In this document: piece after piece, positions 1 to 64,000 of the stretch
Numbering within the stretch: position 1 is the stretch's first letter
Layout: each line of letters opens with the position of its first letter
Assembly (NCBI RefSeq): GCF_028613635.1
Contig: NZ_JAQRMY010000002.1
Location: 62,001 to 126,000, forward strand
From: Devosia sp. ZB163
GTDB lineage: Bacteria > Pseudomonadota > Alphaproteobacteria > Rhizobiales > Devosiaceae
Reading direction: 5' to 3'
DNA length: 64,000 bases
Translations under genes and position numbers: made by a program
The notes under the pieces: generated by a model
The model's input: only the letters and a program-made list of their open reading frames with translations
What the model was told of the DNA's origin: nothing
Database searches by the model: none

Positions 1-681
1 GGGCGAGATCAGCGGCACGGTGATCGAATGGAACTGCGTCCAGCGGCTGGCGCCATCGACGCGGGCGGCCTCGTAGAGCTCGCGCGGCACGCCCTGGAGG
101 GCGGCGAGGAACAGCACCATGTTGAGGCCGACATTCTTGAACACCTGCACGACGATGACAGAGAGCATCGCGGTTGGTGGGGAGCGCAGCCAGTTCGGCC
201 CCTCGATGCCGATGACCTGCAGCAGCCCGTTGATGCCGCCATTGGCCTGCAACAGGAAGCTCCAGACGATGGTCCAGGCGACGAGCGAGACGACTACCGG
301 CGAGAAGAAGATGGTGCGGAAGACCGTGATGCCCCTCAGCTTCTGGTTCACGAGGATCGCGAGCAACAGGGCGAGGGTGAGGTTGAAGACCACGAGGCCG
401 GCCGAGAAGATGGCGGTGGCGGTCAGCACTTCGGGGAGCGCGGGATCGGCGGCGAGCTTCTGGTAGTTGGCGTCGCCGACGAAGCGGAAGGTGCCGGCCA
501 GCACGTTCCACTCGTGCAGCGAGTACCAGACGACGAGCCCCAGCGGGATCAGGACGAAGAGGATGATGCCGATGAGCTGCGGGGCGATGAACAGGTAGCC
601 CGCCACGCTGTCGCGCCGCTCCATGGTCCAGAACGGCCGCTTGCGCGATCGGTCAGCGGTGGGAGGGGCAGCGAGGGTCAT
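1..681 (-). CDS. ABC sugar transporter permease, MalF/UgpA type (partial, C-terminus outside window)
   Basis: This is an inner-membrane permease of a carbohydrate ABC importer. The ATG at 681 opens a frame that stays open to the window edge (227 codons). An N-terminal basic stretch is followed by a first membrane segment (about residues 30-50), further hydrophobic helices near 95-115 and 130-150, and the EAA loop near residues 205-225 (ELYEAARVDGAS), the contact site for the ATPase. The family is usually 290-320 aa, so about 70-90 residues are missing. It lies downstream of the binding-protein gene on the same strand, separated by a palindromic repeat. The partner permease and any ATPase would lie to the left. 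Substrate unknown. Confidence 0.9.
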   Translation of the reverse strand, partial: MTLAAPPTADRSRKRPFWTMERRDSVAGYLFIAPQLIGIILFVLIPLGLVVWYSLHEWNVLAGTFRFVGDANYQKLAADPALPEVLTATAIFSAGLVVFNLTLALLLAILVNQKLRGITVFRTIFFSPVVVSLVAWTIVWSFLLQANGGINGLLQVIGIEGPNWLRSPPTAMLSVIVVQVFKNVGLNMVLFLAALQGVPRELYEAARVDGASRWTQFHSITVPLISP

Positions 682-713
682 AGGTACAGCTTTCTCGACA
701 TTCGGAGCATACG

Positions 714-845
714 CCCCTCATCCGGCCCTTCGGGCCACCTTCTCCCCGACGGGGAGAAGAATCCACCGGCACCGGTGAAGGGCACCATTCCTCTCCCCGT
801 CGGGGAGAGGGTGGATCGCGCGTGAGCGCGAGACGGGTGAGGGGT
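714..845. repeat. RIME-like intergenic palindromic element
   Basis: A composite palindrome between the binding-protein and permease genes. Outer arms CCCTCATCCG... and ...GGTGAGGGG enclose two CTCCCC-GACGGGG-type hairpins. The same building blocks recur at 48971-49127, and a related type at 43554-43666 and 46882-47020. Structure and position resemble the Rhizobium intergenic mosaic elements. In transcripts it could act as a 3' stabiliser of the binding-protein message. Confidence 0.75.
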
Positions 846-876
846 GGGCCACATTGGCCGGCCCACCCCCAGATCG

Positions 877-2127
877 TCACAGCATCGGCTGGATGCGGTC
901 GCAGACCGATTTCAGCACGGCCGGGACGTCCGCATCGGGCACCCAGAGGGCGTCGAGGGCGGCGCGGGCGGTCTGCTGGATTTCGGCGAAACCGGCATGG
1001 CCGGGCTTCACGACGCCGGTCGAGATGCCCTTGATCACCACGTTCTCGATCTGCTCGGGGGAGAGCAGCGGGTTGGCGGCGCCGAGGACTTCGGCGTTGA
1101 GGAGACTCGCGCGCGGCGGCGGGAAGAACTTGGCGAGCTTCTTGGCATTCTCCGGATTGGTGAAGAAGGCGAGGAAGTCGGAGGCGACGGCCGGGTTCTT
1201 GCCCGAGGCGAAGACGCCGATGCCGGCCTGGCCGATCACCGCGTACTCACCGGCGGGGCCGGACGGCAGCGGCACGAGATCCCAGGCGAAGCCATTCTCC
1301 TTGGGGAGGAGCGAAGCGCGGGAAATCTGCGTGATGGTCATGGCCGCATCGCCGGCGAAGAAGTCGGCGGTGACGCCGGGGCCGGGGATCGACTTGTCGG
1401 TGAAGACGGCCTTGTGGATGAAGCTCATCGCATCAACCATGGGCTGCTCGGTGAACGTGCAGGTCTTGCCGTCGGCGCTCCAGGGCGAGGCGCCCCAGCC
1501 GTTCCAGATGGTGGCGAGGTTGTCCCACACCTTGTAGTCGAAATCGCGGACGATCAGGCCCTGCTTGCCGGACGCGGCGACGGCCGTGTTGATGGCATTG
1601 GCATTGTCCCAGTTCCACTCGCCGGCGGCGATCAGCTCGGCCGGGGTCTTCTGCCCGGCGGCCTTGATGAGGTCGTTGTTGGCGAACACGCCGAAGGGCG
1701 AGGTCGAGAACGGATAGGCGTAGATCTCGTTGTCGGCCGACCACAGGGCGAGAGCGCTCTGGGTCACGTCGGCGAGGTCGTAGCCCTCGACGCCTTCGAA
1801 GGTTGCCTTGAGCGGGGAGAGCGCGCCGGAGCTGACGAAGTCGCCCGCCGTGGTCTCGAGGATCCAGGCGAGGTCGGGGGCGTTGCCGCCGGCGATCTGC
1901 GTGGTCAGCGTCGTGGTGTAGCCGTCGAAGGGCAGCGAGTCGAAGGTGACGTTCACGTCCGGATGCTGGGCCTTGTAGGCGGCGGCGATCTCGTTGAAGA
2001 GCGCCAGGTGCGCCTCGTTGGCGCTCCAGATCGCCATGCGGATGTCCTGCGCCATGGCGGGAACGGCGGCCATCGGGATTGCGATGCCGGCTGCGAGAGC
2101 CGCCATCCTGAGGTTGAGTAGGTTCAT
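877..2127 (-). CDS. Extracellular sugar-binding protein (ABC importer, family 1)
   Basis: 416-aa periplasmic substrate-binding protein of an ABC importer. Residues 1-27 form a Sec signal peptide ending in AMA-QD. The mature part has the family 1 pattern (AAYKAQHPDVNVTFDSLPFDGY near residues 50-70, then GGNAPDLAWI), typical of sugar or glycerol-phosphate type binding proteins. A clear Shine-Dalgarno (AGGAGG, about 8 bases before the ATG at 2127) fixes the start. It is preceded by an FAD oxidoreductase gene (27-base gap) and followed by a permease, on the same strand behind a LacI-type regulator. The ligand cannot be read from sequence; the context suggests a carbohydrate or polyol. Confidence 0.92.
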   Translation of the reverse strand: MNLLNLRMAALAAGIAIPMAAVPAMAQDIRMAIWSANEAHLALFNEIAAAYKAQHPDVNVTFDSLPFDGYTTTLTTQIAGGNAPDLAWILETTAGDFVSSGALSPLKATFEGVEGYDLADVTQSALALWSADNEIYAYPFSTSPFGVFANNDLIKAAGQKTPAELIAAGEWNWDNANAINTAVAASGKQGLIVRDFDYKVWDNLATIWNGWGASPWSADGKTCTFTEQPMVDAMSFIHKAVFTDKSIPGPGVTADFFAGDAAMTITQISRASLLPKENGFAWDLVPLPSGPAGEYAVIGQAGIGVFASGKNPAVASDFLAFFTNPENAKKLAKFFPPPRASLLNAEVLGAANPLLSPEQIENVVIKGISTGVVKPGHAGFAEIQQTARAALDALWVPDADVPAVLKSVCDRIQPML

Positions 2128-2154
2128 CTGTTTTTTCCTCCTGTCAGTAGTCGG

Positions 2155-3765
2155 TTAGTAGCCCCGCACGTCGGGCCAGCGGGTTTCGATGCCCTCGGCG
2201 TAGAGCCGGGACTGGAAGTCGGCGAGCAGGGTGTTGTCGGCCTGCACCTGGTGCGGCGTGACGCCTTCGTTGAGGCAGTAGGCGGCGAGCAGGCCGGCGA
2301 CCTCGCCGATGTTCCACTCCACCGGATGCAGCCGGTAGCAGCCATTGGTGATGTGGGTGGTGCCGATGGTCTTGCCGGCCGGGATCATGTTGGTGACGCG
2401 CTGCGGCAAGAGGGCGCCGAGCGGGATCTCGAACGGGCACGAGGCCACGTCGATGTAGTTGTCGCCGCCGGTCGAGGGGTGCAGGTCGATCCGGTACATG
2501 CCGATGCCGACGCTGTCGCGGTAGTTGACCGCACCGCGGTCGCCGCGCACGTCGTAGCTGAGGTCCTGCTCGACGATCGTCGTCACCGCCTTGATGCGGC
2601 GGCTCTCGCGGATGTAGGGCGCCATGGCGAGGCCATGGTTGGTGCCGGTGATGTCACCGCGCAGGCGCAGGCCCGGGAAGCCCTGGCCGCCATCTTCGCG
2701 CGGCGCTTCGGTCTGCAGCCAGTAGAAGACGGAGTAGGCGAGGTCGGCCGCGCCCTGGATGCGCTCGTTGTAGACGGCCTCGGGCACGTCGATGATCGGG
2801 TGCTCGAAATAGTCGAGCATCGGCCAGTTCACGAGGCAGATGTCCGACTGGTACGCGCCGGGCACGAAGTTGCGGCGGGCCGCGATGCGCCGGAAGGTCC
2901 AGAGATTGCCGTCACCCGGGTTCTTGCGCTGGTCGGCGTCGACGAGGGTCGGATCGTCGTCCGGGTTCGGCGTGAAGCTGCGCACGGTGCTCTCGAGCGT
3001 GCGCGGGTGCGGCGCGACGAAGCCGATGAGCGGTCCGCCCCAGAAGCTCGGGGTGTAGGCGCGCCACTTGTCATAGTTGCGCGGCTTGTCGCCGACCTGG
3101 TTGCCGTCGACATGGTCGAGGGCAAAGCAGATCGAGACGGCCTGCGAGTTGGTCGGCTGCGCTTCGGCCGGGGCGGAGGGCTCGCCGGTATCGCGCTGGC
3201 TCTCAAAGCCGGTGACGTACTCGGTGCCGGTCATCGGCAGCAGGTCGCCGAGCTCGGTGGCCTCGATCACGTACTTGCCGGTGACGACGATCTGGTCGCC
3301 GCTGTCGCGGTGCCTGAGGGTCACGGCGCGCACGCGGTCGCCATCCATCTCGGCCGAGACGGGCTTGTAGGGCTGGAGCACGGTGAGCTGGCCGCCGCCG
3401 CGATAGGGCATCAGCATCGCTTCCATCACCGCGAGGCCGACGCGCGGCTCGTGGCAGAGGCGCGAGACGTAGCCGGCGCCGGGATTGAGGTCGCCCCAGG
3501 CGCGGCTCTTCTCGGTGAGCGGATAGTGGTCGCGATAGTACTGGCGGATCCCGTTGCGCAGGGCGCGGTACGAGCGGGTGATGCCGAACTGCTCGACCCA
3601 GCTGTGCTCGTCGGGCGGCACGGCCTGGCTGGTCATCTGCCCGCCGATCCAGTCGAACTCCTCCGTCATGACGACGGTGCGGCCCGAACGAAGGGCGCCG
3701 AGCGCCGCCGCGACGCCGCCGAGGCCGCCGCCGATGATCGCGATGTCTGCCGAGAATTCTTTCAC
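2155..3765 (-). CDS. FAD-dependent oxidoreductase (FAD_oxidored family)
   Basis: 536-aa protein with an N-terminal Rossmann FAD site (IAIIGGGLGGVAAALGALRSG, residues 8-28) and the acidic end of the second strand (VVMTEEFDWIGGQ), which is typical of the large FAD_oxidored family often found in sugar-catabolic operons. The start is GTG at 3765; an upstream GGAC is only a weak ribosome site. No signal peptide is visible, so it is probably cytoplasmic. It lies between a LacI-type regulator and a sugar-binding protein gene on one strand, so it probably oxidises the imported compound or a product of it. The exact substrate is unknown. Confidence 0.85.
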   Translation of the reverse strand: MKEFSADIAIIGGGLGGVAAALGALRSGRTVVMTEEFDWIGGQMTSQAVPPDEHSWVEQFGITRSYRALRNGIRQYYRDHYPLTEKSRAWGDLNPGAGYVSRLCHEPRVGLAVMEAMLMPYRGGGQLTVLQPYKPVSAEMDGDRVRAVTLRHRDSGDQIVVTGKYVIEATELGDLLPMTGTEYVTGFESQRDTGEPSAPAEAQPTNSQAVSICFALDHVDGNQVGDKPRNYDKWRAYTPSFWGGPLIGFVAPHPRTLESTVRSFTPNPDDDPTLVDADQRKNPGDGNLWTFRRIAARRNFVPGAYQSDICLVNWPMLDYFEHPIIDVPEAVYNERIQGAADLAYSVFYWLQTEAPREDGGQGFPGLRLRGDITGTNHGLAMAPYIRESRRIKAVTTIVEQDLSYDVRGDRGAVNYRDSVGIGMYRIDLHPSTGGDNYIDVASCPFEIPLGALLPQRVTNMIPAGKTIGTTHITNGCYRLHPVEWNIGEVAGLLAAYCLNEGVTPHQVQADNTLLADFQSRLYAEGIETRWPDVRGY

Positions 3766-3808
3766 TTGAAGTCCGTCTGTTAGGTCGCGCCGGGGGGCGA
3801 AGGGCCGG

Positions 3809-4873
3809 TCAGCTCTTCAGTCCGTCGCTTGGGTGGATGGGGCCGAGGGTTTCGCCCTCGATTGGTTCGCAGGGGAGCACGACCTGCTCGCCTTTCGAGC
3901 CGGCCTCGATCCGCTCGCAGAGCATCTGCGTGGCGCGGCGCGCCATTTCCTCGCGGGGGACCGAGAAGGTGGTGAAGCGGGTGCCCGACTGCATGGGTCT
4001 CAGGTGGCTGCCGAGGACGACGATCGAGAGATCGCCGGGCACCGAGAGGTTCTGCGAGCGGGCCGCGGCGTCGACGATCACCGCGTCGGCCATTTCGGTG
4101 AAGACTGCCACCGTCGCGCCGGAATTGCGGATCGCCTCGAGCATGGGCAGCGCCTTGCCGCCGACTTCGGGGATGTGCAGCACCATCTCGGCGCCCCCCG
4201 GCGCCAGTTTGGCGTCCGCGAGTGCGGAGGTGAAGCCGGTCCAGCGGTCGACCGAGGACTCGGCGCCCTTGCTGGGGCCGACATAGGCGAGTTTCGTGTG
4301 CCCCTTGAGCCTCGCCCGGCGCACCATTTCGGCGGTGGCCGACACGTAGTCGGCGCCGACATAGGGGACGGGGGCGCCGACGGGCTCGCGGCGGCCGACG
4401 GCGACGAAGGGATAGTCGCCGGCGACGAGGCGCTTCAGCTCGGCGCGATCGAACTCGCGGCCGAGGATGACGCAGCCATCGGCGAGGCGCAGGCGGTTGT
4501 TCTCGTCGAAGATCTTGCGCTGGCCGCGATGGGCGGGAGCGCCGGTGAGGAGCAGCAGGTCGTAGCCGAGCGCTTGCGCCGTCTCCTCGATACCGAAGAG
4601 GAACGGTGTGAAGAAGTCGGCCTGGGCGCTGGGGAAGGCGGGTTCGTAGGTGAAGACGCCGAGGATGCGGTTGAGGCCCTTGGCCATGCGACGGGCGATC
4701 GGATCGGCGACGTAGCCGGTCTCGCGGATGGCTTTCTGGACGCGCTCGCGCGTCTCGTCCGGGATGCGGCCGGCGGCGGCCTTGGCGTCGTTGAGGACGA
4801 GCGAGACGGTCGCCTGGCTGACGCCGGCGATGCGTGCAATGTCCCGCTGTGTGAGCCGTCCCACCTTCGCCAA
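3809..4873 (-). CDS. LacI-family transcriptional regulator
   Basis: LacI/GalR-type repressor with an N-terminal helix-turn-helix and hinge (LTQRDIARIAGVSQATVSLVLND) followed by a periplasmic-binding-protein-like effector domain. I chose the TTG at 4873 (354 aa) because GGAGG lies 5 bases upstream. A longer frame opens at a TTG at 4897 (362 aa), and a GTG at 4864 would also keep the whole DNA-binding domain. It is the first gene of the operon regulator - FAD oxidoreductase - binding protein - permease. A tandem inverted repeat immediately upstream (4902-4934) is the likely operator, so it probably represses its own operon until the imported sugar binds. Confidence 0.9.
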   Translation of the reverse strand: MAKVGRLTQRDIARIAGVSQATVSLVLNDAKAAAGRIPDETRERVQKAIRETGYVADPIARRMAKGLNRILGVFTYEPAFPSAQADFFTPFLFGIEETAQALGYDLLLLTGAPAHRGQRKIFDENNRLRLADGCVILGREFDRAELKRLVAGDYPFVAVGRREPVGAPVPYVGADYVSATAEMVRRARLKGHTKLAYVGPSKGAESSVDRWTGFTSALADAKLAPGGAEMVLHIPEVGGKALPMLEAIRNSGATVAVFTEMADAVIVDAAARSQNLSVPGDLSIVVLGSHLRPMQSGTRFTTFSVPREEMARRATQMLCERIEAGSKGEQVVLPCEPIEGETLGPIHPSDGLKS

Positions 4874-4901
4874 TCGGTCCTCCCAGACGCCCGGCAAGTC
4901 T

Positions 4902-4934
4902 GCTAATGCGTATTAGCTGCTAATGCGTATTAGC
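4902..4934. promoter_or_regulatory. Tandem LacI-type operator
   Basis: Two identical copies of GCTAATGCGTATTAGC (4902-4917 and 4919-4934), 17 bp apart. Each has perfect half-sites GCTAAT/ATTAGC around a 4-bp centre, the size and CG-centred layout usual for LacI/GalR proteins. They end about 28 bp before the chosen start of the adjacent LacI-type gene, which points to autoregulation of that operon. I found no further copy in the window. Confidence 0.8.
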
Positions 4935-4935
4935 G

Positions 4936-5256
4936 GGATCGGGGGAGGGAGTCAACGGCCGGGTCGGCGACGGTCACGAGGGGGCCGACCCCGGCCCGCG
5001 AAGCCTCTATCGCCACCCCCGTGGTCACGACCGACACATGGAACGGGGCGTGCTGGCTGATCGCCTTCGGGCTGTTCGGCCTCGAGTTCGGCCCGATCCT
5101 TCTGTCGGCGCGGACAAAAGGCGGATGAGTTTGCCCCGTCGGTGAAAAGAACGCGAAGGGCTTCCAGCCGGCACTGGCCTTTCGGTGGGCAGACCGTGCT
5201 AAGGGTCGGGCAGGCCGAGTCATTCCAGACAAGACTATTCAAAAGAGAGGACAGGT
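4936..5256. other. Intergenic region between divergent lacI-type gene and metY
   Basis: 321 bases without a convincing gene. It must hold the metY promoter. A GTG-initiated frame at 5021-5128 on the plus strand would encode a 35-residue peptide with a hydrophobic stretch, but no ribosome site precedes it. No SAM riboswitch pattern could be fitted. The ribosome site AGAGAGGA of metY lies at the right end. Confidence 0.5.
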
Positions 5257-6531
5257 ATGAAACTCGAATCCATTGCGCTGCACCACGGCTACACGCCGGA
5301 GGCCACCACCAAGTCCGCTGCGGTCCCGATCTACCAGACCACGTCGTACACGTTCGACGACACGCAGCACGGCGCCGACCTGTTCAACCTCGCGGTGCCC
5401 GGGAACATCTATACCCGCATCATGAACCCCACGACCGCGGTGCTCGAAGCCCGCGTCGCGGAGATGGAAGGCGGCATCGCCGGCCTCGCGCTCGCCTCGG
5501 GCATGGCGGCGATCACCTACGCCATCCAGACCATCGCACAGGCCGGCGACAACATCGTCTCGGTGAGCCAGCTCTATGGCGGCACCTACAACCTGTTCGT
5601 CCACACCTTCCCGCGCCAGGGCATCGAGGTCCGGCTTGCCGACCAGGCTGATTTCGACGGGCTCGAGAAGCTGATCGACGGCAAGACCAAGGCCGTGTTC
5701 TGCGAGTCCATCGGCAACCCCGCCGGCAACGTCGTCGACATCCAGCGGCTGGCCGAGATCGCGCACAAGCATGGCGTGCCGCTGATCGTCGACAACACCG
5801 TCGCAACGCCCTACCTCTGCCGGCCGATCGACTTCGGCGCCGACATCGTGGTGCATGCGCTGACCAAGTATATCGGCGGCCACGGCAACTCGATCGGCGG
5901 CATCATCGTCGACTCGGGCAAGTTCGACTGGAAGGCCAACAAGGAGCGCTTCCCGCTGCTCAACGAGCCCGATCCGTCGTACCACGGCGTCGTCTACACC
6001 GAGGCGCTCGGGCCGGCAGCCTTTATCGGCCGGGCGCGCGTCGTGCCGCTGCGCAACACCGGCGCCGCACTCTCGCCCAACAGCGCGTTCCTCTTCCTGA
6101 TGGGGCTCGAGACGCTCGGGCTGCGCATGGAGCGCCATTGCGAGAACGCCGAGGCGCTCGGTGCCTGGCTGAAGAAGCACCCCAAGATCGAATGGGTGAA
6201 CTACGCCGCGCTGCCTGACAGCAAGTACAACGCGACGGCCAAGAAGATCAGCAAGGGCAAGGCCTCGGGCATCATCAGCTTCGGCATCAAGGGCGGGGCC
6301 GCCGCGGGCGCCCAGTTCATCGATGCGCTGCAGATGATCTACCGGCTGGTCAACATCGGCGACGCCAAGTCGCTCGCCTGCCACCCGGCTTCGACGACCC
6401 ACCGGCAGCTCTCGCCCGAGGAACTGGCCAAGGCCGGCGTCTCCGAGGACCTGGTGCGCATCTCGGTCGGCATCGAGCACATCGACGACATCATCGCCGA
6501 TGTCGAGCAGGCGCTGGCCAAGGTCAGCTGA
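5257..6531 (+). CDS. metY: O-acetylhomoserine sulfhydrylase (aminocarboxypropyltransferase)
   Basis: 424-aa PLP enzyme of the Cys/Met metabolism family, of the length normal for MetY (420-430 aa). It makes homocysteine from O-acetylhomoserine and sulfide in the cytoplasm. The PLP lysine is K204 in HALTKYIGGHG, with the preceding DN of IVDNTVATP (residues 179-180) as the cofactor aspartate region. MetY-type features include the N-terminal ALHHGYTPE and the Q-T-T-S-Y motif. Ribosome site GAGAGGA precedes the ATG. It is monocistronic, with a hairpin terminator 8 bases after the stop. It could in principle use O-succinylhomoserine, but sequence and length favour the acetyl form. Confidence 0.93.
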   Translation: MKLESIALHHGYTPEATTKSAAVPIYQTTSYTFDDTQHGADLFNLAVPGNIYTRIMNPTTAVLEARVAEMEGGIAGLALASGMAAITYAIQTIAQAGDNIVSVSQLYGGTYNLFVHTFPRQGIEVRLADQADFDGLEKLIDGKTKAVFCESIGNPAGNVVDIQRLAEIAHKHGVPLIVDNTVATPYLCRPIDFGADIVVHALTKYIGGHGNSIGGIIVDSGKFDWKANKERFPLLNEPDPSYHGVVYTEALGPAAFIGRARVVPLRNTGAALSPNSAFLFLMGLETLGLRMERHCENAEALGAWLKKHPKIEWVNYAALPDSKYNATAKKISKGKASGIISFGIKGGAAAGAQFIDALQMIYRLVNIGDAKSLACHPASTTHRQLSPEELAKAGVSEDLVRISVGIEHIDDIIADVEQALAKVS

Positions 6532-6538
6532 CAACGAG

Positions 6539-6565
6539 CTGGCCGCCGGCAACCCCGGCGGCCAG
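6539..6565 (+). terminator. Rho-independent terminator of metY
   Basis: Perfect 11-bp stem (6539-6549 CTGGCCGCCGG with 6555-6565) with a 5-base loop, followed by TTTCATTTC on the plus strand. It may also serve the gene converging from the right. Confidence 0.75.
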
Positions 6566-6567
6566 TT

Positions 6568-7377
6568 TCATTTCAGGACTTCGTACCCCGTGACCGTTCC
6601 CTTCCAGTACGTGAAGGGTCCGTGCGGCAGTTGCCAGCTGACCTCGCCATAGCTTGGGAGGCGATGGGCGCCGAACGAGCGGTATTGCGAGTAGGCGCCG
6701 ATCCACGGGGTCGGCACTGTGCGGTTGCCCACGGTCATCGGCCGGTCCTCGGCGCGCATCCCGGTGATGTCGCCCGCTTCGTCGAAGGTGAAGCGGACGC
6801 TTGCCGTACCGTCCGCGACTTCGACGGTCCGCGCGTCGATCTGGCGCCAGGCGAGCCCGGCATTGTTGAGGATGGCATCGGGGTGGAGCGGGAGCTCGGA
6901 CAGGTAACGTTGCAGCTCGCCCTTGTCGAAATCACCGCCTTCGCCCTTGGCGACGGTCACAGTGCCGAGAAGGCGTGCTTCGAGGAGGCCCTTGCCCCCG
7001 ACGATGCTGTCGACGACGGAAACGGGGATGCCGAACATGGCGCCGCGGCCGTACCAGACCATGCCGGACGTCGTCGGTGACAGCCACTGGTCGGCGGTGA
7101 TGTCGATCGGCGGGCGGCCGGCGGCGGTGGACAGGCGGGCGCGATGCGTGAGGTGGATGGGCGAGCCGGCACCAACGCGGCCGCCATTGCGGATGGCGAA
7201 GTCGCGCACGATGGCGGGCAGGTCGGGACTGCCCGCTGCTTGCGAAGCGCCCGACAGAACGGTGCCGCGCAGGGCCAGGATCCGGCTGTCGAACTGGCGG
7301 TTCTGGACCCATGCGAACGCGGCAGCCGCGATGGCGGCGATCAGCAGCAGCAGTAGCAAGGCGCGTCTCCCATTCAC
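6568..7377 (-). CDS. Membrane-anchored protein of the DUF6544/DUF6920 type
   Basis: 269 aa with one N-terminal membrane segment (residues 5-24, LLLLLLIAAIAAAAF) and a large domain that should lie outside the cytoplasm. The middle contains GELQRYLSELPLHPDAILNN, a pattern I associate with the uncharacterised DUF6544 (formerly DUF6920) family. Function is not known. The start is GTG at 7377, 15 bases after the fixK-like gene on the same strand, so the two may be cotranscribed. It converges with metY. The family assignment is from memory and moderately sure; that it is a real gene is nearly certain. Confidence 0.7.
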   Translation of the reverse strand: MNGRRALLLLLLIAAIAAAAFAWVQNRQFDSRILALRGTVLSGASQAAGSPDLPAIVRDFAIRNGGRVGAGSPIHLTHRARLSTAAGRPPIDITADQWLSPTTSGMVWYGRGAMFGIPVSVVDSIVGGKGLLEARLLGTVTVAKGEGGDFDKGELQRYLSELPLHPDAILNNAGLAWRQIDARTVEVADGTASVRFTFDEAGDITGMRAEDRPMTVGNRTVPTPWIGAYSQYRSFGAHRLPSYGEVSWQLPHGPFTYWKGTVTGYEVLK

Positions 7378-7392
7378 GCCTGTTGATCCGGT

Positions 7393-8037
7393 CTAGTCGG
7401 TCATGGCCTCGAGAGCGGCGACATCGAGCAGTTCCACCTCGCTGATCGAACGGAGCCGGATGAGGCCCTGTTCCTTGAGCGCGCGGAGGACGCGCGACAC
7501 GGTTTCGAAGGTCATGCCGAGATAGTCGGCAATGTCGTTGCGCGGCATGGCGAGGTAGACCGAACGGGCGTCGCCCTGGCGCTCGGCAAGATCGAGCAGG
7601 AGGGCGGCCATGCGCTCGTTGGCGGTCCGGCGGCCCAGCAGCATCAGGTGGCTCTGCATGCGGGCGAGGCCCTTGAGGGCGACCATCAGCAGGCTGCCGG
7701 CCGGCTGCGCGCCGCAGCTGGGGCGCAGCACGCGGATGCCGGCGCCGTCGACGCTCTCGGCATACGAGTCGTGGGTGCCATCGGCCTCGAAGCCGAAGAC
7801 TTCGCCGGCAGTGTGGAAGGCGCAGACGAGCCGGCGGCCGTCCGCCGTCATGCGGCAGATGCGGATCATGCCGAACTCGACGAGGTAGAGCGGACCGGCA
7901 GTCTCGCCCTGGGCGTAGATGGTGGCTTCGGCTGGATAGAAGGTGACCGCGGCGGGTTGCATCGCGGTGAGCAGGTCGGACAGGCCAGCATTCGCGTCAT
8001 TGGTGCGGTTGACCCTGAAGCTCGGCTGGATGTGCAT
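7393..8037 (-). CDS. fixK: FixK-type Crp/Fnr transcriptional regulator
   Basis: 214 aa: cyclic-nucleotide-binding-like sensor domain (about 20-140) and a C-terminal winged helix with NDIADYLGMTFETVSRVLRAL, whose E-xx-S-R recognition helix matches proteins that bind TTGAT-N4-ATCAA. It lacks the N-terminal cysteine cluster of FNR, so it should not sense oxygen itself, as in FixK. In rhizobia FixK is made when FixL/FixJ detect low oxygen and then activates ccoNOQP, ccoGHIS and hemN, all of which lie next to it here. A FixJ-like site is upstream (8104-8122). One Cys near residue 109 could be a redox site, as in FixK2-type proteins, but this is uncertain. Confidence 0.85.
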   Translation of the reverse strand: MHIQPSFRVNRTNDANAGLSDLLTAMQPAAVTFYPAEATIYAQGETAGPLYLVEFGMIRICRMTADGRRLVCAFHTAGEVFGFEADGTHDSYAESVDGAGIRVLRPSCGAQPAGSLLMVALKGLARMQSHLMLLGRRTANERMAALLLDLAERQGDARSVYLAMPRNDIADYLGMTFETVSRVLRALKEQGLIRLRSISEVELLDVAALEAMTD

Positions 8038-8103
8038 TTTGCTGCCCCGTTGTTGACGGTGCGAAACTAGCCGTTGCGTGGGAATACGAAATTCCGGTCG
8101 GAG

Positions 8104-8122
8104 TCTTAGGGGGACTACTTAG
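8104..8122 (-). promoter_or_regulatory. Putative FixJ-binding site of fixK
   Basis: On the minus strand this reads CTAAGTAGTCCCCCTAAGA, close to the FixJ target known from rhizobial fixK promoters (TAAGTA, T, CCC and a terminal TA-type half). It lies 67-85 bases before the fixK start codon, the expected place for a phospho-FixJ site activating a promoter with a short leader. Consensus recalled from the literature; not tested. Confidence 0.55.
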
Positions 8123-8138
8123 TAGAATCCCGGAGGGG

Positions 8139-9488
8139 CTAGACCGCAACGGAATGACGCCCGACGCCGGAGCCCAGATAGGTGTCGAAGGCCGAGGCGA
8201 CAGAGCGCACGAAGGGGCGGCCGAGGCTCGTGACCGAGAAGGACTGGCCGTCGAACGCGACGATCCCGTCGGCGTCGCCCTGGGCGGCATAGCTCATCTC
8301 GGCCAGCACCGGCGAGGCGGCCTTGCCGAAGCGCTCCTTCAGCTCGGGGATGGAGATGGCGAAGTCGCACATCAGCCGCTCGATCACCCAGCCGCGCAGC
8401 CGGTCCTCGTCGCTGAAGGCGATGCCCTTGGCGATTGCGAGGCCGCGCTCCTTGATGGCGCGGATGTACTCGCCGGTGGCGGTGACGTTCTGCACGTAGC
8501 CCTGCGGCAGGCTGCCGATGGAGGAGGCGCCGAGGCCGATCAGGGCAGGGGCGTCGTCGGTGGTGTAGCCCTGGAAGTTGCGGCGGAGCTTGCCTGCGCC
8601 TGCTGCGACGGCGAGGCGGTCGGCGGACCTGGCGAAATGGTCGATGCCGATGGCGACATAGCCGGCGGCCTCGATGCGGGCGGCTGCGGCCGTGGACTGG
8701 CGCAGGCGCTCGGCGGCATCGGGGAGCACGGTCTCGTCGATCATGCGCTGGTGCGTCTTCATCCACGGGACGTGGGCATAGCCGAAGAGGGCGAGCCGGT
8801 CGGGGTTCATCGCGAGCGCGAGGTCGATGGTCGCCTCGACGGTCTCGACCGTCTGGTGCGGCAGGCCGTAGAGCACGTCGAGATTGACCGAGGCGACGCC
8901 GCGCTGGCGCATGCCTTCAACCACCGCGCGGGTCTGCTCGAAGGTCTGGATGCGGTTGATCGCTTCCTGCACCTTCGGGTTGAAGTCCTGCACGCCGACG
9001 CTGATGCGCGACACGCCCGCGGCCGCGAAGGCGTCGTAGCGGTCCTCGGTCATGTCGTTGGGGTCGATCTCGATGCTGAACTCGAAATCGCGGCGCGGGT
9101 TGAAGAGTTCGCGCGCGTGGCGCGAGAGGGCAATGAGGTCGTCGGGCTGCAGCATCGAGGGCGAGCCGCCGCCGAGGTGGAGCGCGGTGGCGCCACCGCG
9201 ACCATCGAGGAGACGCGCGACGGTTTCCATCTCGGTGTGCACGGACGGCAGGTACGCCGCGATCGGATCGTAGCGGAGCACCTGCTTGGTGTGGCAGCCG
9301 CAGAACCAGCACAGCCGATCGCAGAACGGCACGTGGACATAGAGCGAGAGGTCGGTCTCGACGGGGACTGTGCCGAGCCAGCCCGCATAGTCGGCATCCG
9401 CGATGCCCGCATGGAAATGCGGGGCAGTCGGATAGCTCGTGTAGCGGGGAACTGGCCTCGAGTGGCGGCTGAGCAGGGTGTCGGACAT
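8139..9488 (-). CDS. hemN: Oxygen-independent coproporphyrinogen III oxidase
   Basis: 449-aa radical-SAM enzyme that decarboxylates coproporphyrinogen III to protoporphyrinogen IX without oxygen, supplying heme in microaerobic cells. The Fe-S/SAM motif is C56-x3-C60-x2-C63 followed by C65, in VPFCDRLCWFCGC. N-terminal PRYTSYPTAPHF and GGGSPS near residue 110 match true HemN rather than the HemW-type look-alikes, as does the length. Its start overlaps no other gene. An FNR/FixK box lies 45 bases upstream and is shared with the divergent fnrN gene. fixK follows on the same strand. Confidence 0.95.
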   Translation of the reverse strand: MSDTLLSRHSRPVPRYTSYPTAPHFHAGIADADYAGWLGTVPVETDLSLYVHVPFCDRLCWFCGCHTKQVLRYDPIAAYLPSVHTEMETVARLLDGRGGATALHLGGGSPSMLQPDDLIALSRHARELFNPRRDFEFSIEIDPNDMTEDRYDAFAAAGVSRISVGVQDFNPKVQEAINRIQTFEQTRAVVEGMRQRGVASVNLDVLYGLPHQTVETVEATIDLALAMNPDRLALFGYAHVPWMKTHQRMIDETVLPDAAERLRQSTAAAARIEAAGYVAIGIDHFARSADRLAVAAGAGKLRRNFQGYTTDDAPALIGLGASSIGSLPQGYVQNVTATGEYIRAIKERGLAIAKGIAFSDEDRLRGWVIERLMCDFAISIPELKERFGKAASPVLAEMSYAAQGDADGIVAFDGQSFSVTSLGRPFVRSVASAFDTYLGSGVGRHSVAV

Positions 9489-9532
9489 CGGAACCTCCGC
9501 CCCGCTTGTCGCAGGGGGCGGATGGGGCGTCC

Positions 9533-9546
9533 TTGATCTCGATCAA
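9533..9546. promoter_or_regulatory. FNR/FixK box between hemN and fnrN
   Basis: TTGATCTCGATCAA, a perfect match to TTGAT-N4-ATCAA. It is centred about 51 bases before hemN (minus) and 61 bases before fnrN (plus), so one site can control both divergent genes. It would give FnrN autoregulation. Confidence 0.9.
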
Positions 9547-9600
9547 ACCAGCCGGCGCGCGGCGTGCGACGAGAAAGTGCACGCATTCCAGGCACGCCGA

Positions 9601-10317
9601 ATGGACACCCGCCGCACCCCCGATCAACCCATCCCTGTTTCCTGCCAGCGCTGTCGCGTGCGGGAGGGAGGCGTTTGCGAGGTGCTGGGGCCGACCGAGC
9701 TGCGGCGGCTCGCGACCTATTCGCGGCGGACACGGCATTGCGCCGGCGAGACGCTGGCGGTCGAGAGCGACGAAGTCATGGGCTATGCCAACGTGACGAG
9801 CGGCACCGTGAAGCTCAGCCGCGTGCTGCGCGACGGTCGCCAGCAGCTCGTCGGGCTGCAGTTCGCGCCTGACCTCATGGGGCGGCTGTTCTCGACGGAA
9901 AGCCCGCTGTCGGCCGAGGCCGCGACCGAGGTCGAGCTGTGCCGCGTCCCCAAGGAGGTGATGGAGGCGCTGGTGCTGAGCAGCGACAGGCTGAAGCTGC
10001 GCCTGCTCGACCAGTCGCTCAAGGACCTCGACGAGGCGCGCGAATGGATGGTGACGCTGGGGCGGAAGAGCGCGATAGAGCGGGTGGCGAGCGTGCTGCT
10101 GCTGGTCGCGACGCGCATGGGGGGCGCCGACGCGCAGGGCGACATCGTGGTCGAACTGCCGATCGGGCGGGCCGACATGGCCGACTTCCTCGGGCTGACG
10201 CTCGAGACGGTGTCGCGCCAGATGAGCCGGCTGCGCCACGAGGGCGTGATCTCCGTCCAGGGTCACCGCTGTGTCGTGATCCACGACATCGATGCGCTGA
10301 AGGGCCGGACGGGCTGA
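9601..10317 (+). CDS. fnrN: FNR-type oxygen-sensing transcriptional regulator
   Basis: 238 aa from the ATG at 9601. A longer frame opens at 9478, but it would place the FNR box inside the coding region, so the shorter start is preferred. Cysteines C15, C18, C26 and C114 have the FnrN arrangement (C-x2-C-x7-C plus one central Cys) expected to hold an oxygen-labile [4Fe-4S] cluster. The C-terminal helix-turn-helix DMADFLGLTLETVSRQMSRL has the FNR recognition residues E-xx-S-R. It should activate hemN, ccoNOQP and ccoGHIS under low oxygen. It ends 3 bases from the converging ccoS stop. Confidence 0.92.
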   Translation: MDTRRTPDQPIPVSCQRCRVREGGVCEVLGPTELRRLATYSRRTRHCAGETLAVESDEVMGYANVTSGTVKLSRVLRDGRQQLVGLQFAPDLMGRLFSTESPLSAEAATEVELCRVPKEVMEALVLSSDRLKLRLLDQSLKDLDEAREWMVTLGRKSAIERVASVLLLVATRMGGADAQGDIVVELPIGRADMADFLGLTLETVSRQMSRLRHEGVISVQGHRCVVIHDIDALKGRTG

Positions 10318-10320
10318 CCC

Positions 10321-10463
10321 TTAGTCCTTTATGTCTTCCTCGAAGATGCGCTCGCTGGCGCCATCGAGATCCTCGTACTGACCCGAGCGCAGCGCCCACA
10401 GGAATGCCCCGAGGGCGGCAAGACCCATCAGCACGGCCAGCGGAATGAGAACGGCGAGGCCAC

Positions 10464-10467
<4 letters not shown>
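10321..10467 (-). CDS. ccoS: cbb3 oxidase maturation protein CcoS
   Basis: 48-aa protein with one N-terminal membrane helix (residues 3-26, SGLAVLIPLAVLMGLAALGAF) and a short acidic tail (GQYEDLDGASERIFEEDIKD). Length and the W-x-x-x-S/G-GQYEDL motif are typical of CcoS, needed to insert heme and CuB into CcoN. Its ATG overlaps the ccoI stop by 4 bases, so the two are translationally coupled. It is the last gene of the ccoGHIS operon. Confidence 0.93.
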
Positions 10468-12709
<2,242 letters not shown>

Positions 12710-12713
<4 letters not shown>

Positions 12714-13207
12714 TGCGCTTCTCCCGCGATGCGGAAGCGGTCGTGCAGTTCGAACGGGCCGAGCGCGGTGGCGGGGACGTTCACGCGTGCTTCCCAGACG
12801 CCGGGACCGAGGCTGACCGGGCCGGCATAGGTGCCGTCGGGCTGGCGAACGAGGGCGATTGTCTGGTCGTCGTGGCCGCCGACCGGGCGGTTGATCTGGA
12901 GCACCGGCTCGCCGAGATCGACGGGATTGCCGGCGCCGTCGACCACCGATAGCAGCGCGGTGCCGCCGGCGTGGGTGAGGCTCGACGTCCAGCCGGCCTC
13001 GAGCTGGGCGGCGTGGGCGATGCGCTTTTCCTCGAACTCCTGGCTCGCGACATAGGTGTTCTTGACGACGAGGCCGGTCCAGCTGGTCGCCGAGACCACG
13101 GCCATGGTGATGTTCACCGCGATGATGACGCCGAAGAAGCCGACGATGAACAGCCACATGTGGCGGCCGGTGAACTCGCCGGGCCGGGCTTTGGAGTTGG
13201 TGGTCAT
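12710..13207 (-). CDS. ccoH: cbb3 oxidase assembly protein CcoH/FixH
   Basis: 165-aa membrane-anchored periplasmic protein. One membrane segment (residues 17-40, MWLFIVGFFGVIIAVNITMAVV) is followed by a FixH-type domain with NTYVASQEFEEKRIAHAAQLEAGW and a C-terminal beta domain (GPGVWEARVNV). It takes part in cbb3 oxidase biogenesis together with CcoG, CcoI and CcoS. Its start overlaps the ccoG stop by 4 bases and its stop overlaps the ccoI start by 4 bases, so the four genes are a tightly coupled operon. Confidence 0.93.
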
Positions 13208-14787
13208 TTGCGCTTCTCCGGGACTTCGAAGGTCGACTCGACGCTGCGGGTGATCCCGGCGGCCTCGTCCGAGACGACGATCTGGAACGGCATCTGGCTT
13301 GCGGGCAGGGACTCGGGGCCGACGCGCACGTAGAGGCGCACCGGCAGGACCTTGTCGGGCTCGAGCGTGAAGGTGAGGCTGCCGGCGGTCTCGCTGCCGC
13401 CATCGACGAGCGAGATCGTCGAGCCGGGCAGGCCGTCGAGGCGAAGCTCGACCTCGCGCATCTCGGGCGCCATGTTGAGCACCTTCACGTCGTAGCCATT
13501 GCGGACCGAGCCGTCGCGCAGCTCGACATAGAGCGGATTGCGGTCGTGCAGCACGTTGAGCGACAGCGGCGTGCGCAGCGCCAGCGCGGTCACCATGGCG
13601 AGGCCGATGGCGATCCAGCCGACGAGGTAGACGATCGTGCGCGGGTGGATGACCGAGCGCCAGTTGGTGCGCTTGATCGCATCGACCAGCTTGCCGGTGA
13701 CCGGGTTGCGGACGCGCGACGGCTGGACGACTTTGCCGCTGCCGGTGGCCAGCGCCATGTTGCGGTTGTAGTCGCTGAGCGTGGCGTAGGAGATGAGGCC
13801 CTGCTCCTTGCCGAGCCGGGTCATCACGTCGTCGCAGGCATCGATGCAGAGCGCGCAGGTGATGCACTCGAGCTGCTGGCCGTCGCGGATGTCGATGCCC
13901 ATGGGGCAGACGACGACGCAGGCATTGCAATCGACGCAGTCGCCGACGGGCTTGCCTTCGGCGGCGGCGCGCTTGGCGTGACGCGAGCGCGGCTCGCCGC
14001 GCCAGTCATTGTAGGTGACGGTCAGCGAGTGCTCGTCGAGCATGGCGCCCTGGATGCGCGGCCACGGGCACATGTAGGTGCAGACCTGTTCGCGGAGCAG
14101 GCCGCCGAACGTGTAGGTGGTGGCGGTGAGGAGCGCGATGGTGGCGTAGGCGACGAGCGGCGCCTGGAGCGTCACGACGTCGGCGAGGAGGGTCGGGGCG
14201 TCGGCGAAATAGAAGATCCAGGCGCCGCCGGTCAGGATGCCGATCACCAGCCAGGTGGCGTGCTTGGCGGTGCGCTTCATGAGCTTGTCGGCGGTCCATT
14301 TTCCGGCGTCGAGCTTGATGCGGGCGTTGCGGTCGCCCTCGATGAAACGCTCGACGGCGAGGAAGAGATCGACCCACACGGTCTGCGGGCACGCGTAGCC
14401 GCACCAGGCCCGGCCGACGGTGGAGGTGACGAGGAAGAGACCGATTCCCGCCATCACCAGCATGCCGGCGACGTAGTAGAATTCCTGCGGCCAGATCTCG
14501 ATGAAGAAGAAGTAGAAGCGCCGGTTGGCGAGGTCGACCAGAACGGCCTGATCGGGTGCGAACGGCCCGCGATCCCAACGCAGCCAGGGCGTCACGTAGT
14601 AGATGGTGAGCGTGATCAGCATCACCAGCCACTTGAACTTCCGGAACCGGCCGCTGGCGCGCTTGGGGAAGATCTTCTTGCGCGGCGCATAGAGCGGCTG
14701 GCGGCGTCCGGCAGCGTTCACCGCCTCGACGTCATAGGTCTGGGTATCTGGGGTATGGGTAGTCATGCCGGGGTTCCGGGTGGTCAT
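13204..14787 (-). CDS. ccoG: cbb3 oxidase accessory iron-sulfur protein CcoG/FixG/RdxA
   Basis: 527 aa with several membrane helices in the first half (near 50-70, 100-125, 170-195, 205-230), two ferredoxin-like cysteine clusters (C-x2-C-x2-C-x3-CP near 290 and C-x2-C-x2-C-x3-C near 312), and a C-terminal Ig-like FixG domain from about 400. CcoG reduces copper for CcoI during cbb3 oxidase assembly. An in-frame ATG at 14766 is an alternative start; neither has a strong ribosome site. An FNR/FixK box lies 36 bases before the ATG at 14787, so the ccoGHIS operon has its own anaerobic promoter. Confidence 0.95.
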   Translation of the reverse strand: MTTRNPGMTTHTPDTQTYDVEAVNAAGRRQPLYAPRKKIFPKRASGRFRKFKWLVMLITLTIYYVTPWLRWDRGPFAPDQAVLVDLANRRFYFFFIEIWPQEFYYVAGMLVMAGIGLFLVTSTVGRAWCGYACPQTVWVDLFLAVERFIEGDRNARIKLDAGKWTADKLMKRTAKHATWLVIGILTGGAWIFYFADAPTLLADVVTLQAPLVAYATIALLTATTYTFGGLLREQVCTYMCPWPRIQGAMLDEHSLTVTYNDWRGEPRSRHAKRAAAEGKPVGDCVDCNACVVVCPMGIDIRDGQQLECITCALCIDACDDVMTRLGKEQGLISYATLSDYNRNMALATGSGKVVQPSRVRNPVTGKLVDAIKRTNWRSVIHPRTIVYLVGWIAIGLAMVTALALRTPLSLNVLHDRNPLYVELRDGSVRNGYDVKVLNMAPEMREVELRLDGLPGSTISLVDGGSETAGSLTFTLEPDKVLPVRLYVRVGPESLPASQMPFQIVVSDEAAGITRSVESTFEVPEKRK

Positions 14788-14822
14788 CCCCCGGGTTCTC
14801 TCACGCCGGGTCGCTGGCGCGA

Positions 14823-14836
14823 TTGATCTGGGTCAA
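14823..14836. promoter_or_regulatory. FNR/FixK box of ccoGHIS
   Basis: TTGATCTGGGTCAA, one mismatch to TTGAT-N4-ATCAA. It is centred about 42 bases before the ccoG start and downstream of the ccoP terminator, so it should drive ccoGHIS separately from ccoNOQP. Confidence 0.85.
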
Positions 14837-14859
14837 GAGGGGCAGGTCCGGAAACGAAG

Positions 14860-14885
14860 AAGGGGGCGTTTGCGGACGCCCCCTT
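14860..14885 (-). terminator. Terminator after ccoP
   Basis: Perfect 10-bp stem AAGGGGGCGT (14860-14869) with ACGCCCCCTT (14876-14885) and a 6-base loop. On the minus strand it is followed by a pyrimidine-rich CTTCGTTTCC tract. It would end the ccoNOQP message before the ccoG promoter. Confidence 0.75.
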
Positions 14886-14912
14886 CCCCTCGCTGGCAGC
14901 AGCACGGGAATG

Positions 14913-15779
14913 CTATTGGCCGCCGCCGAGACCGTGAACGTAGACCGCGAGCTGCTTGACCGCGGCGTCGCCGAGACGTGCGCCCCAGGCCGGCATCACG
15001 CCGTGGCGCGGCAGGGCGATCTGCTCGCGCAGGGCCGCGAGCGTGCCCTCGTAGAGCCAGACCTTGTCGTTGAGCGATGGCGCGCCGACGTCGACCATGC
15101 CGGCACCGTCCTCGGCGTGGCAGCCGGCGCAGTTGTCGGCGAACAGCTGCTCACCCTCGGGGGTGGCTTCGCCCCCTTCCATGCCCGAGAGCGACGCAAC
15201 CTGCTTTGCCACCCGGTCGATGTCCTCGGCCGTCAGCATGCCGTCGGTGCCGAAGGCGGGCATGTCGTTGAAGTGCGTGTCCTGGTCGGTGGGCGAACGC
15301 GCGCCGTGGGCGATGGTGGCGTAGACCTGGTCGATCGTGCCGCCCCAGATCCACTCGTCGTCGTTGAGGTTGGGATAGCCCACGCTGCCGGTCGCGCCAG
15401 TTCCGTGGCACTGCGAGCAGTAGACCTTGTACAGCGACTCTCCGCCGGCCCGGGCGAAGCGCGCGAGGCCGTCATCCTTGACGATGTCTGCCACCGGCGT
15501 CGTCGTCACCGCCTCGAGCATGCCGCCCTGCGCCGCCCTGGCCGCGGCGACATCGGCGTGCAGGTCGGCGCGGCTCGAATAGCCGAGCACGCCGGTCGTC
15601 GCCGACGAGATCATCGGCCAGGCGGGGAAGGCGATGGTGTAGCCGATCGAGAAGATGATCGAGCCGTAGAAGGTCCACAGCCACCAGCGCGGCAGGGGGT
15701 TGTTCAGCTCCTTGATGCCGTCCCATTCGTGGCCGGTCGTCTCGACGCCAGTGACCTGGTCAACGTCCTTGTCGCTCAT
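14913..15779 (-). CDS. ccoP: cbb3 oxidase diheme cytochrome c subunit III
   Basis: 288 aa: a short cytoplasmic N-terminus, one membrane helix (about 35-55, WWLWTFYGSIIFSIGYTIAFP region) and two cytochrome c domains with heme motifs CSQCH (near 140) and CAGCH (near 225), each followed by a distal Met. CcoP passes electrons from cytochrome c to CcoO and CcoN. Last gene of ccoNOQP; its start overlaps the ccoQ stop by 4 bases. Heme attachment requires the ccm system whose genes lie at 61.7-64 kb. Confidence 0.96.
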   Translation of the reverse strand: MSDKDVDQVTGVETTGHEWDGIKELNNPLPRWWLWTFYGSIIFSIGYTIAFPAWPMISSATTGVLGYSSRADLHADVAAARAAQGGMLEAVTTTPVADIVKDDGLARFARAGGESLYKVYCSQCHGTGATGSVGYPNLNDDEWIWGGTIDQVYATIAHGARSPTDQDTHFNDMPAFGTDGMLTAEDIDRVAKQVASLSGMEGGEATPEGEQLFADNCAGCHAEDGAGMVDVGAPSLNDKVWLYEGTLAALREQIALPRHGVMPAWGARLGDAAVKQLAVYVHGLGGGQ

Positions 15780-15958
15780 TTGCGCTCATCCCCCAGCGGT
15801 TCGTTGTCATCGAGCGGGATGCGCGCCGCCGCCATCGCGTTGGCTTTGGCGCCCGGCCGGAGCAGGAAGAACACCACCGATAGGAAGATCGCCATCATGT
15901 AGAGAAGGCCCCAGCTGTCGGCGAAGTGCCGGAGCATGTCGTAGTGTGCAGTTGGCAT
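15776..15958 (-). CDS. ccoQ: cbb3 oxidase subunit CcoQ
   Basis: 60-aa protein with one membrane helix (residues 14-35, SWGLLYMMAIFLSVVFFLLRPG) and a polar C-terminal tail ending in DDNEPLGDE. The FFLLRPG motif and position between ccoO and ccoP identify CcoQ, the small subunit that stabilises the complex. It overlaps ccoP by 4 bases and follows ccoO by 12 bases. Confidence 0.93.
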   Translation of the reverse strand: MPTAHYDMLRHFADSWGLLYMMAIFLSVVFFLLRPGAKANAMAAARIPLDDNEPLGDERK

Positions 15959-15970
15959 GGTGTGGCTCGC

Positions 15971-16702
15971 TTACCGGAAGTTGGCCTGGGCGTCGTACGT
16001 GGTGAAATCGACCAGCGTGCCGAGCATCTGGAGATAGGCGACGAGGGCATCCATCTCGGTGATCCGCTTCGGATCGCCGTCGAAGTCCTCGGCGCGCACG
16101 TTGTTGTAGCGCTCGATCAGACCCGAGGTGTCGGCACCGGGCGTGGCCTGCGCGACGAGGTCGCGCTGCGCGTTGGCCACCGCATCCTCGCTGTAGGGCA
16201 CGCCGACCGCGACATTGGCCTTGAGGCTGGCCATGGTGTTGTTGGTGTCGAGGTCGGTCTCGGCGAGGAAGCCGTATTTCGGCATGATCGACTCGGGCAC
16301 CAGCGACTGCGGATTGGTCAGGTGCTCCACATGCCATTCGTCCGAGTAGCGGCCGCCGACGCGGGCGAGGTCGGGCCCCGTCCGCTTCGAACCCCACTGG
16401 AACGAGTGGTCGTACATCGACTCCGCCGCCAGCGAGTAGTGGCCATAGCGCTCGGTCTCGTCGCGGAACGGACGGATCATCTGGCTATGGCAGGTGTAGC
16501 AGCCCTCGCGGATGTAGATGTCGCGTCCCGCCAGCTCCAGCGGGGTGTAGGGCCGCATGCCCTCCACCTTCTCGATCGTGTTCTGGAAGTAGAACAGGGG
16601 AGCGACCTCGACGATGCCGCCGATGCACACCACCACCAGCGAGAGGGTGAGGAGCAGGGTGGCGTTGCGTTCGATGACGCCGTGTTTGCCCAGAATATCC
16701 AT
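15971..16702 (-). CDS. ccoO: cbb3 oxidase monoheme cytochrome c subunit II
   Basis: 243 aa with an N-terminal membrane anchor (about 10-38) and one heme c motif CYTCH (near residue 69) preceded by the typical [20 protein letters not shown]. Axial Met is probably in ESIMPKYGF. CcoO takes electrons from CcoP and hands them to the heme b of CcoN. Length and gene order are normal for the family. Confidence 0.96.
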
Positions 16703-16714
16703 GGGTGAGGGCTC

Positions 16715-18331
16715 CTATTCGGCCGGCTGCAGGGCGGTGGTGGGGATCGGGCGCTCATCGCGGACGCGGCCGCGGATGGTCATCCAGATGTTGAAGGCCA
16801 TCACCAGTCCGCCGGCGAGGTAGAGCAGGCCGCCGAAGGCGCGGGCGATGTAGTAGGGGTGGAGCGCGGCCACGGTCTCGGCGAACGAGTACACGAGGAA
16901 GCCCTGGTCATCGTACTCGCGCCACATCAGGCCCTGCATGATGCCCGAGACCCACATGACGGCGGCGTAGATGACGATGCCGGTGGTCGCGAGCCAGAAG
17001 TGCCAGTTGACCATGCGCGGCGAGTAGAGCTGCCTGCGGCCCCACAGGCGCGGCACCATGAAGTAGACGGCGGCGAACGAGATCATGCCGACCCAGCCCA
17101 GCGCACCCGAGTGCACGTGGCCGATGGTCCAGTCGGTATAGTGGCTGAGGCCGTTGACCGACTTGATCGACATCACCGGGCCTTCGAAGGTCGACATGCC
17201 GTAGAAGGCGATGGCGATGACCATCATGCGGATGATCGGGTCGGTGCGGACCTTGTCCCAGGCGCCGCGCAGCGTCATCAGGCCGTTGATCATGCCGCCC
17301 CAGCTGGGCATCCACAGCATGATCGAGAACACCATGCCGAGCGTCTGCGCCCAGTCGGGCAGGGCGGTGTAGTGCAGGTGGTGCGGACCGGCCCAGATGT
17401 AGAGGAAGATCAGCGCCCAGAAGTGGATGATCGAGAGGCGGTAGCTGTAGACCGGCCGCTCGGCCTGCTTGGGCATGAAGTAGTACATCATGCCGAGGAA
17501 GCCGGCGGTGAGGAAGAAGCCCACGGCGTTGTGGCCGTACCACCACTGGGTCAGCGCATCCTGCACGCCCGAAAACAGCGAGTAGCTCTTCGAGCCGAGC
17601 AGGCTCACCGGCATGGCGAGGTTGTTGACGACGTGCAGCAGCGCGATCGTGACGATGAAGGCAAGGTAGAACCAGTTCGCCACATAGATATGCGGCTCCT
17701 TGCGCTTGATGAGCGTGCCGAGGAACAGGATCAGGTAGGCGACCCAGACGATGGTCAGCCACAGATCGACATACCATTCGGGCTCGGCGTACTCGCGGCT
17801 CTGCGTGATGCCGAGCAGGTACCCGGTCGCGGCCATGACGATGAACAGCTGGTAGCCCCAGAAGACGAACCAGGCGAGGTTCTCGCTGATCATCGGGGCG
17901 CGGCAGGTGCGCTGCACGACGTAGAAGCTCGTCGTGATCAGGGCGGTGCCGCCAAAGGCGAAGACCACTGCCGAGGTGTGCAGCGGCCGCATGCGCCCGA
18001 AGTTGAACCACGGCTCGAGATTGAGGTCGGGCCAGGCGAGCTGGAGGGCGATGACGAGGCCGACGAGGAAGCCGACGCACCCCCAGAAGACGGTGAGGAT
18101 CGAGCCGGCCCGGATCGGGCCGTCGATATAGGTGGGCGCGTCCGAACGCGAGACCGGCGCCGCGACGGCGGCCGGTTCGGGTCGACGCATCAGGATGATG
18201 GCGCCCAGGCCGAGCACGACGGCAATGATGCCCCAGTGCGCGCTGAAGGCCGCATCCTGTCCCAGGCCGGAAAGGACGAGCGCGAAGAACGCGCCGCCTC
18301 CCAGCACGATAATCCAAGGCAGATAATGCAA
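16715..18331 (-). CDS. ccoN: cbb3 oxidase catalytic subunit I
   Basis: 538-aa, twelve-helix heme-copper oxidase subunit that reduces oxygen with high affinity and pumps protons. Clear CcoN signatures include [17 protein letters not shown] (heme b ligand His), [17 protein letters not shown] (CuB His and the cross-linked Tyr region) and [13 protein letters not shown] (CuB His pair). It is the first gene of ccoNOQP. An FNR/FixK box lies 65 bases upstream in a divergent promoter shared with a hemerythrin-like gene. Confidence 0.97.
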
Positions 18332-18395
18332 AGCGGCCCCCGTGATGCTGCGGATTGAGACGGGTGCAACCTATGGGGACCGGCCCCGGGAAAAC

Positions 18396-18409
18396 TTGAT
18401 CCAGATCAA
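18396..18409. promoter_or_regulatory. FNR/FixK box between ccoN and hemerythrin-like gene
   Basis: TTGATCCAGATCAA, a perfect match to TTGAT-N4-ATCAA. It is almost equidistant from the ccoN start (18331, minus) and the divergent start at 18472 (plus), so both genes are probably induced at low oxygen. Confidence 0.9.
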
Positions 18410-18471
18410 CGCGCATCCGGCGACCAGCGGATTTCCTGCCGCCAACGACATCCAGATGCAGGAGGCGGGCC

Positions 18472-18912
18472 ATGATCGCGAGCAAGGGAGCGCTCGAAGA
18501 GGTGCGGGAGTTCTTCGAGCAGCAGCTAGCGCTGTGCGACCTGCTCGAGGCCATCGCCGACTCGCTGCCCAACCGGCTCAACCACGCCAGGTGCCTCACG
18601 GCCTCCAAGTTGATCGGCCCGCTGCTGCGCGAGGCGCATGCCGCCGAGGAGGCGGTACTGTTTCCCAGCATCGTCGCAACCCACGCCCGCGGCACGCAGA
18701 TGGTCGAGCAACTGCGCCTAGAGCATCTCGAGGACGAGTGCTTCGGCGAGGAAGTGCAGTTCGAGCTGCACCAGCTGGCCTGCAAACAGCCGGTGCTGGC
18801 GCCCGAGGCGACGGGATACATGCTGCGGGGGTTCTTCGAATGCCTGCGCCGTCACGTGCGGCACGAGCGGCAGCTGCTCAACGCGCTGCCCGCGCAGGCG
18901 GCCCTGAACTAG
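18472..18912 (+). CDS. Hemerythrin-like domain protein
   Basis: 146-aa helical protein with the metal-site spacing of the hemerythrin fold: H56/E60 in EAHAAEEAVLFP, H85/E88 in LEHLEDE and H128/H131/E132 in RRHVRHERQLL. The first helix, where hemerythrins normally have a His, shows C22 instead (LALCDLLEAIAD), so the di-iron site may be altered. Such proteins bind oxygen, NO or iron or repair Fe-S centres. It is divergent from ccoN and shares its FNR box, so it is probably part of the low-oxygen response. Its stop overlaps the stop of the converging receiver-like gene by 4 bases. Confidence 0.8.
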   Translation: MIASKGALEEVREFFEQQLALCDLLEAIADSLPNRLNHARCLTASKLIGPLLREAHAAEEAVLFPSIVATHARGTQMVEQLRLEHLEDECFGEEVQFELHQLACKQPVLAPEATGYMLRGFFECLRRHVRHERQLLNALPAQAALN

Positions 18913-19253
18913 GCTTCCGAGTGCATCGCCCGGCGCACCGAGGCCGAGATGGCATTGCCGAGCACCGGCATCTCGACGACGTCGGTGACCCACTGGACCA
19001 GCCAGGGGTGGGCATGGGCGGCGAGCAGCACGACCGGATAGGCCTTCACGCAGAAGGCGATGCTGGCATAGTCGGCGCCGGTCAGCGCCTTCTGGTCGAG
19101 CACGGTGGCGTCGAAGCGCTGCCGCGCCAGCCAGGAATAGTCGGGCAGGTCGGCGCGTACCGTCACCTCGTAGCCCTCGGCCTCGAGTGCAAAGACCAGC
19201 GATCGGCGCAGATCGTTGTCGGGCGCAATGACGAGGAGGCGGCCAGCGGCCAT
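18909..19253 (-). CDS. Degenerate response-regulator receiver protein
   Basis: 114-aa single domain with the receiver layout: acidic pocket DND at 12-14 and the possible phospho-acceptor D53 (ATVLDQKA). The conserved Thr/Ser (AAH at 79-80) and Lys (VEMPV near 95) are missing, so normal phosphorylation is doubtful. It has no output domain. Start ATG 19253. It lies between ccoNOQP and fixLJ and has an imperfect FNR box (19325-19338) and a strong hairpin (19269-19296) upstream. It may be a stand-alone modulator of FixL/FixJ or the oxidase; this is inference. Confidence 0.7.
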   Translation of the reverse strand: MAAGRLLVIAPDNDLRRSLVFALEAEGYEVTVRADLPDYSWLARQRFDATVLDQKALTGADYASIAFCVKAYPVVLLAAHAHPWLVQWVTDVVEMPVLGNAISASVRRAMHSEA

Positions 19254-19268
19254 TTCGGTCGATCCCTT

Positions 19269-19296
19269 GGTTCTGCCCTGCGATCAGGGCAGAACC
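19269..19296. terminator. Strong hairpin downstream of fixJ
   Basis: Perfect 12-bp stem GGTTCTGCCCTG (19269-19280) with 19285-19296 and a CGAT loop. It can end the fixLJ message, but it lies between an FNR-like box and the next gene on the same strand, so it could also sit in that gene's leader. No long T-run follows. Confidence 0.6.
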
Positions 19297-19324
19297 AGTA
19301 TGACGATTGGCCGCAGCGCCGTGG

Positions 19325-19338
19325 TTGAGCTAGATCAA
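19325..19338. promoter_or_regulatory. Imperfect FNR/FixK box before receiver-like gene
   Basis: TTGAGCTAGATCAA matches TTGAT-N4-ATCAA except for one base in the left half. It is centred about 78 bases before the receiver-like start at 19253, between that gene and fixJ. Confidence 0.65.
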
Positions 19339-19342
19339 ACCG

Positions 19343-19963
19343 TCAGGGCGTATCGATCTTGAGGTCCATGACCATGCGCACGAGCTCGGGCAGGCTCCGC
19401 GCCTGCATCTTGCCCATGAGCCCGGCGCGATAGACCTCGACGGTGCGCGGGCTGATGCCGAGCTCGAAGGCGATGGTCTTGTTGGCCTGGCCGGCGACGA
19501 CGCCCTTCAGCACCTGCTGCTCGCGTTCGCTGAGCAGCGCGACACGCTGGCGGACCGCCTCGAGGGCCGCGTCGCTCTGGACGCGCTCGGCCGCGCGGCT
19601 TGCGGCATGGGTGATCGACTCGATCAGCACGTCGTCGCTGAACGGCTTCTCGATGAAGTCGATGGCGCCGTTCTTCATCGCCTCGACCGCCATCTGCACG
19701 TCGCCGTGACCGGTGATGACGATGGCCGGCAGCATGGCATCGGCAGCCCTCAGGCGGCGGAGCAGCTCGACGCCGTCCATGTCCGGCATGCGGAGGTCCG
19801 TGATGAGGCAGCCATTGCTGATCTGCGGCGCGACGGCGAGGAACTGCGTGGCGCTCTCGTGGACGCGCACGGCAAACCCCGCGCTCGAAAGCAGGAAGGC
19901 GAGCGAGTTGCGGACGGCTTCCTCGTCGTCGACGATGTGGACGACAGTATCAGCTGTACTCAA
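19343..19963 (-). CDS. fixJ: Two-component response regulator FixJ
   Basis: 206 aa: N-terminal receiver with acidic pocket DDE (12-14), phospho-acceptor D56 ([13 protein letters not shown]), Thr in VITGHGD and Lys in EKPF; then a linker and a LuxR-type helix-turn-helix ([36 protein letters not shown]). When phosphorylated by FixL it activates fixK. The start is TTG at 19963, with GGAGG 6 bases upstream; it lies inside the end of fixL (14-base overlap), so translation is coupled. A FixJ-like target is found before fixK in the same window. Confidence 0.95.
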
Positions 19964-21308
19964 CCGGAGCCTCCGTGAAAGTCGGTAGCGTGAAGGCGAA
20001 CGTCGCGCCCCCTGCGTAGTTCTTGGTGACGGTCAGCTCGCCGCCATGCGATTCGATGATGCGCCGCGAGATCGACAGGCCGATGCCCATGCCGTTCGCC
20101 TTGGTGGTGACGAAGGGCTGGAACAGCTGCGGCGCGATCTCGTCGGCGATGCCGGGCCCGGTGTCCTCGACCTCGACGCTCAGCCAGTCGGGCGACAGCT
20201 GGCGGGTCCGCACCACCAGTTCCTTCTGGTCGGTGTCGCGCATGGCCTCGATGGCGTTCCGCATGAGGTTGATCAGCACCTGCTGGATCTGCACGCGGTC
20301 GGCGACAACCATGCTTCGGTCCGCGGCGAAATCGAACACCGACTTGATGCCGCGTTCGCGCGAGCCGACCAGCGCCAGGGCGCCCGCTTCCTCGACGAGG
20401 TGGTTGATGTCCTCGGGGCCCTTGTCGGTCTCGCCGCGGGTGACGAATTCGCGCAGGTGCCGGATGATGTCGCCGGCGCGCAGCGCCTGCTTTGCCGTCT
20501 CGTCGAGCGCGCCCCGCATGCGGTTGGCGAGTTCGTCGTCGAGCTTGTCGAGCATGCGCCGGCAACCCTGCACGTAGTTGGCGATGGCGGAGAGGGGCTG
20601 GTTCAACTCGTGGGCGAGCGTCGAGGCCATTTCGCCCAGCTCGTTGAGCCGCGCGAGGCGGGCCAGCTCGCTGCGCGCCTGGTCGAGCATGGCCTGCGAT
20701 TCCTCGCGCTCGGTGAGGTCGCGGATGAAGCCGGTGAAGTAGACGCGATCGCCCTGCCGCATCTCGCCGACGGCGAGCTTCATGGGGAAGGTCGAGCCGT
20801 CCTTGCGTCGCCCCACCACGACCCGGTCGATGCCGATGATCCGCCGCTCTCCAGTGAAGAGATAGCGCGCGATGTAGTCGTCGTGATGCTCGCGATAGGG
20901 CGATGGCATCAGCATGCTGACATTGCGGCCCACGACCTCGTCCGGCGCGTAGCCGAACTGCCGTACGGCCGAGGCATTGAACGAGAGCATGATGCCCTCG
21001 GCGTCGATGACGACCGTGGCGTCGAGCACGGTGTCGAGGATCGACTTCAGGTGCGCGTCGCGCTCCCCGAGGGTCGCGGTTGTCTCGTTCGCGACGGTGC
21101 GCTGCAAGAGCACGGAGCGCAGGAGCAAATAGATCGCGCCCAGCCCGATGGCGCCGAAGAGCACGGAAAAGGCGGTGCGATAGGACGCGGCGACGATCGG
21201 CTCGGGCGCCAGCGCCATGCCGGCCGATAGCACAAGGCAAAGCGCCGCCACGGCGGCGGTCATCAGGTCCCGGCGATCTGTGGTGCTGGAGCGCGGCCGC
21301 TGCTGCAT
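19950..21308 (-). CDS. fixL: Oxygen-sensing heme-PAS histidine kinase FixL
   Basis: 452 aa from the ATG at 21308 (an upstream frame extends to 21404 without support). Two membrane helices (about 15-34 and 46-65) precede a PAS domain with the FixL heme pocket: H142 in [11 protein letters not shown] aligns with the proximal heme His of Bradyrhizobium FixL, and R148 and R162 with its two heme-pocket arginines. A dimerisation/H-box follows with H233 ([16 protein letters not shown]), then N, G1 and G2 boxes ([23 protein letters not shown]). Oxygen bound to heme should switch the kinase off. So this is a true oxygen sensor, membrane-bound as in Sinorhizobium. Confidence 0.95.
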
Positions 21309-21431
21309 GAGTGCTGTGTAACCTCCACTTTGCGGCGAGACAATAAGCGCCCCACCTCGCGCCGGCTTGATCTGTCGCAAAGAGCCTGTCCGCGCGCCGT
21401 GCATTCTTCCGATGCGTCAAAGGAGGCCGAG

Positions 21432-21998
21432 ATGAGAGCAGCCATTGTCTACTTCTCCCAAACCGGAAAGACGGCCGCCGTGGCCGATGCACTGGGCGCC
21501 CAGCTGGACGCCGAGCTGATCCGGCTGACCTGTCCCGCCTATGCCGGGACGCTGGGCAGGTTCAGGAAGGCCTGGGACATCTTCACCCGGGGCTGTCCAT
21601 CCATCGACCGCGAACCGCTGGTCGACGGCTGGGACCTCGTGGTCGTCGCCGGCCCTGTATGGGACGCCAGGGCAGCGCCACCCGTCCTCAGCGCGCTGCG
21701 CCGGCTGAGGGGCAAGACGCGGCGGCTCGCCATGTTCGTCACCTGCGACGGCCGGGTGCCGACCTCGCCGCCGGAGACGGCCATGGAGGAGATGGTGCGT
21801 AAGTGGGACCTTCCCGTCCTCACCACCCGCATCTTCCGGCGCGATGACATCAGGACGGCGGCCTTCGCCGGCAACGTCACCAGCTTTGCCAACGAGCTGA
21901 CCCTCCTGATGCGGCTGCACGGTCGCGACGAGGCCAGGCCGGCTCCGCCCGCCCGCCTGCCGGTCAATGGAGCGGCCGAACTGCTGCTCGGGAGCTGA
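21432..21998 (+). CDS. Flavodoxin-family protein
   Basis: 188 aa starting at the ATG 21432, 5 bases after AAAGGAGG. An N-terminal flavodoxin fold has the FMN phosphate loop SQTGKT (residues 9-14) and a second FMN loop at AGPVWDARAAP (near 77). The partner and electron donor are unknown; such proteins act as FMN electron carriers or small flavoprotein reductases. It is divergent from fixL. A half-matching FNR motif (TTGATCTGTCGCAA, 21367-21380) lies between them and is weak evidence for oxygen control. Confidence 0.8.
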   Translation: MRAAIVYFSQTGKTAAVADALGAQLDAELIRLTCPAYAGTLGRFRKAWDIFTRGCPSIDREPLVDGWDLVVVAGPVWDARAAPPVLSALRRLRGKTRRLAMFVTCDGRVPTSPPETAMEEMVRKWDLPVLTTRIFRRDDIRTAAFAGNVTSFANELTLLMRLHGRDEARPAPPARLPVNGAAELLLGS

Positions 21999-22103
21999 CG
22001 GCCGGCGGGAACCTGGGAACCTCCTGTCGAATTTCGCTGCGGCCGTTCGACCATGTAGTGATGGGGTTGCCTGTCGGCCCCCGGCGCTATCGAGGAGGAA
22101 CTC

Positions 22104-22439
22104 ATGACGCAGTACCTGGTCGCCATCCACCGACCCGATGACTACGACGCGAGCGTCGAAGACGACGCCATGCGCCGCGAGATTCGGGCGCTCAACGTCG
22201 AGATGGTGGCTGCGGGGGTGAGGAAATTCGTGGGCGGCCTCGCGCCGCCGCGCGAGGCCAGGGCCGTTCGGGTGAAGGACGGCAATGCGCTCGTTACCGA
22301 TGGTCCGTACATCGAGACCAAGGAGCACATGGGCGGCCTCTGGGTGCTGGAGACCGATACCCTCGACGAGGTGCTCGAATGGGCGCGCAAGGCCGCAATC
22401 GCTTGCCGCGCGCCGGTCGAGGTGCGACCGTTCCTCTGA
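22104..22439 (+). CDS. YCII/DGPF-domain protein
   Basis: 111 aa of the YCII-related family, recognised by VKDGNALVTDGPYIETKEHMGGLWVLE (about 60-85) and a small alpha-beta fold. These proteins often accompany ECF sigma factors, none of which is visible here. Function unknown; a ferredoxin-like dimeric enzyme or binding protein is usual. Ribosome site GAGGAGG precedes the ATG. It is followed 28 bases later by a GFA-family gene in the same direction. Confidence 0.85.
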   Translation: MTQYLVAIHRPDDYDASVEDDAMRREIRALNVEMVAAGVRKFVGGLAPPREARAVRVKDGNALVTDGPYIETKEHMGGLWVLETDTLDEVLEWARKAAIACRAPVEVRPFL

Positions 22440-22467
22440 CGATCGCAAGATCCTCGAGGAGGCGCGG

Positions 22468-22863
22468 ATGGACCGATACACTGGCGGCTGCCTGTGCGGC
22501 GACGTTCGGATCGTGGCGACGGGTCGCCCGTACCGGGTCGGCATCTGCCACTGCCTCGACTGCCGCAAGCACCATGGCGCGCTCTTTCATGCGTCGGCGA
22601 TATTCCCTGAGACGGCGGTGACCATCGAGGGGGAAACGCGCGACTATGCCGGCCGGCATTTCTGCCCGCGTTGTGGTTCATCGGTCTTCTCGAGCAGCGC
22701 CGACGAGATCGAGGTCCACCTGGGGGCGCTGGATGCGCCGGACCAGTTCGTGCCGACCTACGAGCTCTGGACCATCCGTCGCGAAGCCTGGCTGCCGCCG
22801 TTTCCGCTTACGCGGCGCTACGAGCGCAATCGCGACGACGACGCGGGCCGCTCCGAGGAATAG
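22468..22863 (+). CDS. GFA-family zinc protein (Gfa-like/CENP-V fold)
   Basis: 131 aa with the zinc motifs of the glutathione-dependent formaldehyde-activating enzyme-like family: GGCLCGDVR (C8, C10), CHCLDCRK (C28, C30, C33) and FCPRCGSSVF (C67, C70). Members bind two zinc ions; real glutathione-formaldehyde activity has been shown for few, so the reaction here is open. Start ATG 22468 after GAGGAGG. Probably cotranscribed with the YCII gene. Confidence 0.88.
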   Translation: MDRYTGGCLCGDVRIVATGRPYRVGICHCLDCRKHHGALFHASAIFPETAVTIEGETRDYAGRHFCPRCGSSVFSSSADEIEVHLGALDAPDQFVPTYELWTIRREAWLPPFPLTRRYERNRDDDAGRSEE

Positions 22864-22938
22864 CCCCACCCTCGCCTGATTTCCTACGACCTATGGCTGT
22901 GTCCTGACCCGCTTGACCGGGTCGGGATCGTCTGTCAT

Positions 22939-22975
22939 CGTTCAATATATAGACAAACGTTCACTATATTGAACG
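22939..22975. promoter_or_regulatory. Putative IclR operator A, before the catabolic operon
   Basis: A 37-bp site with a palindromic core GTTCACTATATTGAAC (22959-22974; GTTCA-N6-TGAAC) and an extra GTTCA half-site 19 bp to the left. The ends also form an 11-bp inverted repeat (CGTTCAATATA with TATATTGAACG). It stands 64 bases before the binding-protein start at 23039. A site with identical spacing lies at 34578-34614, so the regulator encoded at 33694-34518 is the likely ligand. Confidence 0.7.
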
Positions 22976-23038
22976 GCGCGATCAGGCAGGACCTGCGCAG
23001 CAGGCGTCGCGCATCCATTGGGAGGGATAGACGTCACC

Positions 23039-24376
23039 ATGACAAACAAGTTTTCGTTGAGCCGCCGCTCCGTGCTGGCGGGCCTTGCGGCATCGCCGTT
23101 CGCGCTTGCCGCCGGCAGCCAGTTCGCGATGGCGCAGCCGACCAGCGGCACGCTGTCGATCGGCATCCTCGACTGGGCCGAAACGGGCATCAAGCCGGTG
23201 TTCGCCGCCTATGAAGCAGCCCGTCCGGGCGTCAAGATCGACTACTCGATCCTGCCGGGCGATGGCCCCGGCCTGCGCCAGGCGTTGCTGTCGCGCCGCC
23301 TCGCCAACAAGCTGCCCGACATCACCTACCTCGCCGACATCTTCGCAACGCAGTTCGCCAATGCGCAGGTCACCGCCGACATGCGGCCGTTCCTGAACTC
23401 GGGCGGCCCGATCACGATGACTTCGCTCGCGAAGCCCTTCCTCGACCAGTACCTGGTCACCTCGGGCCCGAACAAGGACGGCATTTTCGGCCTGCCGATC
23501 GGCGCCGATACCGTGGTGCTCTACTACAACAAGAAGCACTTCGACGACGCCGGCATCCCGTACCCCGATGACAGCTGGACCTTCGAAAAGCAGATCGAGG
23601 TCGCGACCCAGTTGACCCAGAAGAACGGCAATGTCACCACCCGCTACGGCCTCGCCGCCTCGGTGCCGTGGCACGCGACCTACGTTCCGGGCATCGAAGC
23701 CTTCGGCGACACGCTGCTCGACGAAAACAACATGTACAAGCTGCAGACCGAAGCGGCGATCAAGGTCTTCACGATGTACTGGGACCAGGTGAAGGCGGGC
23801 GTCCTCGCCTCCTCGCCGCAGCAGACCCAGCTCGGCGGCGGCTACCAGGCCTTCGGCGCCGGCACGGTCTCGATGCTCCAGTCGGTGCGTGCGCTGACCC
23901 CGCTGATCCGCAGCGTGACGACGGACGACTGGGACGTGGCGCTCGAGCCCACGATCAACGGCGTCCGCAAGACCGGCATGGGCTCCATCGCCCAGGCGAT
24001 CACCCCGCAGGGCATGGCGAACAACCAGGAACTCGCCTTCGACTACCTCAACTGGTTCTATTCCGAAGACGGCGGCATGAAGATCCTTGCCGCGGGCTAC
24101 GGCACCGTGCCGCCGGTCGAGGCGCTCTACACCAGCCCGATCTGGACCGATCTGCCCGGACCTCCGTACGACAACCGCGTCTTCGCCGAGTCGATCCAGT
24201 ATGGCGCCATGAACCCGACCTCGATCCCGGCCGACGTGCAGGTGGTGGTCGATACCGAGCTGGCGAAGGCGGAAGAGGCGGTCGTCCTCAACAACGTCCC
24301 CGTGGCCGACGCCCTGAAGGCCGCCGAGGCGGTGATCAACGAAGCCATGGCCCGCGTCATGGCGGCCGGCGGCTGA
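23039..24376 (+). CDS. Extracellular solute-binding protein with Tat-type signal
   Basis: 445-aa periplasmic binding protein, family 1, of an ABC sugar importer. The N-terminus has a twin-arginine pattern (SRRSVLAGLAASPFALAAG, about residues 7-25) and a cleavage site near AMAQP, so export by Tat is likely. I use the ATG at 23039 with GGGAGGG upstream; an in-frame TTG at 23018 adds seven residues. First gene of a catabolic operon with two permeases and a set of oxidoreductases. No ATPase gene is present nearby. Ligand unknown. Confidence 0.9.
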   Translation: MTNKFSLSRRSVLAGLAASPFALAAGSQFAMAQPTSGTLSIGILDWAETGIKPVFAAYEAARPGVKIDYSILPGDGPGLRQALLSRRLANKLPDITYLADIFATQFANAQVTADMRPFLNSGGPITMTSLAKPFLDQYLVTSGPNKDGIFGLPIGADTVVLYYNKKHFDDAGIPYPDDSWTFEKQIEVATQLTQKNGNVTTRYGLAASVPWHATYVPGIEAFGDTLLDENNMYKLQTEAAIKVFTMYWDQVKAGVLASSPQQTQLGGGYQAFGAGTVSMLQSVRALTPLIRSVTTDDWDVALEPTINGVRKTGMGSIAQAITPQGMANNQELAFDYLNWFYSEDGGMKILAAGYGTVPPVEALYTSPIWTDLPGPPYDNRVFAESIQYGAMNPTSIPADVQVVVDTELAKAEEAVVLNNVPVADALKAAEAVINEAMARVMAAGG

Positions 24377-24424
24377 TCAGAAAAGAAGTGTGCCGCCGCT
24401 TCCTCTGAAGCGGTGGCGACTCCT

Positions 24425-24454
24425 GAACCGGCTGCATCCTCCCGCAGCCGGTTC
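24425..24454 (+). terminator. Intercistronic hairpin between binding protein and permease
   Basis: Perfect 11-bp stem GAACCGGCTGC (24425-24435) with 24444-24454 and an 8-base loop, followed by TCTCCCTTTG. Such hairpins often allow high expression of the binding protein relative to the permeases by attenuation or mRNA protection. It also argues that the permease starts downstream of it. Confidence 0.65.
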
Positions 24455-24466
24455 TCCCTTTGTGCA

Positions 24467-25432
24467 ATGGGATCTACGCTTTTGAGCAAGACCGACACCG
24501 CCGACGAGGCCGGCCTGTCCGCGATTGCGCGGCTGGCGCCGCGCCGCAGATCGAGCCGCACCGACTCCCCGTTCTGGGCTGCCCTGTTCGTCGGGCCCAA
24601 CGTGGTCCTGTTCACCGTCTTCATGCTGATCCCCATCGTCTGGGGCCTGGCGCTCAGCCTGTTCGACTGGAACCTGATCTACGAGCCGCGCTTCGTCGGC
24701 CTGGACAACTACGTCGCCCTGCTGAACGACACCCGCGCCGTGAACTCGGTGTCGAAGACGGTCTATCTCCTCGTGCTCGGCGTCGTGCCGACGGTGTTCC
24801 TGTCGTTCGTCCTCGCGGTGCTGATCAACACAAGTTTCCCCGGCTACAGCGTGTTCCGCACGATGTACCTGCTGCCGATCGTCATCTCGCTGGTCGCTTC
24901 AGCCGTGCTGTGGAAGTTCATGTACGATCCGCGCGTCGGCCCGATCGCGCAGCTGCTCGGCTTCTTCGGTATTTCCGGCCCCAACTGGTTGCAGGATACC
25001 ACCTGGGCGATGCCCGCCCTGTCGCTGGTGATCGTCTGGCTGCGCCTGCCGCTCGGCATCATCCTCTACCTCGCCGCCCTGCAGCAGATTAACCCGCAAC
25101 TGCTCGAAGCCGCCGAGATCGACGGGGCCGGCCCGTGGGCCAAGCTCCGCCACATCATCTGGCCGAACGTCATGCCGGTGACCCTGCTGATCCTGGTGCT
25201 GACGCTGCGCGGCATCATCTTCGACAGCTTCGACATTGCCTTCGTGATGACCAAGGGCGGGCCGCTCAACTCGACCGACATCCTCGCCGTCTACATCTAC
25301 GACCTCGCCTTCGCCCAGTTGCGGCTCGGCTATGCCTCGGCGCTTTCGACCGTGCTGTTCGTCATCGTCACGATCCTGGCGCTCGTCTTCAACCCGCCGC
25401 GCCGACGCCCGACCAATGGAGACCCAGTATGA
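24467..25432 (+). CDS. ABC sugar transporter permease (MalF/UgpA type)
   Basis: About 321 aa from the ATG at 24467; a frame extends up to 24413 but would cross the hairpin, and a TTG at 24482 is another option. Six membrane helices are predicted (first near 40-65, PFWAALFVGPNVVLFTVFML region) and the EAA loop reads LLEAAEIDGAGPWAKLRHI near residue 220. It forms the channel with the next permease, whose ATG overlaps its stop (ATGA). Confidence 0.92.
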   Translation: MGSTLLSKTDTADEAGLSAIARLAPRRRSSRTDSPFWAALFVGPNVVLFTVFMLIPIVWGLALSLFDWNLIYEPRFVGLDNYVALLNDTRAVNSVSKTVYLLVLGVVPTVFLSFVLAVLINTSFPGYSVFRTMYLLPIVISLVASAVLWKFMYDPRVGPIAQLLGFFGISGPNWLQDTTWAMPALSLVIVWLRLPLGIILYLAALQQINPQLLEAAEIDGAGPWAKLRHIIWPNVMPVTLLILVLTLRGIIFDSFDIAFVMTKGGPLNSTDILAVYIYDLAFAQLRLGYASALSTVLFVIVTILALVFNPPRRRPTNGDPV

Positions 25433-26256
25433 GTGCCGGACACTATTGGCGTCGCCGCTTCCACGTCTCGACGGTGATCTTCTTCGGCCTCGTGATGGCC
25501 GCGCCATTCTACTGGATGATCATCAACTCGTTCAAATCCGCTCGTGAGGTGGTCGCATACCCGCCGACGTGGTGGCCGACGGAATGGCATTTCGAGAACG
25601 TCTTCGCGGCGCTCACCTTCCTCGACCCCAGCGCGATCATGAACTCGGTGATCTTCACCGCGATCATCACCATCACGCAGCTGACGCTGGTGGTGATGAC
25701 CGGCTTCGCGCTCGCCAAGATGCAGTTCCTCGGTCGAAACGCGCTGCTTGGGCTCTTCATCCTGACGATGTTCGTGCCGGGGCAGGTCGCAACGATCCCC
25801 ACCTTCATCCTGGTGCGTAACCTCAACTGGCTCGATACCTTCATGGGGCTGTGTATCCCCATCATCGCGCAGACCAGCTTTGGCGTATTCATCTTCCGGC
25901 AGTTCTACATCTCGATGCCCAATGAGATTCTCGATGCGGCCAAGATCGACGGCGCGCACTGGGGACAGGTGTTCACCAGGATCGTGCTGCCGCTATCCGG
26001 CCCGCCGATCGCGGCCTATACGGCGGTGACGGTGCTGACTGCCTGGAACATGTATGCATGGCCGCTGATCTCGACGACGGAGAAGGACATGCGCGTGCTG
26101 CCGCTGGCCCTTGCCGGCCTCGGCCAGTCCTTCTCGCAGACGCCGCCGAACATCGCGATGATGGCGGTGCTACTGTCGACCTTGCCGATCATCATCTTCT
26201 TCATTCTCTGCCAACGCTACTTCATCAACGGCCTCGGCGGCTCGTTGAAGGAATAG
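25429..26256 (+). CDS. ABC sugar transporter permease (MalG/UgpE type)
   Basis: 275 aa, six membrane helices, with the EAA loop EILDAAKIDGAHWGQVFTRI near residues 165-185 and a typical C-terminus (RYFINGLGGSLKE). Translationally coupled to the upstream permease by a 4-base overlap. The system lacks a gene for the ATPase; a shared MsmK/UgpC-type ATPase encoded elsewhere is probable. Confidence 0.93.
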   Translation: MSAGHYWRRRFHVSTVIFFGLVMAAPFYWMIINSFKSAREVVAYPPTWWPTEWHFENVFAALTFLDPSAIMNSVIFTAIITITQLTLVVMTGFALAKMQFLGRNALLGLFILTMFVPGQVATIPTFILVRNLNWLDTFMGLCIPIIAQTSFGVFIFRQFYISMPNEILDAAKIDGAHWGQVFTRIVLPLSGPPIAAYTAVTVLTAWNMYAWPLISTTEKDMRVLPLALAGLGQSFSQTPPNIAMMAVLLSTLPIIIFFILCQRYFINGLGGSLKE

Positions 26257-26277
26257 GCGCCAGGTTTTCGATATGTC

Positions 26278-26320
26278 GCGCTTTCGAACCGGAAAAGTCT
26301 GCAACTTTTCCTGAAAGCGC
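26278..26320. repeat. Intergenic palindrome, two-step hairpin
   Basis: Outer stem GCGCTTTC (26278-26285) pairs with GAAAGCGC (26313-26320), inner stem GGAAAAGT (26291-26298) with ACTTTTCC (26304-26311). It lies between the permease and the dehydrogenase gene. The element type is common between genes of rhizobial genomes. It differs from the CCCTCACCC and CTCCCC families seen elsewhere in the window. Confidence 0.75.
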
Positions 26321-26342
26321 TCAGTCCAGCGGGAGCTGAAAC

Positions 26343-27599
26343 GTGACTACAGTACCAGTCTGCCTCGTCGGGTGCGGCGGCATGGGGAGCCGGCATGTGC
26401 AGGGCTTCGCCCGCCTGCAGCGCTCGGGCCTATCCAATGTCCGCCTCGCAGCGGTGTGCGACGTGCGCCAGGACAATGCCGAGCGGGTCGCCAATGAGGC
26501 CGAGCAGCTCCTCGGCTACCGGCCGAAGATCCACCTGTCGATCGACGAGGCGGTGGCCGATCCGGAGATCGCGGCGTTCGACGTGGTGACCGAGGCGTTC
26601 AGCCACCTCGGCGTGGTGCTGCCGGCGCTGCGCGCGGGCAAGCACGTCCTGTGCGAGAAGCCGCTGGCGCTGACCGTCCGCTCCTGCCAGGTGCTGCTCG
26701 ATGCGGCCAAGCAGGGCGGTGCGGTGCTGGCGACGGCCGAGAACTACCGGCGCGATCCGACCAACCGGCTGGCCAAGGCGGTGATCGATTCCGGCGTGCT
26801 CGGGCCTGTTCACCTGATGGTGCAGACGATGATCGGCGGCAACGACCGGATCATCATCACCCCGTGGCGGCACTTCAAGGACAAGGGCGCTATCGGCCTC
26901 GACATGGGCGCGCACCTGACCGACATCGTGCAGTACTATTTCGGGCCGTTCCACTCGGCCTTCGGCAAGGGCTTCATCGCCGAGCCGATCCGTCGCCGGC
27001 AGGAAAAGCCGGAGATGCAGACCGAGGCGTACCTGAAGCGCTTCCTCGAGATCCCCGAGCAGATCACCGCCACCGGCGAGGACTCGTTTGCAGCGACGTT
27101 CACCATGCAGTCCGGCCTGATGGTACAGATGGCGTACGTCGCCTCGGGCCCGGGCAAGGGCTACAACCAGCGCACGGTGCATGGGCAGAAGGGCTCGCTC
27201 GAGATCTTCAACGACCGCACCGGCAAGGCGCCGATCCTCCACACGGCCGAGGGCGATCTCACCGGGCAGGCGCTGGCCGACAAGATCGGGTTCAAGCTCG
27301 ATGAACTGACCCAGAAGCTCTATGGCGGGGTCTCCTACGAGCTCGACTGGGCCGAGACGGACTCGGGGCTGCTCGCCATCGAGATCCACGATTTCGCCGC
27401 TGCCATCATGGAAGGCCGGCCGCCGGAAGTGGACGGGGAGGGTGGTCTTACCGCCGTTGCCTCGGTGCTCGCCGCCTACGAAAGCGGCATTGCCGGCCGG
27501 GCCGTGACGATGGACGAGGTGCTGTCGAGCCAGATCTCGACGTACCAGGACGACATCGACGCGGACCTCGGGCTGTTGCCCAAGTCGAACGCGGCCTGA
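26343..27599 (+). CDS. Gfo/Idh/MocA-family oxidoreductase
   Basis: 418 aa. N-terminal NAD(P)-binding Rossmann fold (VCLVGCGGMGSRHVQGF, residues 5-21) and the family motif CEKPLAL near 103-109, then the C-terminal alpha-beta domain. The family oxidises sugars, inositols and related hydroxyl compounds; length is slightly above the usual 330-390. GTG start at 26343. Third enzyme-side gene of the operon; it probably catalyses the first oxidation of the imported compound. Specificity cannot be read. Confidence 0.88.
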   Translation: MTTVPVCLVGCGGMGSRHVQGFARLQRSGLSNVRLAAVCDVRQDNAERVANEAEQLLGYRPKIHLSIDEAVADPEIAAFDVVTEAFSHLGVVLPALRAGKHVLCEKPLALTVRSCQVLLDAAKQGGAVLATAENYRRDPTNRLAKAVIDSGVLGPVHLMVQTMIGGNDRIIITPWRHFKDKGAIGLDMGAHLTDIVQYYFGPFHSAFGKGFIAEPIRRRQEKPEMQTEAYLKRFLEIPEQITATGEDSFAATFTMQSGLMVQMAYVASGPGKGYNQRTVHGQKGSLEIFNDRTGKAPILHTAEGDLTGQALADKIGFKLDELTQKLYGGVSYELDWAETDSGLLAIEIHDFAAAIMEGRPPEVDGEGGLTAVASVLAAYESGIAGRAVTMDEVLSSQISTYQDDIDADLGLLPKSNAA

Positions 27600-27611
27600 G
27601 GGAGTTACGCG

Positions 27612-28145
27612 ATGACTGATGCAGCCTTCGACGCGGTCCCGTTGATCGTCCAGAAGCTCGGCCCCAAGCAGATTGCCTTCGTGGTTCGCGACCTCGAGGC
27701 CGCGACGAAGCAGTGGTGGGACGTGCTCCGCATCGGCCCCTGGACGGCGTGGGAATATACGCCGGAAATCCTCAAGGACATGACCTACAAGGGTGCCCCG
27801 GCCCAGTTCGGCCTGAAGCACGCCCTCGCCTGGAAGGATGGCGTGCAGTTCGAGCTGGTCGAGCCCACTACCGGCCCGTCCTTCTTCGCCGATCAGCTCG
27901 CGAACTCCGGCGAAGGCCTCAACCACATCGGCATCCACGTGACCGAAAACCACGCGCAGGCGGTTGCCGAACTCGAAGCCGCCGGCTTCACCCGTCTCCA
28001 GTCCGCCCGCGGCTTCGGCGGCGATGGCAGCGGCGCCTTCGTCTATTTCACCTCACCCAAGCTCAACGGCCTCGTCCTCGAGCTCATCAGTCCGCCGGCC
28101 ACGCGCCGCACACCGCTATTCGTCTACCCTGAGGAAGCAAAGTGA
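27612..28145 (+). CDS. VOC-family (glyoxalase fold) protein
   Basis: 177 aa with two beta-alpha-beta-beta-beta modules. Candidate metal ligands lie in IAFVVRDLE (module 1), GLNHIGIHV (near residue 100) and LVLELISPP (C-terminal Glu). The layout resembles methylmalonyl-CoA epimerase-like and lactoylglutathione lyase-like proteins. In this operon it may act as an isomerase or epimerase on a keto intermediate. ATG 27612 is preceded by GGGAG. Its stop overlaps the GTG of the dehydratase gene. Confidence 0.82.
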   Translation: MTDAAFDAVPLIVQKLGPKQIAFVVRDLEAATKQWWDVLRIGPWTAWEYTPEILKDMTYKGAPAQFGLKHALAWKDGVQFELVEPTTGPSFFADQLANSGEGLNHIGIHVTENHAQAVAELEAAGFTRLQSARGFGGDGSGAFVYFTSPKLNGLVLELISPPATRRTPLFVYPEEAK

Positions 28146-29266
28146 AGATCGAGCGTATCGATACCTACGTCGCGCATAACTGGATGTTCGTCGAAGTGAC
28201 GACGGATACCGGCCTGAAAGGCGTGGGCGAATCCACCTTCTTCGGTTTCCCGGAGGCGACCGCCTCGGTGGCCAAGGGCTTTGGCGAGCGGCTGATCGGC
28301 GAGGACCCGTTCCGCATCGAATACCATAACCTCTCTCTCTACCGCGCCTATTCGATGCGCGGCATGGCCATCGGCGGCGCCATCTCGGCGATCGACCAGG
28401 CGCTGTGGGACATCAAGGGCAAGCACTACCAGGCGCCCGTGTGGGACCTGCTCGGCGGCCGCGTGCGCGACAAGGTGCGCGCCATGCTGGTGATCCCCTA
28501 CGGCACGGCCGAGGAAGTGGCGGCAAGCTGCAAGGCGGCGGTCGAGGACGGCTACACCGCGCTCAAGGTGATGGTCTACCAGCCCGAGCATCACCTGATG
28601 GCGTTCGGCGCCAAGGTGAAGGACATGGTCGAGCGCATGGCGCTGATCCGCGAGGTCGTGGGCTGGGATGTCGAGATCGGCATTGAGCTGCACCGCAACA
28701 TGGCGCTGGGCGAATCCATCGCCGCCATCCGCGAGTTCGAGCAGTTCCGTCCGCTGTTCGTCGAAGACCCGATTCCGCCCGATAGCGTGCTCTCATTCGG
28801 TGAAGTGTCGCAGAAGTCGCGCGTGCCGATGGCCGCGGGCGAGCGCAACACCTCGATCTGGGAATTCCGCGAGTATGTCGAGCACGGCGGCGTGCATCAC
28901 ATCCGCCCCGACGTCGGCATTGCCGGCGGCATCACCGGGACGCGCAAGATCTGCGCGCTGGCCGAGGCGCATCACCAGGGCATCATCCCGCACGCCGTGC
29001 CCTCGGGCCCGGTGGCAACCGCGGCGCAGGTGCAGCTCGGCTTTGCCGTGCCGAACTGGGAAGTGACCGAGCACATGGTGCAGGACCGCGCCCCGTGGAC
29101 CAAGGCCGTGAAGGCGATCGTGCCCGTCATCAACGGCCACTGGCTGCCCAACGAGACCCCGGGCCTCGGCGTCGAACTCGACCACGAGGGGCTGAAGTCG
29201 ATCCCCGTCATCAACAAGGTGCCGCCGACCTCGATGAAGACCGACGGCTCGGTCGCGTTCCGGTAG
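28142..29266 (+). CDS. Enolase-superfamily (mandelate racemase/muconate cycloisomerase) dehydratase
   Basis: 374 aa starting at GTG 28142, coupled to the upstream VOC gene. Metal ligands are probably E182 (IELHRN), E208 (FVEDPIPP) and E234 (AGERN); H284 (IIPHAVPSG) with D257 (IRPDVGIAGG) gives the His-Asp dyad of the mandelate racemase subgroup, and H184 may be an extra acid-base residue. The usual K-x-K motif is replaced by LKVMVY (K142 only). Members dehydrate sugar acids to 2-keto-3-deoxy acids. The substrate is not assigned. Confidence 0.88.
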   Translation: MKIERIDTYVAHNWMFVEVTTDTGLKGVGESTFFGFPEATASVAKGFGERLIGEDPFRIEYHNLSLYRAYSMRGMAIGGAISAIDQALWDIKGKHYQAPVWDLLGGRVRDKVRAMLVIPYGTAEEVAASCKAAVEDGYTALKVMVYQPEHHLMAFGAKVKDMVERMALIREVVGWDVEIGIELHRNMALGESIAAIREFEQFRPLFVEDPIPPDSVLSFGEVSQKSRVPMAAGERNTSIWEFREYVEHGGVHHIRPDVGIAGGITGTRKICALAEAHHQGIIPHAVPSGPVATAAQVQLGFAVPNWEVTEHMVQDRAPWTKAVKAIVPVINGHWLPNETPGLGVELDHEGLKSIPVINKVPPTSMKTDGSVAFR

Positions 29267-29272
29267 GCGCCA

Positions 29273-30127
29273 GTGATCGTCGACAGCCACACTCACGCCT
29301 GGGCGCGCTGGCCCTACGAACCCGAGGTGCCCGATGAGGCCACCAAGGGTTCGGTCGAGCACCTGATCCACGAGATGGACCAGAACGGCGTCGCAGAGGC
29401 GGTGATCGTCTCGGCCAGGATCGAGAAGAATCCGGACAACAACGCCTATGGGGCAGCGGCCGTGCGCCGCTACCCCACCCGGCTGCACCAGTTCGCCGAT
29501 GTCGATTGCGCGTGGTCGCCCGAGTATCACACGCCGGGCGCGGTGGAGCGCCTGCGGACGGCGGCGGACACGCTGCCGATCAAGGGCTTTACCCATTATG
29601 TCGGCGAGAACGACGGCTGGTTCCGCTCGGACGAGGGCAGGGCGTTCTTCAGGCTGGCGGCGGAGCGGAAGCTCATCGCCTCGATCGCCATGGGGCCGGC
29701 CTGGGCCGGGGACCTTGGCGCGGTGTGTGCCGAGAACCCGGACCTCGTGGTGCTGCTGCACCACATGGGCGGCATCAGCTCCACCGATCCGCGCTCGCAG
29801 CTCGAGGCGATCGCGACGCTGGCGAAGTACCCCAATGTCCACATCAAGCTCTCCGGCTTCCACTATGCGGTGGGGCTGGAGAACGGGTGGGATTACCCGC
29901 ACCCGAGCGCGATGTGGATTGCCGAGGGGCTGTATGCGGCCTTCGGAGCGAACCGGCTCTGCTGGGGTTCCGACTTTCCGGCGCTTAGCCGCGCCATGAC
30001 CTACAAGCAGGCGCTGGAGATCGTGCGTCTCCATTGCCGCTTCCTGCAGCCGGGCGATCTCGAGATGATCCTGGGCGGCACGTTGAAGCGGCTGCTCGAT
30101 GCAGCCGCCCCACTGAGGAATATCTGA
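29273..30127 (+). CDS. Amidohydrolase-2 family metal-dependent hydrolase
   Basis: 284 aa TIM-barrel hydrolase with H6-T-H8 at the first strand, a HH pair in LLHHMGG (near 160) and the strand-8 Asp in WGSDFP (near 243). This family includes sugar lactonases and 2-pyrone or aromatic acid hydrolases and decarboxylases. Beside a Gfo/Idh/MocA dehydrogenase and a dehydratase, a lactonase role is the most economical reading. Start GTG 29273; the stop overlaps the next ATG by one base (TGATG). Confidence 0.85.
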   Translation: MIVDSHTHAWARWPYEPEVPDEATKGSVEHLIHEMDQNGVAEAVIVSARIEKNPDNNAYGAAAVRRYPTRLHQFADVDCAWSPEYHTPGAVERLRTAADTLPIKGFTHYVGENDGWFRSDEGRAFFRLAAERKLIASIAMGPAWAGDLGAVCAENPDLVVLLHHMGGISSTDPRSQLEAIATLAKYPNVHIKLSGFHYAVGLENGWDYPHPSAMWIAEGLYAAFGANRLCWGSDFPALSRAMTYKQALEIVRLHCRFLQPGDLEMILGGTLKRLLDAAAPLRNI

Positions 30128-31515
30128 TGAACGCGCCCGCGCGCCCCCAGTCCCTGTTCCGCTCGCTCAATCCGGCGACCGGAGAGCTGTTTGGCAGCTA
30201 CACCGTACACGACGATGCGGCGGTCGAGAGCGCGCTCGCCCGGAGCTTCTCCGCCTGGCAGACGGTCCGGGGCATGAGCGTCGAGCAGCGGGCGCAGTTG
30301 CTGCGCGCGCTCGCCGACCGCCTTGAAGCCCATGTCGAGGACTATGCCCGCCTGATGTCGCTCGAGATGGGCAAGCCCATCAACGAGGCGCGCGGCGAGA
30401 TCAAGAAATGCGCTTCGACCTGCCGGACGACGGCGGATCTCGGCCCGGCCTGGCTCGAGCCGCTGACGGTGAAGAGCCCGGCGCGCGCGAGCCGCGTCCG
30501 CTACGAGGGGCTTGGCCCGATCCTCGGCATCATGCCGTGGAACTTCCCGTTCTGGCAGGTGATCCGCTTCTTCGCCCCGGCCTTCCTCGCCGGCAACACG
30601 GCGGTGATCAAGCATGCCGAGAACGTGCCCGGCTGCGCCGAGGCGCTCGAGGAGGTGTTCCGCGAGGCCGGGATGCCGGACGGCACGCTGGTCAACCTGC
30701 GCGTCGACCACGGCACGGTCGCGCGGATCATCGCTGACGATCGCATCCGCAGCGTTACCGTCACCGGCAGCGTGCGCGCCGGCCGCATCGTTGCGTCGCT
30801 GGCCGGAAGCGTCGGCAAGAAGGCCGTGCTGGAACTGGGTGGTTCGGACCCGTTCATCGTGTTCGCGGACGCCGATTTCGACAAGGCGGTGAAGACCGCA
30901 ATTGCCGCCCGGCTGAACAACTCGGGCCAGAGCTGCGTGTGCGCCAAGCGCTTCCTCGTCGAGCAGTCGATCGCGCCGCGCTTCACCGAGGCCTTCGTCG
31001 AAGGCATGCGCAAGATGAGATACGGCGACCCGCTGGACGAGAACAACAATCTCGGTCCGCTGGCGCGCGAGGACCTGCGCTCCGGACTGCAGGCCCAGCT
31101 CGATCGCAGCGTCGCCGGCGGCGCCAAGGTTGCGCTCAAGGGTGGCACCGTCGAGGGCAGGGGCTATTTCTTCGCCCCTACGATCCTCACCGACCTTCCC
31201 GACGGCAACGTCGCGGCGGTTGAGGAACTGTTCGGGCCTGTGGCGCCGATCCTGCCCTTCGCCGACGAGGCGGACGCGCTTCGCATCGCCAACGGCACCG
31301 AGTTCGGCCTCGCTGCCGCGGTGTGGACGAGCGACGACGAGCGGGCCCTGCTGATGGAAGCGGCCATCGAGGCCGGCGCCGTGTTCATCAACGACATGGT
31401 GCGTTCGGACGCCCATATCTCGTTCGGCGGCATCAAGGCTTCCGGCTATGGCCGCGAGCTTGGGCAGATCGGCATCCACGAATTCACCAACGCCAAGACC
31501 GTGTGGATTGGCTGA
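30127..31515 (+). CDS. NAD(P)-dependent aldehyde dehydrogenase (semialdehyde type)
   Basis: 462 aa with N139 (MPWNFPFWQV), general base E236 (LELGGSDPF) and nucleophile C270 (NNSGQSCVCAKRF). It resembles succinate-semialdehyde and alpha-ketoglutarate-semialdehyde dehydrogenases, which finish non-phosphorylative sugar-acid routes. Start ATG 30127, translationally coupled to the amidohydrolase. Exact aldehyde unknown. Confidence 0.92.
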   Translation: MNAPARPQSLFRSLNPATGELFGSYTVHDDAAVESALARSFSAWQTVRGMSVEQRAQLLRALADRLEAHVEDYARLMSLEMGKPINEARGEIKKCASTCRTTADLGPAWLEPLTVKSPARASRVRYEGLGPILGIMPWNFPFWQVIRFFAPAFLAGNTAVIKHAENVPGCAEALEEVFREAGMPDGTLVNLRVDHGTVARIIADDRIRSVTVTGSVRAGRIVASLAGSVGKKAVLELGGSDPFIVFADADFDKAVKTAIAARLNNSGQSCVCAKRFLVEQSIAPRFTEAFVEGMRKMRYGDPLDENNNLGPLAREDLRSGLQAQLDRSVAGGAKVALKGGTVEGRGYFFAPTILTDLPDGNVAAVEELFGPVAPILPFADEADALRIANGTEFGLAAAVWTSDDERALLMEAAIEAGAVFINDMVRSDAHISFGGIKASGYGRELGQIGIHEFTNAKTVWIG

Positions 31516-31521
31516 CGAGGC

Positions 31522-32601
31522 ATGACCATGACCCTGTACGAACTGTCCGGCCCCGTTCGCGTCGGCTTTGCCTGCAACGCAGAAACCTACGAACGCATGG
31601 CCAATGACGAGGCCGTCGCGGCGCTGACCGAACTCGGCAGCTTCACGCACCATGTGTGCGACGAGCCGTCGAGCTGGGACGAGGCGCCGCCGGAGAACTC
31701 GGCGGCCATCGACAAGCTGGTGGCGTTCGCCAGCAATGTCGATGCGCTGCTGGTCTGCCACGGCTCGCCACGGCTCACCGGCGCCATTCTCGACCGCCTG
31801 CCCAACCTCAAGATCATCGCCGAAGTCGAAGGCGACCGCTTCAGCCAGCGCATCGACGTCAACGCGGCAGCCGAGCGCGGCGTGACCGTGGTCGACACCA
31901 CCAATGGCTCGTCCTATCCGGTATCGGAATGGGCGCTGGCCATGGCGATGATCGGGCTCAGGAATGCCGGTTCGCTGTTCCGCCGGATGATCGCGGGCGA
32001 GGTGCTGTTCACCACGTCCGAGGAACGCGTCAACGATTTAAGCTGGAACGGCGAGTTGACCGGCCGGACCGTCGGGCTGATCGGCTGCGGCTATATCGGG
32101 CGCCGGCTGATCGAGCTGCTGCAGCCGTTCCATGCCGATATCTATGCGTTCGATCCGTATGCGCCGCGCGTCCTCGCCGATATCTACGACATGACCCTCA
32201 CCTCGCTGGAGCAGGTGATGGATTGCGACGTGGTGATCTCGCTGGTGCCGCTGACGCCGGAAACCAGGCAGATGATCGGCGAGAAGGAACTGAACCTCCT
32301 CCGCCCCGGCTCGGTGTTCGTCAACGTGTCGCGCGGCGCGGTGGTCGACCAGGCGGCGCTGATCCGGCGGCTCGAGAAGGGCGATATCGTTGCCTCGCTC
32401 GACGTGTTCGATCCGGAGCCGCTCGAGGCGGATTCGCCGCTCAGGCAGATGGACAACGTGTTCCTCACCCCGCATATCGCCGGCGTCACCGCACCGTGCG
32501 GGCCGCGCTTCCTGACGCTCGCCGCCGACGAGATCGCGCGGAAGTTCGCCGGTCACCGCACCCGCCATGACCTCGTGCCGCGCGCGGGAGTGAAGTCGTG
32601 A
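31522..32601 (+). CDS. D-isomer-specific 2-hydroxyacid dehydrogenase
   Basis: 359 aa, phosphoglycerate/glyoxylate reductase-like. NAD-binding motif GLIGCGYIGRRL (near 185-196), then VNVSRGAVVDQAAL (near 272) and the catalytic His in LTPHIAG (near 323). It interconverts a 2-keto acid and a D-2-hydroxy acid. The start is ATG 31522 (with a second ATG two codons later). Its stop overlaps the GTG of the next gene. Confidence 0.9.
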   Translation: MTMTLYELSGPVRVGFACNAETYERMANDEAVAALTELGSFTHHVCDEPSSWDEAPPENSAAIDKLVAFASNVDALLVCHGSPRLTGAILDRLPNLKIIAEVEGDRFSQRIDVNAAAERGVTVVDTTNGSSYPVSEWALAMAMIGLRNAGSLFRRMIAGEVLFTTSEERVNDLSWNGELTGRTVGLIGCGYIGRRLIELLQPFHADIYAFDPYAPRVLADIYDMTLTSLEQVMDCDVVISLVPLTPETRQMIGEKELNLLRPGSVFVNVSRGAVVDQAALIRRLEKGDIVASLDVFDPEPLEADSPLRQMDNVFLTPHIAGVTAPCGPRFLTLAADEIARKFAGHRTRHDLVPRAGVKS

Positions 32602-33662
32602 TCGCAGCCGAACTCGCCGCACGCCGCAAGGCCGGCACCGTGAAGATGGGCTATTGCGTGCCGGCTTTCGCCATGCCGAGCCCGGGGCTGTTCCGTGTCC
32701 CCAACGTGGCGCGGATCGAGGATGTCGACGTGCTCGGCAATGCCCGCGAGGCGGAGCGGCTGGGCTTCGACTCGCTGTGGGTGTGCGACCACCTGATGCT
32801 TGGCCGCGAGCAGGCGGTGCTGGAAGGCTGGACCACGCTGGCGATGATCGCCGGCGCGACCACGAAGGCGCAACTGGGTCTGATCCACCAGGCCAACCTG
32901 TTCCGCGCCCCGCAGATCGCCGCCAAGATGATGTCGACGCTCGACCTGCTGTCGGGCGGCCGCTTCATCCACTTCTTCGAGGCCGGGATGGGCCGTCCGG
33001 AACAGGTCGCCTACGGCCTCGACTGGGACGACAACCACGATGCGCGCGTCGAGCGGCTGGAAGAGGCGATCAACCTGATCAAGGCGCTCTACGCGTCCGA
33101 CAAGCCGATCGATTTCGACGGCAAGTTCTATCAGCTGAAGCAGGCGCAGCTGGCGCCAAAGCCGGTGCAGGCGCACGTCCCGGTGTGGCTGGGCGAGGCG
33201 TTCGACCCGGTGATCGAGCTCAGCGGCCGCATCGCCGATGGCTGGAACTCGACGCCCGTGACGCTGACCGAGCTGGCCCGTCGGCTGGCGTTGCTCGATG
33301 CCTCGCTGGCGAAAGCCGGACGGTCGCGCGCCGAGGTCGAGATCAGCTTCGAGACGCAGATACTCGTTGCGCCGGACGTGGCGACCCTCCGCCGGAAGGT
33401 GGCCGCCATGGTCGAGCGAATGGTCGAGACCGGGTCGGGCGAGCCGCCGGCCGAGGTGACCGATTTCGTCGCCGGCCGGGCCGACCGGTTGCCCGAGTCG
33501 ATGACCGGCCCGTGGATCATCGGCACGGCCGAGGAGGCCAGGGCGCGCATCGTGGAACTCAGGCAGCAGGGGGTCGATCACCTCATGTTGTGGTTCATGG
33601 ACGCGCCCGAAACGGACGGTATGGAGTATTTCATGACGGAGATCGCCCCGGCCTTCCACTGA
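32598..33662 (+). CDS. LLM-class flavin-dependent oxidoreductase
   Basis: 354-aa luciferase-like TIM barrel, GTG start overlapping the upstream stop by 4 bases. Features are the N-terminal GFDSLWVCDHLML (near 55-67), LLSGGRFIHFFEAGMGRPEQ (near 117-136) and PVWLGEAFDP (near 195). Members use reduced FMN or F420 to oxygenate or reduce substrates. No separate flavin reductase gene lies nearby. It ends the nine-gene run that starts with the binding protein. Confidence 0.87.
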   Translation: MIAAELAARRKAGTVKMGYCVPAFAMPSPGLFRVPNVARIEDVDVLGNAREAERLGFDSLWVCDHLMLGREQAVLEGWTTLAMIAGATTKAQLGLIHQANLFRAPQIAAKMMSTLDLLSGGRFIHFFEAGMGRPEQVAYGLDWDDNHDARVERLEEAINLIKALYASDKPIDFDGKFYQLKQAQLAPKPVQAHVPVWLGEAFDPVIELSGRIADGWNSTPVTLTELARRLALLDASLAKAGRSRAEVEISFETQILVAPDVATLRRKVAAMVERMVETGSGEPPAEVTDFVAGRADRLPESMTGPWIIGTAEEARARIVELRQQGVDHLMLWFMDAPETDGMEYFMTEIAPAFH

Positions 33663-33693
33663 CAGGCTTGCGACTGCAGGTCAAAGGCGGTTA

Positions 33694-34518
33694 ATGGCCG
33701 ACCATGTCCACGTAGCGAAAGTATCGCTCCAGATGATCGACGACACAGAGCAGCGCGGCAAACCAGTGCCCGCGCTGGTCAGGACCAAGAGGATACTCGA
33801 TGCCCTCAGCGCCGGCGGCAAGCCCAAGGGCGTGTCCGAGCTGGCGCGCCTGCTGGACCTGCCCAAGAGCACGGTGCATGGGCTCTGCCATACGCTCGTC
33901 GACCTGGGGCTGATGATGCGCGTCGGCCCGTCGCAGTTCGCGGTGGGGCCGCATGTCCTCAGCTGGGCCAACGCCTTCGAGGGCCAGAGCGACCTGACGC
34001 AGGAGTTCATGCGCATCGCCGATGCGACGGACCTGATCTCCAAGCAGGCGATCAACCTGTCGATCCTCACCGGCGACGAAGTGATGTACGTCGCCTGCCG
34101 CCGCGGCACCGACCCGCTCGGCGTGAGCTTCCGCCCGGGCGTGCGCCTGCCGGCGCCGTTCACGGCCACCGGCAAGGCGATGATGTCGACGATGCGCCCC
34201 GAGGAAGTCGAGGCGATCTTCGCCGGCGGCTGGCCGGAGCCGTGGACCAAGCACAGCGTGCCCGACCTCAAGACGCTGATGCACGAGCTGGAAGAGACGC
34301 GCGAACGCGGCTACTCGATCGACGATGGCCAGCTGCGCGATGCCATGGTGTGCTTCGGCGCGCCGGTGTTCAGCGCCAATGAGGAGCGCGCCGTCGCGGG
34401 CATCGCCATTGGCCTCCTCTCGGGCGAAGTCAACGACGCCTCGACCGCCCTGGTGAGCCACGCCGTGCTCACGCTGGCCCAGAAGCTGAGCCAGCGTCTC
34501 GGGGGCCGCAGGCACTAG
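33694..34518 (+). CDS. IclR-family transcriptional regulator
   Basis: 274 aa: N-terminal winged helix (VRTKRILDALSAGGKPKGVSELARLLDLPKSTVHGLCHTLVDLGLM, about 29-75) and a C-terminal GAF-like effector domain. It is likely the specific regulator of the surrounding genes: sites of identical 37-bp geometry precede the operon at 23039 and the two genes at 34634-35918. Start ATG 33694 after AAAGGCGG; an internal Met at codon 14 is an alternative. Effector unknown. Confidence 0.9.
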   Translation: MADHVHVAKVSLQMIDDTEQRGKPVPALVRTKRILDALSAGGKPKGVSELARLLDLPKSTVHGLCHTLVDLGLMMRVGPSQFAVGPHVLSWANAFEGQSDLTQEFMRIADATDLISKQAINLSILTGDEVMYVACRRGTDPLGVSFRPGVRLPAPFTATGKAMMSTMRPEEVEAIFAGGWPEPWTKHSVPDLKTLMHELEETRERGYSIDDGQLRDAMVCFGAPVFSANEERAVAGIAIGLLSGEVNDASTALVSHAVLTLAQKLSQRLGGRRH

Positions 34519-34577
34519 GCCAAAGTCGTACCTCGGCGCCCGCGGCTGTGATTGACAATCCTCCCGCTGCGACCGAT

Positions 34578-34614
34578 TGTTCAGTATCACGAATGACGTT
34601 CAACAGGTTGAACG
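34578..34614. promoter_or_regulatory. Putative IclR operator B
   Basis: 37-bp site with palindromic core GTTCAACAGGTTGAAC (34598-34613; GTTCA-N6-TGAAC) and an extra GTTCA 19 bp to the left, the same spacing as operator A at 22939-22975. It ends 19 bases before the start at 34634 and lies just after the iclR-type gene. Confidence 0.7.
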
Positions 34615-34633
34615 AAAACGAAAGGGAGCAGGA

Positions 34634-34927
34634 ATGATCGTCCTCATCGCCAAGTACCACACGAAGCCGGGCAACGTGCCGAAGGTACTGGCCGAACTCA
34701 CCAAGATGAAGCCGCTGGTCGAGGCGGACGAGCCGGGCTGCAAGCTCTACCAGGTGTCGAAGTCGACCGAGAACGAGAACCTGATCGTGCTCTATGAGCA
34801 CTACGTGGACCAGGCTGCGCTCGCCGCGCACCGCGAGACGCCGCACTTCAAGTCGATCATCGAGGGCACCGTGATCCCGATGCTCGAGAAGCGCGAGCGC
34901 GAGCTCTACGAACTCGCTATCTCCTGA
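34634..34927 (+). CDS. Antibiotic biosynthesis monooxygenase (ABM) domain protein
   Basis: 97-aa ferredoxin-like domain (MIVLIAKYHTKPGNVPKVL at the N-terminus, LYEHYVDQAALAAHRETPHF near 54-73), typical of the ABM/YgiN family of cofactor-free quinol monooxygenases and related dimeric proteins. Start ATG 34634 after GGGAGCAGG. It follows operator B and precedes an FAH hydrolase by 7 bases. Real enzymatic activity is uncertain; some members only bind small ligands. Confidence 0.85.
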   Translation: MIVLIAKYHTKPGNVPKVLAELTKMKPLVEADEPGCKLYQVSKSTENENLIVLYEHYVDQAALAAHRETPHFKSIIEGTVIPMLEKRERELYELAIS

Positions 34928-34934
34928 GGCTGAC

Positions 34935-35918
34935 ATGCGCCTCGTTTCCTTCGAGCTTGCGACGCCGTCGGGCGCGCAGACACGCATCGGCGCCGTCCTC
35001 TCGGATGGACGCTATGCCGACCTGCAATCGGCCTTCCGGGCAGTGCTGGGGGACAACGGGGCGACGAGGGAAGGGGCGGCGCGCATCGCCGCCGCCACTA
35101 TCCCCTCGGACATGGTGGCCTTCATCGAAAACGGCGTGACTGCGCTCGATGCGGCGCAGTCGGCCCTCGACTGGGTGACGGCGAAGGACGAGACGGGTGC
35201 CGATGGCGCCACGCTCGTCTTCGCGCCTGAGGCGGTGAAGCTGCTCTCGCCGCTCCCGCGGCCGCCGCTGATCCGCGACTTCATGGCCTTCGAGACGCAC
35301 CTCAAGAACATCTATCCCAAGCTGGGGCGTGAGATCCCGCCGCAGTGGTACGAGATGCCCGTCTACTACAAGGGCAACCCCTCGGCCGTCGGTGCGCATG
35401 GCGATGCCATCACGATGCCGACCTACGCCACCAACATGGACTTCGAGTTCGAGTTCGCGGCGGTCATCGGACGGGGCGGCGCCAACATTGCGCGTGAGGA
35501 CGCGCACCGGCACATCTTCGGCTTCATGATCTACAACGACTTCAGCGCGCGCGAGATTCAGCAGCGCGAGATGTCGGTGGGCCTGGGGCCGGCCAAGGGC
35601 AAGGACTTCGAGCGCGGCCACGTCTTCGGGCCCTGGCTGGTGACAGCCGACGAGATCGCCGACGTCTACGGGCTGCGCATGGTGGCCGAGGTCAGCGGCA
35701 AGCCCTGGTGCGACACCAGCACCTCGACCATGCACTGGCGCTTCGACCAGATGATCGCCCACGCCTCGATGAACGAGCGCCTCGTCCCCGGCGAGATCTT
35801 CGGCTCCGGCACGGTCGGCGGCGGTTCGGCCGCCGAGATGGGCAAGGTCCTCGGCCGCGGCGACACCGTGACCCTCAGGGTCGACGGCCTCGGCGAACTC
35901 CGCAACAGCATCGCCTAG
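34935..35918 (+). CDS. Fumarylacetoacetate hydrolase-family protein
   Basis: 327 aa. The FAH fold is shown by RDFMAFETHLKNIYPKLG, KGNPSAVGAHGD (near 150), the metal-ligand pair in FEFEFAAVIGRGG (near 172-184), YNDFSAREIQQREM and a final GSGTVGGGS loop. Members hydrolyse or decarboxylate acylpyruvates or dehydrate keto-deoxy acids. In sugar routes they cleave 2,4-diketo-3-deoxy acids, which would fit the dehydratase and dehydrogenases here. Part of the IclR-linked set by operator B. Confidence 0.9.
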   Translation: MRLVSFELATPSGAQTRIGAVLSDGRYADLQSAFRAVLGDNGATREGAARIAAATIPSDMVAFIENGVTALDAAQSALDWVTAKDETGADGATLVFAPEAVKLLSPLPRPPLIRDFMAFETHLKNIYPKLGREIPPQWYEMPVYYKGNPSAVGAHGDAITMPTYATNMDFEFEFAAVIGRGGANIAREDAHRHIFGFMIYNDFSAREIQQREMSVGLGPAKGKDFERGHVFGPWLVTADEIADVYGLRMVAEVSGKPWCDTSTSTMHWRFDQMIAHASMNERLVPGEIFGSGTVGGGSAAEMGKVLGRGDTVTLRVDGLGELRNSIA

Positions 35919-36053
35919 CGGGCTGGGTTGAGGGCTAGGACTGTCGCGTCCTCGATCGCGCTGTTGCAGCGCAAACACCTCCACCGAAGGCCTTGAGCTG
36001 GTTGCCGTCGCCGGGCAGGTTGCGGGTCCATTTGGTTTGGACGGAGGCTGGCG

Positions 36054-36449
36054 GTGGGCAGCGGTGTGCGGGAGCTTCGGCTCGTTATCACGACGGACGA
36101 TTTCGAGCGGGCCATGGCGTTCTGGAAGGACGCGTTGGGGCTCGAGGAGCAGCTGGCGGTGAACTCGCCGGACGGGCGGGTGGCGATCCTTAGGGCTGGG
36201 GTGGCGACGCTCGAGATCGCCGATGCGAACCAGGCGCGCTTCATCGACGAGATCGAGGTCGGCCGGGCCGGTGTCAGCGGGCAGTTCCGCGTGGCGCTGC
36301 AGGTACCGGATGTGGCAGCAACGACGGCGCGTCTCGAATCGGCTGGAGCCGGGATCGTGGGCGCGCCGCGGCCGACGCCGTTCAAATCGGTGAATGCGCG
36401 GCTCGAGGCGCCCGATGGGGTGCAACTGACGCTGTTCGAGATGGAGTAG
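36054..36449 (+). CDS. VOC-family (glyoxalase/bleomycin resistance-like) protein
   Basis: 131 aa with the two-module VOC pattern: LRLVITTDDFERAMAFWKDALGLEE near the start and a second module ending in DGVQLTLFEME, whose final Glu is a metal-ligand position. No clear first-module His is visible. GTG start 36054 with GGAGG upstream. Function unknown; 5 bases before a GNAT gene in the same direction, so they probably form an operon. Confidence 0.82.
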   Translation: MGSGVRELRLVITTDDFERAMAFWKDALGLEEQLAVNSPDGRVAILRAGVATLEIADANQARFIDEIEVGRAGVSGQFRVALQVPDVAATTARLESAGAGIVGAPRPTPFKSVNARLEAPDGVQLTLFEME

Positions 36450-36454
36450 GCGGG

Positions 36455-36865
36455 GTGGACGAATATGTGCTGGTCGAGCGGATTCCGACGGTCGAGGAGT
36501 TCTGTGAGCTGAGGCGGCTCAACGGGCTGACGCCGAAATCGGCGGAGGCTGCGGCCAGGGGCCTGCCCAACTCGGTATTCGCCGTCGTCATCGAGCACGA
36601 AGGCAGGGCGATCGGCATGGGGCGGGTGATCGGGGACGGCGGGACGGCCTACCAGCTCACCGACATCGCGGTGATGGGCGCGTATCGCGGCAAGGGATGG
36701 GGCAAGCGCATCGTCGCGGCGCTGGTCGGCTGGCTCGAGGCCAATGCGCCGAAATCGGCCTATGTCAGCTTGATCGCGGATGGGCCGGCCAAGGAACTCT
36801 ACGCACAGTTCGGCTTCGAGGAGACGGCGCCGGTTTCGGTTGGGATGGCGCGCTGGATCAGGTGA
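36455..36865 (+). CDS. GNAT-family N-acetyltransferase
   Basis: 136 aa. Acetyl-CoA motif A reads LTDIAVMGAYRGKGWGKRIVAAL (about 66-90, R-x-x-G-x-G/W). Typical short GNAT with C-terminal LYAQFGFEETAPVSVGM. GTG start at 36455. Substrate unknown; no toxin-like partner is seen upstream apart from the VOC gene. Confidence 0.88.
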   Translation: MDEYVLVERIPTVEEFCELRRLNGLTPKSAEAAARGLPNSVFAVVIEHEGRAIGMGRVIGDGGTAYQLTDIAVMGAYRGKGWGKRIVAALVGWLEANAPKSAYVSLIADGPAKELYAQFGFEETAPVSVGMARWIR

Positions 36866-36897
36866 GGGGGCTGCGTTCGTGAGCGCTGCACCATCCC

Positions 36898-36930
36898 ATG
36901 GGTCCCCGGGTCAAGCCCGGGGATGACGGT
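36898..36930. repeat. Intergenic repeat of the CCCGGGTCAAGCCCGGG type
   Basis: Palindrome CCCCGGGTCAAGCCCGGGG followed by ATGACGGT, a short element common between alphaproteobacterial genes. It shares the GGATGAC tail with the elements at 37018-37060 and 41323-41402. Confidence 0.65.
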
Positions 36931-37017
36931 GGGTGGGGGCTTGGGCGGTGCAGAGCGCAAGTCCTGACCCAGGTCCCTTATCCGCGGACCCATCTCGCCG
37001 CCAGCACGGGCTGATGG

Positions 37018-37060
37018 TTGGGTCCCTGCTTTCGCAGGGATGACAGCCGGTGGGGTGGGG
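37018..37060. repeat. Intergenic repeat of the GTCCCTGC-TTTCGCAGGGATGAC type
   Basis: Short hairpin CCCTGCTTTCGCAGGG followed by ATGACAGCCGGTGGGG. The right half is identical, apart from one base, to the one at 41376-41415 inside the GTA cluster. The 250 bases between the GNAT and KTSC genes contain only these two repeats. Confidence 0.65.
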
Positions 37061-37116
37061 GAGCGGGGTGGATGGAACCGGTCGCCCCGCCGTCATGGCG
37101 AAATACATTTGTAATA

Positions 37117-37410
37117 TCAGTGGTTTGCGTCTTTCTTTGCCCCTTCCGTCCCCGCGTGACGGTGGTGTGCTATGTTTTGGCTACGGTCGGAGAAGTGGGG
37201 CTGGTCTCCACGGTCTGACTGGATGAAATCGTAGCCGTCGTGGACGTGGGCCCCGAAGTAGCGCCCCTTGGCCGGCGATTGCCGGAGCGCGTCGTAGACG
37301 GCGGCCGGAACCTCGAAATGATCGGAGCGGCGGCCTGACGGCCGGAACCAGACGGCAAGCGTCTGGGTGTCCGGGTCATAGGCCATGTCGGCAATAGTCG
37401 TGGTCGGCAT
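37117..37410 (-). CDS. KTSC-domain protein
   Basis: 97 aa from the ATG at 37410. Residues 1-65 match the small KTSC fold: MAYDPDTQTLAVWF, then DHFEVPAAVYDALRQSPAKGRYFGAHVHDGYDF. The C-terminal 30 residues look less conserved and the true end is uncertain. KTSC domains occur alone or on lysyl-tRNA synthetase-like and phage proteins; their role is unknown. It is divergent from the first GTA gene. Confidence 0.7.
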   Translation of the reverse strand: MPTTTIADMAYDPDTQTLAVWFRPSGRRSDHFEVPAAVYDALRQSPAKGRYFGAHVHDGYDFIQSDRGDQPHFSDRSQNIAHHRHAGTEGAKKDANH

Positions 37411-37452
37411 CCGCGCCTCCGACTGAGGTGAACGCGATGGGGGGAGGGGCGG

Positions 37453-37869
37453 TTGCCTTCGGACGACGAGGTCAACTGGGAGCTGGTGCGCCTGCAGGTG
37501 AAAGCCGGCGAGATGACCCGGCAGCGCATCTGTGCCGCGCACGGCATCACCATGCAGCGGCTGGCCCGCCGGATCAGTGAGAACAAGTGGGATGTCGATG
37601 AGGACGCCAGCGAACACGACCGCAGGATCATCGTCGGCGAAATCCTGCTCGCGGCCGAGCTGCAGATCCTGCATCTGCTGGAGACTGAAATGAGCGAGAC
37701 CGGGGAGCGCGAAAGCATGTTGCTCGGACGCCTGGCCACGACGCTGAACCGTCTCATGGCGCTGGACATCAAGGTCGCCGGGAAGAAACCGACGCCGCGC
37801 CAGAGCAAGGAGATGACCGAACTCAGGGCCAAGATTGCAAAGCGGCTGGATGAGCTCAAGGTCCGCTAA
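37453..37869 (+). CDS. GTA small terminase-like protein (g1)
   Basis: 138 aa with an N-terminal helix-turn-helix (EMTRQRICAAHGITMQRLARRISENKW, about 20-46) and a helical C-terminus. Its place directly before the large terminase gene and its size fit GTA gp1, recently recognised as the small terminase subunit. The start is TTG at 37453, with GGAGGGG upstream. Its 3' end overlaps the start of the large terminase. Confidence 0.75.
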   Translation: MPSDDEVNWELVRLQVKAGEMTRQRICAAHGITMQRLARRISENKWDVDEDASEHDRRIIVGEILLAAELQILHLLETEMSETGERESMLLGRLATTLNRLMALDIKVAGKKPTPRQSKEMTELRAKIAKRLDELKVR

Positions 37870-39097
37870 GACGCTGATGTCGCTCGTCGCCGACGAGGAG
37901 TTGGGCGACCTCCGGTTCGACTGGGAGTTATGGGCTCACGAACAGCAGAAGCCACCGGCGGGCGATTGGGCCACCTGGCTGCTGATGGGTGGACGCGGCG
38001 CGGGCAAGACCTGGGCCGGCGCAGAGTGGGTCCGAGGCCTCGCCGCTCGGGAGATCGGCCCCATAGCCATTGTCGGCGAAACGATGATTGAGGCGCTGCA
38101 GGTGATGGTGCGCGGCGAAAGCGGCATCCTTCGCGTGACGCCTCCCGAGGAGCGACCGATAGTAAGGGGGCAGACGCTGCGCTGGCCGAATGGCACGGAG
38201 GGACTCGTGCTGGGGGCAAGCGACCCTGAGCGCTTCCGTGGCCCGCAGTTCGCCGCCGCCTGGTGCGATGAGATCGGCAAGTGGACGGACGCCGAGGCGG
38301 CGTGGGACATGCTGCAGTTCGGCCTCAGGTTGGGCGACGAGCCAAGGCAGCTCGCGACAACGACGCCGCGATCGACAGCTCTGATCAAGCGGCTGCTGAC
38401 CGATCCACAGACCAGGGTGACGCGCATGCCGACCAGGGTGAACCAGAACAACCTGGCGCGAACCTTCTTCAAGGCCATCGTCGCTCGGTATGAGAACACC
38501 GTCCTCGGCCGGCAGGAGCTCGAGGGTGAGCTGATCGAGGATCGGCCGGACGCGCTGTGGACGCGGGGCATGTTCCGGCCGGACGAGGGTGCGGAACTGG
38601 GCCGGATCGTCGTGGCGGTGGATCCGCCGGTGACGGGACACAAGGGCTCGGACGCCTGCGGCATCGTCGTTGCGGCGCGGGCGGGGGAGGGGGCCGTGGT
38701 GCTCGCCGACCTCAGCTTTGCGCCGGCGCCGCCCGCGGCCTGGGCGGCCCGGGCGGTGGCGGCGTTCCATGAGCATGGCGCGGACTGCATCGTCGCCGAG
38801 GTGAACCAGGGCGGCGACCTCGTGAAGGCAGTGATCGCGCAGGAGGACGCCGACGTGCCGGTGCGGGCGGTTCACGCGAGCCGCGGCAAGTGGGTGCGGG
38901 CTGAGCCGGTGGCGGCGCTCTACGCCAACGGGCGCGTGGCGCACCGGCCGGGGCTGAGCGCGCTCGAGGATGAGATGTGTGCATTTGGGGCGGACGGGCT
39001 GGCGGACGGTCATTCGCCGGACCGGGTGGATGCGCTGGTCTGGGCGCTGACGGAACTGATGCTTGGCAGCGGGGAGCCGCGGGTGCGGGGGATTTGA
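37850..39097 (+). CDS. GTA large terminase (g2)
   Basis: 415 aa with ATG 37850 as preferred start (TTG 37835 and ATG 37877 also possible). Walker A is GGRGAGKT (residues 47-54) and Walker B AAWCDEIGKW (near 130); the C-terminal RNase-H-like nuclease carries acidic residues in VVAVDPPV (near 245), VAEVNQGG and SPDRVDALVW. It packages DNA into GTA heads by headful. Clear homologue of RcGTA gp2 by order and motifs. Confidence 0.95.
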   Translation: MSSRSAKTLMSLVADEELGDLRFDWELWAHEQQKPPAGDWATWLLMGGRGAGKTWAGAEWVRGLAAREIGPIAIVGETMIEALQVMVRGESGILRVTPPEERPIVRGQTLRWPNGTEGLVLGASDPERFRGPQFAAAWCDEIGKWTDAEAAWDMLQFGLRLGDEPRQLATTTPRSTALIKRLLTDPQTRVTRMPTRVNQNNLARTFFKAIVARYENTVLGRQELEGELIEDRPDALWTRGMFRPDEGAELGRIVVAVDPPVTGHKGSDACGIVVAARAGEGAVVLADLSFAPAPPAAWAARAVAAFHEHGADCIVAEVNQGGDLVKAVIAQEDADVPVRAVHASRGKWVRAEPVAALYANGRVAHRPGLSALEDEMCAFGADGLADGHSPDRVDALVWALTELMLGSGEPRVRGI

Positions 39098-39107
39098 GGG
39101 CTGGTGC

Positions 39108-39242
39108 GTGGGGCCGCCCCCACCCACCGGCTTCGCCGCCCCCCTCCCCACGAGGGGGAGGGAGACCTGACTGGGAGACCGGAGCCGCTTTCCCACCCCC
39201 TTGTGGGGAGGGGGGACCACGCGAAGCGTGGTGGGTGGGGCG
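39108..39242. repeat. Palindromic repeat pair between g2 and DUF559 gene
   Basis: Two inverted modules: CCCCCACCCACCGGCTTCGC...CTCCCC at the left and its near reverse complement at the right (CTTGTGGGGAGG...GTGGTGGGTGGGG). A single module of the same kind (39592-39642) lies on the other side of the DUF559 gene. Confidence 0.8.
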
Positions 39243-39243
39243 G

Positions 39244-39579
39244 TCAGGCCCTGCAGGCCGCCAAGATCGCAGCGTAGACGCCGTCGAGATTGGTCAGCAC
39301 GTCTCGGGTGGTGACGCGAAGCACGCGATAGCCCTGGGAGCGCAGGAATGCGTCACGGCGTGCGTCATACGCGATGGCGGCATCGTCGAAATGGCTGCCG
39401 CCATCGACTTCGACGACGAGCTTGGGGCCATGCGCGGCGAAATCGGCATAGTAGGGGCCGAGCGGCACCTGGCGTCGAAAGTGGTAGGGCTTCAGCTGTT
39501 CATGGCGCAGCGCCGTCCACAGCACGGCTTCGGCCGGGGACATCCGTCGTCGCATCGATCGGGCGCGGGTGATGCTCAA
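39244..39579 (-). CDS. DUF559 (Vsr/restriction endonuclease-like) protein inside the GTA cluster
   Basis: 111 aa from the TTG at 39579 (an ATG at 39555 is also possible; the frame runs upstream into a repeat). The DUF559 pattern is clear: ARSMRRRMSPAEAVLWTALR at the start, HFRRQVPLGPYYADFAAHGPKLVVEVDGGSHF in the middle and RRDAFLRSQGYRVLRVTTRDVLTNLDGV at the end. The V-E-V-D-G-G-x-H and D-R-R-D motifs match Vsr-like nuclease sites. It is antisense to the GTA genes and framed by the same palindrome, and its ribosome site GGAGG lies in the repeat. Target unknown. Confidence 0.85.
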   Translation of the reverse strand: MSITRARSMRRRMSPAEAVLWTALRHEQLKPYHFRRQVPLGPYYADFAAHGPKLVVEVDGGSHFDDAAIAYDARRDAFLRSQGYRVLRVTTRDVLTNLDGVYAAILAACRA

Positions 39580-39591
39580 CGGGTCGGTGCC

Positions 39592-39642
39592 TCCCCCACC
39601 CACCGGCTTCGCCGGTCCCCCCTCCCCACAAGGGGGAGGGAA
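39592..39642. repeat. Single palindromic module between DUF559 gene and portal gene
   Basis: CCCCCACCCACCGGCTTCGCC followed by CTCCCCACAAGGGGGAGGG. Same orientation as the left module at 39108. Carries the likely ribosome site of the DUF559 gene on its minus strand. Confidence 0.75.
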
Positions 39643-39685
39643 GTCCGACTGCGACAATTGAACGGAATCCGAACAAGGACAAGTC

Positions 39686-40840
39686 ATGCCCAACTGGTTC
39701 ACGCGCCTCGGCGCGGTGATTTCGGCTGCCGAGCGCAAATCGGGCGGGCCGCAGAGTTTGATGACGGTGACGCAGCTGGGCGAGGCGAGCTGGAGCCGGC
39801 GCGGCTTCGTGAGCCTTGCGAACGCGGGCTATGCCCGCAATCCGGTGGTGCATCGCTGCGTGCGGATGATCGCCGAGGCGGCGACGCGCGTGCCGCTGGT
39901 GGCGGAGGAGGGCGGCAGGCGGCTGAGCGAGCATCCGGTCGTGCGGTTGCTGGCGCGGCCGAACGCGCGGCAATCGGGCTCCGAGCTGCTTGAGGCGGTC
40001 TATGCCTACCTGCAGACGGCGGGGAATGCCTATGTCGCGGCGACGCTGATCGAGGGCGAGGTGCGCGAGCTGCATGTGCTGCGGCCCGACCGCGTGCGCG
40101 CCGTGATCGGTCGGGACGGATATCCGGCGGCTTATGCCTACACCGTCGGCGGGCGGACCGTGGAACTGAAGCTCGACAGCAAGCCCGTGGCGGGGCTGCT
40201 GCACCTGGCGCTGTTCCACCCGCTCGACGACCACTACGGCATGGCCCCGCTCGAGGCGGCGGCGCAGAGCCTCGACATCCACAATGCGGCGGCCGAGTGG
40301 AACAAGGCGCTGCTCGACAACGCGGCGCGGCCCAGCGGGGCGCTGGTCTATTCGGGCGGCAGCGGCACGTTGACCGAGGCGCAGTTCCGGCGGCTGAAGG
40401 AGGAGCTGGAGCAGGGGTTTTCCGGAGCGCGGAATGCCGGCCGGCCGCTGGTGCTCGAAGGCGGGCTCGACTGGAAGGCCATGGCGCTGACCCCGGCCGA
40501 GATGGATTTCATGGAACTGAAGCACGCCGCAGCGCGCGAGATCGCGCTGGCCTTCGGCGTGCCGCCGATGCTGCTGGGTATCCCCGGCGACAACACCTAT
40601 GCCAACTATGCCGAAGCCAACCGGGCCTTCTGGCGTTCGACAGTGATCCCGCTGGTGCGGCGCGTGGCCGACGACCTGAGCTTCTGGCTGGCGCCGGGGT
40701 TCGGTGGGGTGACGCTGGCGCCGGATGTCGACGGCGTCGAGGCTCTGGCCGAGGACCGGGCGGCGCTGTGGGCACGGGTTGGCGGTGCGGAGTTTCTCAC
40801 GGATGCGGAGAAGCGGGAGATGCTGGGGGTGGGGGCGTAG
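39686..40840 (+). CDS. GTA portal protein, HK97 family (g3)
   Basis: 384 aa. HK97-type portal pattern: NPVVHRCVRMIAEAATRVPL (near 53-72), LLARPNARQSGSELLEAVYAYLQTAGNAYV (near 90-119), and EIALAFGVPPMLLGIPGDNTYANYAEANRAFWR near 290-320. It forms the dodecameric portal at the head vertex. Position 3 of the GTA order. ATG 39686 preceded by AAGGACA. Confidence 0.95.
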   Translation: MPNWFTRLGAVISAAERKSGGPQSLMTVTQLGEASWSRRGFVSLANAGYARNPVVHRCVRMIAEAATRVPLVAEEGGRRLSEHPVVRLLARPNARQSGSELLEAVYAYLQTAGNAYVAATLIEGEVRELHVLRPDRVRAVIGRDGYPAAYAYTVGGRTVELKLDSKPVAGLLHLALFHPLDDHYGMAPLEAAAQSLDIHNAAAEWNKALLDNAARPSGALVYSGGSGTLTEAQFRRLKEELEQGFSGARNAGRPLVLEGGLDWKAMALTPAEMDFMELKHAAAREIALAFGVPPMLLGIPGDNTYANYAEANRAFWRSTVIPLVRRVADDLSFWLAPGFGGVTLAPDVDGVEALAEDRAALWARVGGAEFLTDAEKREMLGVGA

Positions 40841-40861
40841 CTCAGCTACGGAGTTGGTGCG

Positions 40862-40980
40862 TGGGGCACGCCCACCCTCAGTCCCTCCCCACAAGGGGGA
40901 GGGAGGCGATAGCTGCACGGCCTCGGTTCTTGCGTCTCCCTCCCCCTTGTGGGGAGGGATCAAGGGTGGGGGTGCCCCAC
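40862..40980. repeat. Palindromic repeat block after the portal gene
   Basis: Inverted arms TGGGGCACGCCCACCC and GGTGGGGGTGCCCCA enclose CCTCCCCACAAGGGGGAGGG and its inverse. Same CTCCCC-CTTGTGGGG family as at 39108. Confidence 0.8.
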
Positions 40981-40997
40981 GCTCGGCGCTACGGCGG

Positions 40998-41228
40998 CTA
41001 ACCCAGCTCTTCGACCGAGATATGCACGTCGAGGTCGGGCCAGTGGAGGCCTTCGCCCTTGCCGATGAACCGCCAGTTGAGGCGGGCGGCGGGGGAGCCG
41101 TCGCGGAGGCGAGGGTAGCGGGCGAGCGGGGCGATCAGCTCGCGGCCATCTTCGAGTTTCACTTCGATCGTTGCGGTGCCGAAGCGGACGTCGATGGCCC
41201 GGGAGCCGGTGTTGGTCGTCGTGCTCAT
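40998..41228 (-). CDS. DUF2442-domain protein inside the GTA cluster
   Basis: 76 aa from the ATG at 41228, with AGGAGGAGG 4-5 bases upstream; an upstream frame of 7 codons is disregarded. The pattern AIDVRFGTATIEVKLEDGRELIAPLARYPRL matches DUF2442, a small domain often paired with DUF4160 in candidate toxin-antitoxin loci. No DUF4160 partner is seen here. It is antisense to the GTA genes, between portal and g3.5-like genes, with repeats on both sides. Confidence 0.82.
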   Translation of the reverse strand: MSTTTNTGSRAIDVRFGTATIEVKLEDGRELIAPLARYPRLRDGSPAARLNWRFIGKGEGLHWPDLDVHISVEELG

Positions 41229-41322
41229 TGGTCCTCCTCCTAAGAGCATGCGGGAGCGAGGCTAGCTGCGTTCCGGGGGTACGAGAAGGTGGGAAACGCC
41301 ACCGCTCTCGTCACCACCTCGA

Positions 41323-41402
41323 TGTCATCCCAGCGAAAGCTGGGACCCATTTCGTCGCCCGCGCCTGCCGAGAGCTGGGTCCCTGCCTTCGCAGGGATGA
41401 CA
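41323..41402. repeat. Paired inverted repeat of the GTCATCCC type
   Basis: GTCATCCCAGCGAAAGCTGGG at the left and CCCTGCCTTCGCAGGGATGAC at the right are mutual inverse modules, each a hairpin by itself. The right module also occurs at 37018-37060. Confidence 0.75.
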
Positions 41403-41458
41403 GCCGGTGGGGTGGGCGATCCGGCGCATGACTGCGGACCAAAACCACGGAGGCCCTT

Positions 41459-41647
41459 ATGGACGAGCTCACCAAATCGATCGTGGCGCGGGGAGACCTG
41501 GCGCATCTGGCGCTGTTTGCCTGGGCGATGGGGACGACGGGCCTCCTTGTCTGGGCGCTCAAGGAGCTGGTGGCTGCCAATCGCCGCTTCAACGATTTCG
41601 TCAAAGAGATTTCGACGCTGAATCAATTGTTCCGCCGGGAGAAATAA
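41459..41647 (+). CDS. Small GTA membrane protein (g3.5-like)
   Basis: 62 aa with one membrane segment (residues 15-38, LAHLALFAWAMGTTGLLVWAL region) and an amphipathic C-terminus (VAANRRFNDFVKEISTLNQLF). Its place between portal and prohead protease corresponds to the small g3.5 of the Rhodobacter GTA; similarity itself cannot be tested here. ATG 41459 with CGGAGG upstream. Confidence 0.65.
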   Translation: MDELTKSIVARGDLAHLALFAWAMGTTGLLVWALKELVAANRRFNDFVKEISTLNQLFRREK

Positions 41648-41651
41648 GCCT

Positions 41652-41792
41652 ATGGGGGCAAAGGACAATCCTACTGGGAAACACGTAGCTGGAGAGGTGT
41701 TCCGGCAGTTCGCCTGGAACCTCGCCGGAACGCTGGCGAAGCCGGTACGCCGGCAGGTGCGGCCACGGCCCGTGGCGGGGAGCAAGGGCTGA
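41652..41792 (+). CDS. Small basic protein before the prohead protease
   Basis: 46 codons and stop, starting at ATG 41652, 4 bases after the previous stop. It reads MGAKDNPTGKHVAGEVFRQF at the start and ends in a basic tail (RRQVRPRPVAGSKG). Its stop overlaps the ATG of the protease gene (TGATG), as expected for a translated, coupled gene. Basic, no cysteine, no membrane segment. Not recognised; possibly a small capsid-assembly factor. Confidence 0.55.
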   Translation: MGAKDNPTGKHVAGEVFRQFAWNLAGTLAKPVRRQVRPRPVAGSKG

Positions 41793-42301
41793 TGCTGCCC
41801 ATTCCCATCGACGAGCGGGGGCGCTTTGCCGGCTATGCGAGCGTCTTCGGGCGGCTCGACGAGGCGGGCGACCTGGTGATGCCGGGCGCCTTTGCGAGAT
41901 CGCTGGCCCGGCGCGGGGCGAACAAGCTGCGGATGCTGTTCCAGCATGACCCCAAGGAGCCGGTCGGCACCTGGGACGTGGCGCGCGAGGACGGCTACGG
42001 GCTCTGGGTCGAGGGCCGGCTCGTGGCGGGCGTGCCGCGCGCCGATGCGTTGCGCCGGCTGATCGAAAAGCGCGCCATCGACGGGCTCTCGATAGGCTTT
42101 CGCACGGAGCGGGCGACGCGCGAGGCGCGCAACGGCCAGCGGCGCCTGTGGCAGATCGACCTGTGGGAGATCTCGATCGTGACGTTTCCGATGCTGGCCG
42201 ATGCCCGCATCGCCGCGGGCGGAGCCAAAGCTCCGTCCCTGTCCGGCACAGCCGCGACGGACCGGTCGCTCAAGGCGGCCATTTCGCTTCTGAAGCAATA
42301 G
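41792..42301 (+). CDS. GTA prohead protease, HK97 family (g4)
   Basis: 169 aa. Catalytic His in FQHDPKEPVGTW (H52) and Ser in DGLSIGF (S100), with WEISIVTFPMLADARI at the C-terminal end of the fold. It matures the capsid protein by cleavage. Length is near the family norm. Coupled to the small upstream gene, and followed by the capsid gene after 10 bases. Confidence 0.94.
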   Translation: MLPIPIDERGRFAGYASVFGRLDEAGDLVMPGAFARSLARRGANKLRMLFQHDPKEPVGTWDVAREDGYGLWVEGRLVAGVPRADALRRLIEKRAIDGLSIGFRTERATREARNGQRRLWQIDLWEISIVTFPMLADARIAAGGAKAPSLSGTAATDRSLKAAISLLKQ

Positions 42302-42311
42302 AGGACCACCA

Positions 42312-43538
42312 ATGACCGATCTGACGGACCGCCTTGAGAACAAGGCGTCGACTTCGGCTGCGCCCGATTCCGAGGGACTGCTGGGCGAACTGATGACCGC
42401 CTTCGAGGAGTTCAAGCGCACCAATGACGGGCGGCTCAAGGAGCTCGAGAAACGCGGTGCGGCGGACGCGCTGACCGAGGAAAAGCTCGGCCGCCTGAAC
42501 CAGGCGCTCGATGGCGCCAAGGCCGCGATGGACCGGCTGGCGCTCGACCGGGCCCGCCCGGCGCTCGAGGCGGGGCGGCCCGAGCTGGGCGATGAGTACA
42601 AGGACGCGTTCTCGGCCTATGTGAAGCGCGGCGAGGAGAAGGCGCTCTCGATCGGCTCGAACCCGGACGGCGGCTATCTCGTGCCGGCCGAGACCGAGAG
42701 CGAGATCCTGAAGCGGCTGACGGCGATCTCGCCGATCCGCGCCATCGCCTCGGTGCGCAATGTCAGCTCGAGCCTCTACAAGAAGCCGGTGACGCTGGCC
42801 GGCCCGGCGGTGGGCTGGGTGGCCGAGACGGCGAGCCGGCCGCAGACCGCGAGCCAGACCATCGACAGCATCGATTTCCCGACCGCCGAACTCTACGCCA
42901 TGCCGGCGGCGACGGCAGCCTTTCTCGATGACGCGGCGGTGGATGTGGGCCAGTGGATCGCCGACGAGGTGAACACCGCCTTCGCCGAGCAGGAGACGAC
43001 GGCGTTCGTTTCCGGCAACGGCACCAACAAGCCCAAGGGCTTCCTCGCCGAAACGCAGGTGGCGGAAGCGAGCTGGGCCTGGGATGCGATCGGCTATCTG
43101 GCGACCGGCGTTTCCGGCAACTGGCCGGCGGGCGACCAGAGCGACGTGCTGATCGACCTCGTCTATGCGCTGAAGGCCGGCTATCGCCAGAACGCCAGCT
43201 GGGTGATGAACCGCAGGACGCAGGGCGCGGTGCGCAAGCTGAAGGACGCCGACGGCAACTACCTGTGGTCGCCCGGAGCTGCGGCCGGGGCGAAGGCGAC
43301 ACTGCTCGGCTTCGACCTCGTCGAGGCCGAGGATATGCCCAATATCGGCGCCGGCACGACGCCCATCGCCTTCGGCGACTTCCGCCGCGGCTATCTCGTG
43401 GTGGACCGCATGGGCGTGAACGTGCTGCGCGACCCGTACTCGGCCAAGCCCTACGTGCTGTTCTACACGACCAAGCGCGTGGGTGGCGGCGTGCAGGACT
43501 TCGACGCGATCAAGCTGCTGAAGTTCTCGGCGAGCTGA
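42312..43538 (+). CDS. GTA major capsid protein, HK97 family (g5)
   Basis: 408 aa. Residues 1-95 form a charged helical scaffolding (delta) domain; the mature shell domain starts near 100 (ALSIGSNPDGGYLVPAETESEILKRL). Capsid signatures include GNGTNKPKGFL and WVMNRRTQGAVRKLKDADGNYLW, and the C-terminal FGDFRRGYLVVDRMG near 355. It builds the GTA head. Clear ribosome site (GAGG) before ATG. Confidence 0.96.
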   Translation: MTDLTDRLENKASTSAAPDSEGLLGELMTAFEEFKRTNDGRLKELEKRGAADALTEEKLGRLNQALDGAKAAMDRLALDRARPALEAGRPELGDEYKDAFSAYVKRGEEKALSIGSNPDGGYLVPAETESEILKRLTAISPIRAIASVRNVSSSLYKKPVTLAGPAVGWVAETASRPQTASQTIDSIDFPTAELYAMPAATAAFLDDAAVDVGQWIADEVNTAFAEQETTAFVSGNGTNKPKGFLAETQVAEASWAWDAIGYLATGVSGNWPAGDQSDVLIDLVYALKAGYRQNASWVMNRRTQGAVRKLKDADGNYLWSPGAAAGAKATLLGFDLVEAEDMPNIGAGTTPIAFGDFRRGYLVVDRMGVNVLRDPYSAKPYVLFYTTKRVGGGVQDFDAIKLLKFSAS

Positions 43539-43553
43539 CGGGTCGGAGCGCTC

Positions 43554-43666
43554 GGCGCCCCTCACCCTGACCCTCTCCCCAGCGGGGAGAGGGGACGCAC
43601 CTTGCGCGGGCGGTGCCCCTATCGCCCCCTCGCCCCTTTGGGGAGAGGGTTGGGGTGAGGGGCGCC
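43554..43666. repeat. RIME-like palindrome between g5 and g6
   Basis: Perfect 14-bp terminal inverted repeats GGCGCCCCTCACCC and GGGTGAGGGGCGCC enclose CTCTCCCC-AGCGGGGAGAGG and CCCCTTTGGGGAGAGGG. Related block at 46882-47020. Confidence 0.82.
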
Positions 43667-43695
43667 AAGACCACCCAACCTTTCAAGGACATCCA

Positions 43696-44256
43696 ATGAT
43701 TTCCTACCTTCTCGCGGGACCCGCGGAGGAGCCGGTTTCGCTTGCCGAGGCGCGGGCTTTCCTGAGGCTCGACGGCACAGGCGAGGACGGGCTGGTGACG
43801 ACGCTGATCGCGGCGGCGCGGCTGCACCTCGAGGGCACGACCGGGCGGGCGCTGGTGCGCCAGAGTTGGCGGCTGGTGCTCGATCGCTGGCCGGTGGAGC
43901 AGGCGCTGCGGCTGCCGGTTTCGCCGGTGCTCGAACTGGTCGCGGTTCGCGCCTTCGACGAGCAGGACGACGAGCACGCGATCGGGCTCGGACAGTTCCA
44001 GCTCGAGCCGATGGGGCTGATGTTGCCGGCGACGGTCGCGGGCATGCCGGTGCTGCGCGAGCGGCTCGCCATCGAGATCGACTATGACGCGGGCTATGGC
44101 GCTGCCGGCGACGTGCCGGCGGACCTGAAGCAGGCGCTGCTGGCGCTGGTGGCGCACTGGTTCGAGCATCGCGATGCGGCGGTGGTGGCCGCCTCGGGCG
44201 TGGCGCCGGCGGGGTTCGACCGGCTTGTCGCGCACTATCGCGCGGTGCGGCTGTGA
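43696..44256 (+). CDS. GTA head-tail connector protein (g6)
   Basis: 186 aa of the gp6-like connector/Phage_gp6 family: PVSLAEARAFLRLDGTGEDGLVTTLIAAARLHLEGTTGRALV near the N-terminus and DVPADLKQALLALVAHWFEHRD near the C-terminus. It joins portal and head-closure proteins. ATG at 43696 after AAGGA. Coupled to g7 by a GTGA overlap. Confidence 0.92.
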   Translation: MISYLLAGPAEEPVSLAEARAFLRLDGTGEDGLVTTLIAAARLHLEGTTGRALVRQSWRLVLDRWPVEQALRLPVSPVLELVAVRAFDEQDDEHAIGLGQFQLEPMGLMLPATVAGMPVLRERLAIEIDYDAGYGAAGDVPADLKQALLALVAHWFEHRDAAVVAASGVAPAGFDRLVAHYRAVRL

Positions 44257-44591
44257 CCGCGGCGCCGCCGGTGGGGAGCCTCACCGACCGCGTCTCGCTG
44301 CAGCGGCGCGAGACGACGGGCGAGGACGAGGGCGGGCACGCGGTGATCTTCGTGCCGGTGACCTCGCTCTGGGCCCGGGTCCGCGCGCTGAGCGGCCGGC
44401 AGGTCGGCGAGGCCGATGCGCGGGGCGTGGCGGTGAGCCATTCCGTGGTGCTGCGGTTCAGGACCGACGTGAAGGCGGGGGACCGCTTCGGCTATCGCGG
44501 GCGCTGGCTGAGCGTGGTTTCGGCGGTGGATCTGAACGGGCGCCGCGCCTGGCTGAGCTGCGCCTGCGTGGAGACGGGGGTGGTGGGGTGA
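44253..44591 (+). CDS. GTA head-closure/head-tail adaptor (g7)
   Basis: 112 aa with the Phage_H_T_join pattern: LTDRVSLQRRETTGEDEGGHAVIFVPVTSLWARVRALSGRQ and a C-terminal RFRTDVKAGDRFGYRGRWLSVVSAVDLNGRRAWLSCACVET. Start GTG 44253 overlaps the g6 stop. Confidence 0.92.
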   Translation: MTAAPPVGSLTDRVSLQRRETTGEDEGGHAVIFVPVTSLWARVRALSGRQVGEADARGVAVSHSVVLRFRTDVKAGDRFGYRGRWLSVVSAVDLNGRRAWLSCACVETGVVG

Positions 44592-44616
44592 GCGGGTTGG
44601 CATCGAGCGTGGGGCT

Positions 44617-44760
44617 CACCCCCACCCAGCTGCGCTACAGGCCGCTGGCCCTGGCTGCGCTACCCTCCCCCCAAGGGGGAGGGAGGGCGTTTGTGGCAAC
44701 GGCAGCGCCACACCGTCTCCCTCCCCTTGATGGGGAGGGATCAAGGGTGGGGTGGGGCGG
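44617..44760. repeat. Palindromic repeat block between g7 and g8
   Basis: GGGCTCACCCCCACCC... and ...GGGTGGGGTGGGGC arms with CCTCCCCCCAAGGGGGAGGG and CTCCCCTTGATGGGGAGGG inside. It ends only 6 bases before the g8 start and probably contributes its leader. Confidence 0.78.
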
Positions 44761-44766
44761 CGCGCC

Positions 44767-45135
44767 ATGACCCATCCGATCATCGAACTGCAGTCGGCAC
44801 TGGTGGCGAACCTCCGCGGCGACCCCGGGCTGGCCGGCGTCGGCATCTTCGATGCGCCGCCGCAGGCTGCGTCGCCGCCCTATGTCGCCATCGCCCGGCA
44901 CGACCTGCTGCCGCGCGATGGCGATGTGACGCTGCATGTTTGGGCCGGGCAGCCGAGCCGGAAGGCGGCGCTGGCGATTGCCGAGCGCGTCGTGGCGGTG
45001 GCCGAGGCGCTGACTGCCGTCGGGCTGGCCGTGACGCATATCCAGCACGAGCGGACCGATACGGCGATCGACGGCGAAACCGGGCAGGCGCGGGCGGCGG
45101 TGGCGGTGCGGTTCTTCTCGGAGCCGGTGGCTTAG
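44767..45135 (+). CDS. GTA tail completion protein, DUF3168 (g8)
   Basis: 122 aa from the ATG at 44767 (the frame is open upstream into the repeat). DUF3168 pattern: ELQSALVANLRGDPGLAGVGIFDAPPQAASPPYVAIARHDLLPRDGD, then LHVWAGQPSRKAALAIAERV and a final VAVRFFSEPVA. Corresponds to g8 in the Rhodobacter order. The normal ribosome site is missing; upstream bases belong to the repeat. Confidence 0.9.
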   Translation: MTHPIIELQSALVANLRGDPGLAGVGIFDAPPQAASPPYVAIARHDLLPRDGDVTLHVWAGQPSRKAALAIAERVVAVAEALTAVGLAVTHIQHERTDTAIDGETGQARAAVAVRFFSEPVA

Positions 45136-45155
45136 CCACTGAGCGCTCTGCAGCG

Positions 45156-45253
45156 CCTCCCTCCCCCTTGAGGGGAGGGATCGAGGGAGGGGGTCGTCCG
45201 GTGATCACCGATGGACCCCCACCCCCACCCCCTCCCCTCAAGGGGGAGGGGAG
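45156..45253. repeat. 98-bp palindromic repeat, left copy flanking g9
   Basis: CCTCCCTCCCCCTTGAGGGG... ending ...CAAGGGGGAGGGGAG, with GGTGATCACC in the middle. It differs at only 4 of 98 positions from the block at 45695-45792, in the same orientation on the other side of g9. Confidence 0.85.
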
Positions 45254-45280
45254 CCGGATAGTTCACTTGGGAGACGCGAC

Positions 45281-45694
45281 ATGACCGCCCAGAGCGGCAA
45301 GGACATGCTGTTGAAGCTCGACCAGAGCGGGTCGGGGAGTTTCGTCACGGTGGCGGGGCTGCGCTCGCGGAGCCTCGCGTTCAATGCGGCGGCGATCGAC
45401 GTGACCGACGCGGAGAGTGCCGGGCGCTGGCGCGAACTGCTGGCGGGCGGCGGGATCAAGCGGGCGGCGGTGGCCGGGTCGGGGATCTTCAAGGACCAGG
45501 CGTCGGACGCGACGATCCGCTCGCTGTTCTTTGCGGGAACGATCCGCAACTGGCAGCTGATCCTGCCCGATTTCGGCACGGTCGAGGGACCGTTCCAGAT
45601 CGTGGCGCTGGAGTTTGCCGCGGATCACGCCGGCGAGGTGACGTTCGAACTGGCGCTGGAGAGTGCCGGGCAGCTGAGCTTTGCGGTGGCCTAG
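45281..45694 (+). CDS. GTA major tail protein (g9)
   Basis: 137 aa, major tail tube family (TP901-1-like): MTAQSGKDMLLKL at the N-terminus, FVTVAGLRSRSLAFNAAAIDVTDAESAGRWRELLAG and C-terminal EVTFELALESAGQLSFAVA. Corresponds to g9. ATG 45281 follows GGGAGACGCGAC. It is flanked on both sides by nearly identical 98-bp repeats. Confidence 0.93.
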   Translation: MTAQSGKDMLLKLDQSGSGSFVTVAGLRSRSLAFNAAAIDVTDAESAGRWRELLAGGGIKRAAVAGSGIFKDQASDATIRSLFFAGTIRNWQLILPDFGTVEGPFQIVALEFAADHAGEVTFELALESAGQLSFAVA

Positions 45695-45792
45695 CCTCCC
45701 TCCCCCTTGAGGGGAGGGATCGAGGGAGGGGGTAGTTCGGTGATCACCGATGGACCCCCACCCCCAACCCCTCCCCTCAGGGGGGAGGGGAG
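45695..45792. repeat. 98-bp palindromic repeat, right copy flanking g9
   Basis: Starts directly after the g9 stop. Same orientation as 45156-45253 and identical at 94 of 98 positions. Confidence 0.85.
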
Positions 45793-45819
45793 CGAGGGTT
45801 CTGTGCAGGAGGAGAGGTA

Positions 45820-46134
45820 ATGCCAAACATTCAGCGCGGTGAGATATCGGCCGTGTTCGAGGGTGAGGAGCGGGTGCTGTGCCTGACGCTGGGGGCGCTG
45901 GCGGAGCTGGAGGCGCGGCTGCAGGCGGGGGATCTCGTGGGCTTGAGCGAGCGGTTCAGCTCGGGGCGGGTTTCGGCGCGGGACCTGACGGCGATCATCG
46001 GGGCGGGCTTACGCGGCGGTGGCAATGCCATCACCGACGATGACCTAGCGCGGATGGCGATCGAGGGCGGGCTGAAGGGCGCGGCGGAAATCGCGGCGCG
46101 GCTGCTGCGCGCGACGTTCGGGGAGGCGGCATGA
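45820..46134 (+). CDS. GTA tail assembly chaperone-like protein (g10)
   Basis: 104 aa, the GTA gp10 family (tail tube protein-like/GTA_TIM-neighbour): RGEISAVFEGEERVLCLTLGALAELEARLQAGDLVGLSERF and DLTAIIGAGLRGGGN. Strong ribosome site AGGAGGAGAGG before the ATG. Overlaps g10.1 by 4 bases. Confidence 0.9.
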   Translation: MPNIQRGEISAVFEGEERVLCLTLGALAELEARLQAGDLVGLSERFSSGRVSARDLTAIIGAGLRGGGNAITDDDLARMAIEGGLKGAAEIAARLLRATFGEAA

Positions 46135-46328
46135 AAGCGTTTCCGTGGGACGAGGCGATGCGGTTCGGTTTCGGCGTGCTGGGGCTTTCGAGCAGGGAGT
46201 TCTGGGGGCTGACGCCGAGGGAGCTGGCGGCGGCCTTCGAGGCGCGGGCAGGGCGGGCGCGGGGCGTGGTGCCGGGGCGCGAAATGCTCGGCCGGCTGAT
46301 GGCGGCCTTTCCTGACGAGGTGACGTGA
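46131..46328 (+). CDS. GTA phage tail assembly chaperone (g10.1)
   Basis: 65 aa, the small DUF2376/tail assembly chaperone family: FPWDEAMRFGFGVLGLSSREFWGLTPRELAAAFEAR. Overlaps g10 by 4 bases and its stop overlaps the start codon of g11. Such pairs before the tape measure gene are usual in GTA and lambda-like tails, though here without a visible frameshift signal. Confidence 0.9.
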   Translation: MKAFPWDEAMRFGFGVLGLSSREFWGLTPRELAAAFEARAGRARGVVPGREMLGRLMAAFPDEVT

Positions 46329-46864
46329 TGGCGGATCCGTTTGGCGACAGCCTCGCGGGGCTCGACGACGTATCGGCGGAACTCGAGCGGATCGGCGACC
46401 TGGCGGACGGCGTTGGCAAGTCGCTGAGCCGGGCGTTTCGCGGTGCGGTGCTCGACGGCAAGTCGCTGAAATCGGTGCTGGGCGAGGTGGCGGGGGCCTT
46501 TGCCGAGATTGCGCTGAAGGCGGCGTTCAAGCCAGTTGCCGGGCTGGTGAGCGGAGCGATCGAGAGCCTGTTCCAGATGACCAACCCGGCGGTGACGCCG
46601 TTCGCCAAGGGCGGCGTGCTGGCGAGCCCGGCGTATTTTCCGCTCGGGCGCGGACTGGGGCTGGCGGGTGAGGCCGGGGCCGAAGCGATCCTGCCGCTGG
46701 CGCGCGGATCGGACGGGCGGCTGGGTGTCGCCGGCGGTGGCGGCGGGGCGGTGAACGTGACGTTCAACGTGACGGCGAGTGATGCGCGGAGTTTTGCGGC
46801 GAGCGAGGCGGAGTTGAGCGCGATGCTGCTGCGGGCGGTTCGGCGGGGGACGCGGGGGAGTTAG
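46328..46864 (+). CDS. GTA tail tape measure protein (g11), short
   Basis: 178 aa from ATG 46328 (a GTG one codon earlier is possible). Helical N-terminal half (DVSAELERIGDLADGVGKSLSRAFRGAV...) and a Gly-rich C-terminal part with FAKGGVLASPAYFPLGRGLGLAGEAGAEAILPLARG, typical of GTA gp11 and the phage tape measure C-terminal domain. It sets tail length; the short size agrees with the short GTA tail. Confidence 0.92.
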   Translation: MADPFGDSLAGLDDVSAELERIGDLADGVGKSLSRAFRGAVLDGKSLKSVLGEVAGAFAEIALKAAFKPVAGLVSGAIESLFQMTNPAVTPFAKGGVLASPAYFPLGRGLGLAGEAGAEAILPLARGSDGRLGVAGGGGGAVNVTFNVTASDARSFAASEAELSAMLLRAVRRGTRGS

Positions 46865-46881
46865 TCCGTTCAGTGCGCTTG

Positions 46882-47020
46882 GCTGCCCCTCACCCTGGCC
46901 CTCTCCCCTCGGAGGGCGCTATCGCACCTCCTAGGAGGGGAGAGGGGACGCACTTTTGAACTGCCGGTGCCACATCGCCCCCTCGCCCCTCTGGGGAGAG
47001 GGTTGGGGTGAGGGGCGGCC
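46882..47020. repeat. RIME-like palindrome between g11 and g12
   Basis: Arms GCCCCTCACCC and GGGGTGAGGGGC enclose CTCTCCCCT and GGAGAGGG hairpins. Related to the block at 43554-43666. The inner part also has CACCTCCTAGGAGGGG, a small extra palindrome. Confidence 0.78.
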
Positions 47021-47039
47021 ACACGCGAGGATATCTCAG

Positions 47040-47660
47040 ATGACCTTCCATCCCAGCCGCTTTCCCCTCGACATATCGCTTGGCGCCCGTGGGGGGCCTG
47101 AGCGCGCCACCGACATCGTGACGCTCGCCTCCGGGCGCGAGGAGCGCAACAGCCGGTGGGCGCATTCGCGGCGGCGGTACAATGCCGGCTATGGGGTGAA
47201 GTCGCGGGCCGACATGCAGGCGGTGCTGGCGTTCTTCGAGGAGCGGCGGGGGCGGTTCCATGCGTTCCTTTGGCGCGATGGGCTCGACCATTCATCGAAC
47301 GGGACCGAGGCGCCGACGGCGCTGGACCAGATGATCGGGACGGGCGATGGCGTACGTGTTTCCTTCGATCTGACTAAGCGTTATGGCGCCGAGTTCGACC
47401 CCTACCTGAGGCCGATAACGAAGCCGGTGGCGGGGTCGGTGATGGTGGCGGTGGGGGGCGTCGTGACCACGGACTTCGAGGTCGATCCGCTGACCGGGAG
47501 GGTGACCTTCGAGGCGGCGCCGGGGGCGGGAGCCGTGGTGACGGCGGGGTTCCTGTTCGATGTGCCGGTGCGGTTCGACATCGACCGGCTGGATGTGGAA
47601 CTGACCAGCTTCGATGCGGCCGAGGTGCCGGCGATCCCGCTGATCGAGGTGCGCGAATGA
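47040..47660 (+). CDS. GTA distal tail protein, DUF2460 (g12)
   Basis: 206 aa from the ATG at 47040 (a longer frame runs back into the repeat). Family pattern TFHPSRFPLDISLGARGGPERATDIVTLASGREERNSRW, ADMQAVLAFFEERRGRFHAFLWRDGLDH and C-terminal ITKPVAG...DVPVRFD. Forms the distal tail ring between tube and baseplate. Overlaps g13 by 4 bases. Confidence 0.94.
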   Translation: MTFHPSRFPLDISLGARGGPERATDIVTLASGREERNSRWAHSRRRYNAGYGVKSRADMQAVLAFFEERRGRFHAFLWRDGLDHSSNGTEAPTALDQMIGTGDGVRVSFDLTKRYGAEFDPYLRPITKPVAGSVMVAVGGVVTTDFEVDPLTGRVTFEAAPGAGAVVTAGFLFDVPVRFDIDRLDVELTSFDAAEVPAIPLIEVRE

Positions 47661-48547
47661 GGGCGCTGGAGGCGGGATTTGCCGCCCACATTGCGAGCGG
47701 CGCGACGACGCTGGCCACCTGCTGGCGGATCGTGCGGAGCGACGGGCTGGTGCTGGGTTTCACCGACCATGACGTGGCGCTGGCGTTCGGCGACACACAG
47801 TATCTGCCGGCGCACGGGCTCGACGGCGGAGAGCGGACCGGGAAACTCGGCGCGAGCGTGGATACGACCGAGGTCGCCGGCGTGCTGCACTCGGACGCCA
47901 TATCGGAGGAGGACATCCTGCTCGGCCGGTTCGACGGGGCGGAGGTGGAGACCTGGCGGGTCAACTGGCGCGACGTGAACCAGCGGGTGCTGCTGGGGCG
48001 GGCGACCATCGGCGAGATTGTGCGCGAGGACGGGGTGTTCCGCGCCGAGCTGCGCTCGGGTCAACACGCGATCAACCAGCCGAAGGGGCGGATCTACCAG
48101 GCGCTGTGCGACGCGGAACTGGGGGATGCCCGCTGCCGGGTGAACCTCGACGATCAGGACTATCGCGCCGAGGCGGCGGTGGTCGGGGTGCGGGATCGGT
48201 TCCGGATCGTGATCGGGGGGATCGAGGGTTTTGAGCCGGGCTGGTTCGCCTTTGGCGTTGCGGCCTGGGGGAGCGGCAGGCGCGAAGGCCTGCGGGACCG
48301 GGTGGTGACGCATGAGCGGCTGGGTGGCGTGGACGTGCTGGGCTTCGGCTCGGCGGTGGGGGAATGGGTCGATGCGGCGGATCAGCTGGTGCTGACGGCG
48401 GGGTGCGACAGGCGGTTTGCGACATGCCGGGAGCGGTTCGGCAACGTGGCGAACTTCCGCGGCTTTCCGCACATCCCGGGCACCGACTTCGTACTGCGCT
48501 ACCCGCGCGAGGGAGCGGTGATGGACGGGCGGACGCTGGTCGGATGA
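47657..48547 (+). CDS. GTA baseplate hub protein, DUF2163 (g13)
   Basis: 296 aa: N-terminal DUF2163 (LATCWRIVRSDGLVLGFTDHDVALAFG..., near 20-45) and C-terminal beta domain with KGRIYQALCDAELGDARCRVNLDD and RFATCRERFGNVANFRGFPHIPGTD. Four conserved Cys (in CDAELGDARC and CDRRFATC) are typical, and bind iron-sulfur in the known hub. Corresponds to g13. Overlaps g14 by 4 bases. Confidence 0.94.
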   Translation: MRALEAGFAAHIASGATTLATCWRIVRSDGLVLGFTDHDVALAFGDTQYLPAHGLDGGERTGKLGASVDTTEVAGVLHSDAISEEDILLGRFDGAEVETWRVNWRDVNQRVLLGRATIGEIVREDGVFRAELRSGQHAINQPKGRIYQALCDAELGDARCRVNLDDQDYRAEAAVVGVRDRFRIVIGGIEGFEPGWFAFGVAAWGSGRREGLRDRVVTHERLGGVDVLGFGSAVGEWVDAADQLVLTAGCDRRFATCRERFGNVANFRGFPHIPGTDFVLRYPREGAVMDGRTLVG

Positions 48548-48960
48548 GCGCCCAGATCGTGGCGGCGGCCCGGGCCTGGGTCGGCACGCCCTACCGGCAC
48601 CGGGCGGCAACGCTCGGGGCAGGGTGCGACTGCCTCGGGCTGCTCGTCGGGGTGTGGCGGGCGGTTTATGGGACGGAGCCACCGGAGCTGCCGAACTACC
48701 GGGCGGACTGGCGGGATGCCTCGCATGCGGCGGAGCTGGAGGCGCTGGCCGGGCAGTGGCTGGCGCCGGGGGCGATGGGTCCCGGGGCGGTGCTGCTGTT
48801 CCGCATGGGGGCAGCGGCGTTGCCGCGGCATTGCGGGATCATGGTGGGCGAGGGGCGGTTCGTCCACGCGCAGGAGCGGCTGGGCGTGGTGGAGGGGAAC
48901 CTCACGGATGGGTGGCGGAAGCGGGTGGCGCGGGTGCTGGCGTTTCCGACACTGGGCTAG
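48544..48960 (+). CDS. GTA cell-wall peptidase, NlpC/P60 family (g14)
   Basis: 138 aa from the ATG at 48544. NlpC/P60 active-site Cys in GAGCDCLGLLVG (C30), His in LPRHCGIMVGEG (near 95) and preceding ARAWVGTPYRHRA. It cuts peptidoglycan during DNA delivery. Coupled to g13. Confidence 0.93.
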   Translation: MSAQIVAAARAWVGTPYRHRAATLGAGCDCLGLLVGVWRAVYGTEPPELPNYRADWRDASHAAELEALAGQWLAPGAMGPGAVLLFRMGAAALPRHCGIMVGEGRFVHAQERLGVVEGNLTDGWRKRVARVLAFPTLG

Positions 48961-48970
48961 CAGTCGGGTG

Positions 48971-49127
48971 CCTTCTCCCCTTGTGGGAGAAGGTGGCGCG
49001 GAGCGCCGGATGAGGGGTCCTGTCCGCGCATTGCGTCGCTCGTCGCTTCGCTCCGACCGCACAACCCAAGGGGTTGCGCGACCCCTCATCCGCCCTTCGG
49101 GCACCTTCTCCCACAAGGGGAGAAGGC
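48971..49127. repeat. RIME-like palindrome between g14 and g15
   Basis: Arms CCTTCTCCCCTTGTGGGAGA and their inverse (TCTCCCACAAGGGGAGAAGG), with GGATGAGGGGT and ACCCCTCATCC inside. Same family as the block at 714-845. Arms of about 20 bp are near perfect. Confidence 0.82.
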
Positions 49128-49159
49128 CCTGACTGGATCATCCAGCTCTAGGAGACATC

Positions 49160-51103
49160 ATGGCAACTCTCGCACTACCCGTCGCCGGGCAGTTCATTGG
49201 TGGAGCGATTGGTGGGCCGATCGGCGCGACTATTGGCAGGGCGCTGGGGGCGCTGGCTGGGTCGGTGGTCGATCAGGCGCTGTTTGCGGAGAAGCCGCAG
49301 CGGGCGCCCGGGGTGGATATCCGGATTTCGGGGTCGGCCGAGGGCGGGGCGGTGCCGCGGCTCTATGGCTGGAACCGGCTGGCCGGCAACATCATCTGGG
49401 CGACCGAGCTCGAGGAGATTGCCGGCGAGGACTCGGGCGCCAAGGGCACGGCGCCGGAGGCCGAAGAGCGGCAGGTCGTGGCGAGCTTTGCCGTTGGGCT
49501 GTGCGAGGGCGAGGTGCACCGGCTCGGACGCGTCTGGGCCGATGGGCAGGTGCTCGAGACCGAGGGGATGACGATCCGCTTCTATCGCGGAACGGAGACG
49601 CAGCAGGCGGACAGCCTGATGGAGGCCAGGCAGGGAAGCGACGCCGCGCCGGCCTATCGCGGGCTCTGCTACCTCGTGTTCGAGCGGCTGCCGCTCGGCC
49701 AGTTCGGCAACCGCATCCCCAACATCACGGTGGAACTCTGTCGCGTGGTCGGCGAGCTTGAGCCGATGATCCGCTCGGTGACGGTGATCCCGGGGGCGAC
49801 CGAGTTCGGCTACGACCCGGTGCCGCGCGTCCGCGTGACGGGGCGGGGCGCCGTGGGGCGCGAGAACGCCCATGCTTCGGCGCTGGTGAGCGACTGGACA
49901 CTGTCGATCGACGAGCTGGCAGATCTCTGTCCGAACCTCGATCACGTTTCGCTTGTCGTGGCCTGGTTCGGCGACGATCTGCGCTGCGGCGAATGCTCGA
50001 TCCGACCCAAGGTCGAGGCGGCCAGCCGCACGATCAAGGGCACGAGCTGGAGCGTTGCGGGGCTGACGCGGGCGACGGCGCAGGTGGTTTCGAGCCACGG
50101 CGGCGGGCCGGCCTATGGCGGGACGCCTTCCGATGCGGCGGTGCGGGCGGTGATCGCCGACCTCAAGGCGCGCGGGCTCGAGGTGACGATCTACCCGATG
50201 CTGCTGATGGACATCCCGGCGGGCAACCCGATGGGGCAGCCGGCCTATCCCTGGCGCGGGCGGATCGCGCCGGTGGGCGGCGGCGCTGCGGCGCAGGTCG
50301 CAGAGTTCGTCGGCTCGGCCGGTGGGTGGGGCTACCGCCGTTTCGTCCGGCACTACGCCCGGCTCGCGGACGAGGCGGGGGCGGACTCGCTGGTGATCGG
50401 CTCCGAGATGATCGGCATGACCACGGCGCGCGGTACGGGCGGGTTCCCGTTCGTCGATGCGCTGGTGACGCTGGCGGCGGAGGCAAGGGCGCTGGCGCCT
50501 TCGGTGGAGCTGACCTACGCGGCGGACTGGAGCGAGTATCACGGCTACCAGCCGCCGGACGCGCCGGGAGACAAGTGGTTTCATCTCGATCCGCTCTGGG
50601 CCAGCGACGACATCGCGATGGTGGGGATCGACAACTACATGCCGATCGCCGACTGGCGCGACGGCGAGGACGGGCCGGACGCGGGGAGCGATGGGCCCTA
50701 TGGCCTCGCCCATCTCGAGGCGGGGATCGACGGCGGCGAGGGGTTCGACTGGTACTATGCCAGTGCCTCCGACCGGCTGGCGGGCGCGCGAAGCCCGATC
50801 AGCGACGGGGCGCATGGCGAGCACTGGGTCTGGCGGTTCAAGGATATCGCCGGCTGGTGGGGCAACGCGCATCACGACCGGGTCGGCGGAGTGCGCGCGG
50901 CGAGCCCGACGGCCTGGGTGCCGGGGATGAAGCCGATCTGGTTCACGGAACTCGGGTGCGGAGCGGTCGACAAGGGCGCCAACCAGCCGAACATGTTTCC
51001 GGACGCAAAGAGCGCCGAGGACGGGCGGCCGCATTTCTCGACGGGCGCGCCGGATGCGCTGATGCAGCGCCAGTTCCTGCGCGCGCACCTCAACCACTGG
51101 TAG
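49160..51103 (+). CDS. GTA baseplate/host-recognition protein g15, N-terminal part
   Basis: 647 aa ending at TAG 51101-51103. Residues 1-280 match the N-terminal baseplate domain (VDIRISGSAEGGAVPRLYGWNRLAGNIIWATELEE), and about 290-640 the GTA TIM-barrel domain (RRFVRHYARLADEAGADSLVIGSEMIGMTT, MKPIWFTELGCGAVDKGANQPN). In the family these continue as one protein of about 1200-1300 aa. Here the frame stops right after the TIM barrel (RAHLNHW) and the missing part follows in the same frame from 51113. Good ribosome site (GGAGACATC) before ATG 49160. Confidence 0.88.
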   Translation: MATLALPVAGQFIGGAIGGPIGATIGRALGALAGSVVDQALFAEKPQRAPGVDIRISGSAEGGAVPRLYGWNRLAGNIIWATELEEIAGEDSGAKGTAPEAEERQVVASFAVGLCEGEVHRLGRVWADGQVLETEGMTIRFYRGTETQQADSLMEARQGSDAAPAYRGLCYLVFERLPLGQFGNRIPNITVELCRVVGELEPMIRSVTVIPGATEFGYDPVPRVRVTGRGAVGRENAHASALVSDWTLSIDELADLCPNLDHVSLVVAWFGDDLRCGECSIRPKVEAASRTIKGTSWSVAGLTRATAQVVSSHGGGPAYGGTPSDAAVRAVIADLKARGLEVTIYPMLLMDIPAGNPMGQPAYPWRGRIAPVGGGAAAQVAEFVGSAGGWGYRRFVRHYARLADEAGADSLVIGSEMIGMTTARGTGGFPFVDALVTLAAEARALAPSVELTYAADWSEYHGYQPPDAPGDKWFHLDPLWASDDIAMVGIDNYMPIADWRDGEDGPDAGSDGPYGLAHLEAGIDGGEGFDWYYASASDRLAGARSPISDGAHGEHWVWRFKDIAGWWGNAHHDRVGGVRAASPTAWVPGMKPIWFTELGCGAVDKGANQPNMFPDAKSAEDGRPHFSTGAPDALMQRQFLRAHLNHW

Positions 51104-51112
51104 GGCGACCCC

Positions 51113-52837
51113 ATGGTGGGGCGGATCTCGCTCTGGACCTGGGACGCGCGGCCGTGGCCGGCGTTTCCGACCGATACGGCGAGCTGGGCCGATGGCGAGA
51201 ACCATGCGGCGGGACACTGGCTGACCGGCCGGCTGGGCGCGCTGGCGCCCGATGAGCTGGCCCGGGCTGTCGCCGATGATTTCGGTGTCGGGCTGGGAGC
51301 GGCGGATGTAGCGGGGCCGCTGATCCATGGGGTGGCGGTCGAGGGCGTGGTGAGCTGGCGCGATGCGACGGCACCGGCGCTCGCGGCGGCGGGTCTCTCC
51401 GTGCGGGATGGCGCCGATGGGCTGGAGCTTGTGGGGCCGGACCTGCTTCCGGCCGTGGTGCTCGATGGCGAGGATCTGGTGAAGGACGAGGGCCCGGTGC
51501 GTTCGCGCCGGCGGCCCGACCCATCGGCGACGGTGGCGCGGCTGGCCGTGGGCTATGTCGATCGCGAGCGCGAGTATCTGACGGGAACCGTAACCGCGAT
51601 GCGGCCCGAGGGAGCGGCGGTGGCCGGGGAGAATACGGGGCTGGTGCTGGAGGCGGCAGCGGCGCGCGGGGTGGCCGAGCAGCTGCTGCGGGCGACCGAT
51701 GCGCGGCGCGAGACGCTGGAGTTCGACCTGCCGCCTTCACAACTGGCTCTCGAGGTGGGCGATGTGATCGCGCTTGCCGGGGAGGGGGAGGGACCGTTCG
51801 AGATTGCCGAGATCCGTGACGGGCGGAGCCGCCGTGTCTCGGCGCGGGCGCTGCCGCCACTGGTCAGGGCCGCGGTGCTGAGCGACCGGCCGGCGCGCGC
51901 ACCGACAGCGCCGGCTCCGATGGCCGAGCCTGCCCTGATCGCGGCGCACCTGCCGCCCGACCCGGCGACGCCGGATCGTTCGTGGCTGCTGCTCGCCGCC
52001 TATGCCAGCCCTTGGCCGGGTGAGGTGGACGTGCAGCTGGTGGCGACGGGGTCGCGCATCGCGCGGCTGGCGCGGCCGGCGGCGATGGGCGAACTGTTGA
52101 CGCCGCTGACGGCGGGGCCTCTGCATGTGCGGTACCGGCGGAGCATCGAGATCGAGCTCAGCGGCGGGCATATCGCGCCGGTGGATTTAGAGGCGGCGCT
52201 CGCGGGCGCGAACCGGATCGCGGTCGAGACCGACGCGGGCGAGTGGGAGGTGCTGGGCTTTGCCGGCGCCGAACTGATTGCGCCCGGCCGCTATCGGCTC
52301 ACCGAACTGCTGCGCGGGCTCGGGGGCAGCGATGTGGCGATGGGACCGGCGGCTGTGGGCAACCGGCTCGTCGTGCTCGACGGCAATGTCGTGGTGCTGC
52401 CGGTCGAGCCGGACTGGCTCGGCGGGGAATTGGCACTGCGGGCCTTTGCCGGGAGACACGACGGGACGGGCACGGCCTTCGGGGCGACGGCGTCGCTGGG
52501 GCCGGTGCTGCCGCTGCCGCCGGTGCATCTGAGGGCCGTGCGCGGGGCAGGGGGCGACGTGAGCCTCAGCTGGCTGCGGCGCAGCCGAGCCGATGCCGGC
52601 GCCTGGGCTGCGGTGGAAGTTCCGCTCGAGCACGTGCCCGAGGCCTACCGGGTGACCATCCTCGATGGGCCGACGCCGGTGCGGACCATCGCGGCAGCGG
52701 CAGCGGGCGCGACCTACACGGCCGCGCAGCAGGCCGCAGATTTCGGCGCGCCGCCGGCCTCGTTCGACTTCACCGTAGAGCAACTGAGCCCGGTCTTCGG
52801 GCCGGGACATCCGGGGGCCGGCACCTTCCATGCGTAA
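51113..52837 (+). CDS. GTA baseplate/host-recognition protein g15, C-terminal part
   Basis: 574 aa in the same frame as the N-terminal part, after an in-frame TAG and three codons (GGC GAC CCC). It starts with MVGRISLWTWDARPWPAFPTDTASW, which in relatives directly continues the TIM-barrel part, then the phage tail_3-type and rcc01698-type C-terminal domains. Internal initiation at ATG 51113 with TAGGG upstream is conceivable, so a two-chain protein is possible, as are a pseudogene or a sequencing error. Ends FHA, overlapping a downstream frame. Confidence 0.8.
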   Translation: MVGRISLWTWDARPWPAFPTDTASWADGENHAAGHWLTGRLGALAPDELARAVADDFGVGLGAADVAGPLIHGVAVEGVVSWRDATAPALAAAGLSVRDGADGLELVGPDLLPAVVLDGEDLVKDEGPVRSRRRPDPSATVARLAVGYVDREREYLTGTVTAMRPEGAAVAGENTGLVLEAAAARGVAEQLLRATDARRETLEFDLPPSQLALEVGDVIALAGEGEGPFEIAEIRDGRSRRVSARALPPLVRAAVLSDRPARAPTAPAPMAEPALIAAHLPPDPATPDRSWLLLAAYASPWPGEVDVQLVATGSRIARLARPAAMGELLTPLTAGPLHVRYRRSIEIELSGGHIAPVDLEAALAGANRIAVETDAGEWEVLGFAGAELIAPGRYRLTELLRGLGGSDVAMGPAAVGNRLVVLDGNVVVLPVEPDWLGGELALRAFAGRHDGTGTAFGATASLGPVLPLPPVHLRAVRGAGGDVSLSWLRRSRADAGAWAAVEVPLEHVPEAYRVTILDGPTPVRTIAAAAAGATYTAAQQAADFGAPPASFDFTVEQLSPVFGPGHPGAGTFHA

Positions 52838-52928
52838 GACCATCTTCGATGGCCTCGACGAGGCCATCGCCCGCCAGCGGCTCAGGCTGCTGGTGGGCTT
52901 CCTGTCATCCCAACTGAGGAGAACCCTG

Positions 52929-53111
52929 ATGACTTTCGGAATTCTGGACGGCTTCAAGACCTACATCGTCGCCGCAGCCATGGTGCTCGCGGCCATCAGC
53001 CAACTCGTGGGCGTGGACCTGCCCAGCTTCGAGGGGCACGCGGCGGGTCAGCTGCTGATGGAGGGGCTGGCGATCTTGTTCTTGCGCAAGGGAATTAAGG
53101 GGGCCGTCTAG
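52929..53111 (+). CDS. Small membrane protein after g15 (holin-like?)
   Basis: 60 aa from ATG 52929, with GAGGAGA 6-7 bases upstream. Two hydrophobic segments: ILDGFKTYIVAAAMVLAAISQLVG (about 4-27) and GQLLMEGLAILFLRKGI (about 39-55). The frame is open back to an ATG at 52830 overlapping the g15 end (93 aa), but the ribosome site favours the short form. The layout (two membrane segments, short loop, basic C-terminus) is holin-like; no lysis gene follows, so this is only a suggestion. Confidence 0.7.
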   Translation: MTFGILDGFKTYIVAAAMVLAAISQLVGVDLPSFEGHAAGQLLMEGLAILFLRKGIKGAV

Positions 53112-53195
53112 GGCACATGCAGGCGATGGGTCGGCGACACTGTCGACCCATCGCTGTGCGCCAGTAGACTTCGACCAGTCGCAGTCGTCCTCCGT

Positions 53196-53345
53196 TCAGG
53201 CAAGCCTGGCACATTCCGCGCAAAGCGGCTTCCCGCCGGTACCGTCGCGAAGGTTCTCTTTCTCGATGTTGTTGCCGGTGTTGCAGGAGGTGTTGTTGTG
53301 GTGAACGCTCTGCTTCACAGAGTGCCACGGTGACTTCTTTGCCAT
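53196..53345 (-). CDS. Small conserved-type protein with Cys motifs
   Basis: 49 aa from the ATG at 53345 to TGA 53196. The sequence starts MAKKSPWHSVKQSVHHNNTS and has C21, C42 and C45, the last two as LCAECARLA, a possible metal-binding CxxC. The balanced polar composition (HHNNTSCNTGNNIE) is unlike the noise in the other frames, and I recall this type as a small conserved protein in rhizobia. Function unknown. It lies alone between the GTA cluster and a toxin-antitoxin pair. Confidence 0.65.
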   Translation of the reverse strand: MAKKSPWHSVKQSVHHNNTSCNTGNNIEKENLRDGTGGKPLCAECARLA

Positions 53346-53482
53346 TCCCGGATCCCCAAAGTTTCACGACGGGGCATCTTAGGATGCCGACCGAGTCGTG
53401 CTCTGTTGGCGACACCTGATGGTGCTTTCACCTACGTGCTGACCAGGTGCCCGACGGTTCCGCGGCGGAGACTCGGCGCTGT

Positions 53483-53824
53483 TCAAGCCAGGTCGTCCAG
53501 CGACACCCCAAGCGCCCCTGCCAGCTTTTTCAATGTGTCCACAGATCCCCGCTTCCTGCCGGATTCAATATTGGCGATCTGGACACGGTTGACCCCGGAG
53601 GCCTCGCTGAGCGCGACCTGGGTCAGGCCGCGGAACTCCCGGTACACGCGGACGGGGCTTTCGCCGGCGATCAGCCGGTTGGCAAACTCGGCGGGGATGA
53701 GTTCGTCGTCGCCTGCGGCAAGGGCGGCCTTGGCTCGGTCGTAGGCTGCGATATCGGCAAGGTCTTCGGCAGCCTCAAGCAGGCGCTCGTACTCGGCCTT
53801 GGTGATGGTGACCATCTCGTTCAT
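53483..53824 (-). CDS. XRE-family antitoxin
   Basis: 113 aa. N-terminal MNEMVTITKAEYERLLEAAEDLADIAAYDRAKAALAAGDDE resembles the antitoxin N-terminus of a RelE/HigB pair; the C-terminal helix-turn-helix is GLTQVALSEASGVNRVQIANIESGRKRGSVDTLKKLAGAL. It follows the toxin gene by 12 bases on the same strand and should neutralise the toxin and repress the operon. Confidence 0.88.
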   Translation of the reverse strand: MNEMVTITKAEYERLLEAAEDLADIAAYDRAKAALAAGDDELIPAEFANRLIAGESPVRVYREFRGLTQVALSEASGVNRVQIANIESGRKRGSVDTLKKLAGALGVSLDDLA

Positions 53825-53836
53825 CTAGAGTCTCCT

Positions 53837-54085
53837 TCAGTCGTAGATGCCGCCGCGTGGCCCGATCTGCAGCACGGCCAGCACCGCGCCATCCTCCATG
53901 ATGACACGCCAGTCGCCGACCCGGAGCCGGATACCCGGCCGACCCTGCAACGCCTTGACGTTGTTGGCCTGCGAGGCCGGATCGGTTGCATATGCTTCGA
54001 TCTTCGCCCTGATCCTTTCGGCCGTGTTGGTGGGCATCTTGCGCAGCGCCCTCAACGCGTCCTTGGTGTAGGCGATCTGCTTCAT
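53837..54085 (-). CDS. RelE/ParE-family toxin
   Basis: 82 aa from ATG 54085 (an in-frame ATG at 54103 adds 6 residues). RelE fold: KQIAYTKDALRALRKMPTNTAERIRAKIEAYATDP, then LQGRPGIRLRVGDWRVIMEDGAVLAVLQIGPRGGIYD. The R-x-x-G-D-W-R motif is typical of mRNA interferases of the RelE/HigB group. Toxin-first order is like higBA. Confidence 0.9.
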   Translation of the reverse strand: MKQIAYTKDALRALRKMPTNTAERIRAKIEAYATDPASQANNVKALQGRPGIRLRVGDWRVIMEDGAVLAVLQIGPRGGIYD

Positions 54086-54180
54086 GCACGGAATGTAGCG
54101 CATAGCTACAGTGTGGGCAATGGCCGGGGAAGCAGCCCCCGTTCATCCCACATTCAGCCATTCCACCCCATAACCCCCCG

Positions 54181-54471
54181 ATGACACAGAAACTGACATT
54201 GGTGGCGGCCGGCGTCCTGGCGCTGGGGCTGGGCTTGGGGTTGGCTGCGCCGACCTCGGCGCAGGAGTGCCTGTCCAAGCGCGAGATCCAGGAAAAGATC
54301 GATACCGGCGAGCTGGTTCAGCTGTCGCAGGCGATCGCGCAGTCGGGTGTCGACGGCAAGATCATCAGTTCGCAGGCACGGGTATGCAACGTCGGCGGCC
54401 AGTGGGAGTGGCAGGTCAACGTGATGGACGAGACCGGCGAAAGCAAACCTGTGAGCTTGCCCGCCCAGTGA
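54181..54471 (+). CDS. feuN: Small periplasmic protein, candidate FeuN
   Basis: 96 aa with a Sec signal peptide (residues 1-27, ending TSAQ-E) and two Cys (C30 in ECLSKREIQEKI and C69 in ARVCNVGG) that may form a disulfide. It stands directly before a FeuP-type regulator and FeuQ-type kinase. In Sinorhizobium the small periplasmic FeuN is encoded just there and inhibits FeuQ. Assignment rests on place, size, export and PepSY-like composition; identity was not checked. Confidence 0.65.
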   Translation: MTQKLTLVAAGVLALGLGLGLAAPTSAQECLSKREIQEKIDTGELVQLSQAIAQSGVDGKIISSQARVCNVGGQWEWQVNVMDETGESKPVSLPAQ

Positions 54472-54564
54472 GGCGTTCTGTAGAATTCGGGCTCGACCGT
54501 CCTTGCGCGAAGGGCCGGCTAAGCCGGGCGCGTGGTCCGGTCGCGGCGGCACAAGGGGACCGAT

Positions 54565-55224
54565 ATGCGTATTCTCGTCGTTGAGGACGACACCAATCTC
54601 AACCGCCAGCTGAAAGAGGCGCTCACCGAAGGCGGCTACGTCGTCGACGTGGCCTTCGACGGCGAAGAGGGCCATTTCCTGGGCGACACGGAGCCGTACG
54701 ACGCGATCGTGCTCGATATCGGCCTGCCGCAGATGGACGGGCTCTCCGTGCTCGAGGAATGGCGCCGCGCCGGCCGCAAGACGCCGGTGCTGCTGCTGAC
54801 CGCCCGCGACCGCTGGAGCGACAAGGTGCAGGGCATCGACGCCGGCGCCGACGATTACGTTGCCAAGCCCTTCCATATGGAAGAGGTGCTGGCCCGCGTT
54901 CGCGCTTTGGTGCGCCGCGCCGCCGGCCAGGCCAGCAACGAGATCGTGGCGGGTTCGGTCCGGCTCGACGTGAAGGCGGGCAAGGTGACGGTGGACGGCC
55001 ATTCCATCAAGCTCACCAGCCACGAGCTGCGCCTCTTGAGCTACCTGATGCACCACAAGGGCAAGGTGATCTCGCGCACCGAGCTGACCGAGCATCTCTA
55101 CGACCAGGATTTCGACCGCGACTCCAACACCATCGAAGTGTTCGTCGGGCGGTTGCGCAAGAAGCTGCCGGACGACTGCATCCAGACGGTGCGGGGGCTC
55201 GGCTACCAGATTGCTGAGGATTGA
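54565..55224 (+). CDS. feuP: Response regulator, FeuP/PhoP type
   Basis: 219 aa from the ATG at 54565 (frame open 11 codons further). OmpR/PhoP class: receiver with acidic pocket EDD (7-9), phospho-acceptor D51 (AIVLDIGLPQMDG), KPF near 101, and a winged-helix output domain with GKVISRTELTEHLYDQDFDRDSNTIEVFVGRLRKKL. Close to the FeuP pattern known to control ndvA-type glucan export in Sinorhizobium; the regulon here is not known. Overlaps feuQ by 4 bases. Confidence 0.85.
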   Translation: MRILVVEDDTNLNRQLKEALTEGGYVVDVAFDGEEGHFLGDTEPYDAIVLDIGLPQMDGLSVLEEWRRAGRKTPVLLLTARDRWSDKVQGIDAGADDYVAKPFHMEEVLARVRALVRRAAGQASNEIVAGSVRLDVKAGKVTVDGHSIKLTSHELRLLSYLMHHKGKVISRTELTEHLYDQDFDRDSNTIEVFVGRLRKKLPDDCIQTVRGLGYQIAED

Positions 55225-56690
55225 GCACGGACAGTCCCACCTGGCGTGATCGGATCGGGGGGTGGTTCCGCCCCCGCGAGCAGACCTCGACTCAACCGAA
55301 GGGCCGCCGGGGCTCGATAGCGGCCGCGCTGTTCCTGCTGTCGGCCGGCTGGCTGATCGTCGCGCTGGTGGCGACGGCCTTCCTGCTCACCGAGCTCTAC
55401 TCCCGCGCGCTGGACAACAGCCTCGTCGAGACGCTTGAGTTCCACGTCGAGACGCTGACCGACCTGAGCCTGCTGTCGGAGTCCCCGAAATCGGACCAGA
55501 TCAGCGTTGCCGATCCGCGCTTTGATCGCACGGGTTCGGGCTGGTACTGGGCTATTCGCGCCGAAGACGGCGAGCTGCTCAACTTCTCCAACTCCTATGT
55601 CGGCATGGTGCTCGGCCCGCTCCCAGGCCCGTTCGACAGCACCAACGCCAAGACCGCGGTGGTGACCGACCCGTTCGGCACCAAGATCCGCGTGATCGAG
55701 CGCGCCGTGACCGTGAACGGCGTGCCGCTCCACATCATGGTGACGGGCTCGCTCGACGAGATCCTGTCGCTGGTCGACGAGTTCCGCGGCCAGACGCTGA
55801 TCGTGCTCGGCGCGGTGGCGATCATGCTGGCGGTGATGTCGACCATCGTCGCTCGGCTGGCCCTCCGGCCCATCGGGCGGCTGCGGCGCGAGGTGGAGCG
55901 CGTGCGCGAGGGCGACGCCCCGTCCGTGACCGGCTCCTATCCCGCCGAGATCGCTCCGCTCTCCGAAGAGATCAACGAGCTGCTGCGCGCCAACGCCCAG
56001 ATCGTCGAGCGCGCGCGCAACCAGGTGGGCAACCTCGCCCATGGGCTGAAGACGCCGATCGCTGTGCTGCGCAACGAGGCGGTCGCCCACAAGTCCAACC
56101 TGCTGGCCAAGGTCGTCTCGACCGAGACCGAGAAGATGAGCCAGCTGGTCACCACCTATCTCGACCGGGCGCGGCTTGCCGCCCGCTCCGCGGTGGTGGG
56201 CAAGAAGGCAGACGCGACCCACGTCATGCTGCGGCTGACGCGCGTGATGCAGAAGCTCAACCCGCGCGTGACCATCGCCATGGTCCGGCCCGACGCCTCG
56301 CTGCCCTGGTTCCGCGGCGACGAGGGCGACCTCGAGGAGATGGCGGGGAACCTGCTCGACAATGCCTGCAAGTGGGCCAAGTCCTCGATCGGCGTCACGG
56401 TTGTGGCCGAAAGGCGCGACGGAACGACCAACCTGCTGATCAAGGTCGACGACGACGGACCGGGGCTGACCGAGGAAGAAGCGACCAAAGTGTTGCGTAG
56501 AGGTGTCAGGCTGGACGAGAAGACGCCCGGATCGGGCCTGGGGCTGGATATCGTCAAGGAACTGGTTGACGTCTACGGCGGCTCCTTGCAATTGAAACGG
56601 TCTGTGCTGGGGGGCCTGCTAGCCGAACTGCGGTTGCCTGCCGCCAAGGTCGCTGGCTTCCGCACTTTCGCCTCAATACGAAAAGAGTAA
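55221..56690 (+). CDS. feuQ: Sensor histidine kinase, FeuQ/PhoQ type
   Basis: 489 aa starting at TTG 55221. Two membrane helices (about 32-56 and 190-212) enclose a periplasmic sensor of 130 residues; HAMP-like region, H-box NLAHGLKTPIAVLRNE, N box LLDNACKWA, G1 DDDGPGLT and G2 GSGLGLDIVKEL follow. The H-box HGLKTP is of the PhoQ/FeuQ class. Its signal is probably periplasmic and modulated by the FeuN-like protein. Confidence 0.85.
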   Translation: MSTDSPTWRDRIGGWFRPREQTSTQPKGRRGSIAAALFLLSAGWLIVALVATAFLLTELYSRALDNSLVETLEFHVETLTDLSLLSESPKSDQISVADPRFDRTGSGWYWAIRAEDGELLNFSNSYVGMVLGPLPGPFDSTNAKTAVVTDPFGTKIRVIERAVTVNGVPLHIMVTGSLDEILSLVDEFRGQTLIVLGAVAIMLAVMSTIVARLALRPIGRLRREVERVREGDAPSVTGSYPAEIAPLSEEINELLRANAQIVERARNQVGNLAHGLKTPIAVLRNEAVAHKSNLLAKVVSTETEKMSQLVTTYLDRARLAARSAVVGKKADATHVMLRLTRVMQKLNPRVTIAMVRPDASLPWFRGDEGDLEEMAGNLLDNACKWAKSSIGVTVVAERRDGTTNLLIKVDDDGPGLTEEEATKVLRRGVRLDEKTPGSGLGLDIVKELVDVYGGSLQLKRSVLGGLLAELRLPAAKVAGFRTFASIRKE

Positions 56691-56716
56691 GGCCCCGGCC
56701 TTCAACCGAGACCGAC

Positions 56717-57205
56717 ATGCAGCAGCCCGTCCGCGCCCTTCCAGTCCTCGCCATGCTCCTGCTCGCCGGGTGCAGCATGGGCCCCTCGACCTCCGACATC
56801 GCTGTTGGCCCGACGCTGCCGCAGCCGAATTCGACCCTCGCCACCCAGCCGACGATCACGCCCGCTTCGCTGCCGGCGACGACCGCCATCCAGCCGACCA
56901 CAGTGGCGATGAACGACGTCAGCGCCTTCGTCGACGGCTCGATCCTCGGCCAGCTGACCGCCAAGGACAAATCCGAAGCGGCGAGCGCGCAGTTCAACGC
57001 GCTGACCTTCGGCCGCCCGGGCGCACCGCGCACCTGGAACGGCGACAAGGGCGTTGCCGGTTCGGTGACCGTTGGCCCCTATGTGCGCGTCAACAACATC
57101 GACTGCCGCGACTTCACCCACACGGTGACCGTCGGCGGCGCTCCGCATGCCCGCAAGGGCACCGCCTGTCGTGATGCGACCGGCAACTGGAGCGTCACTG
57201 GCTGA
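56717..57205 (+). CDS. Outer-membrane-type lipoprotein, 17-kDa surface antigen-like
   Basis: 162 aa. Lipobox LLLAGC with C19 as lipid site, a Pro/Thr-rich linker (TLATQPTITPASLPATTAIQPTT) and a C-terminal domain (about 65-160) with RTWNGDKGVAGSVTVGPYVRVNNIDCRDFTHTVTVGG...KGTACRDATGNW, resembling the RT0821/17-kDa surface antigen type. Two Cys probably pair. Follows feuQ by 26 bases; may be in its operon. A terminator follows. Confidence 0.82.
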   Translation: MQQPVRALPVLAMLLLAGCSMGPSTSDIAVGPTLPQPNSTLATQPTITPASLPATTAIQPTTVAMNDVSAFVDGSILGQLTAKDKSEAASAQFNALTFGRPGAPRTWNGDKGVAGSVTVGPYVRVNNIDCRDFTHTVTVGGAPHARKGTACRDATGNWSVTG

Positions 57206-57213
57206 TGGCGATT

Positions 57214-57237
57214 TGATCGGGCGAGCTTGCCCGATCA
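57214..57237 (+). terminator. Rho-independent terminator after the lipoprotein gene
   Basis: 9-bp perfect stem TGATCGGGC/GCCCGATCA with a 6-base loop, followed by GCCATTTGTTT. It ends the feuNPQ-lipoprotein run. Confidence 0.7.
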
Positions 57238-57303
57238 GCCATTTGTTTACCGGGGGCAGCTAGGGTCAGGGACTACGCTGGACCTCATCGCCCCCCGGTT
57301 TCC

Positions 57304-58500
57304 ATGAACGACAGGACTGCCTCAGCCGCTCCGACCGAGACCGCGCCTTCGCGCGGTCCGCAGCTGGTGGCTCGGCCCTTTTTCGGGCTCATCGACGCCG
57401 TCCTCGTTCCGGGCATCACGACTTTCGAGTTCGCCGGCGCCATTGCCGAAGGCCACGCCCGGTCGGCCTGGACCTGGCTGGTCCGCGACGTCGCGCCGGA
57501 CCTGATCGACTCCACTGCCACCGATGACGAAGCGGCGCGTAAGGCGCTCGATGCGCTCGTGCCGGAGCTGCTGCAGCGCGCTCGCGCGCGGCTTGCCGTC
57601 ACCTCGGAAGAGGATTTGCGGCGGCTGAAGATCCAGGTGGGCGGTGACGATGTGTTCGCCCGCATGCCGGTGATCCTCGGTGCGCTGAAGTGCCGGGCCC
57701 TGTTCGACAAGGCGCAGGCCTTCGGGCGCGCCACCAACGCCATGACCGACGATGCGGCGCTGGGCCTCGCGCTCCAGTCCATGCCGCTCGCCGACCAGGC
57801 GGTGACTGCTCTGCTGATGCAGGCGGCGATGGGGCAGGTGACCCATCCGGGCCGGTTGATGGCCGCCGTGGTCCGCATCGCCGACTCCGCCACCGAGGCG
57901 TCGGTCCAGCGTGCCGGCTTCGGGCCCCTGGTCGATGCCATGCTGAGCCACGCGCAGGCGCAGATCCCGGCCCTGCAGCAGCGCGGCGCCTTCTCCGATG
58001 TCGATCTCATCTGCCGCGCCATGGATCGCTTCCACCGGCTGATGCGCGCCGTGACCGGCTTTGTCGAGCTGGGCCGGCTGACGCGCTGGTCGACGATCAT
58101 TGCGGCATTGACCAAGACGGTCTCGGAATTGCTTGACCCGAGGCTCCGGGAAGTCGGGCCGGACATCAACCTGGCCCTCCGCCGCCATCATGGCACCGAC
58201 CGGATCGACAGCGACCAGGTGCTGGCCGCGCTCAACGGCTGCTACGTGATGGCCATGGTGCGTGATTGTCGCGACTCGCTGGCGCTCAATGCGCTGTTCG
58301 ACCAGATATGGAACCAGGTCGGGCAGGCTCTCGAAATCCACGTGCAGCGCAACCTCGAGCTTTTCCGCCAGAACCCGGCCGACCGTGTCATCGGCGCCCG
58401 CCTCGATGCGGCAATCAAGATGGCCTCGCTGCGCTTCAACCCCGACTATGCCGATGTGCTGCGCCGTGCCCGTGACGGCGTCGAGCGGCGGGCCGGCTAG
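57304..58500 (+). CDS. Uncharacterised 398-aa helical protein
   Basis: A real gene by codon pattern, with no domain I can name. No signal peptide; N-terminal disorder (1-20), then an almost all-helical sequence with leucine- and alanine-rich stretches and two hydrophobic patches (FFGLIDAVLVPGITTFEFAGA near 27-47 and TALLMQAAMGQV). The C-terminal part (VLAALNGCYVMAMVRDCRDSLALNALFDQIWNQVGQALEIHVQRNLELF) looks like a coiled bundle. Its stop overlaps by 4 bases the stop of the converging oxidoreductase gene. Confidence 0.7.
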   Translation: MNDRTASAAPTETAPSRGPQLVARPFFGLIDAVLVPGITTFEFAGAIAEGHARSAWTWLVRDVAPDLIDSTATDDEAARKALDALVPELLQRARARLAVTSEEDLRRLKIQVGGDDVFARMPVILGALKCRALFDKAQAFGRATNAMTDDAALGLALQSMPLADQAVTALLMQAAMGQVTHPGRLMAAVVRIADSATEASVQRAGFGPLVDAMLSHAQAQIPALQQRGAFSDVDLICRAMDRFHRLMRAVTGFVELGRLTRWSTIIAALTKTVSELLDPRLREVGPDINLALRRHHGTDRIDSDQVLAALNGCYVMAMVRDCRDSLALNALFDQIWNQVGQALEIHVQRNLELFRQNPADRVIGARLDAAIKMASLRFNPDYADVLRRARDGVERRAG

Positions 58501-60497
58501 CTCTTGAGCTTCAACTGTCCCGTGAGGCGCGATGCGACCGCCGTGCCGGCGTCGCGGACGAAGAGCGACGCGTTGTCCGGCGTGCCCGCCATGATCGCGA
58601 TGCCGCCATGCGTGCCGGGGAGCGGCGCGGCATAGATGATGCCGATCGCCTTGAGCGGATCGCTGGTTTCCGAGTTCGTGAAGACGAGGCACCCGGGGCC
58701 GAAATTGCGTGCGTCGGCCGACGCGATGGCCCACACCTGCGGCTTGTCGCCGAAGCGGCCGGTGAGCCAGACCGGTGGGGCAGGCACCTCGGCAGTCGCG
58801 GGCGCAGGCGGATGGACGCGCCAGCCGGTGTCGGTGATCTCGCCTGCGAGGGCGCAGCGCTCGGCGGCAACCGAGCCGGCGTCGCGCGCCGCCATCGAGC
58901 CGATATCCACCGCTGCCGCGATGTCGCCGAGGCTGAGCTGGACCGGGCGGACCGCGATGCCCGAGATGCCGTGCCGGCTGGTTTCGGCCGAGCGGCGGGT
59001 GATGAGCGAGGCGCCGCGATCGAGATAGGTATTGCCCTTGGCGTGAGGCCGGAACGGCGCGACCGAGGTGTGCGCATCCGGCGTCTCGAATGCTTCCTCG
59101 ATGACGTGGTCGACGACGCGCGGGGCCGACTTGCCGAGCTGGGTGAGGATAGCGGCCTTGCCGCTGGCGAGAGCCGCCGCGTTGGTCCGCAAGCCTGCGG
59201 CTGAGCCGGCAAGCGAGAGCGTCGCGACCGAGCCGCGAGGCGCGAGCCAGCCGTTGGTCTCGTCCCATGCGGCAGCGCCGCCGGCGCGAAGCCAGAGCAT
59301 GATATCGGGCTGCCAGGCGCCCGCCGCGATCAGTTGGTCGGTCTCGATCGCGCTGGCATCGTGGCTGATCTCATCCATGTTGACCGAGAAGCTGACCCTG
59401 AGCCCCGGCTTGTTCCGCTCCAGCGGCTCGGCGTGGCTGGGCGCGAGCGCCGAGGCGAGGGTGATGCCCATGGCCTTGGCGAAATCGACGAAGCGGGAGA
59501 GCGGCGCGAGCCGGCTGTCGACGATGCGCTGGACCGCCACGCCGGCATCGGCGGCATGGAGGGCGAGGCGGTAGGCGAAGCTCTGCGGGGTCGTGAACAG
59601 CGCGCGCCGGCCCGGCCAGACGCCGTAGCGCTCCGCCCGCATGTAGGCGGCGAGCGCGCCGGCAATGCCGGGCGTGCGGTTGCCCGGAAAGACCGGCAGC
59701 CGCTCCATGGCGCCGGTCGCGATGACGATGTGCCTGGCAACGATCGCCACCACCCGCGAGGTCGGCCGGTCGCCATCGACCACAACCTGATGGACGCGCA
59801 GGGTAGTGCCCGCGATGGCAAAGGCCTCGGCGCGCAGCAGTACGGTGACCGGGGTCTTTCCCTCGAGCCCCGCCAGCAGTTCGGTGATGGTCTCGTCGGG
59901 CGACGCCTCGCCGTCGATGCCGCCAAAATAACGTGTGATACCGCCCAGCGTGTCGGTGCGCTCGACGAGGACGGCGCTCTTGCCCGCGGCCGAAGCGGCA
60001 GCCGCAGCGCTGAGCCCGGCGATGCCGCCGCCGACAATGGCGAAATCGGCCTCGATCGTCTCGGTGGGCGACGCATTGTGCCAGGGTGCGGCGATGGCGG
60101 TTGCATCGCCGAAGCGATGATTGAGTGTACGCGCCGGGCCGACGAGCAGGTGGCGCACGGTGCCGAGGAGGCCACCCGACGCGATCGGGTCGCGCCGGTC
60201 GCCGATGGTGACGAAGTCGACGCCATCGAGTGCCGGCGTGCGCTCCATCGGCAGCGCGGCGCCCTTGCCGGTCGAAACGAGGGGGGCAAAGGTCTCGTCC
60301 AGCGCGATGGGCTCGTCGCCATGGCGCCCCGCGATCTGGATGCCGTCGGCGAGAGCGGCCGAAAGCACCGAGTCTCCCGCAAATCCCTCGATCTGACGGC
60401 TGTTGAGGCGGAAACTGATGCGCCGGCTTCGGTCGATGGCTGAACCGCCGAGGCCATGTGGTGCGTCGCCCGGCAACCGGTTTGGGGTTTCGCTCAC
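58497..60497 (-). CDS. FAD-dependent oxidoreductase, sarcosine-oxidase-alpha-like N-terminal part
   Basis: 666 aa. An N-terminal Fer2_4-like module (RISFRLNSRQIEGFAGDSVLSAALADGI, about 25-52) lacks the usual Fe-S cysteines; from 148 a typical FAD/NAD module starts (ADFAIVGGGIAGLSAAAAASAAGKSAVLVE), with the second region around RHIVIATGAMERLPVFPGNRTPGI, and a SoxA A3-like zone near 480-590. The C-terminal aminomethyltransferase half of sarcosine oxidase alpha (about 1000 aa) is absent. Its start overlaps the stop of an upstream FAD protein by 4 bases; together they look like a two-subunit amine or imino-acid dehydrogenase. Confidence 0.8.
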   Translation of the reverse strand: MSETPNRLPGDAPHGLGGSAIDRSRRISFRLNSRQIEGFAGDSVLSAALADGIQIAGRHGDEPIALDETFAPLVSTGKGAALPMERTPALDGVDFVTIGDRRDPIASGGLLGTVRHLLVGPARTLNHRFGDATAIAAPWHNASPTETIEADFAIVGGGIAGLSAAAAASAAGKSAVLVERTDTLGGITRYFGGIDGEASPDETITELLAGLEGKTPVTVLLRAEAFAIAGTTLRVHQVVVDGDRPTSRVVAIVARHIVIATGAMERLPVFPGNRTPGIAGALAAYMRAERYGVWPGRRALFTTPQSFAYRLALHAADAGVAVQRIVDSRLAPLSRFVDFAKAMGITLASALAPSHAEPLERNKPGLRVSFSVNMDEISHDASAIETDQLIAAGAWQPDIMLWLRAGGAAAWDETNGWLAPRGSVATLSLAGSAAGLRTNAAALASGKAAILTQLGKSAPRVVDHVIEEAFETPDAHTSVAPFRPHAKGNTYLDRGASLITRRSAETSRHGISGIAVRPVQLSLGDIAAAVDIGSMAARDAGSVAAERCALAGEITDTGWRVHPPAPATAEVPAPPVWLTGRFGDKPQVWAIASADARNFGPGCLVFTNSETSDPLKAIGIIYAAPLPGTHGGIAIMAGTPDNASLFVRDAGTAVASRLTGQLKLKS

Positions 60498-61558
60498 GCC
60501 GACACCGGTGCGTACTCGGCCGCCTGCAGCCGGAGATTGCCGCGGGTGGCGCCGCGCGCGGCAAACCAGGCCTCTTCATCGGCCGGCGAGGCGCCCGCGA
60601 GGTGGCGCGCCACGGCCGGCGCAAAGAACGCGGCAGCCGGGCCTAGCCCCGCGACGACCACGGCCTTGCCACCGCGCGCCGGCCCGACATAGGGCGCGCC
60701 GTCCGTGGTCGCGATCGTGTTGAAGACCATCTCCCCGGCGATGCGCAGCGCCCCCGCCCGGGCCGCGGCGCTGCCCAGCCGGGCGCGGGTGGTGGCGGGA
60801 TCGCCCGACGTCAGCGCCGATACGCCGGCGCGGCCATCCTGCGTGAGCGTCACACCCCGATCGAGGAAGGCGAGGTACGGGGCAGAGAGGCCCTTGGCGC
60901 CTTCGAGCAGCAGCGCCGAGGCCGGCTGTTCGACGAGGCTGCGGTCGCGTGAGTCCTCGGGCAGATGGGTGAGGATCGCCTCGTCGTCGAGGAGGATCGA
61001 CCGCGCGGCGTCGACGGCAAGCTCGCCGGCAGTGATCCGCGCCGTGCCGTCCTTGCGGATGCTGACGGCGGCTTCGGCGCGATCGAGCCGCCTGACGCCG
61101 TGCTGGCCGAGCCATTGCTCGAGCGCCGGCTCGAACCGCCCGTGGCCGAGGAGCTGGACATCGCGCACCCTGAGAATCAGGCCCTCGGCGAGGCTCCGGT
61201 CCGCAACGGGCTCGACGGCATAGCCGAGCGCCAGGGCGAGTTGGCGGAAGTAGCCGAGCGCGGCGATGCTCTCGGGCGTCTCGGCGATGAAGAGGGGATC
61301 AACGCGGGTCACGAGGCCCTTGCCCCAGCCATTGACGAGCCGGACGGCCTCGGCCGCGGCCCGTTGCAGCAGGATCAGCGTCTCCGGCCGGGTGACCGGT
61401 GCGACCGACAGCGTGAGGCTGCGCTGCAGGCGGAAGGGCGAGAAGGGCTCGCCGACGATACAGACCTGCTTGCCGTGGGCGCTGGCGAGAAGGCCGGCAA
61501 CAAGGCCCGCAAGTGGGGTCGAGCCAACGATCAGGTAGTCGAAACCGTCGCTGGCCAT
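60494..61558 (-). CDS. FAD-dependent oxidoreductase, DAO-like partner subunit
   Basis: 354 aa from ATG 61558; a GTG at 61600 would give 368 aa. The N-terminal strand reads DYLIVGSTPLAGLVAGLLASAHGKQVCIVGE (6-36), where the usual G-x-G-x-x-G is replaced by G-S-T-P-L-A-G, so nucleotide binding may be unusual. A late GKAVVVAGLGPAAAFFAPAVARHLAG segment matches the C-terminal FAD-contact region of D-amino-acid oxidase-like proteins. Overlaps the SoxA-like gene by 4 bases. Substrate unknown; divergent from ccmI. Confidence 0.72.
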   Translation of the reverse strand: MASDGFDYLIVGSTPLAGLVAGLLASAHGKQVCIVGEPFSPFRLQRSLTLSVAPVTRPETLILLQRAAAEAVRLVNGWGKGLVTRVDPLFIAETPESIAALGYFRQLALALGYAVEPVADRSLAEGLILRVRDVQLLGHGRFEPALEQWLGQHGVRRLDRAEAAVSIRKDGTARITAGELAVDAARSILLDDEAILTHLPEDSRDRSLVEQPASALLLEGAKGLSAPYLAFLDRGVTLTQDGRAGVSALTSGDPATTRARLGSAAARAGALRIAGEMVFNTIATTDGAPYVGPARGGKAVVVAGLGPAAAFFAPAVARHLAGASPADEEAWFAARGATRGNLRLQAAEYAPVSA

Positions 61559-61689
61559 GGGATCAGTGGACCTGTGCGCATGCGACGATGCGTCCGCCAC
61601 ACAACCGTGTGTGTGGGTGCATTATTTGCCCGAATGCCTTTATAGATCGGGCGCATTTCAGCACCCTCCTTTGAGGCACGGTTCTGTAC

Positions 61690-62760
61690 ATGGTCTTCTG
61701 GTCGCTCGCTATTGTGGTCACAGTTGTCGCCTGCGCCGCACTCTATTATGCGGGTGCGCGGCGGAGGGTCAACGCGAGCCCTGCCGTTGTAGACAGCCCT
61801 GAGGTGCAGCACCTCAGGCTTCAGCTCAAGGAAATCGAGTCCGACGCCGCCCTTGGCCGCCTTGGTCCGGCCGAAGCCGAGGCCGCCAAGGGCGAGCTGG
61901 CGCGCGAACTCCTGCGGCTGAAGGCCGGTCCCGGCGCGGTCGCGCAGGGCAACGGCAAGCGCGGCATCGTCGCCGGTGCGGCGATTGCAACGGCGCTGCT
62001 GGCCTTCGGCATCTATGGCGCTTTGGGTCGGCCGGACCTCCCGGCGCAGCCGCTGGCGACGCGGACCGACGCTGCCCCGTCCACCCTCACGCTCGACGAC
62101 GCGATTGCGCGGATCGAGGCGCAGCTGAAGCAGACCCCCGACGACCTGCGCGGCTGGACCGTCGTCGCTCCGGCCTACATGCAGCTCGGCCGTTTCGCCG
62201 ATGCGGCAACGGCCCTCCGCAAGGTGATCGAACTCGCAGGACCCAACGCCGACCGCGAGACCGATCTCGGCGAAGCCGTGATGATGGCCAATGGCGGCGA
62301 CGCCAAGGGCGAGCCGATGGAGCTGTTCCGCAGCGCTGCGGCGCGCGATCCGGCACACATCCGCTCGCGCTACTACATTGCCGGCGAGGCGACGCGCGAG
62401 GGCGACTTCGCCACCGCCAAGGCCGAATGGGAGAACCTGCTCAAGCTGTCCAAGGGCGACGAGAGCTGGGTTGCCAATGCCGAGGCGGGGCTGGCAGCGG
62501 CCGAGACCGGTCTCAACGGCGGCGCGCTCCCCGACGAGTCGGCCATTGCCGGAATGGTGGATGGCCTGTCGGCCCGGCTGATGGCCGATGGCGGTACGAT
62601 CGCAGAATGGACGCGGCTGGTGCGTTCGCGGCTTGTGCTGGGTCAAAACGACCTTGCGCAGCAGGCGTATGACCTGGCCCGCAAGGCATACCCGGATGCC
62701 GGGGATCGCGCGGAACTCGATGTTCTCGCAGCGGATAACGGATTGGTGGCAAACAAGTGA
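61690..62760 (+). CDS. ccmI: Cytochrome c maturation protein CcmI/CycH
   Basis: 356 aa. Two membrane helices: FWSLAIVVTVVACAALYYAG (3-22) and GIVAGAAIATALLAFGIYGALG (about 92-113), as in CcmI-1, then a periplasmic TPR domain (about 135-300; LRGWTVVAPAYMQLGRFADAATALRKV and similar repeats). It holds apocytochrome c for heme ligation by CcmF/CcmH. Coupled to ccmE by a 4-base overlap. Overall order ccmI-E-F equals cycHJK of rhizobia. Confidence 0.93.
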   Translation: MVFWSLAIVVTVVACAALYYAGARRRVNASPAVVDSPEVQHLRLQLKEIESDAALGRLGPAEAEAAKGELARELLRLKAGPGAVAQGNGKRGIVAGAAIATALLAFGIYGALGRPDLPAQPLATRTDAAPSTLTLDDAIARIEAQLKQTPDDLRGWTVVAPAYMQLGRFADAATALRKVIELAGPNADRETDLGEAVMMANGGDAKGEPMELFRSAAARDPAHIRSRYYIAGEATREGDFATAKAEWENLLKLSKGDESWVANAEAGLAAAETGLNGGALPDESAIAGMVDGLSARLMADGGTIAEWTRLVRSRLVLGQNDLAQQAYDLARKAYPDAGDRAELDVLAADNGLVANK

Positions 62761-63200
62761 CCCGTAAGCAGAAACGCCTGGCGATCATCGGTGGACTCGG
62801 CGCCGTACTGGTAGTGGCCGCCGGCCTGATCTTCGTCGCCCTGCGTGACCAGATCGTCTTCTTCTATTCCCCCAGCGAAGTGCAGGAACGCCAGATCGCG
62901 GCCGGCACGTCCATTCGCCTGGGCGGCCTCGTGAAGGAAGGGACCTGGACCCGTGCTGGCCAGACCTCCGATTTCGTGGTGACCGACGGGCAGACCGAGA
63001 TGCCGGTGCACTTCGTCGGCCTGCTCCCCGACCTGTTCCGCGAGGGCCAGGGCGTGGTGGTGGAAGGCAGCGTCTCCGCCACGGGCACGTTCGCCGCGAC
63101 CAACGTGCTGGCCAAGCACGACGAGAACTACATGCCGAAAGAGCTAGTGGACGAGCTCAAGAAGCGCGGCGAATGGCAGCGCGAAGGGGCACCGCTTTGA
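62757..63200 (+). CDS. ccmE: Heme chaperone CcmE/CycJ
   Basis: 147 aa with one membrane anchor (residues 8-29, LAIIGGLGAVLVVAAGLIFVAL) and a periplasmic OB-fold. The heme-binding site is LAKHDENYMPKE with H121 (covalent heme) and Y125. It carries heme from CcmC to CcmF. Length normal. GTG start overlapping ccmI. Confidence 0.96.
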   Translation: MTRKQKRLAIIGGLGAVLVVAAGLIFVALRDQIVFFYSPSEVQERQIAAGTSIRLGGLVKEGTWTRAGQTSDFVVTDGQTEMPVHFVGLLPDLFREGQGVVVEGSVSATGTFAATNVLAKHDENYMPKELVDELKKRGEWQREGAPL

Positions 63201-63230
63201 AGGTGTTGTCAGCATCGTGGCGGAAGTATA

Positions 63231-63352
63231 CCCCCACCCCTGTTCCCTCCCCGCAAGGGGGAGGGAGACCTGCGCTCGCAAGTCTTCGTAACGCACTGGT
63301 AGAAGTGTTGGCGTCTCCTCTCCCCTTGCGGGGGAGGGACAGGGTGGGGGGT
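63231..63352. repeat. Palindromic repeat between ccmE and ccmF
   Basis: CCCCCACCCCTGTTCCCTCC and its inverse (GGAGGGACAGGGTGGGGG) with CCCGCAAGGGGGAGGG inside; the same family as the blocks around g2, g3, g7 and g9. It splits an otherwise tight ccm operon by 184 bases. Confidence 0.8.
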
Positions 63353-63384
63353 GCGCTTCCCGCACCAGCAGCAGGAGGCGTGGC

Positions 63385-64000
63385 ATGACCATCGAGCTCG
63401 GCCATTTCGCCCTCGTCCTCGCCTTTGCCATTGCCGCCATCTCGGCGGTGGTGGGCCTTGCCTTCTGGCGGCGTGAGGCCGTTGCCGGCTACCTCCAGCA
63501 GGCGGCGGTACTGCAGTTCGTGCTGGTGGCGGCCGCATTCGTGGCGCTGATCCAGGCCTTCGTGACCTCGGACTTCTCGCTCAAGCTCGCCTTCGAGCAC
63601 GCCCATTCGACCCAGCCGCTGATCTACAAGATCACCGCGGTATGGGGGAACCACGAGGGCTCGATGGTCCTGTGGGTGCTGATCCTCGTGATCATGGGCG
63701 CGGCCGTCGCGGCCTTTGGGCGTAACCTGCCCAAGGACCTGATGGCGCTGGTGCTGGCGATGCAGAGCCTGCTCGCCGCGGCCTTCATCGGCTTCACCAT
63801 TTTCACCTCGAACCCGTTCCTGCGCCTGTCGCCGGCCCCGTTCGAGGGCAAGGACCTGAACCCGATCCTGCAGGACATCGGCCTCGCCATCCACCCGCCG
63901 CTGCTCTACCTCGGCTATGTCGGCTTCTCGGTCTGCTTCAGCTTCGCCATGGCGGCGCTGATCTCGGGCCGGATCGATGCCGCCTGGGCCCGCTGGGTGC
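63385..64000 (+). CDS. ccmF: Heme lyase CcmF/CycK (partial, C-terminus outside window)
   Basis: First 205 residues from ATG 63385 (AGGAGG upstream). Membrane helices at about 8-28, 40-62, 95-115, 122-142 and 172-195. The WGNHEGSMVLWVLIL motif (near 88-102), FTSNPFLRLSPAPFEGKDLNPILQDIGLAIHPPLLYLGYVG (near 145-182) are CcmF signatures. With CcmH it attaches heme to apocytochromes c such as CcoO and CcoP. Full family length is about 650 aa. Confidence 0.96.
   Translation, partial: MTIELGHFALVLAFAIAAISAVVGLAFWRREAVAGYLQQAAVLQFVLVAAAFVALIQAFVTSDFSLKLAFEHAHSTQPLIYKITAVWGNHEGSMVLWVLILVIMGAAVAAFGRNLPKDLMALVLAMQSLLAAAFIGFTIFTSNPFLRLSPAPFEGKDLNPILQDIGLAIHPPLLYLGYVGFSVCFSFAMAALISGRIDAAWARWV

What the first reader, a model, noticed from the sequence alone, without database searches (positions are those of the whole stretch)
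49160..52837. g15 of the GTA is cut by an in-frame TAG exactly at a domain border
The two frames 49160-51103 and 51113-52837 are in the same phase; only one TAG (51101-51103) and three codons separate them. The break falls after the TIM-barrel domain (RAHLNHW) and just before LWTWDARPWPAFP, which relatives carry as one chain of about 1200-1300 aa. Possible explanations: a recent nonsense mutation in a decaying GTA, a true gene fission with re-initiation at ATG 51113 (TAGGG just upstream), stop readthrough, or an assembly error.
Basis: partly seen in the sequence, partly recalled or inferred. Interest (0 to 1): 0.75.

Follow-up and report, generated by a model that had tools for sequence, protein, structure and literature searches.

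The report
Stop codon breaks a tail-tip gene
In one Devosia bacterium a single stop codon interrupts the tail-tip gene of an otherwise complete gene transfer agent, most likely a recent mutation that disables the particle; this is a new example of a known kind of decay.

Summary
In detail: 49160-51103 and 51113-52837 are in one phase, split by one TAG at 51101-51103. The gene is g15 (megatron, Rcc01698 family) of an RcGTA-type cluster in a Devosia genome. The TAG is private to this genome among those held: none of the 11 other g15-bearing genomes of the genus has it. The "domain border" is wrong: the TAG lies inside the GH113-like TIM barrel, just before its last strand, about 40 residues before the peripheral/central border of RcGTA. 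g2-g14 are unbroken, and the part after the stop shows no extra decay, so the stop is recent, or the C part is still made, or the base is wrong. TAG is an ordinary terminator here, and no tRNA-CUA was seen among 43 tRNAs. Best reading: a recent nonsense mutation that disables the GTA. Re-initiation at ATG 51113 and a base error remain open. A distant genome, G143, has its own TAG in the same loop. Seen in passing: a g2::g15 fusion with one exact joint in five genomes that replaces the GTA cluster, with at least two origins.

The parts
49160..51103 (+). N-terminal part of g15 (megatron), 647 aa: by homology the regions called iris/penetration and adhesin-like in RcGTA, then the TIM barrel up to the helix before its last strand
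   Evidence: GTA_TIM 390-647, profile 1-263 of 299; 82% identical to G017 and to G001 over the whole length; domain names from PMC7296036 passages
50327..51100 (+). part of the GTA_TIM domain before the stop
51101..51103 (+). in-frame TAG in the loop before the last strand of the barrel
   Evidence: model of relative L034
51113..52837 (+). C-terminal part of g15, 574 aa from ATG 51113: last strand of the barrel, then by homology the central and fibre-binding regions
51102..51115 (+). AGGG seven bases before ATG 51113, a possible re-initiation site
   Evidence: duplex energy -6.0; mean of 15 starts that I assigned -6.8; 26% of 182 other ATGs score as well or better
51359..51817 (+). Phage-tail_3 match in the C part
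52079..52372 (+). Rcc01698_C match in the C part
37835..48960 (+). g2 to g14 of the GTA cluster, collinear and unbroken (terminase, portal, protease, capsid, tail genes, hub, peptidase)
   Evidence: gene numbers by order and homology; g1 not assessed

Best explanation
The TAG is a recent nonsense mutation, seen in this Devosia genome only, in an otherwise complete GTA. Translation ends inside the TIM barrel of the peripheral domain, so the N product lacks the last barrel strand and the whole central and fibre-binding regions. Without a full baseplate protein the GTA probably yields tailless or non-delivering particles; the genome would be an early, 'cheater'-like stage of GTA loss. Shown: the TAG, its absence in the relatives held, the unbroken g2-g14, its place in the fold, the lack of extra decay after it. 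Inferred: recent date, loss of function, no useful C product.
For: TAG absent in the 11 other g15-bearing genomes of the genus; no stop in residues 1-955 in any of the 80 IMG/VR loci, all of which span the place. g2-g14 unbroken. Window-branch changes in the N part 30 non-synonymous / 61 synonymous and in the first 315 C codons 21 / 44 (Fisher p 1.0), so no relaxation after the stop. TAG ends 6 of the 13 genes g2-g14; none of 43 tRNA matches has the anticodon for it. GTA lesions and loss are common around it: 7 of 19 genus genomes have no match, G001 has a frameshift and G008 a TGA in g15, G002 a frame change in g13. Pseudogenised and lost GTAs are reported and discussed as possible cheater lineages (PMC10883770, passages).
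Against: The only lesion found is this one, and an ATG with a usable Shine-Dalgarno lies 9 bases after it. In the test with G017 and outgroup G002 the C part has relatively more non-synonymous changes on the window branch than the N part (38/61 against 24/64), but G017's branch shows the same tilt (21/32 against 14/38), so it tells of the region, not of the stop. An independent TAG in the same loop in G143 hints that a break there may be tolerated. No other strain of the species and no reads could be looked at.
Confidence: 0.6

Rival explanations
1. Working fission: ribosomes stop at TAG and re-initiate at ATG 51113; the C chain brings the last barrel strand and joins the N chain in the baseplate, as split TIM barrels can (recalled).
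For: ATG 9 bases after the stop, duplex energy -6.0; a C part without extra decay; the cut lies in a loop of variable length between a helix and the last strand; G143 has an independent TAG in the same loop with a 607-codon C part open after it.
Against: 26% of 182 other ATGs have as good a Shine-Dalgarno; the Met is already an internal residue in G001 and G017, so the site was not made for this; in G143 the first in-frame ATG lies 54 bases after the TAG and five congeners run through.
Confidence: 0.16
2. Sequencing or assembly error at one base.
For: Only one genome of the species is held; no reads could be checked; a single lesion with no decay is what an error would look like.
Against: The assembly is long (10 contigs, 99.99% complete) and g2-g14 have no break.
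Confidence: 0.19
3. Stop readthrough gives some full-length megatron.
For: Frame open on both sides; C part without extra decay.
Against: No tRNA with anticodon CTA among 43 tRNA matches (the list lacks tRNA-Ile, so it is not complete); TAG ends 6 of 13 GTA genes; no unusual RNA structure after it (z -0.04).
Confidence: 0.05

Closest known systems
Megatron Rcc01698 (g15) of RcGTA
   Same: Homologous along the N part, the TIM barrel and the central region (6tba_8A, query 1-959 to chain 1-1034, by way of the relative L034); same place after g14
   Different: One chain of 1304 residues in RcGTA (domains in PMC7296036, passages); here a stop at about RcGTA residue 704, inside the peripheral domain 230-744
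Megatron of siphophage R4C (8gtc_M)
   Different: A phage protein, one chain of 1447 residues
GH113 beta-mannanases
   Different: About 20% identity; no glycosidase activity shown here
Pseudogenised alphaproteobacterial GTAs (PMC10883770, passages)
   Same: A lesion in a GTA cluster in a group where others lost it
   Different: Here one nonsense codon in an otherwise unbroken cluster

Membership tests
RcGTA-type gene transfer agent cluster | Collinear head-tail genes g2 to g15 | tested here: met
   (g15 in two frames; g1 not assessed)
RcGTA-type gene transfer agent cluster | Packages and transfers random host DNA | not testable with these tools
   needs culture
Megatron (Rcc01698) family | GTA_TIM, Phage-tail_3 and Rcc01698_C in order | tested here: met
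   spread over two frames
Megatron (Rcc01698) family | One uninterrupted chain | tested here: not met
Naturally split g15 | The split is shared by relatives | tested here: not met
   0 of 11 other g15-bearing genus genomes; one distant genome, G143, has its own TAG there
Decayed GTA pseudogene | Relaxed selection after the lesion or further lesions in the cluster | tested here: not met
   a recent lesion would not show it yet
Recoded TAG (suppression) | A tRNA with anticodon CTA | tested here: inconclusive
   none among 43 matches, list not complete
GH113 glycoside hydrolase | Family fold | tested here: met
   for relative L034's barrel
GH113 glycoside hydrolase | Mannanase activity | not testable with these tools
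   needs assay

The most novel reading that the evidence does not exclude
The loop before the last strand of the megatron barrel is a tolerated breakpoint: two lineages (this Devosia and G143) independently make megatron as two chains that complete a TIM barrel between them in the baseplate, so a split tail-tip protein still assembles.
Probability: 0.1. Interest if true: 0.65.

Novelty: new member of a known kind. Interest (0 to 1): 0.35.

Why it matters
If the TAG is real and null, this strain is a GTA non-producer caught just after the first hit, with an otherwise unbroken cluster and relatives whose g15 is open, which suits tests of the cheater idea for GTA loss. If both chains are made, it would show a split barrel working in a tail tip. 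The side result, one exact g2::g15 fusion in five genomes where the GTA was lost, may matter more than the stop itself.

Tried and rejected
Rejected: TAG as a sense codon (6 of 13 genes g2-g14 end in TAG; no tRNA-CUA seen). A structured readthrough signal (z -0.04). A second full copy of g15 in the genome (one match for each half). A genus-wide split. The short frames of family f30 (L110, L111 and L118 from G171, G065 and G243 looked at) as natural splits at this point: they carry the whole TIM domain and end after it, and seem to lie in another gene setting (ORF lists only). The RNA-family tool, the viral fold library, NCBIfam, PADLOC and PHROGs were not used.

Chance of the G143 coincidence: distinct genomes with an internal stop in g15 residues 1-955 were the window, G008, G045, G127 and G143 (G315's stop at residue 27, in L114, is set aside as it lies at the edge of a frame change). 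Two of five at neighbouring residues of the query is suggestive, not significant: by a rough hand estimate made after seeing the data, about 0.03-0.1. The loci include repeats of one genome: 226 loci had hits and 222 spanned residues 600-690; one search found 170 different sequences among 213 loci by another cut-off. G045, G127 and G143 came in partly because their rows showed a stop or a short frame, so the five are not a random sample.

Own mistake: L034 (G001) was taken at first as an intact reference. Its frame is shifted after about residue 962, so the tail of that query is out of frame; searches used it whole. Results past residue 960 from those calls are not used. Searches used residues 201-700 only, and and 89 residues 1-955.

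Full report
What is there. The two frames are in one phase with one TAG at 51101-51103. Part one (647 aa) holds GTA_TIM cut at profile position 263 of 299; part two (574 aa from ATG 51113) holds Phage-tail_3 and Rcc01698_C. The window lies in a 4.59-Mb, 10-contig genome. Each half has one place in the genome. g2 to g14 lie upstream, collinear and unbroken against several relatives; g2-g8 could be compared with six of the 11 genus relatives only, as the other contigs end. g1 was not assessed.

Is the stop shared? Of 19 genomes held of the genus, 12 have a g15 match, the window included; among the 15 genomes of best quality it is 11. None of the other 11 has a stop at this place (one search shows sense residues in each; one search counts no stop in residues 1-955 in ten of them and one in G008, the match of G002 starting at residue 122). 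G008's stop is a TGA at residue 406. G001 looks open for 1251 codons but is shifted at C-half residue 316. So 3 of the 12 have a lesion in g15. G001 is a MAG by its title and G008 an assembly of 320 contigs, 85% complete, so base errors there are possible. Further off, 204 of 297 genomes of the order and 32 of 318 of the class match GTA_TIM (which share some genomes); not all rows are printed, and among those printed only G143 shows a stop inside the domain; only the window does.

How old is it? With G001 and G017 as references, changes private to the window are 30 non-synonymous / 61 synonymous in the N part and 21 / 44 in the first 315 codons of the C part (G001 is out of frame after that). 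With G017 and outgroup G002 over both parts they are 24/64 and 38/61, and for G017 itself 14/38 and 21/32. The C part changes faster in both lineages; nothing marks the window as relaxed. The stop is recent, or the C part is still selected, or the base is wrong.

Mechanism. TAG ends 6 of the 13 genes g2-g14 and no tRNA-CUA was seen among 43 tRNA matches (tRNA-Ile is missing from that list, so it is not complete). Re-initiation is possible: the ATG is 9 bases on, duplex energy -6.0, against a mean of -6.8 for 15 starts that I assigned and -4.3 for 182 other ATGs, 26% of which do as well or better. The simplest reading is loss of function. Pseudogenised and lost GTAs are reported and discussed as cheater lineages (PMC10883770, passages). 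I found no paper on a broken g15 in Devosia: searches (GTA with Devosia, 3 papers; GTA with rcc01698, 7; 0; 18; 1; 110, 12 listed), seen as listings apart from the passages named.

A second stop in the same loop. G143, of another family of the order, has a TAG two residues on in the same loop, with a 607-codon C part open after it, while five other genomes of its genus run through. This is the best hint that a break there is tolerated, but it rests on two genomes.

A side finding that may be worth more. In L033 (Devosia MAG), L052 (Thermohalobaculum xanthum), G253, G290 and G480 an open frame joins the terminase ATPase of g2, up to the Walker B residues DE, to g15 at the glutamate of the barrel strand WFTE, then on into the C half. 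The frames are 418 to 831 codons long; G290's is cut by its contig end. G480's is itself broken: its homology goes on in another frame after the stop, which speaks against use there. In G253 the fusion sits in the GTA's own place, with the same three genes behind it as in the window. No match to the window's capsid was found in G253, G290, G480 or G224; L033's and L052's genomes have only a 37% match elsewhere. A tree of the C part alone puts L033 beside intact G211, L052 beside intact Limibaculum, G253 with G290, and G480 with Rhodobacterales. L052 and the Devosiaceae cases are firmly apart, so there are at least two origins; L033 and G253/G290 are a third unless G211 regained its GTA, and G480, a partial and long row on a weaker fork, may be a fourth. 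The g2 part was not put in a tree. G224 has another joint. Between the joint sites of intact clusters only 12-14 of 24 bases agree (6 of 9 clusters measured, 3 not matched by my pattern). Short shared words alone hardly explain one joint each time; selection for the fusion product is possible. G253 and G290 differ at 36% of 703 residues with omega 0.23 (dS 1.28, near saturation, and selection before the fusion counts in it). Labels such as Walker B are recalled. None of the 80 IMG/VR loci, nor any viral contig scanned, has the joint pattern.

Noticed in passing
L033:9242-11722, L052:9248-11743, L185:11528-12784 (G480), L186:7092-9461 (G253), L187:6191-8308 (G290): An in-frame fusion of the g2 ATPase (to Walker B DE) with g15 from barrel strand WFTE onward, same joint in all five, where the GTA cluster between is missing; at least two independent origins, by parsimony three or four; G480's copy is broken further on.
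   Followed up: partly
L188 (G224), g2 match 4558-5298 and g15 match 5393-7135: A different g2::g15 joint (g2 to residue 244, g15 from about 653), nested among congeners with a whole g15, so a recent second kind of deletion.
   Followed up: partly
L109 (G143), TAG near 4670: In-frame TAG in the same barrel loop of g15; five congeners run through.
   Followed up: partly
L034/L061 (G001) near 6877: g15 frame shift hidden by a long open frame in the other phase; open-frame length alone misleads here.
   Followed up: yes
L064, L067, L068, L069 (G018, G004, G009, G006): The hub protein g13 gives no match for about residues 163-248 or 183-248, close to the oligosaccharide-binding domain 168-249 of RcGTA.
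   Followed up: no
L072 (G002) 12924-13804; L064 (G018) g11: g13 in two frames in G002; one in-frame stop in the g11 match of G018.
   Followed up: no
G381:C1:1672792-1673700: The search lists an open frame of 32612 residues around a GTA_TIM match in a 1.7-Mb genome; not looked at, may be masked sequence.
   Followed up: no
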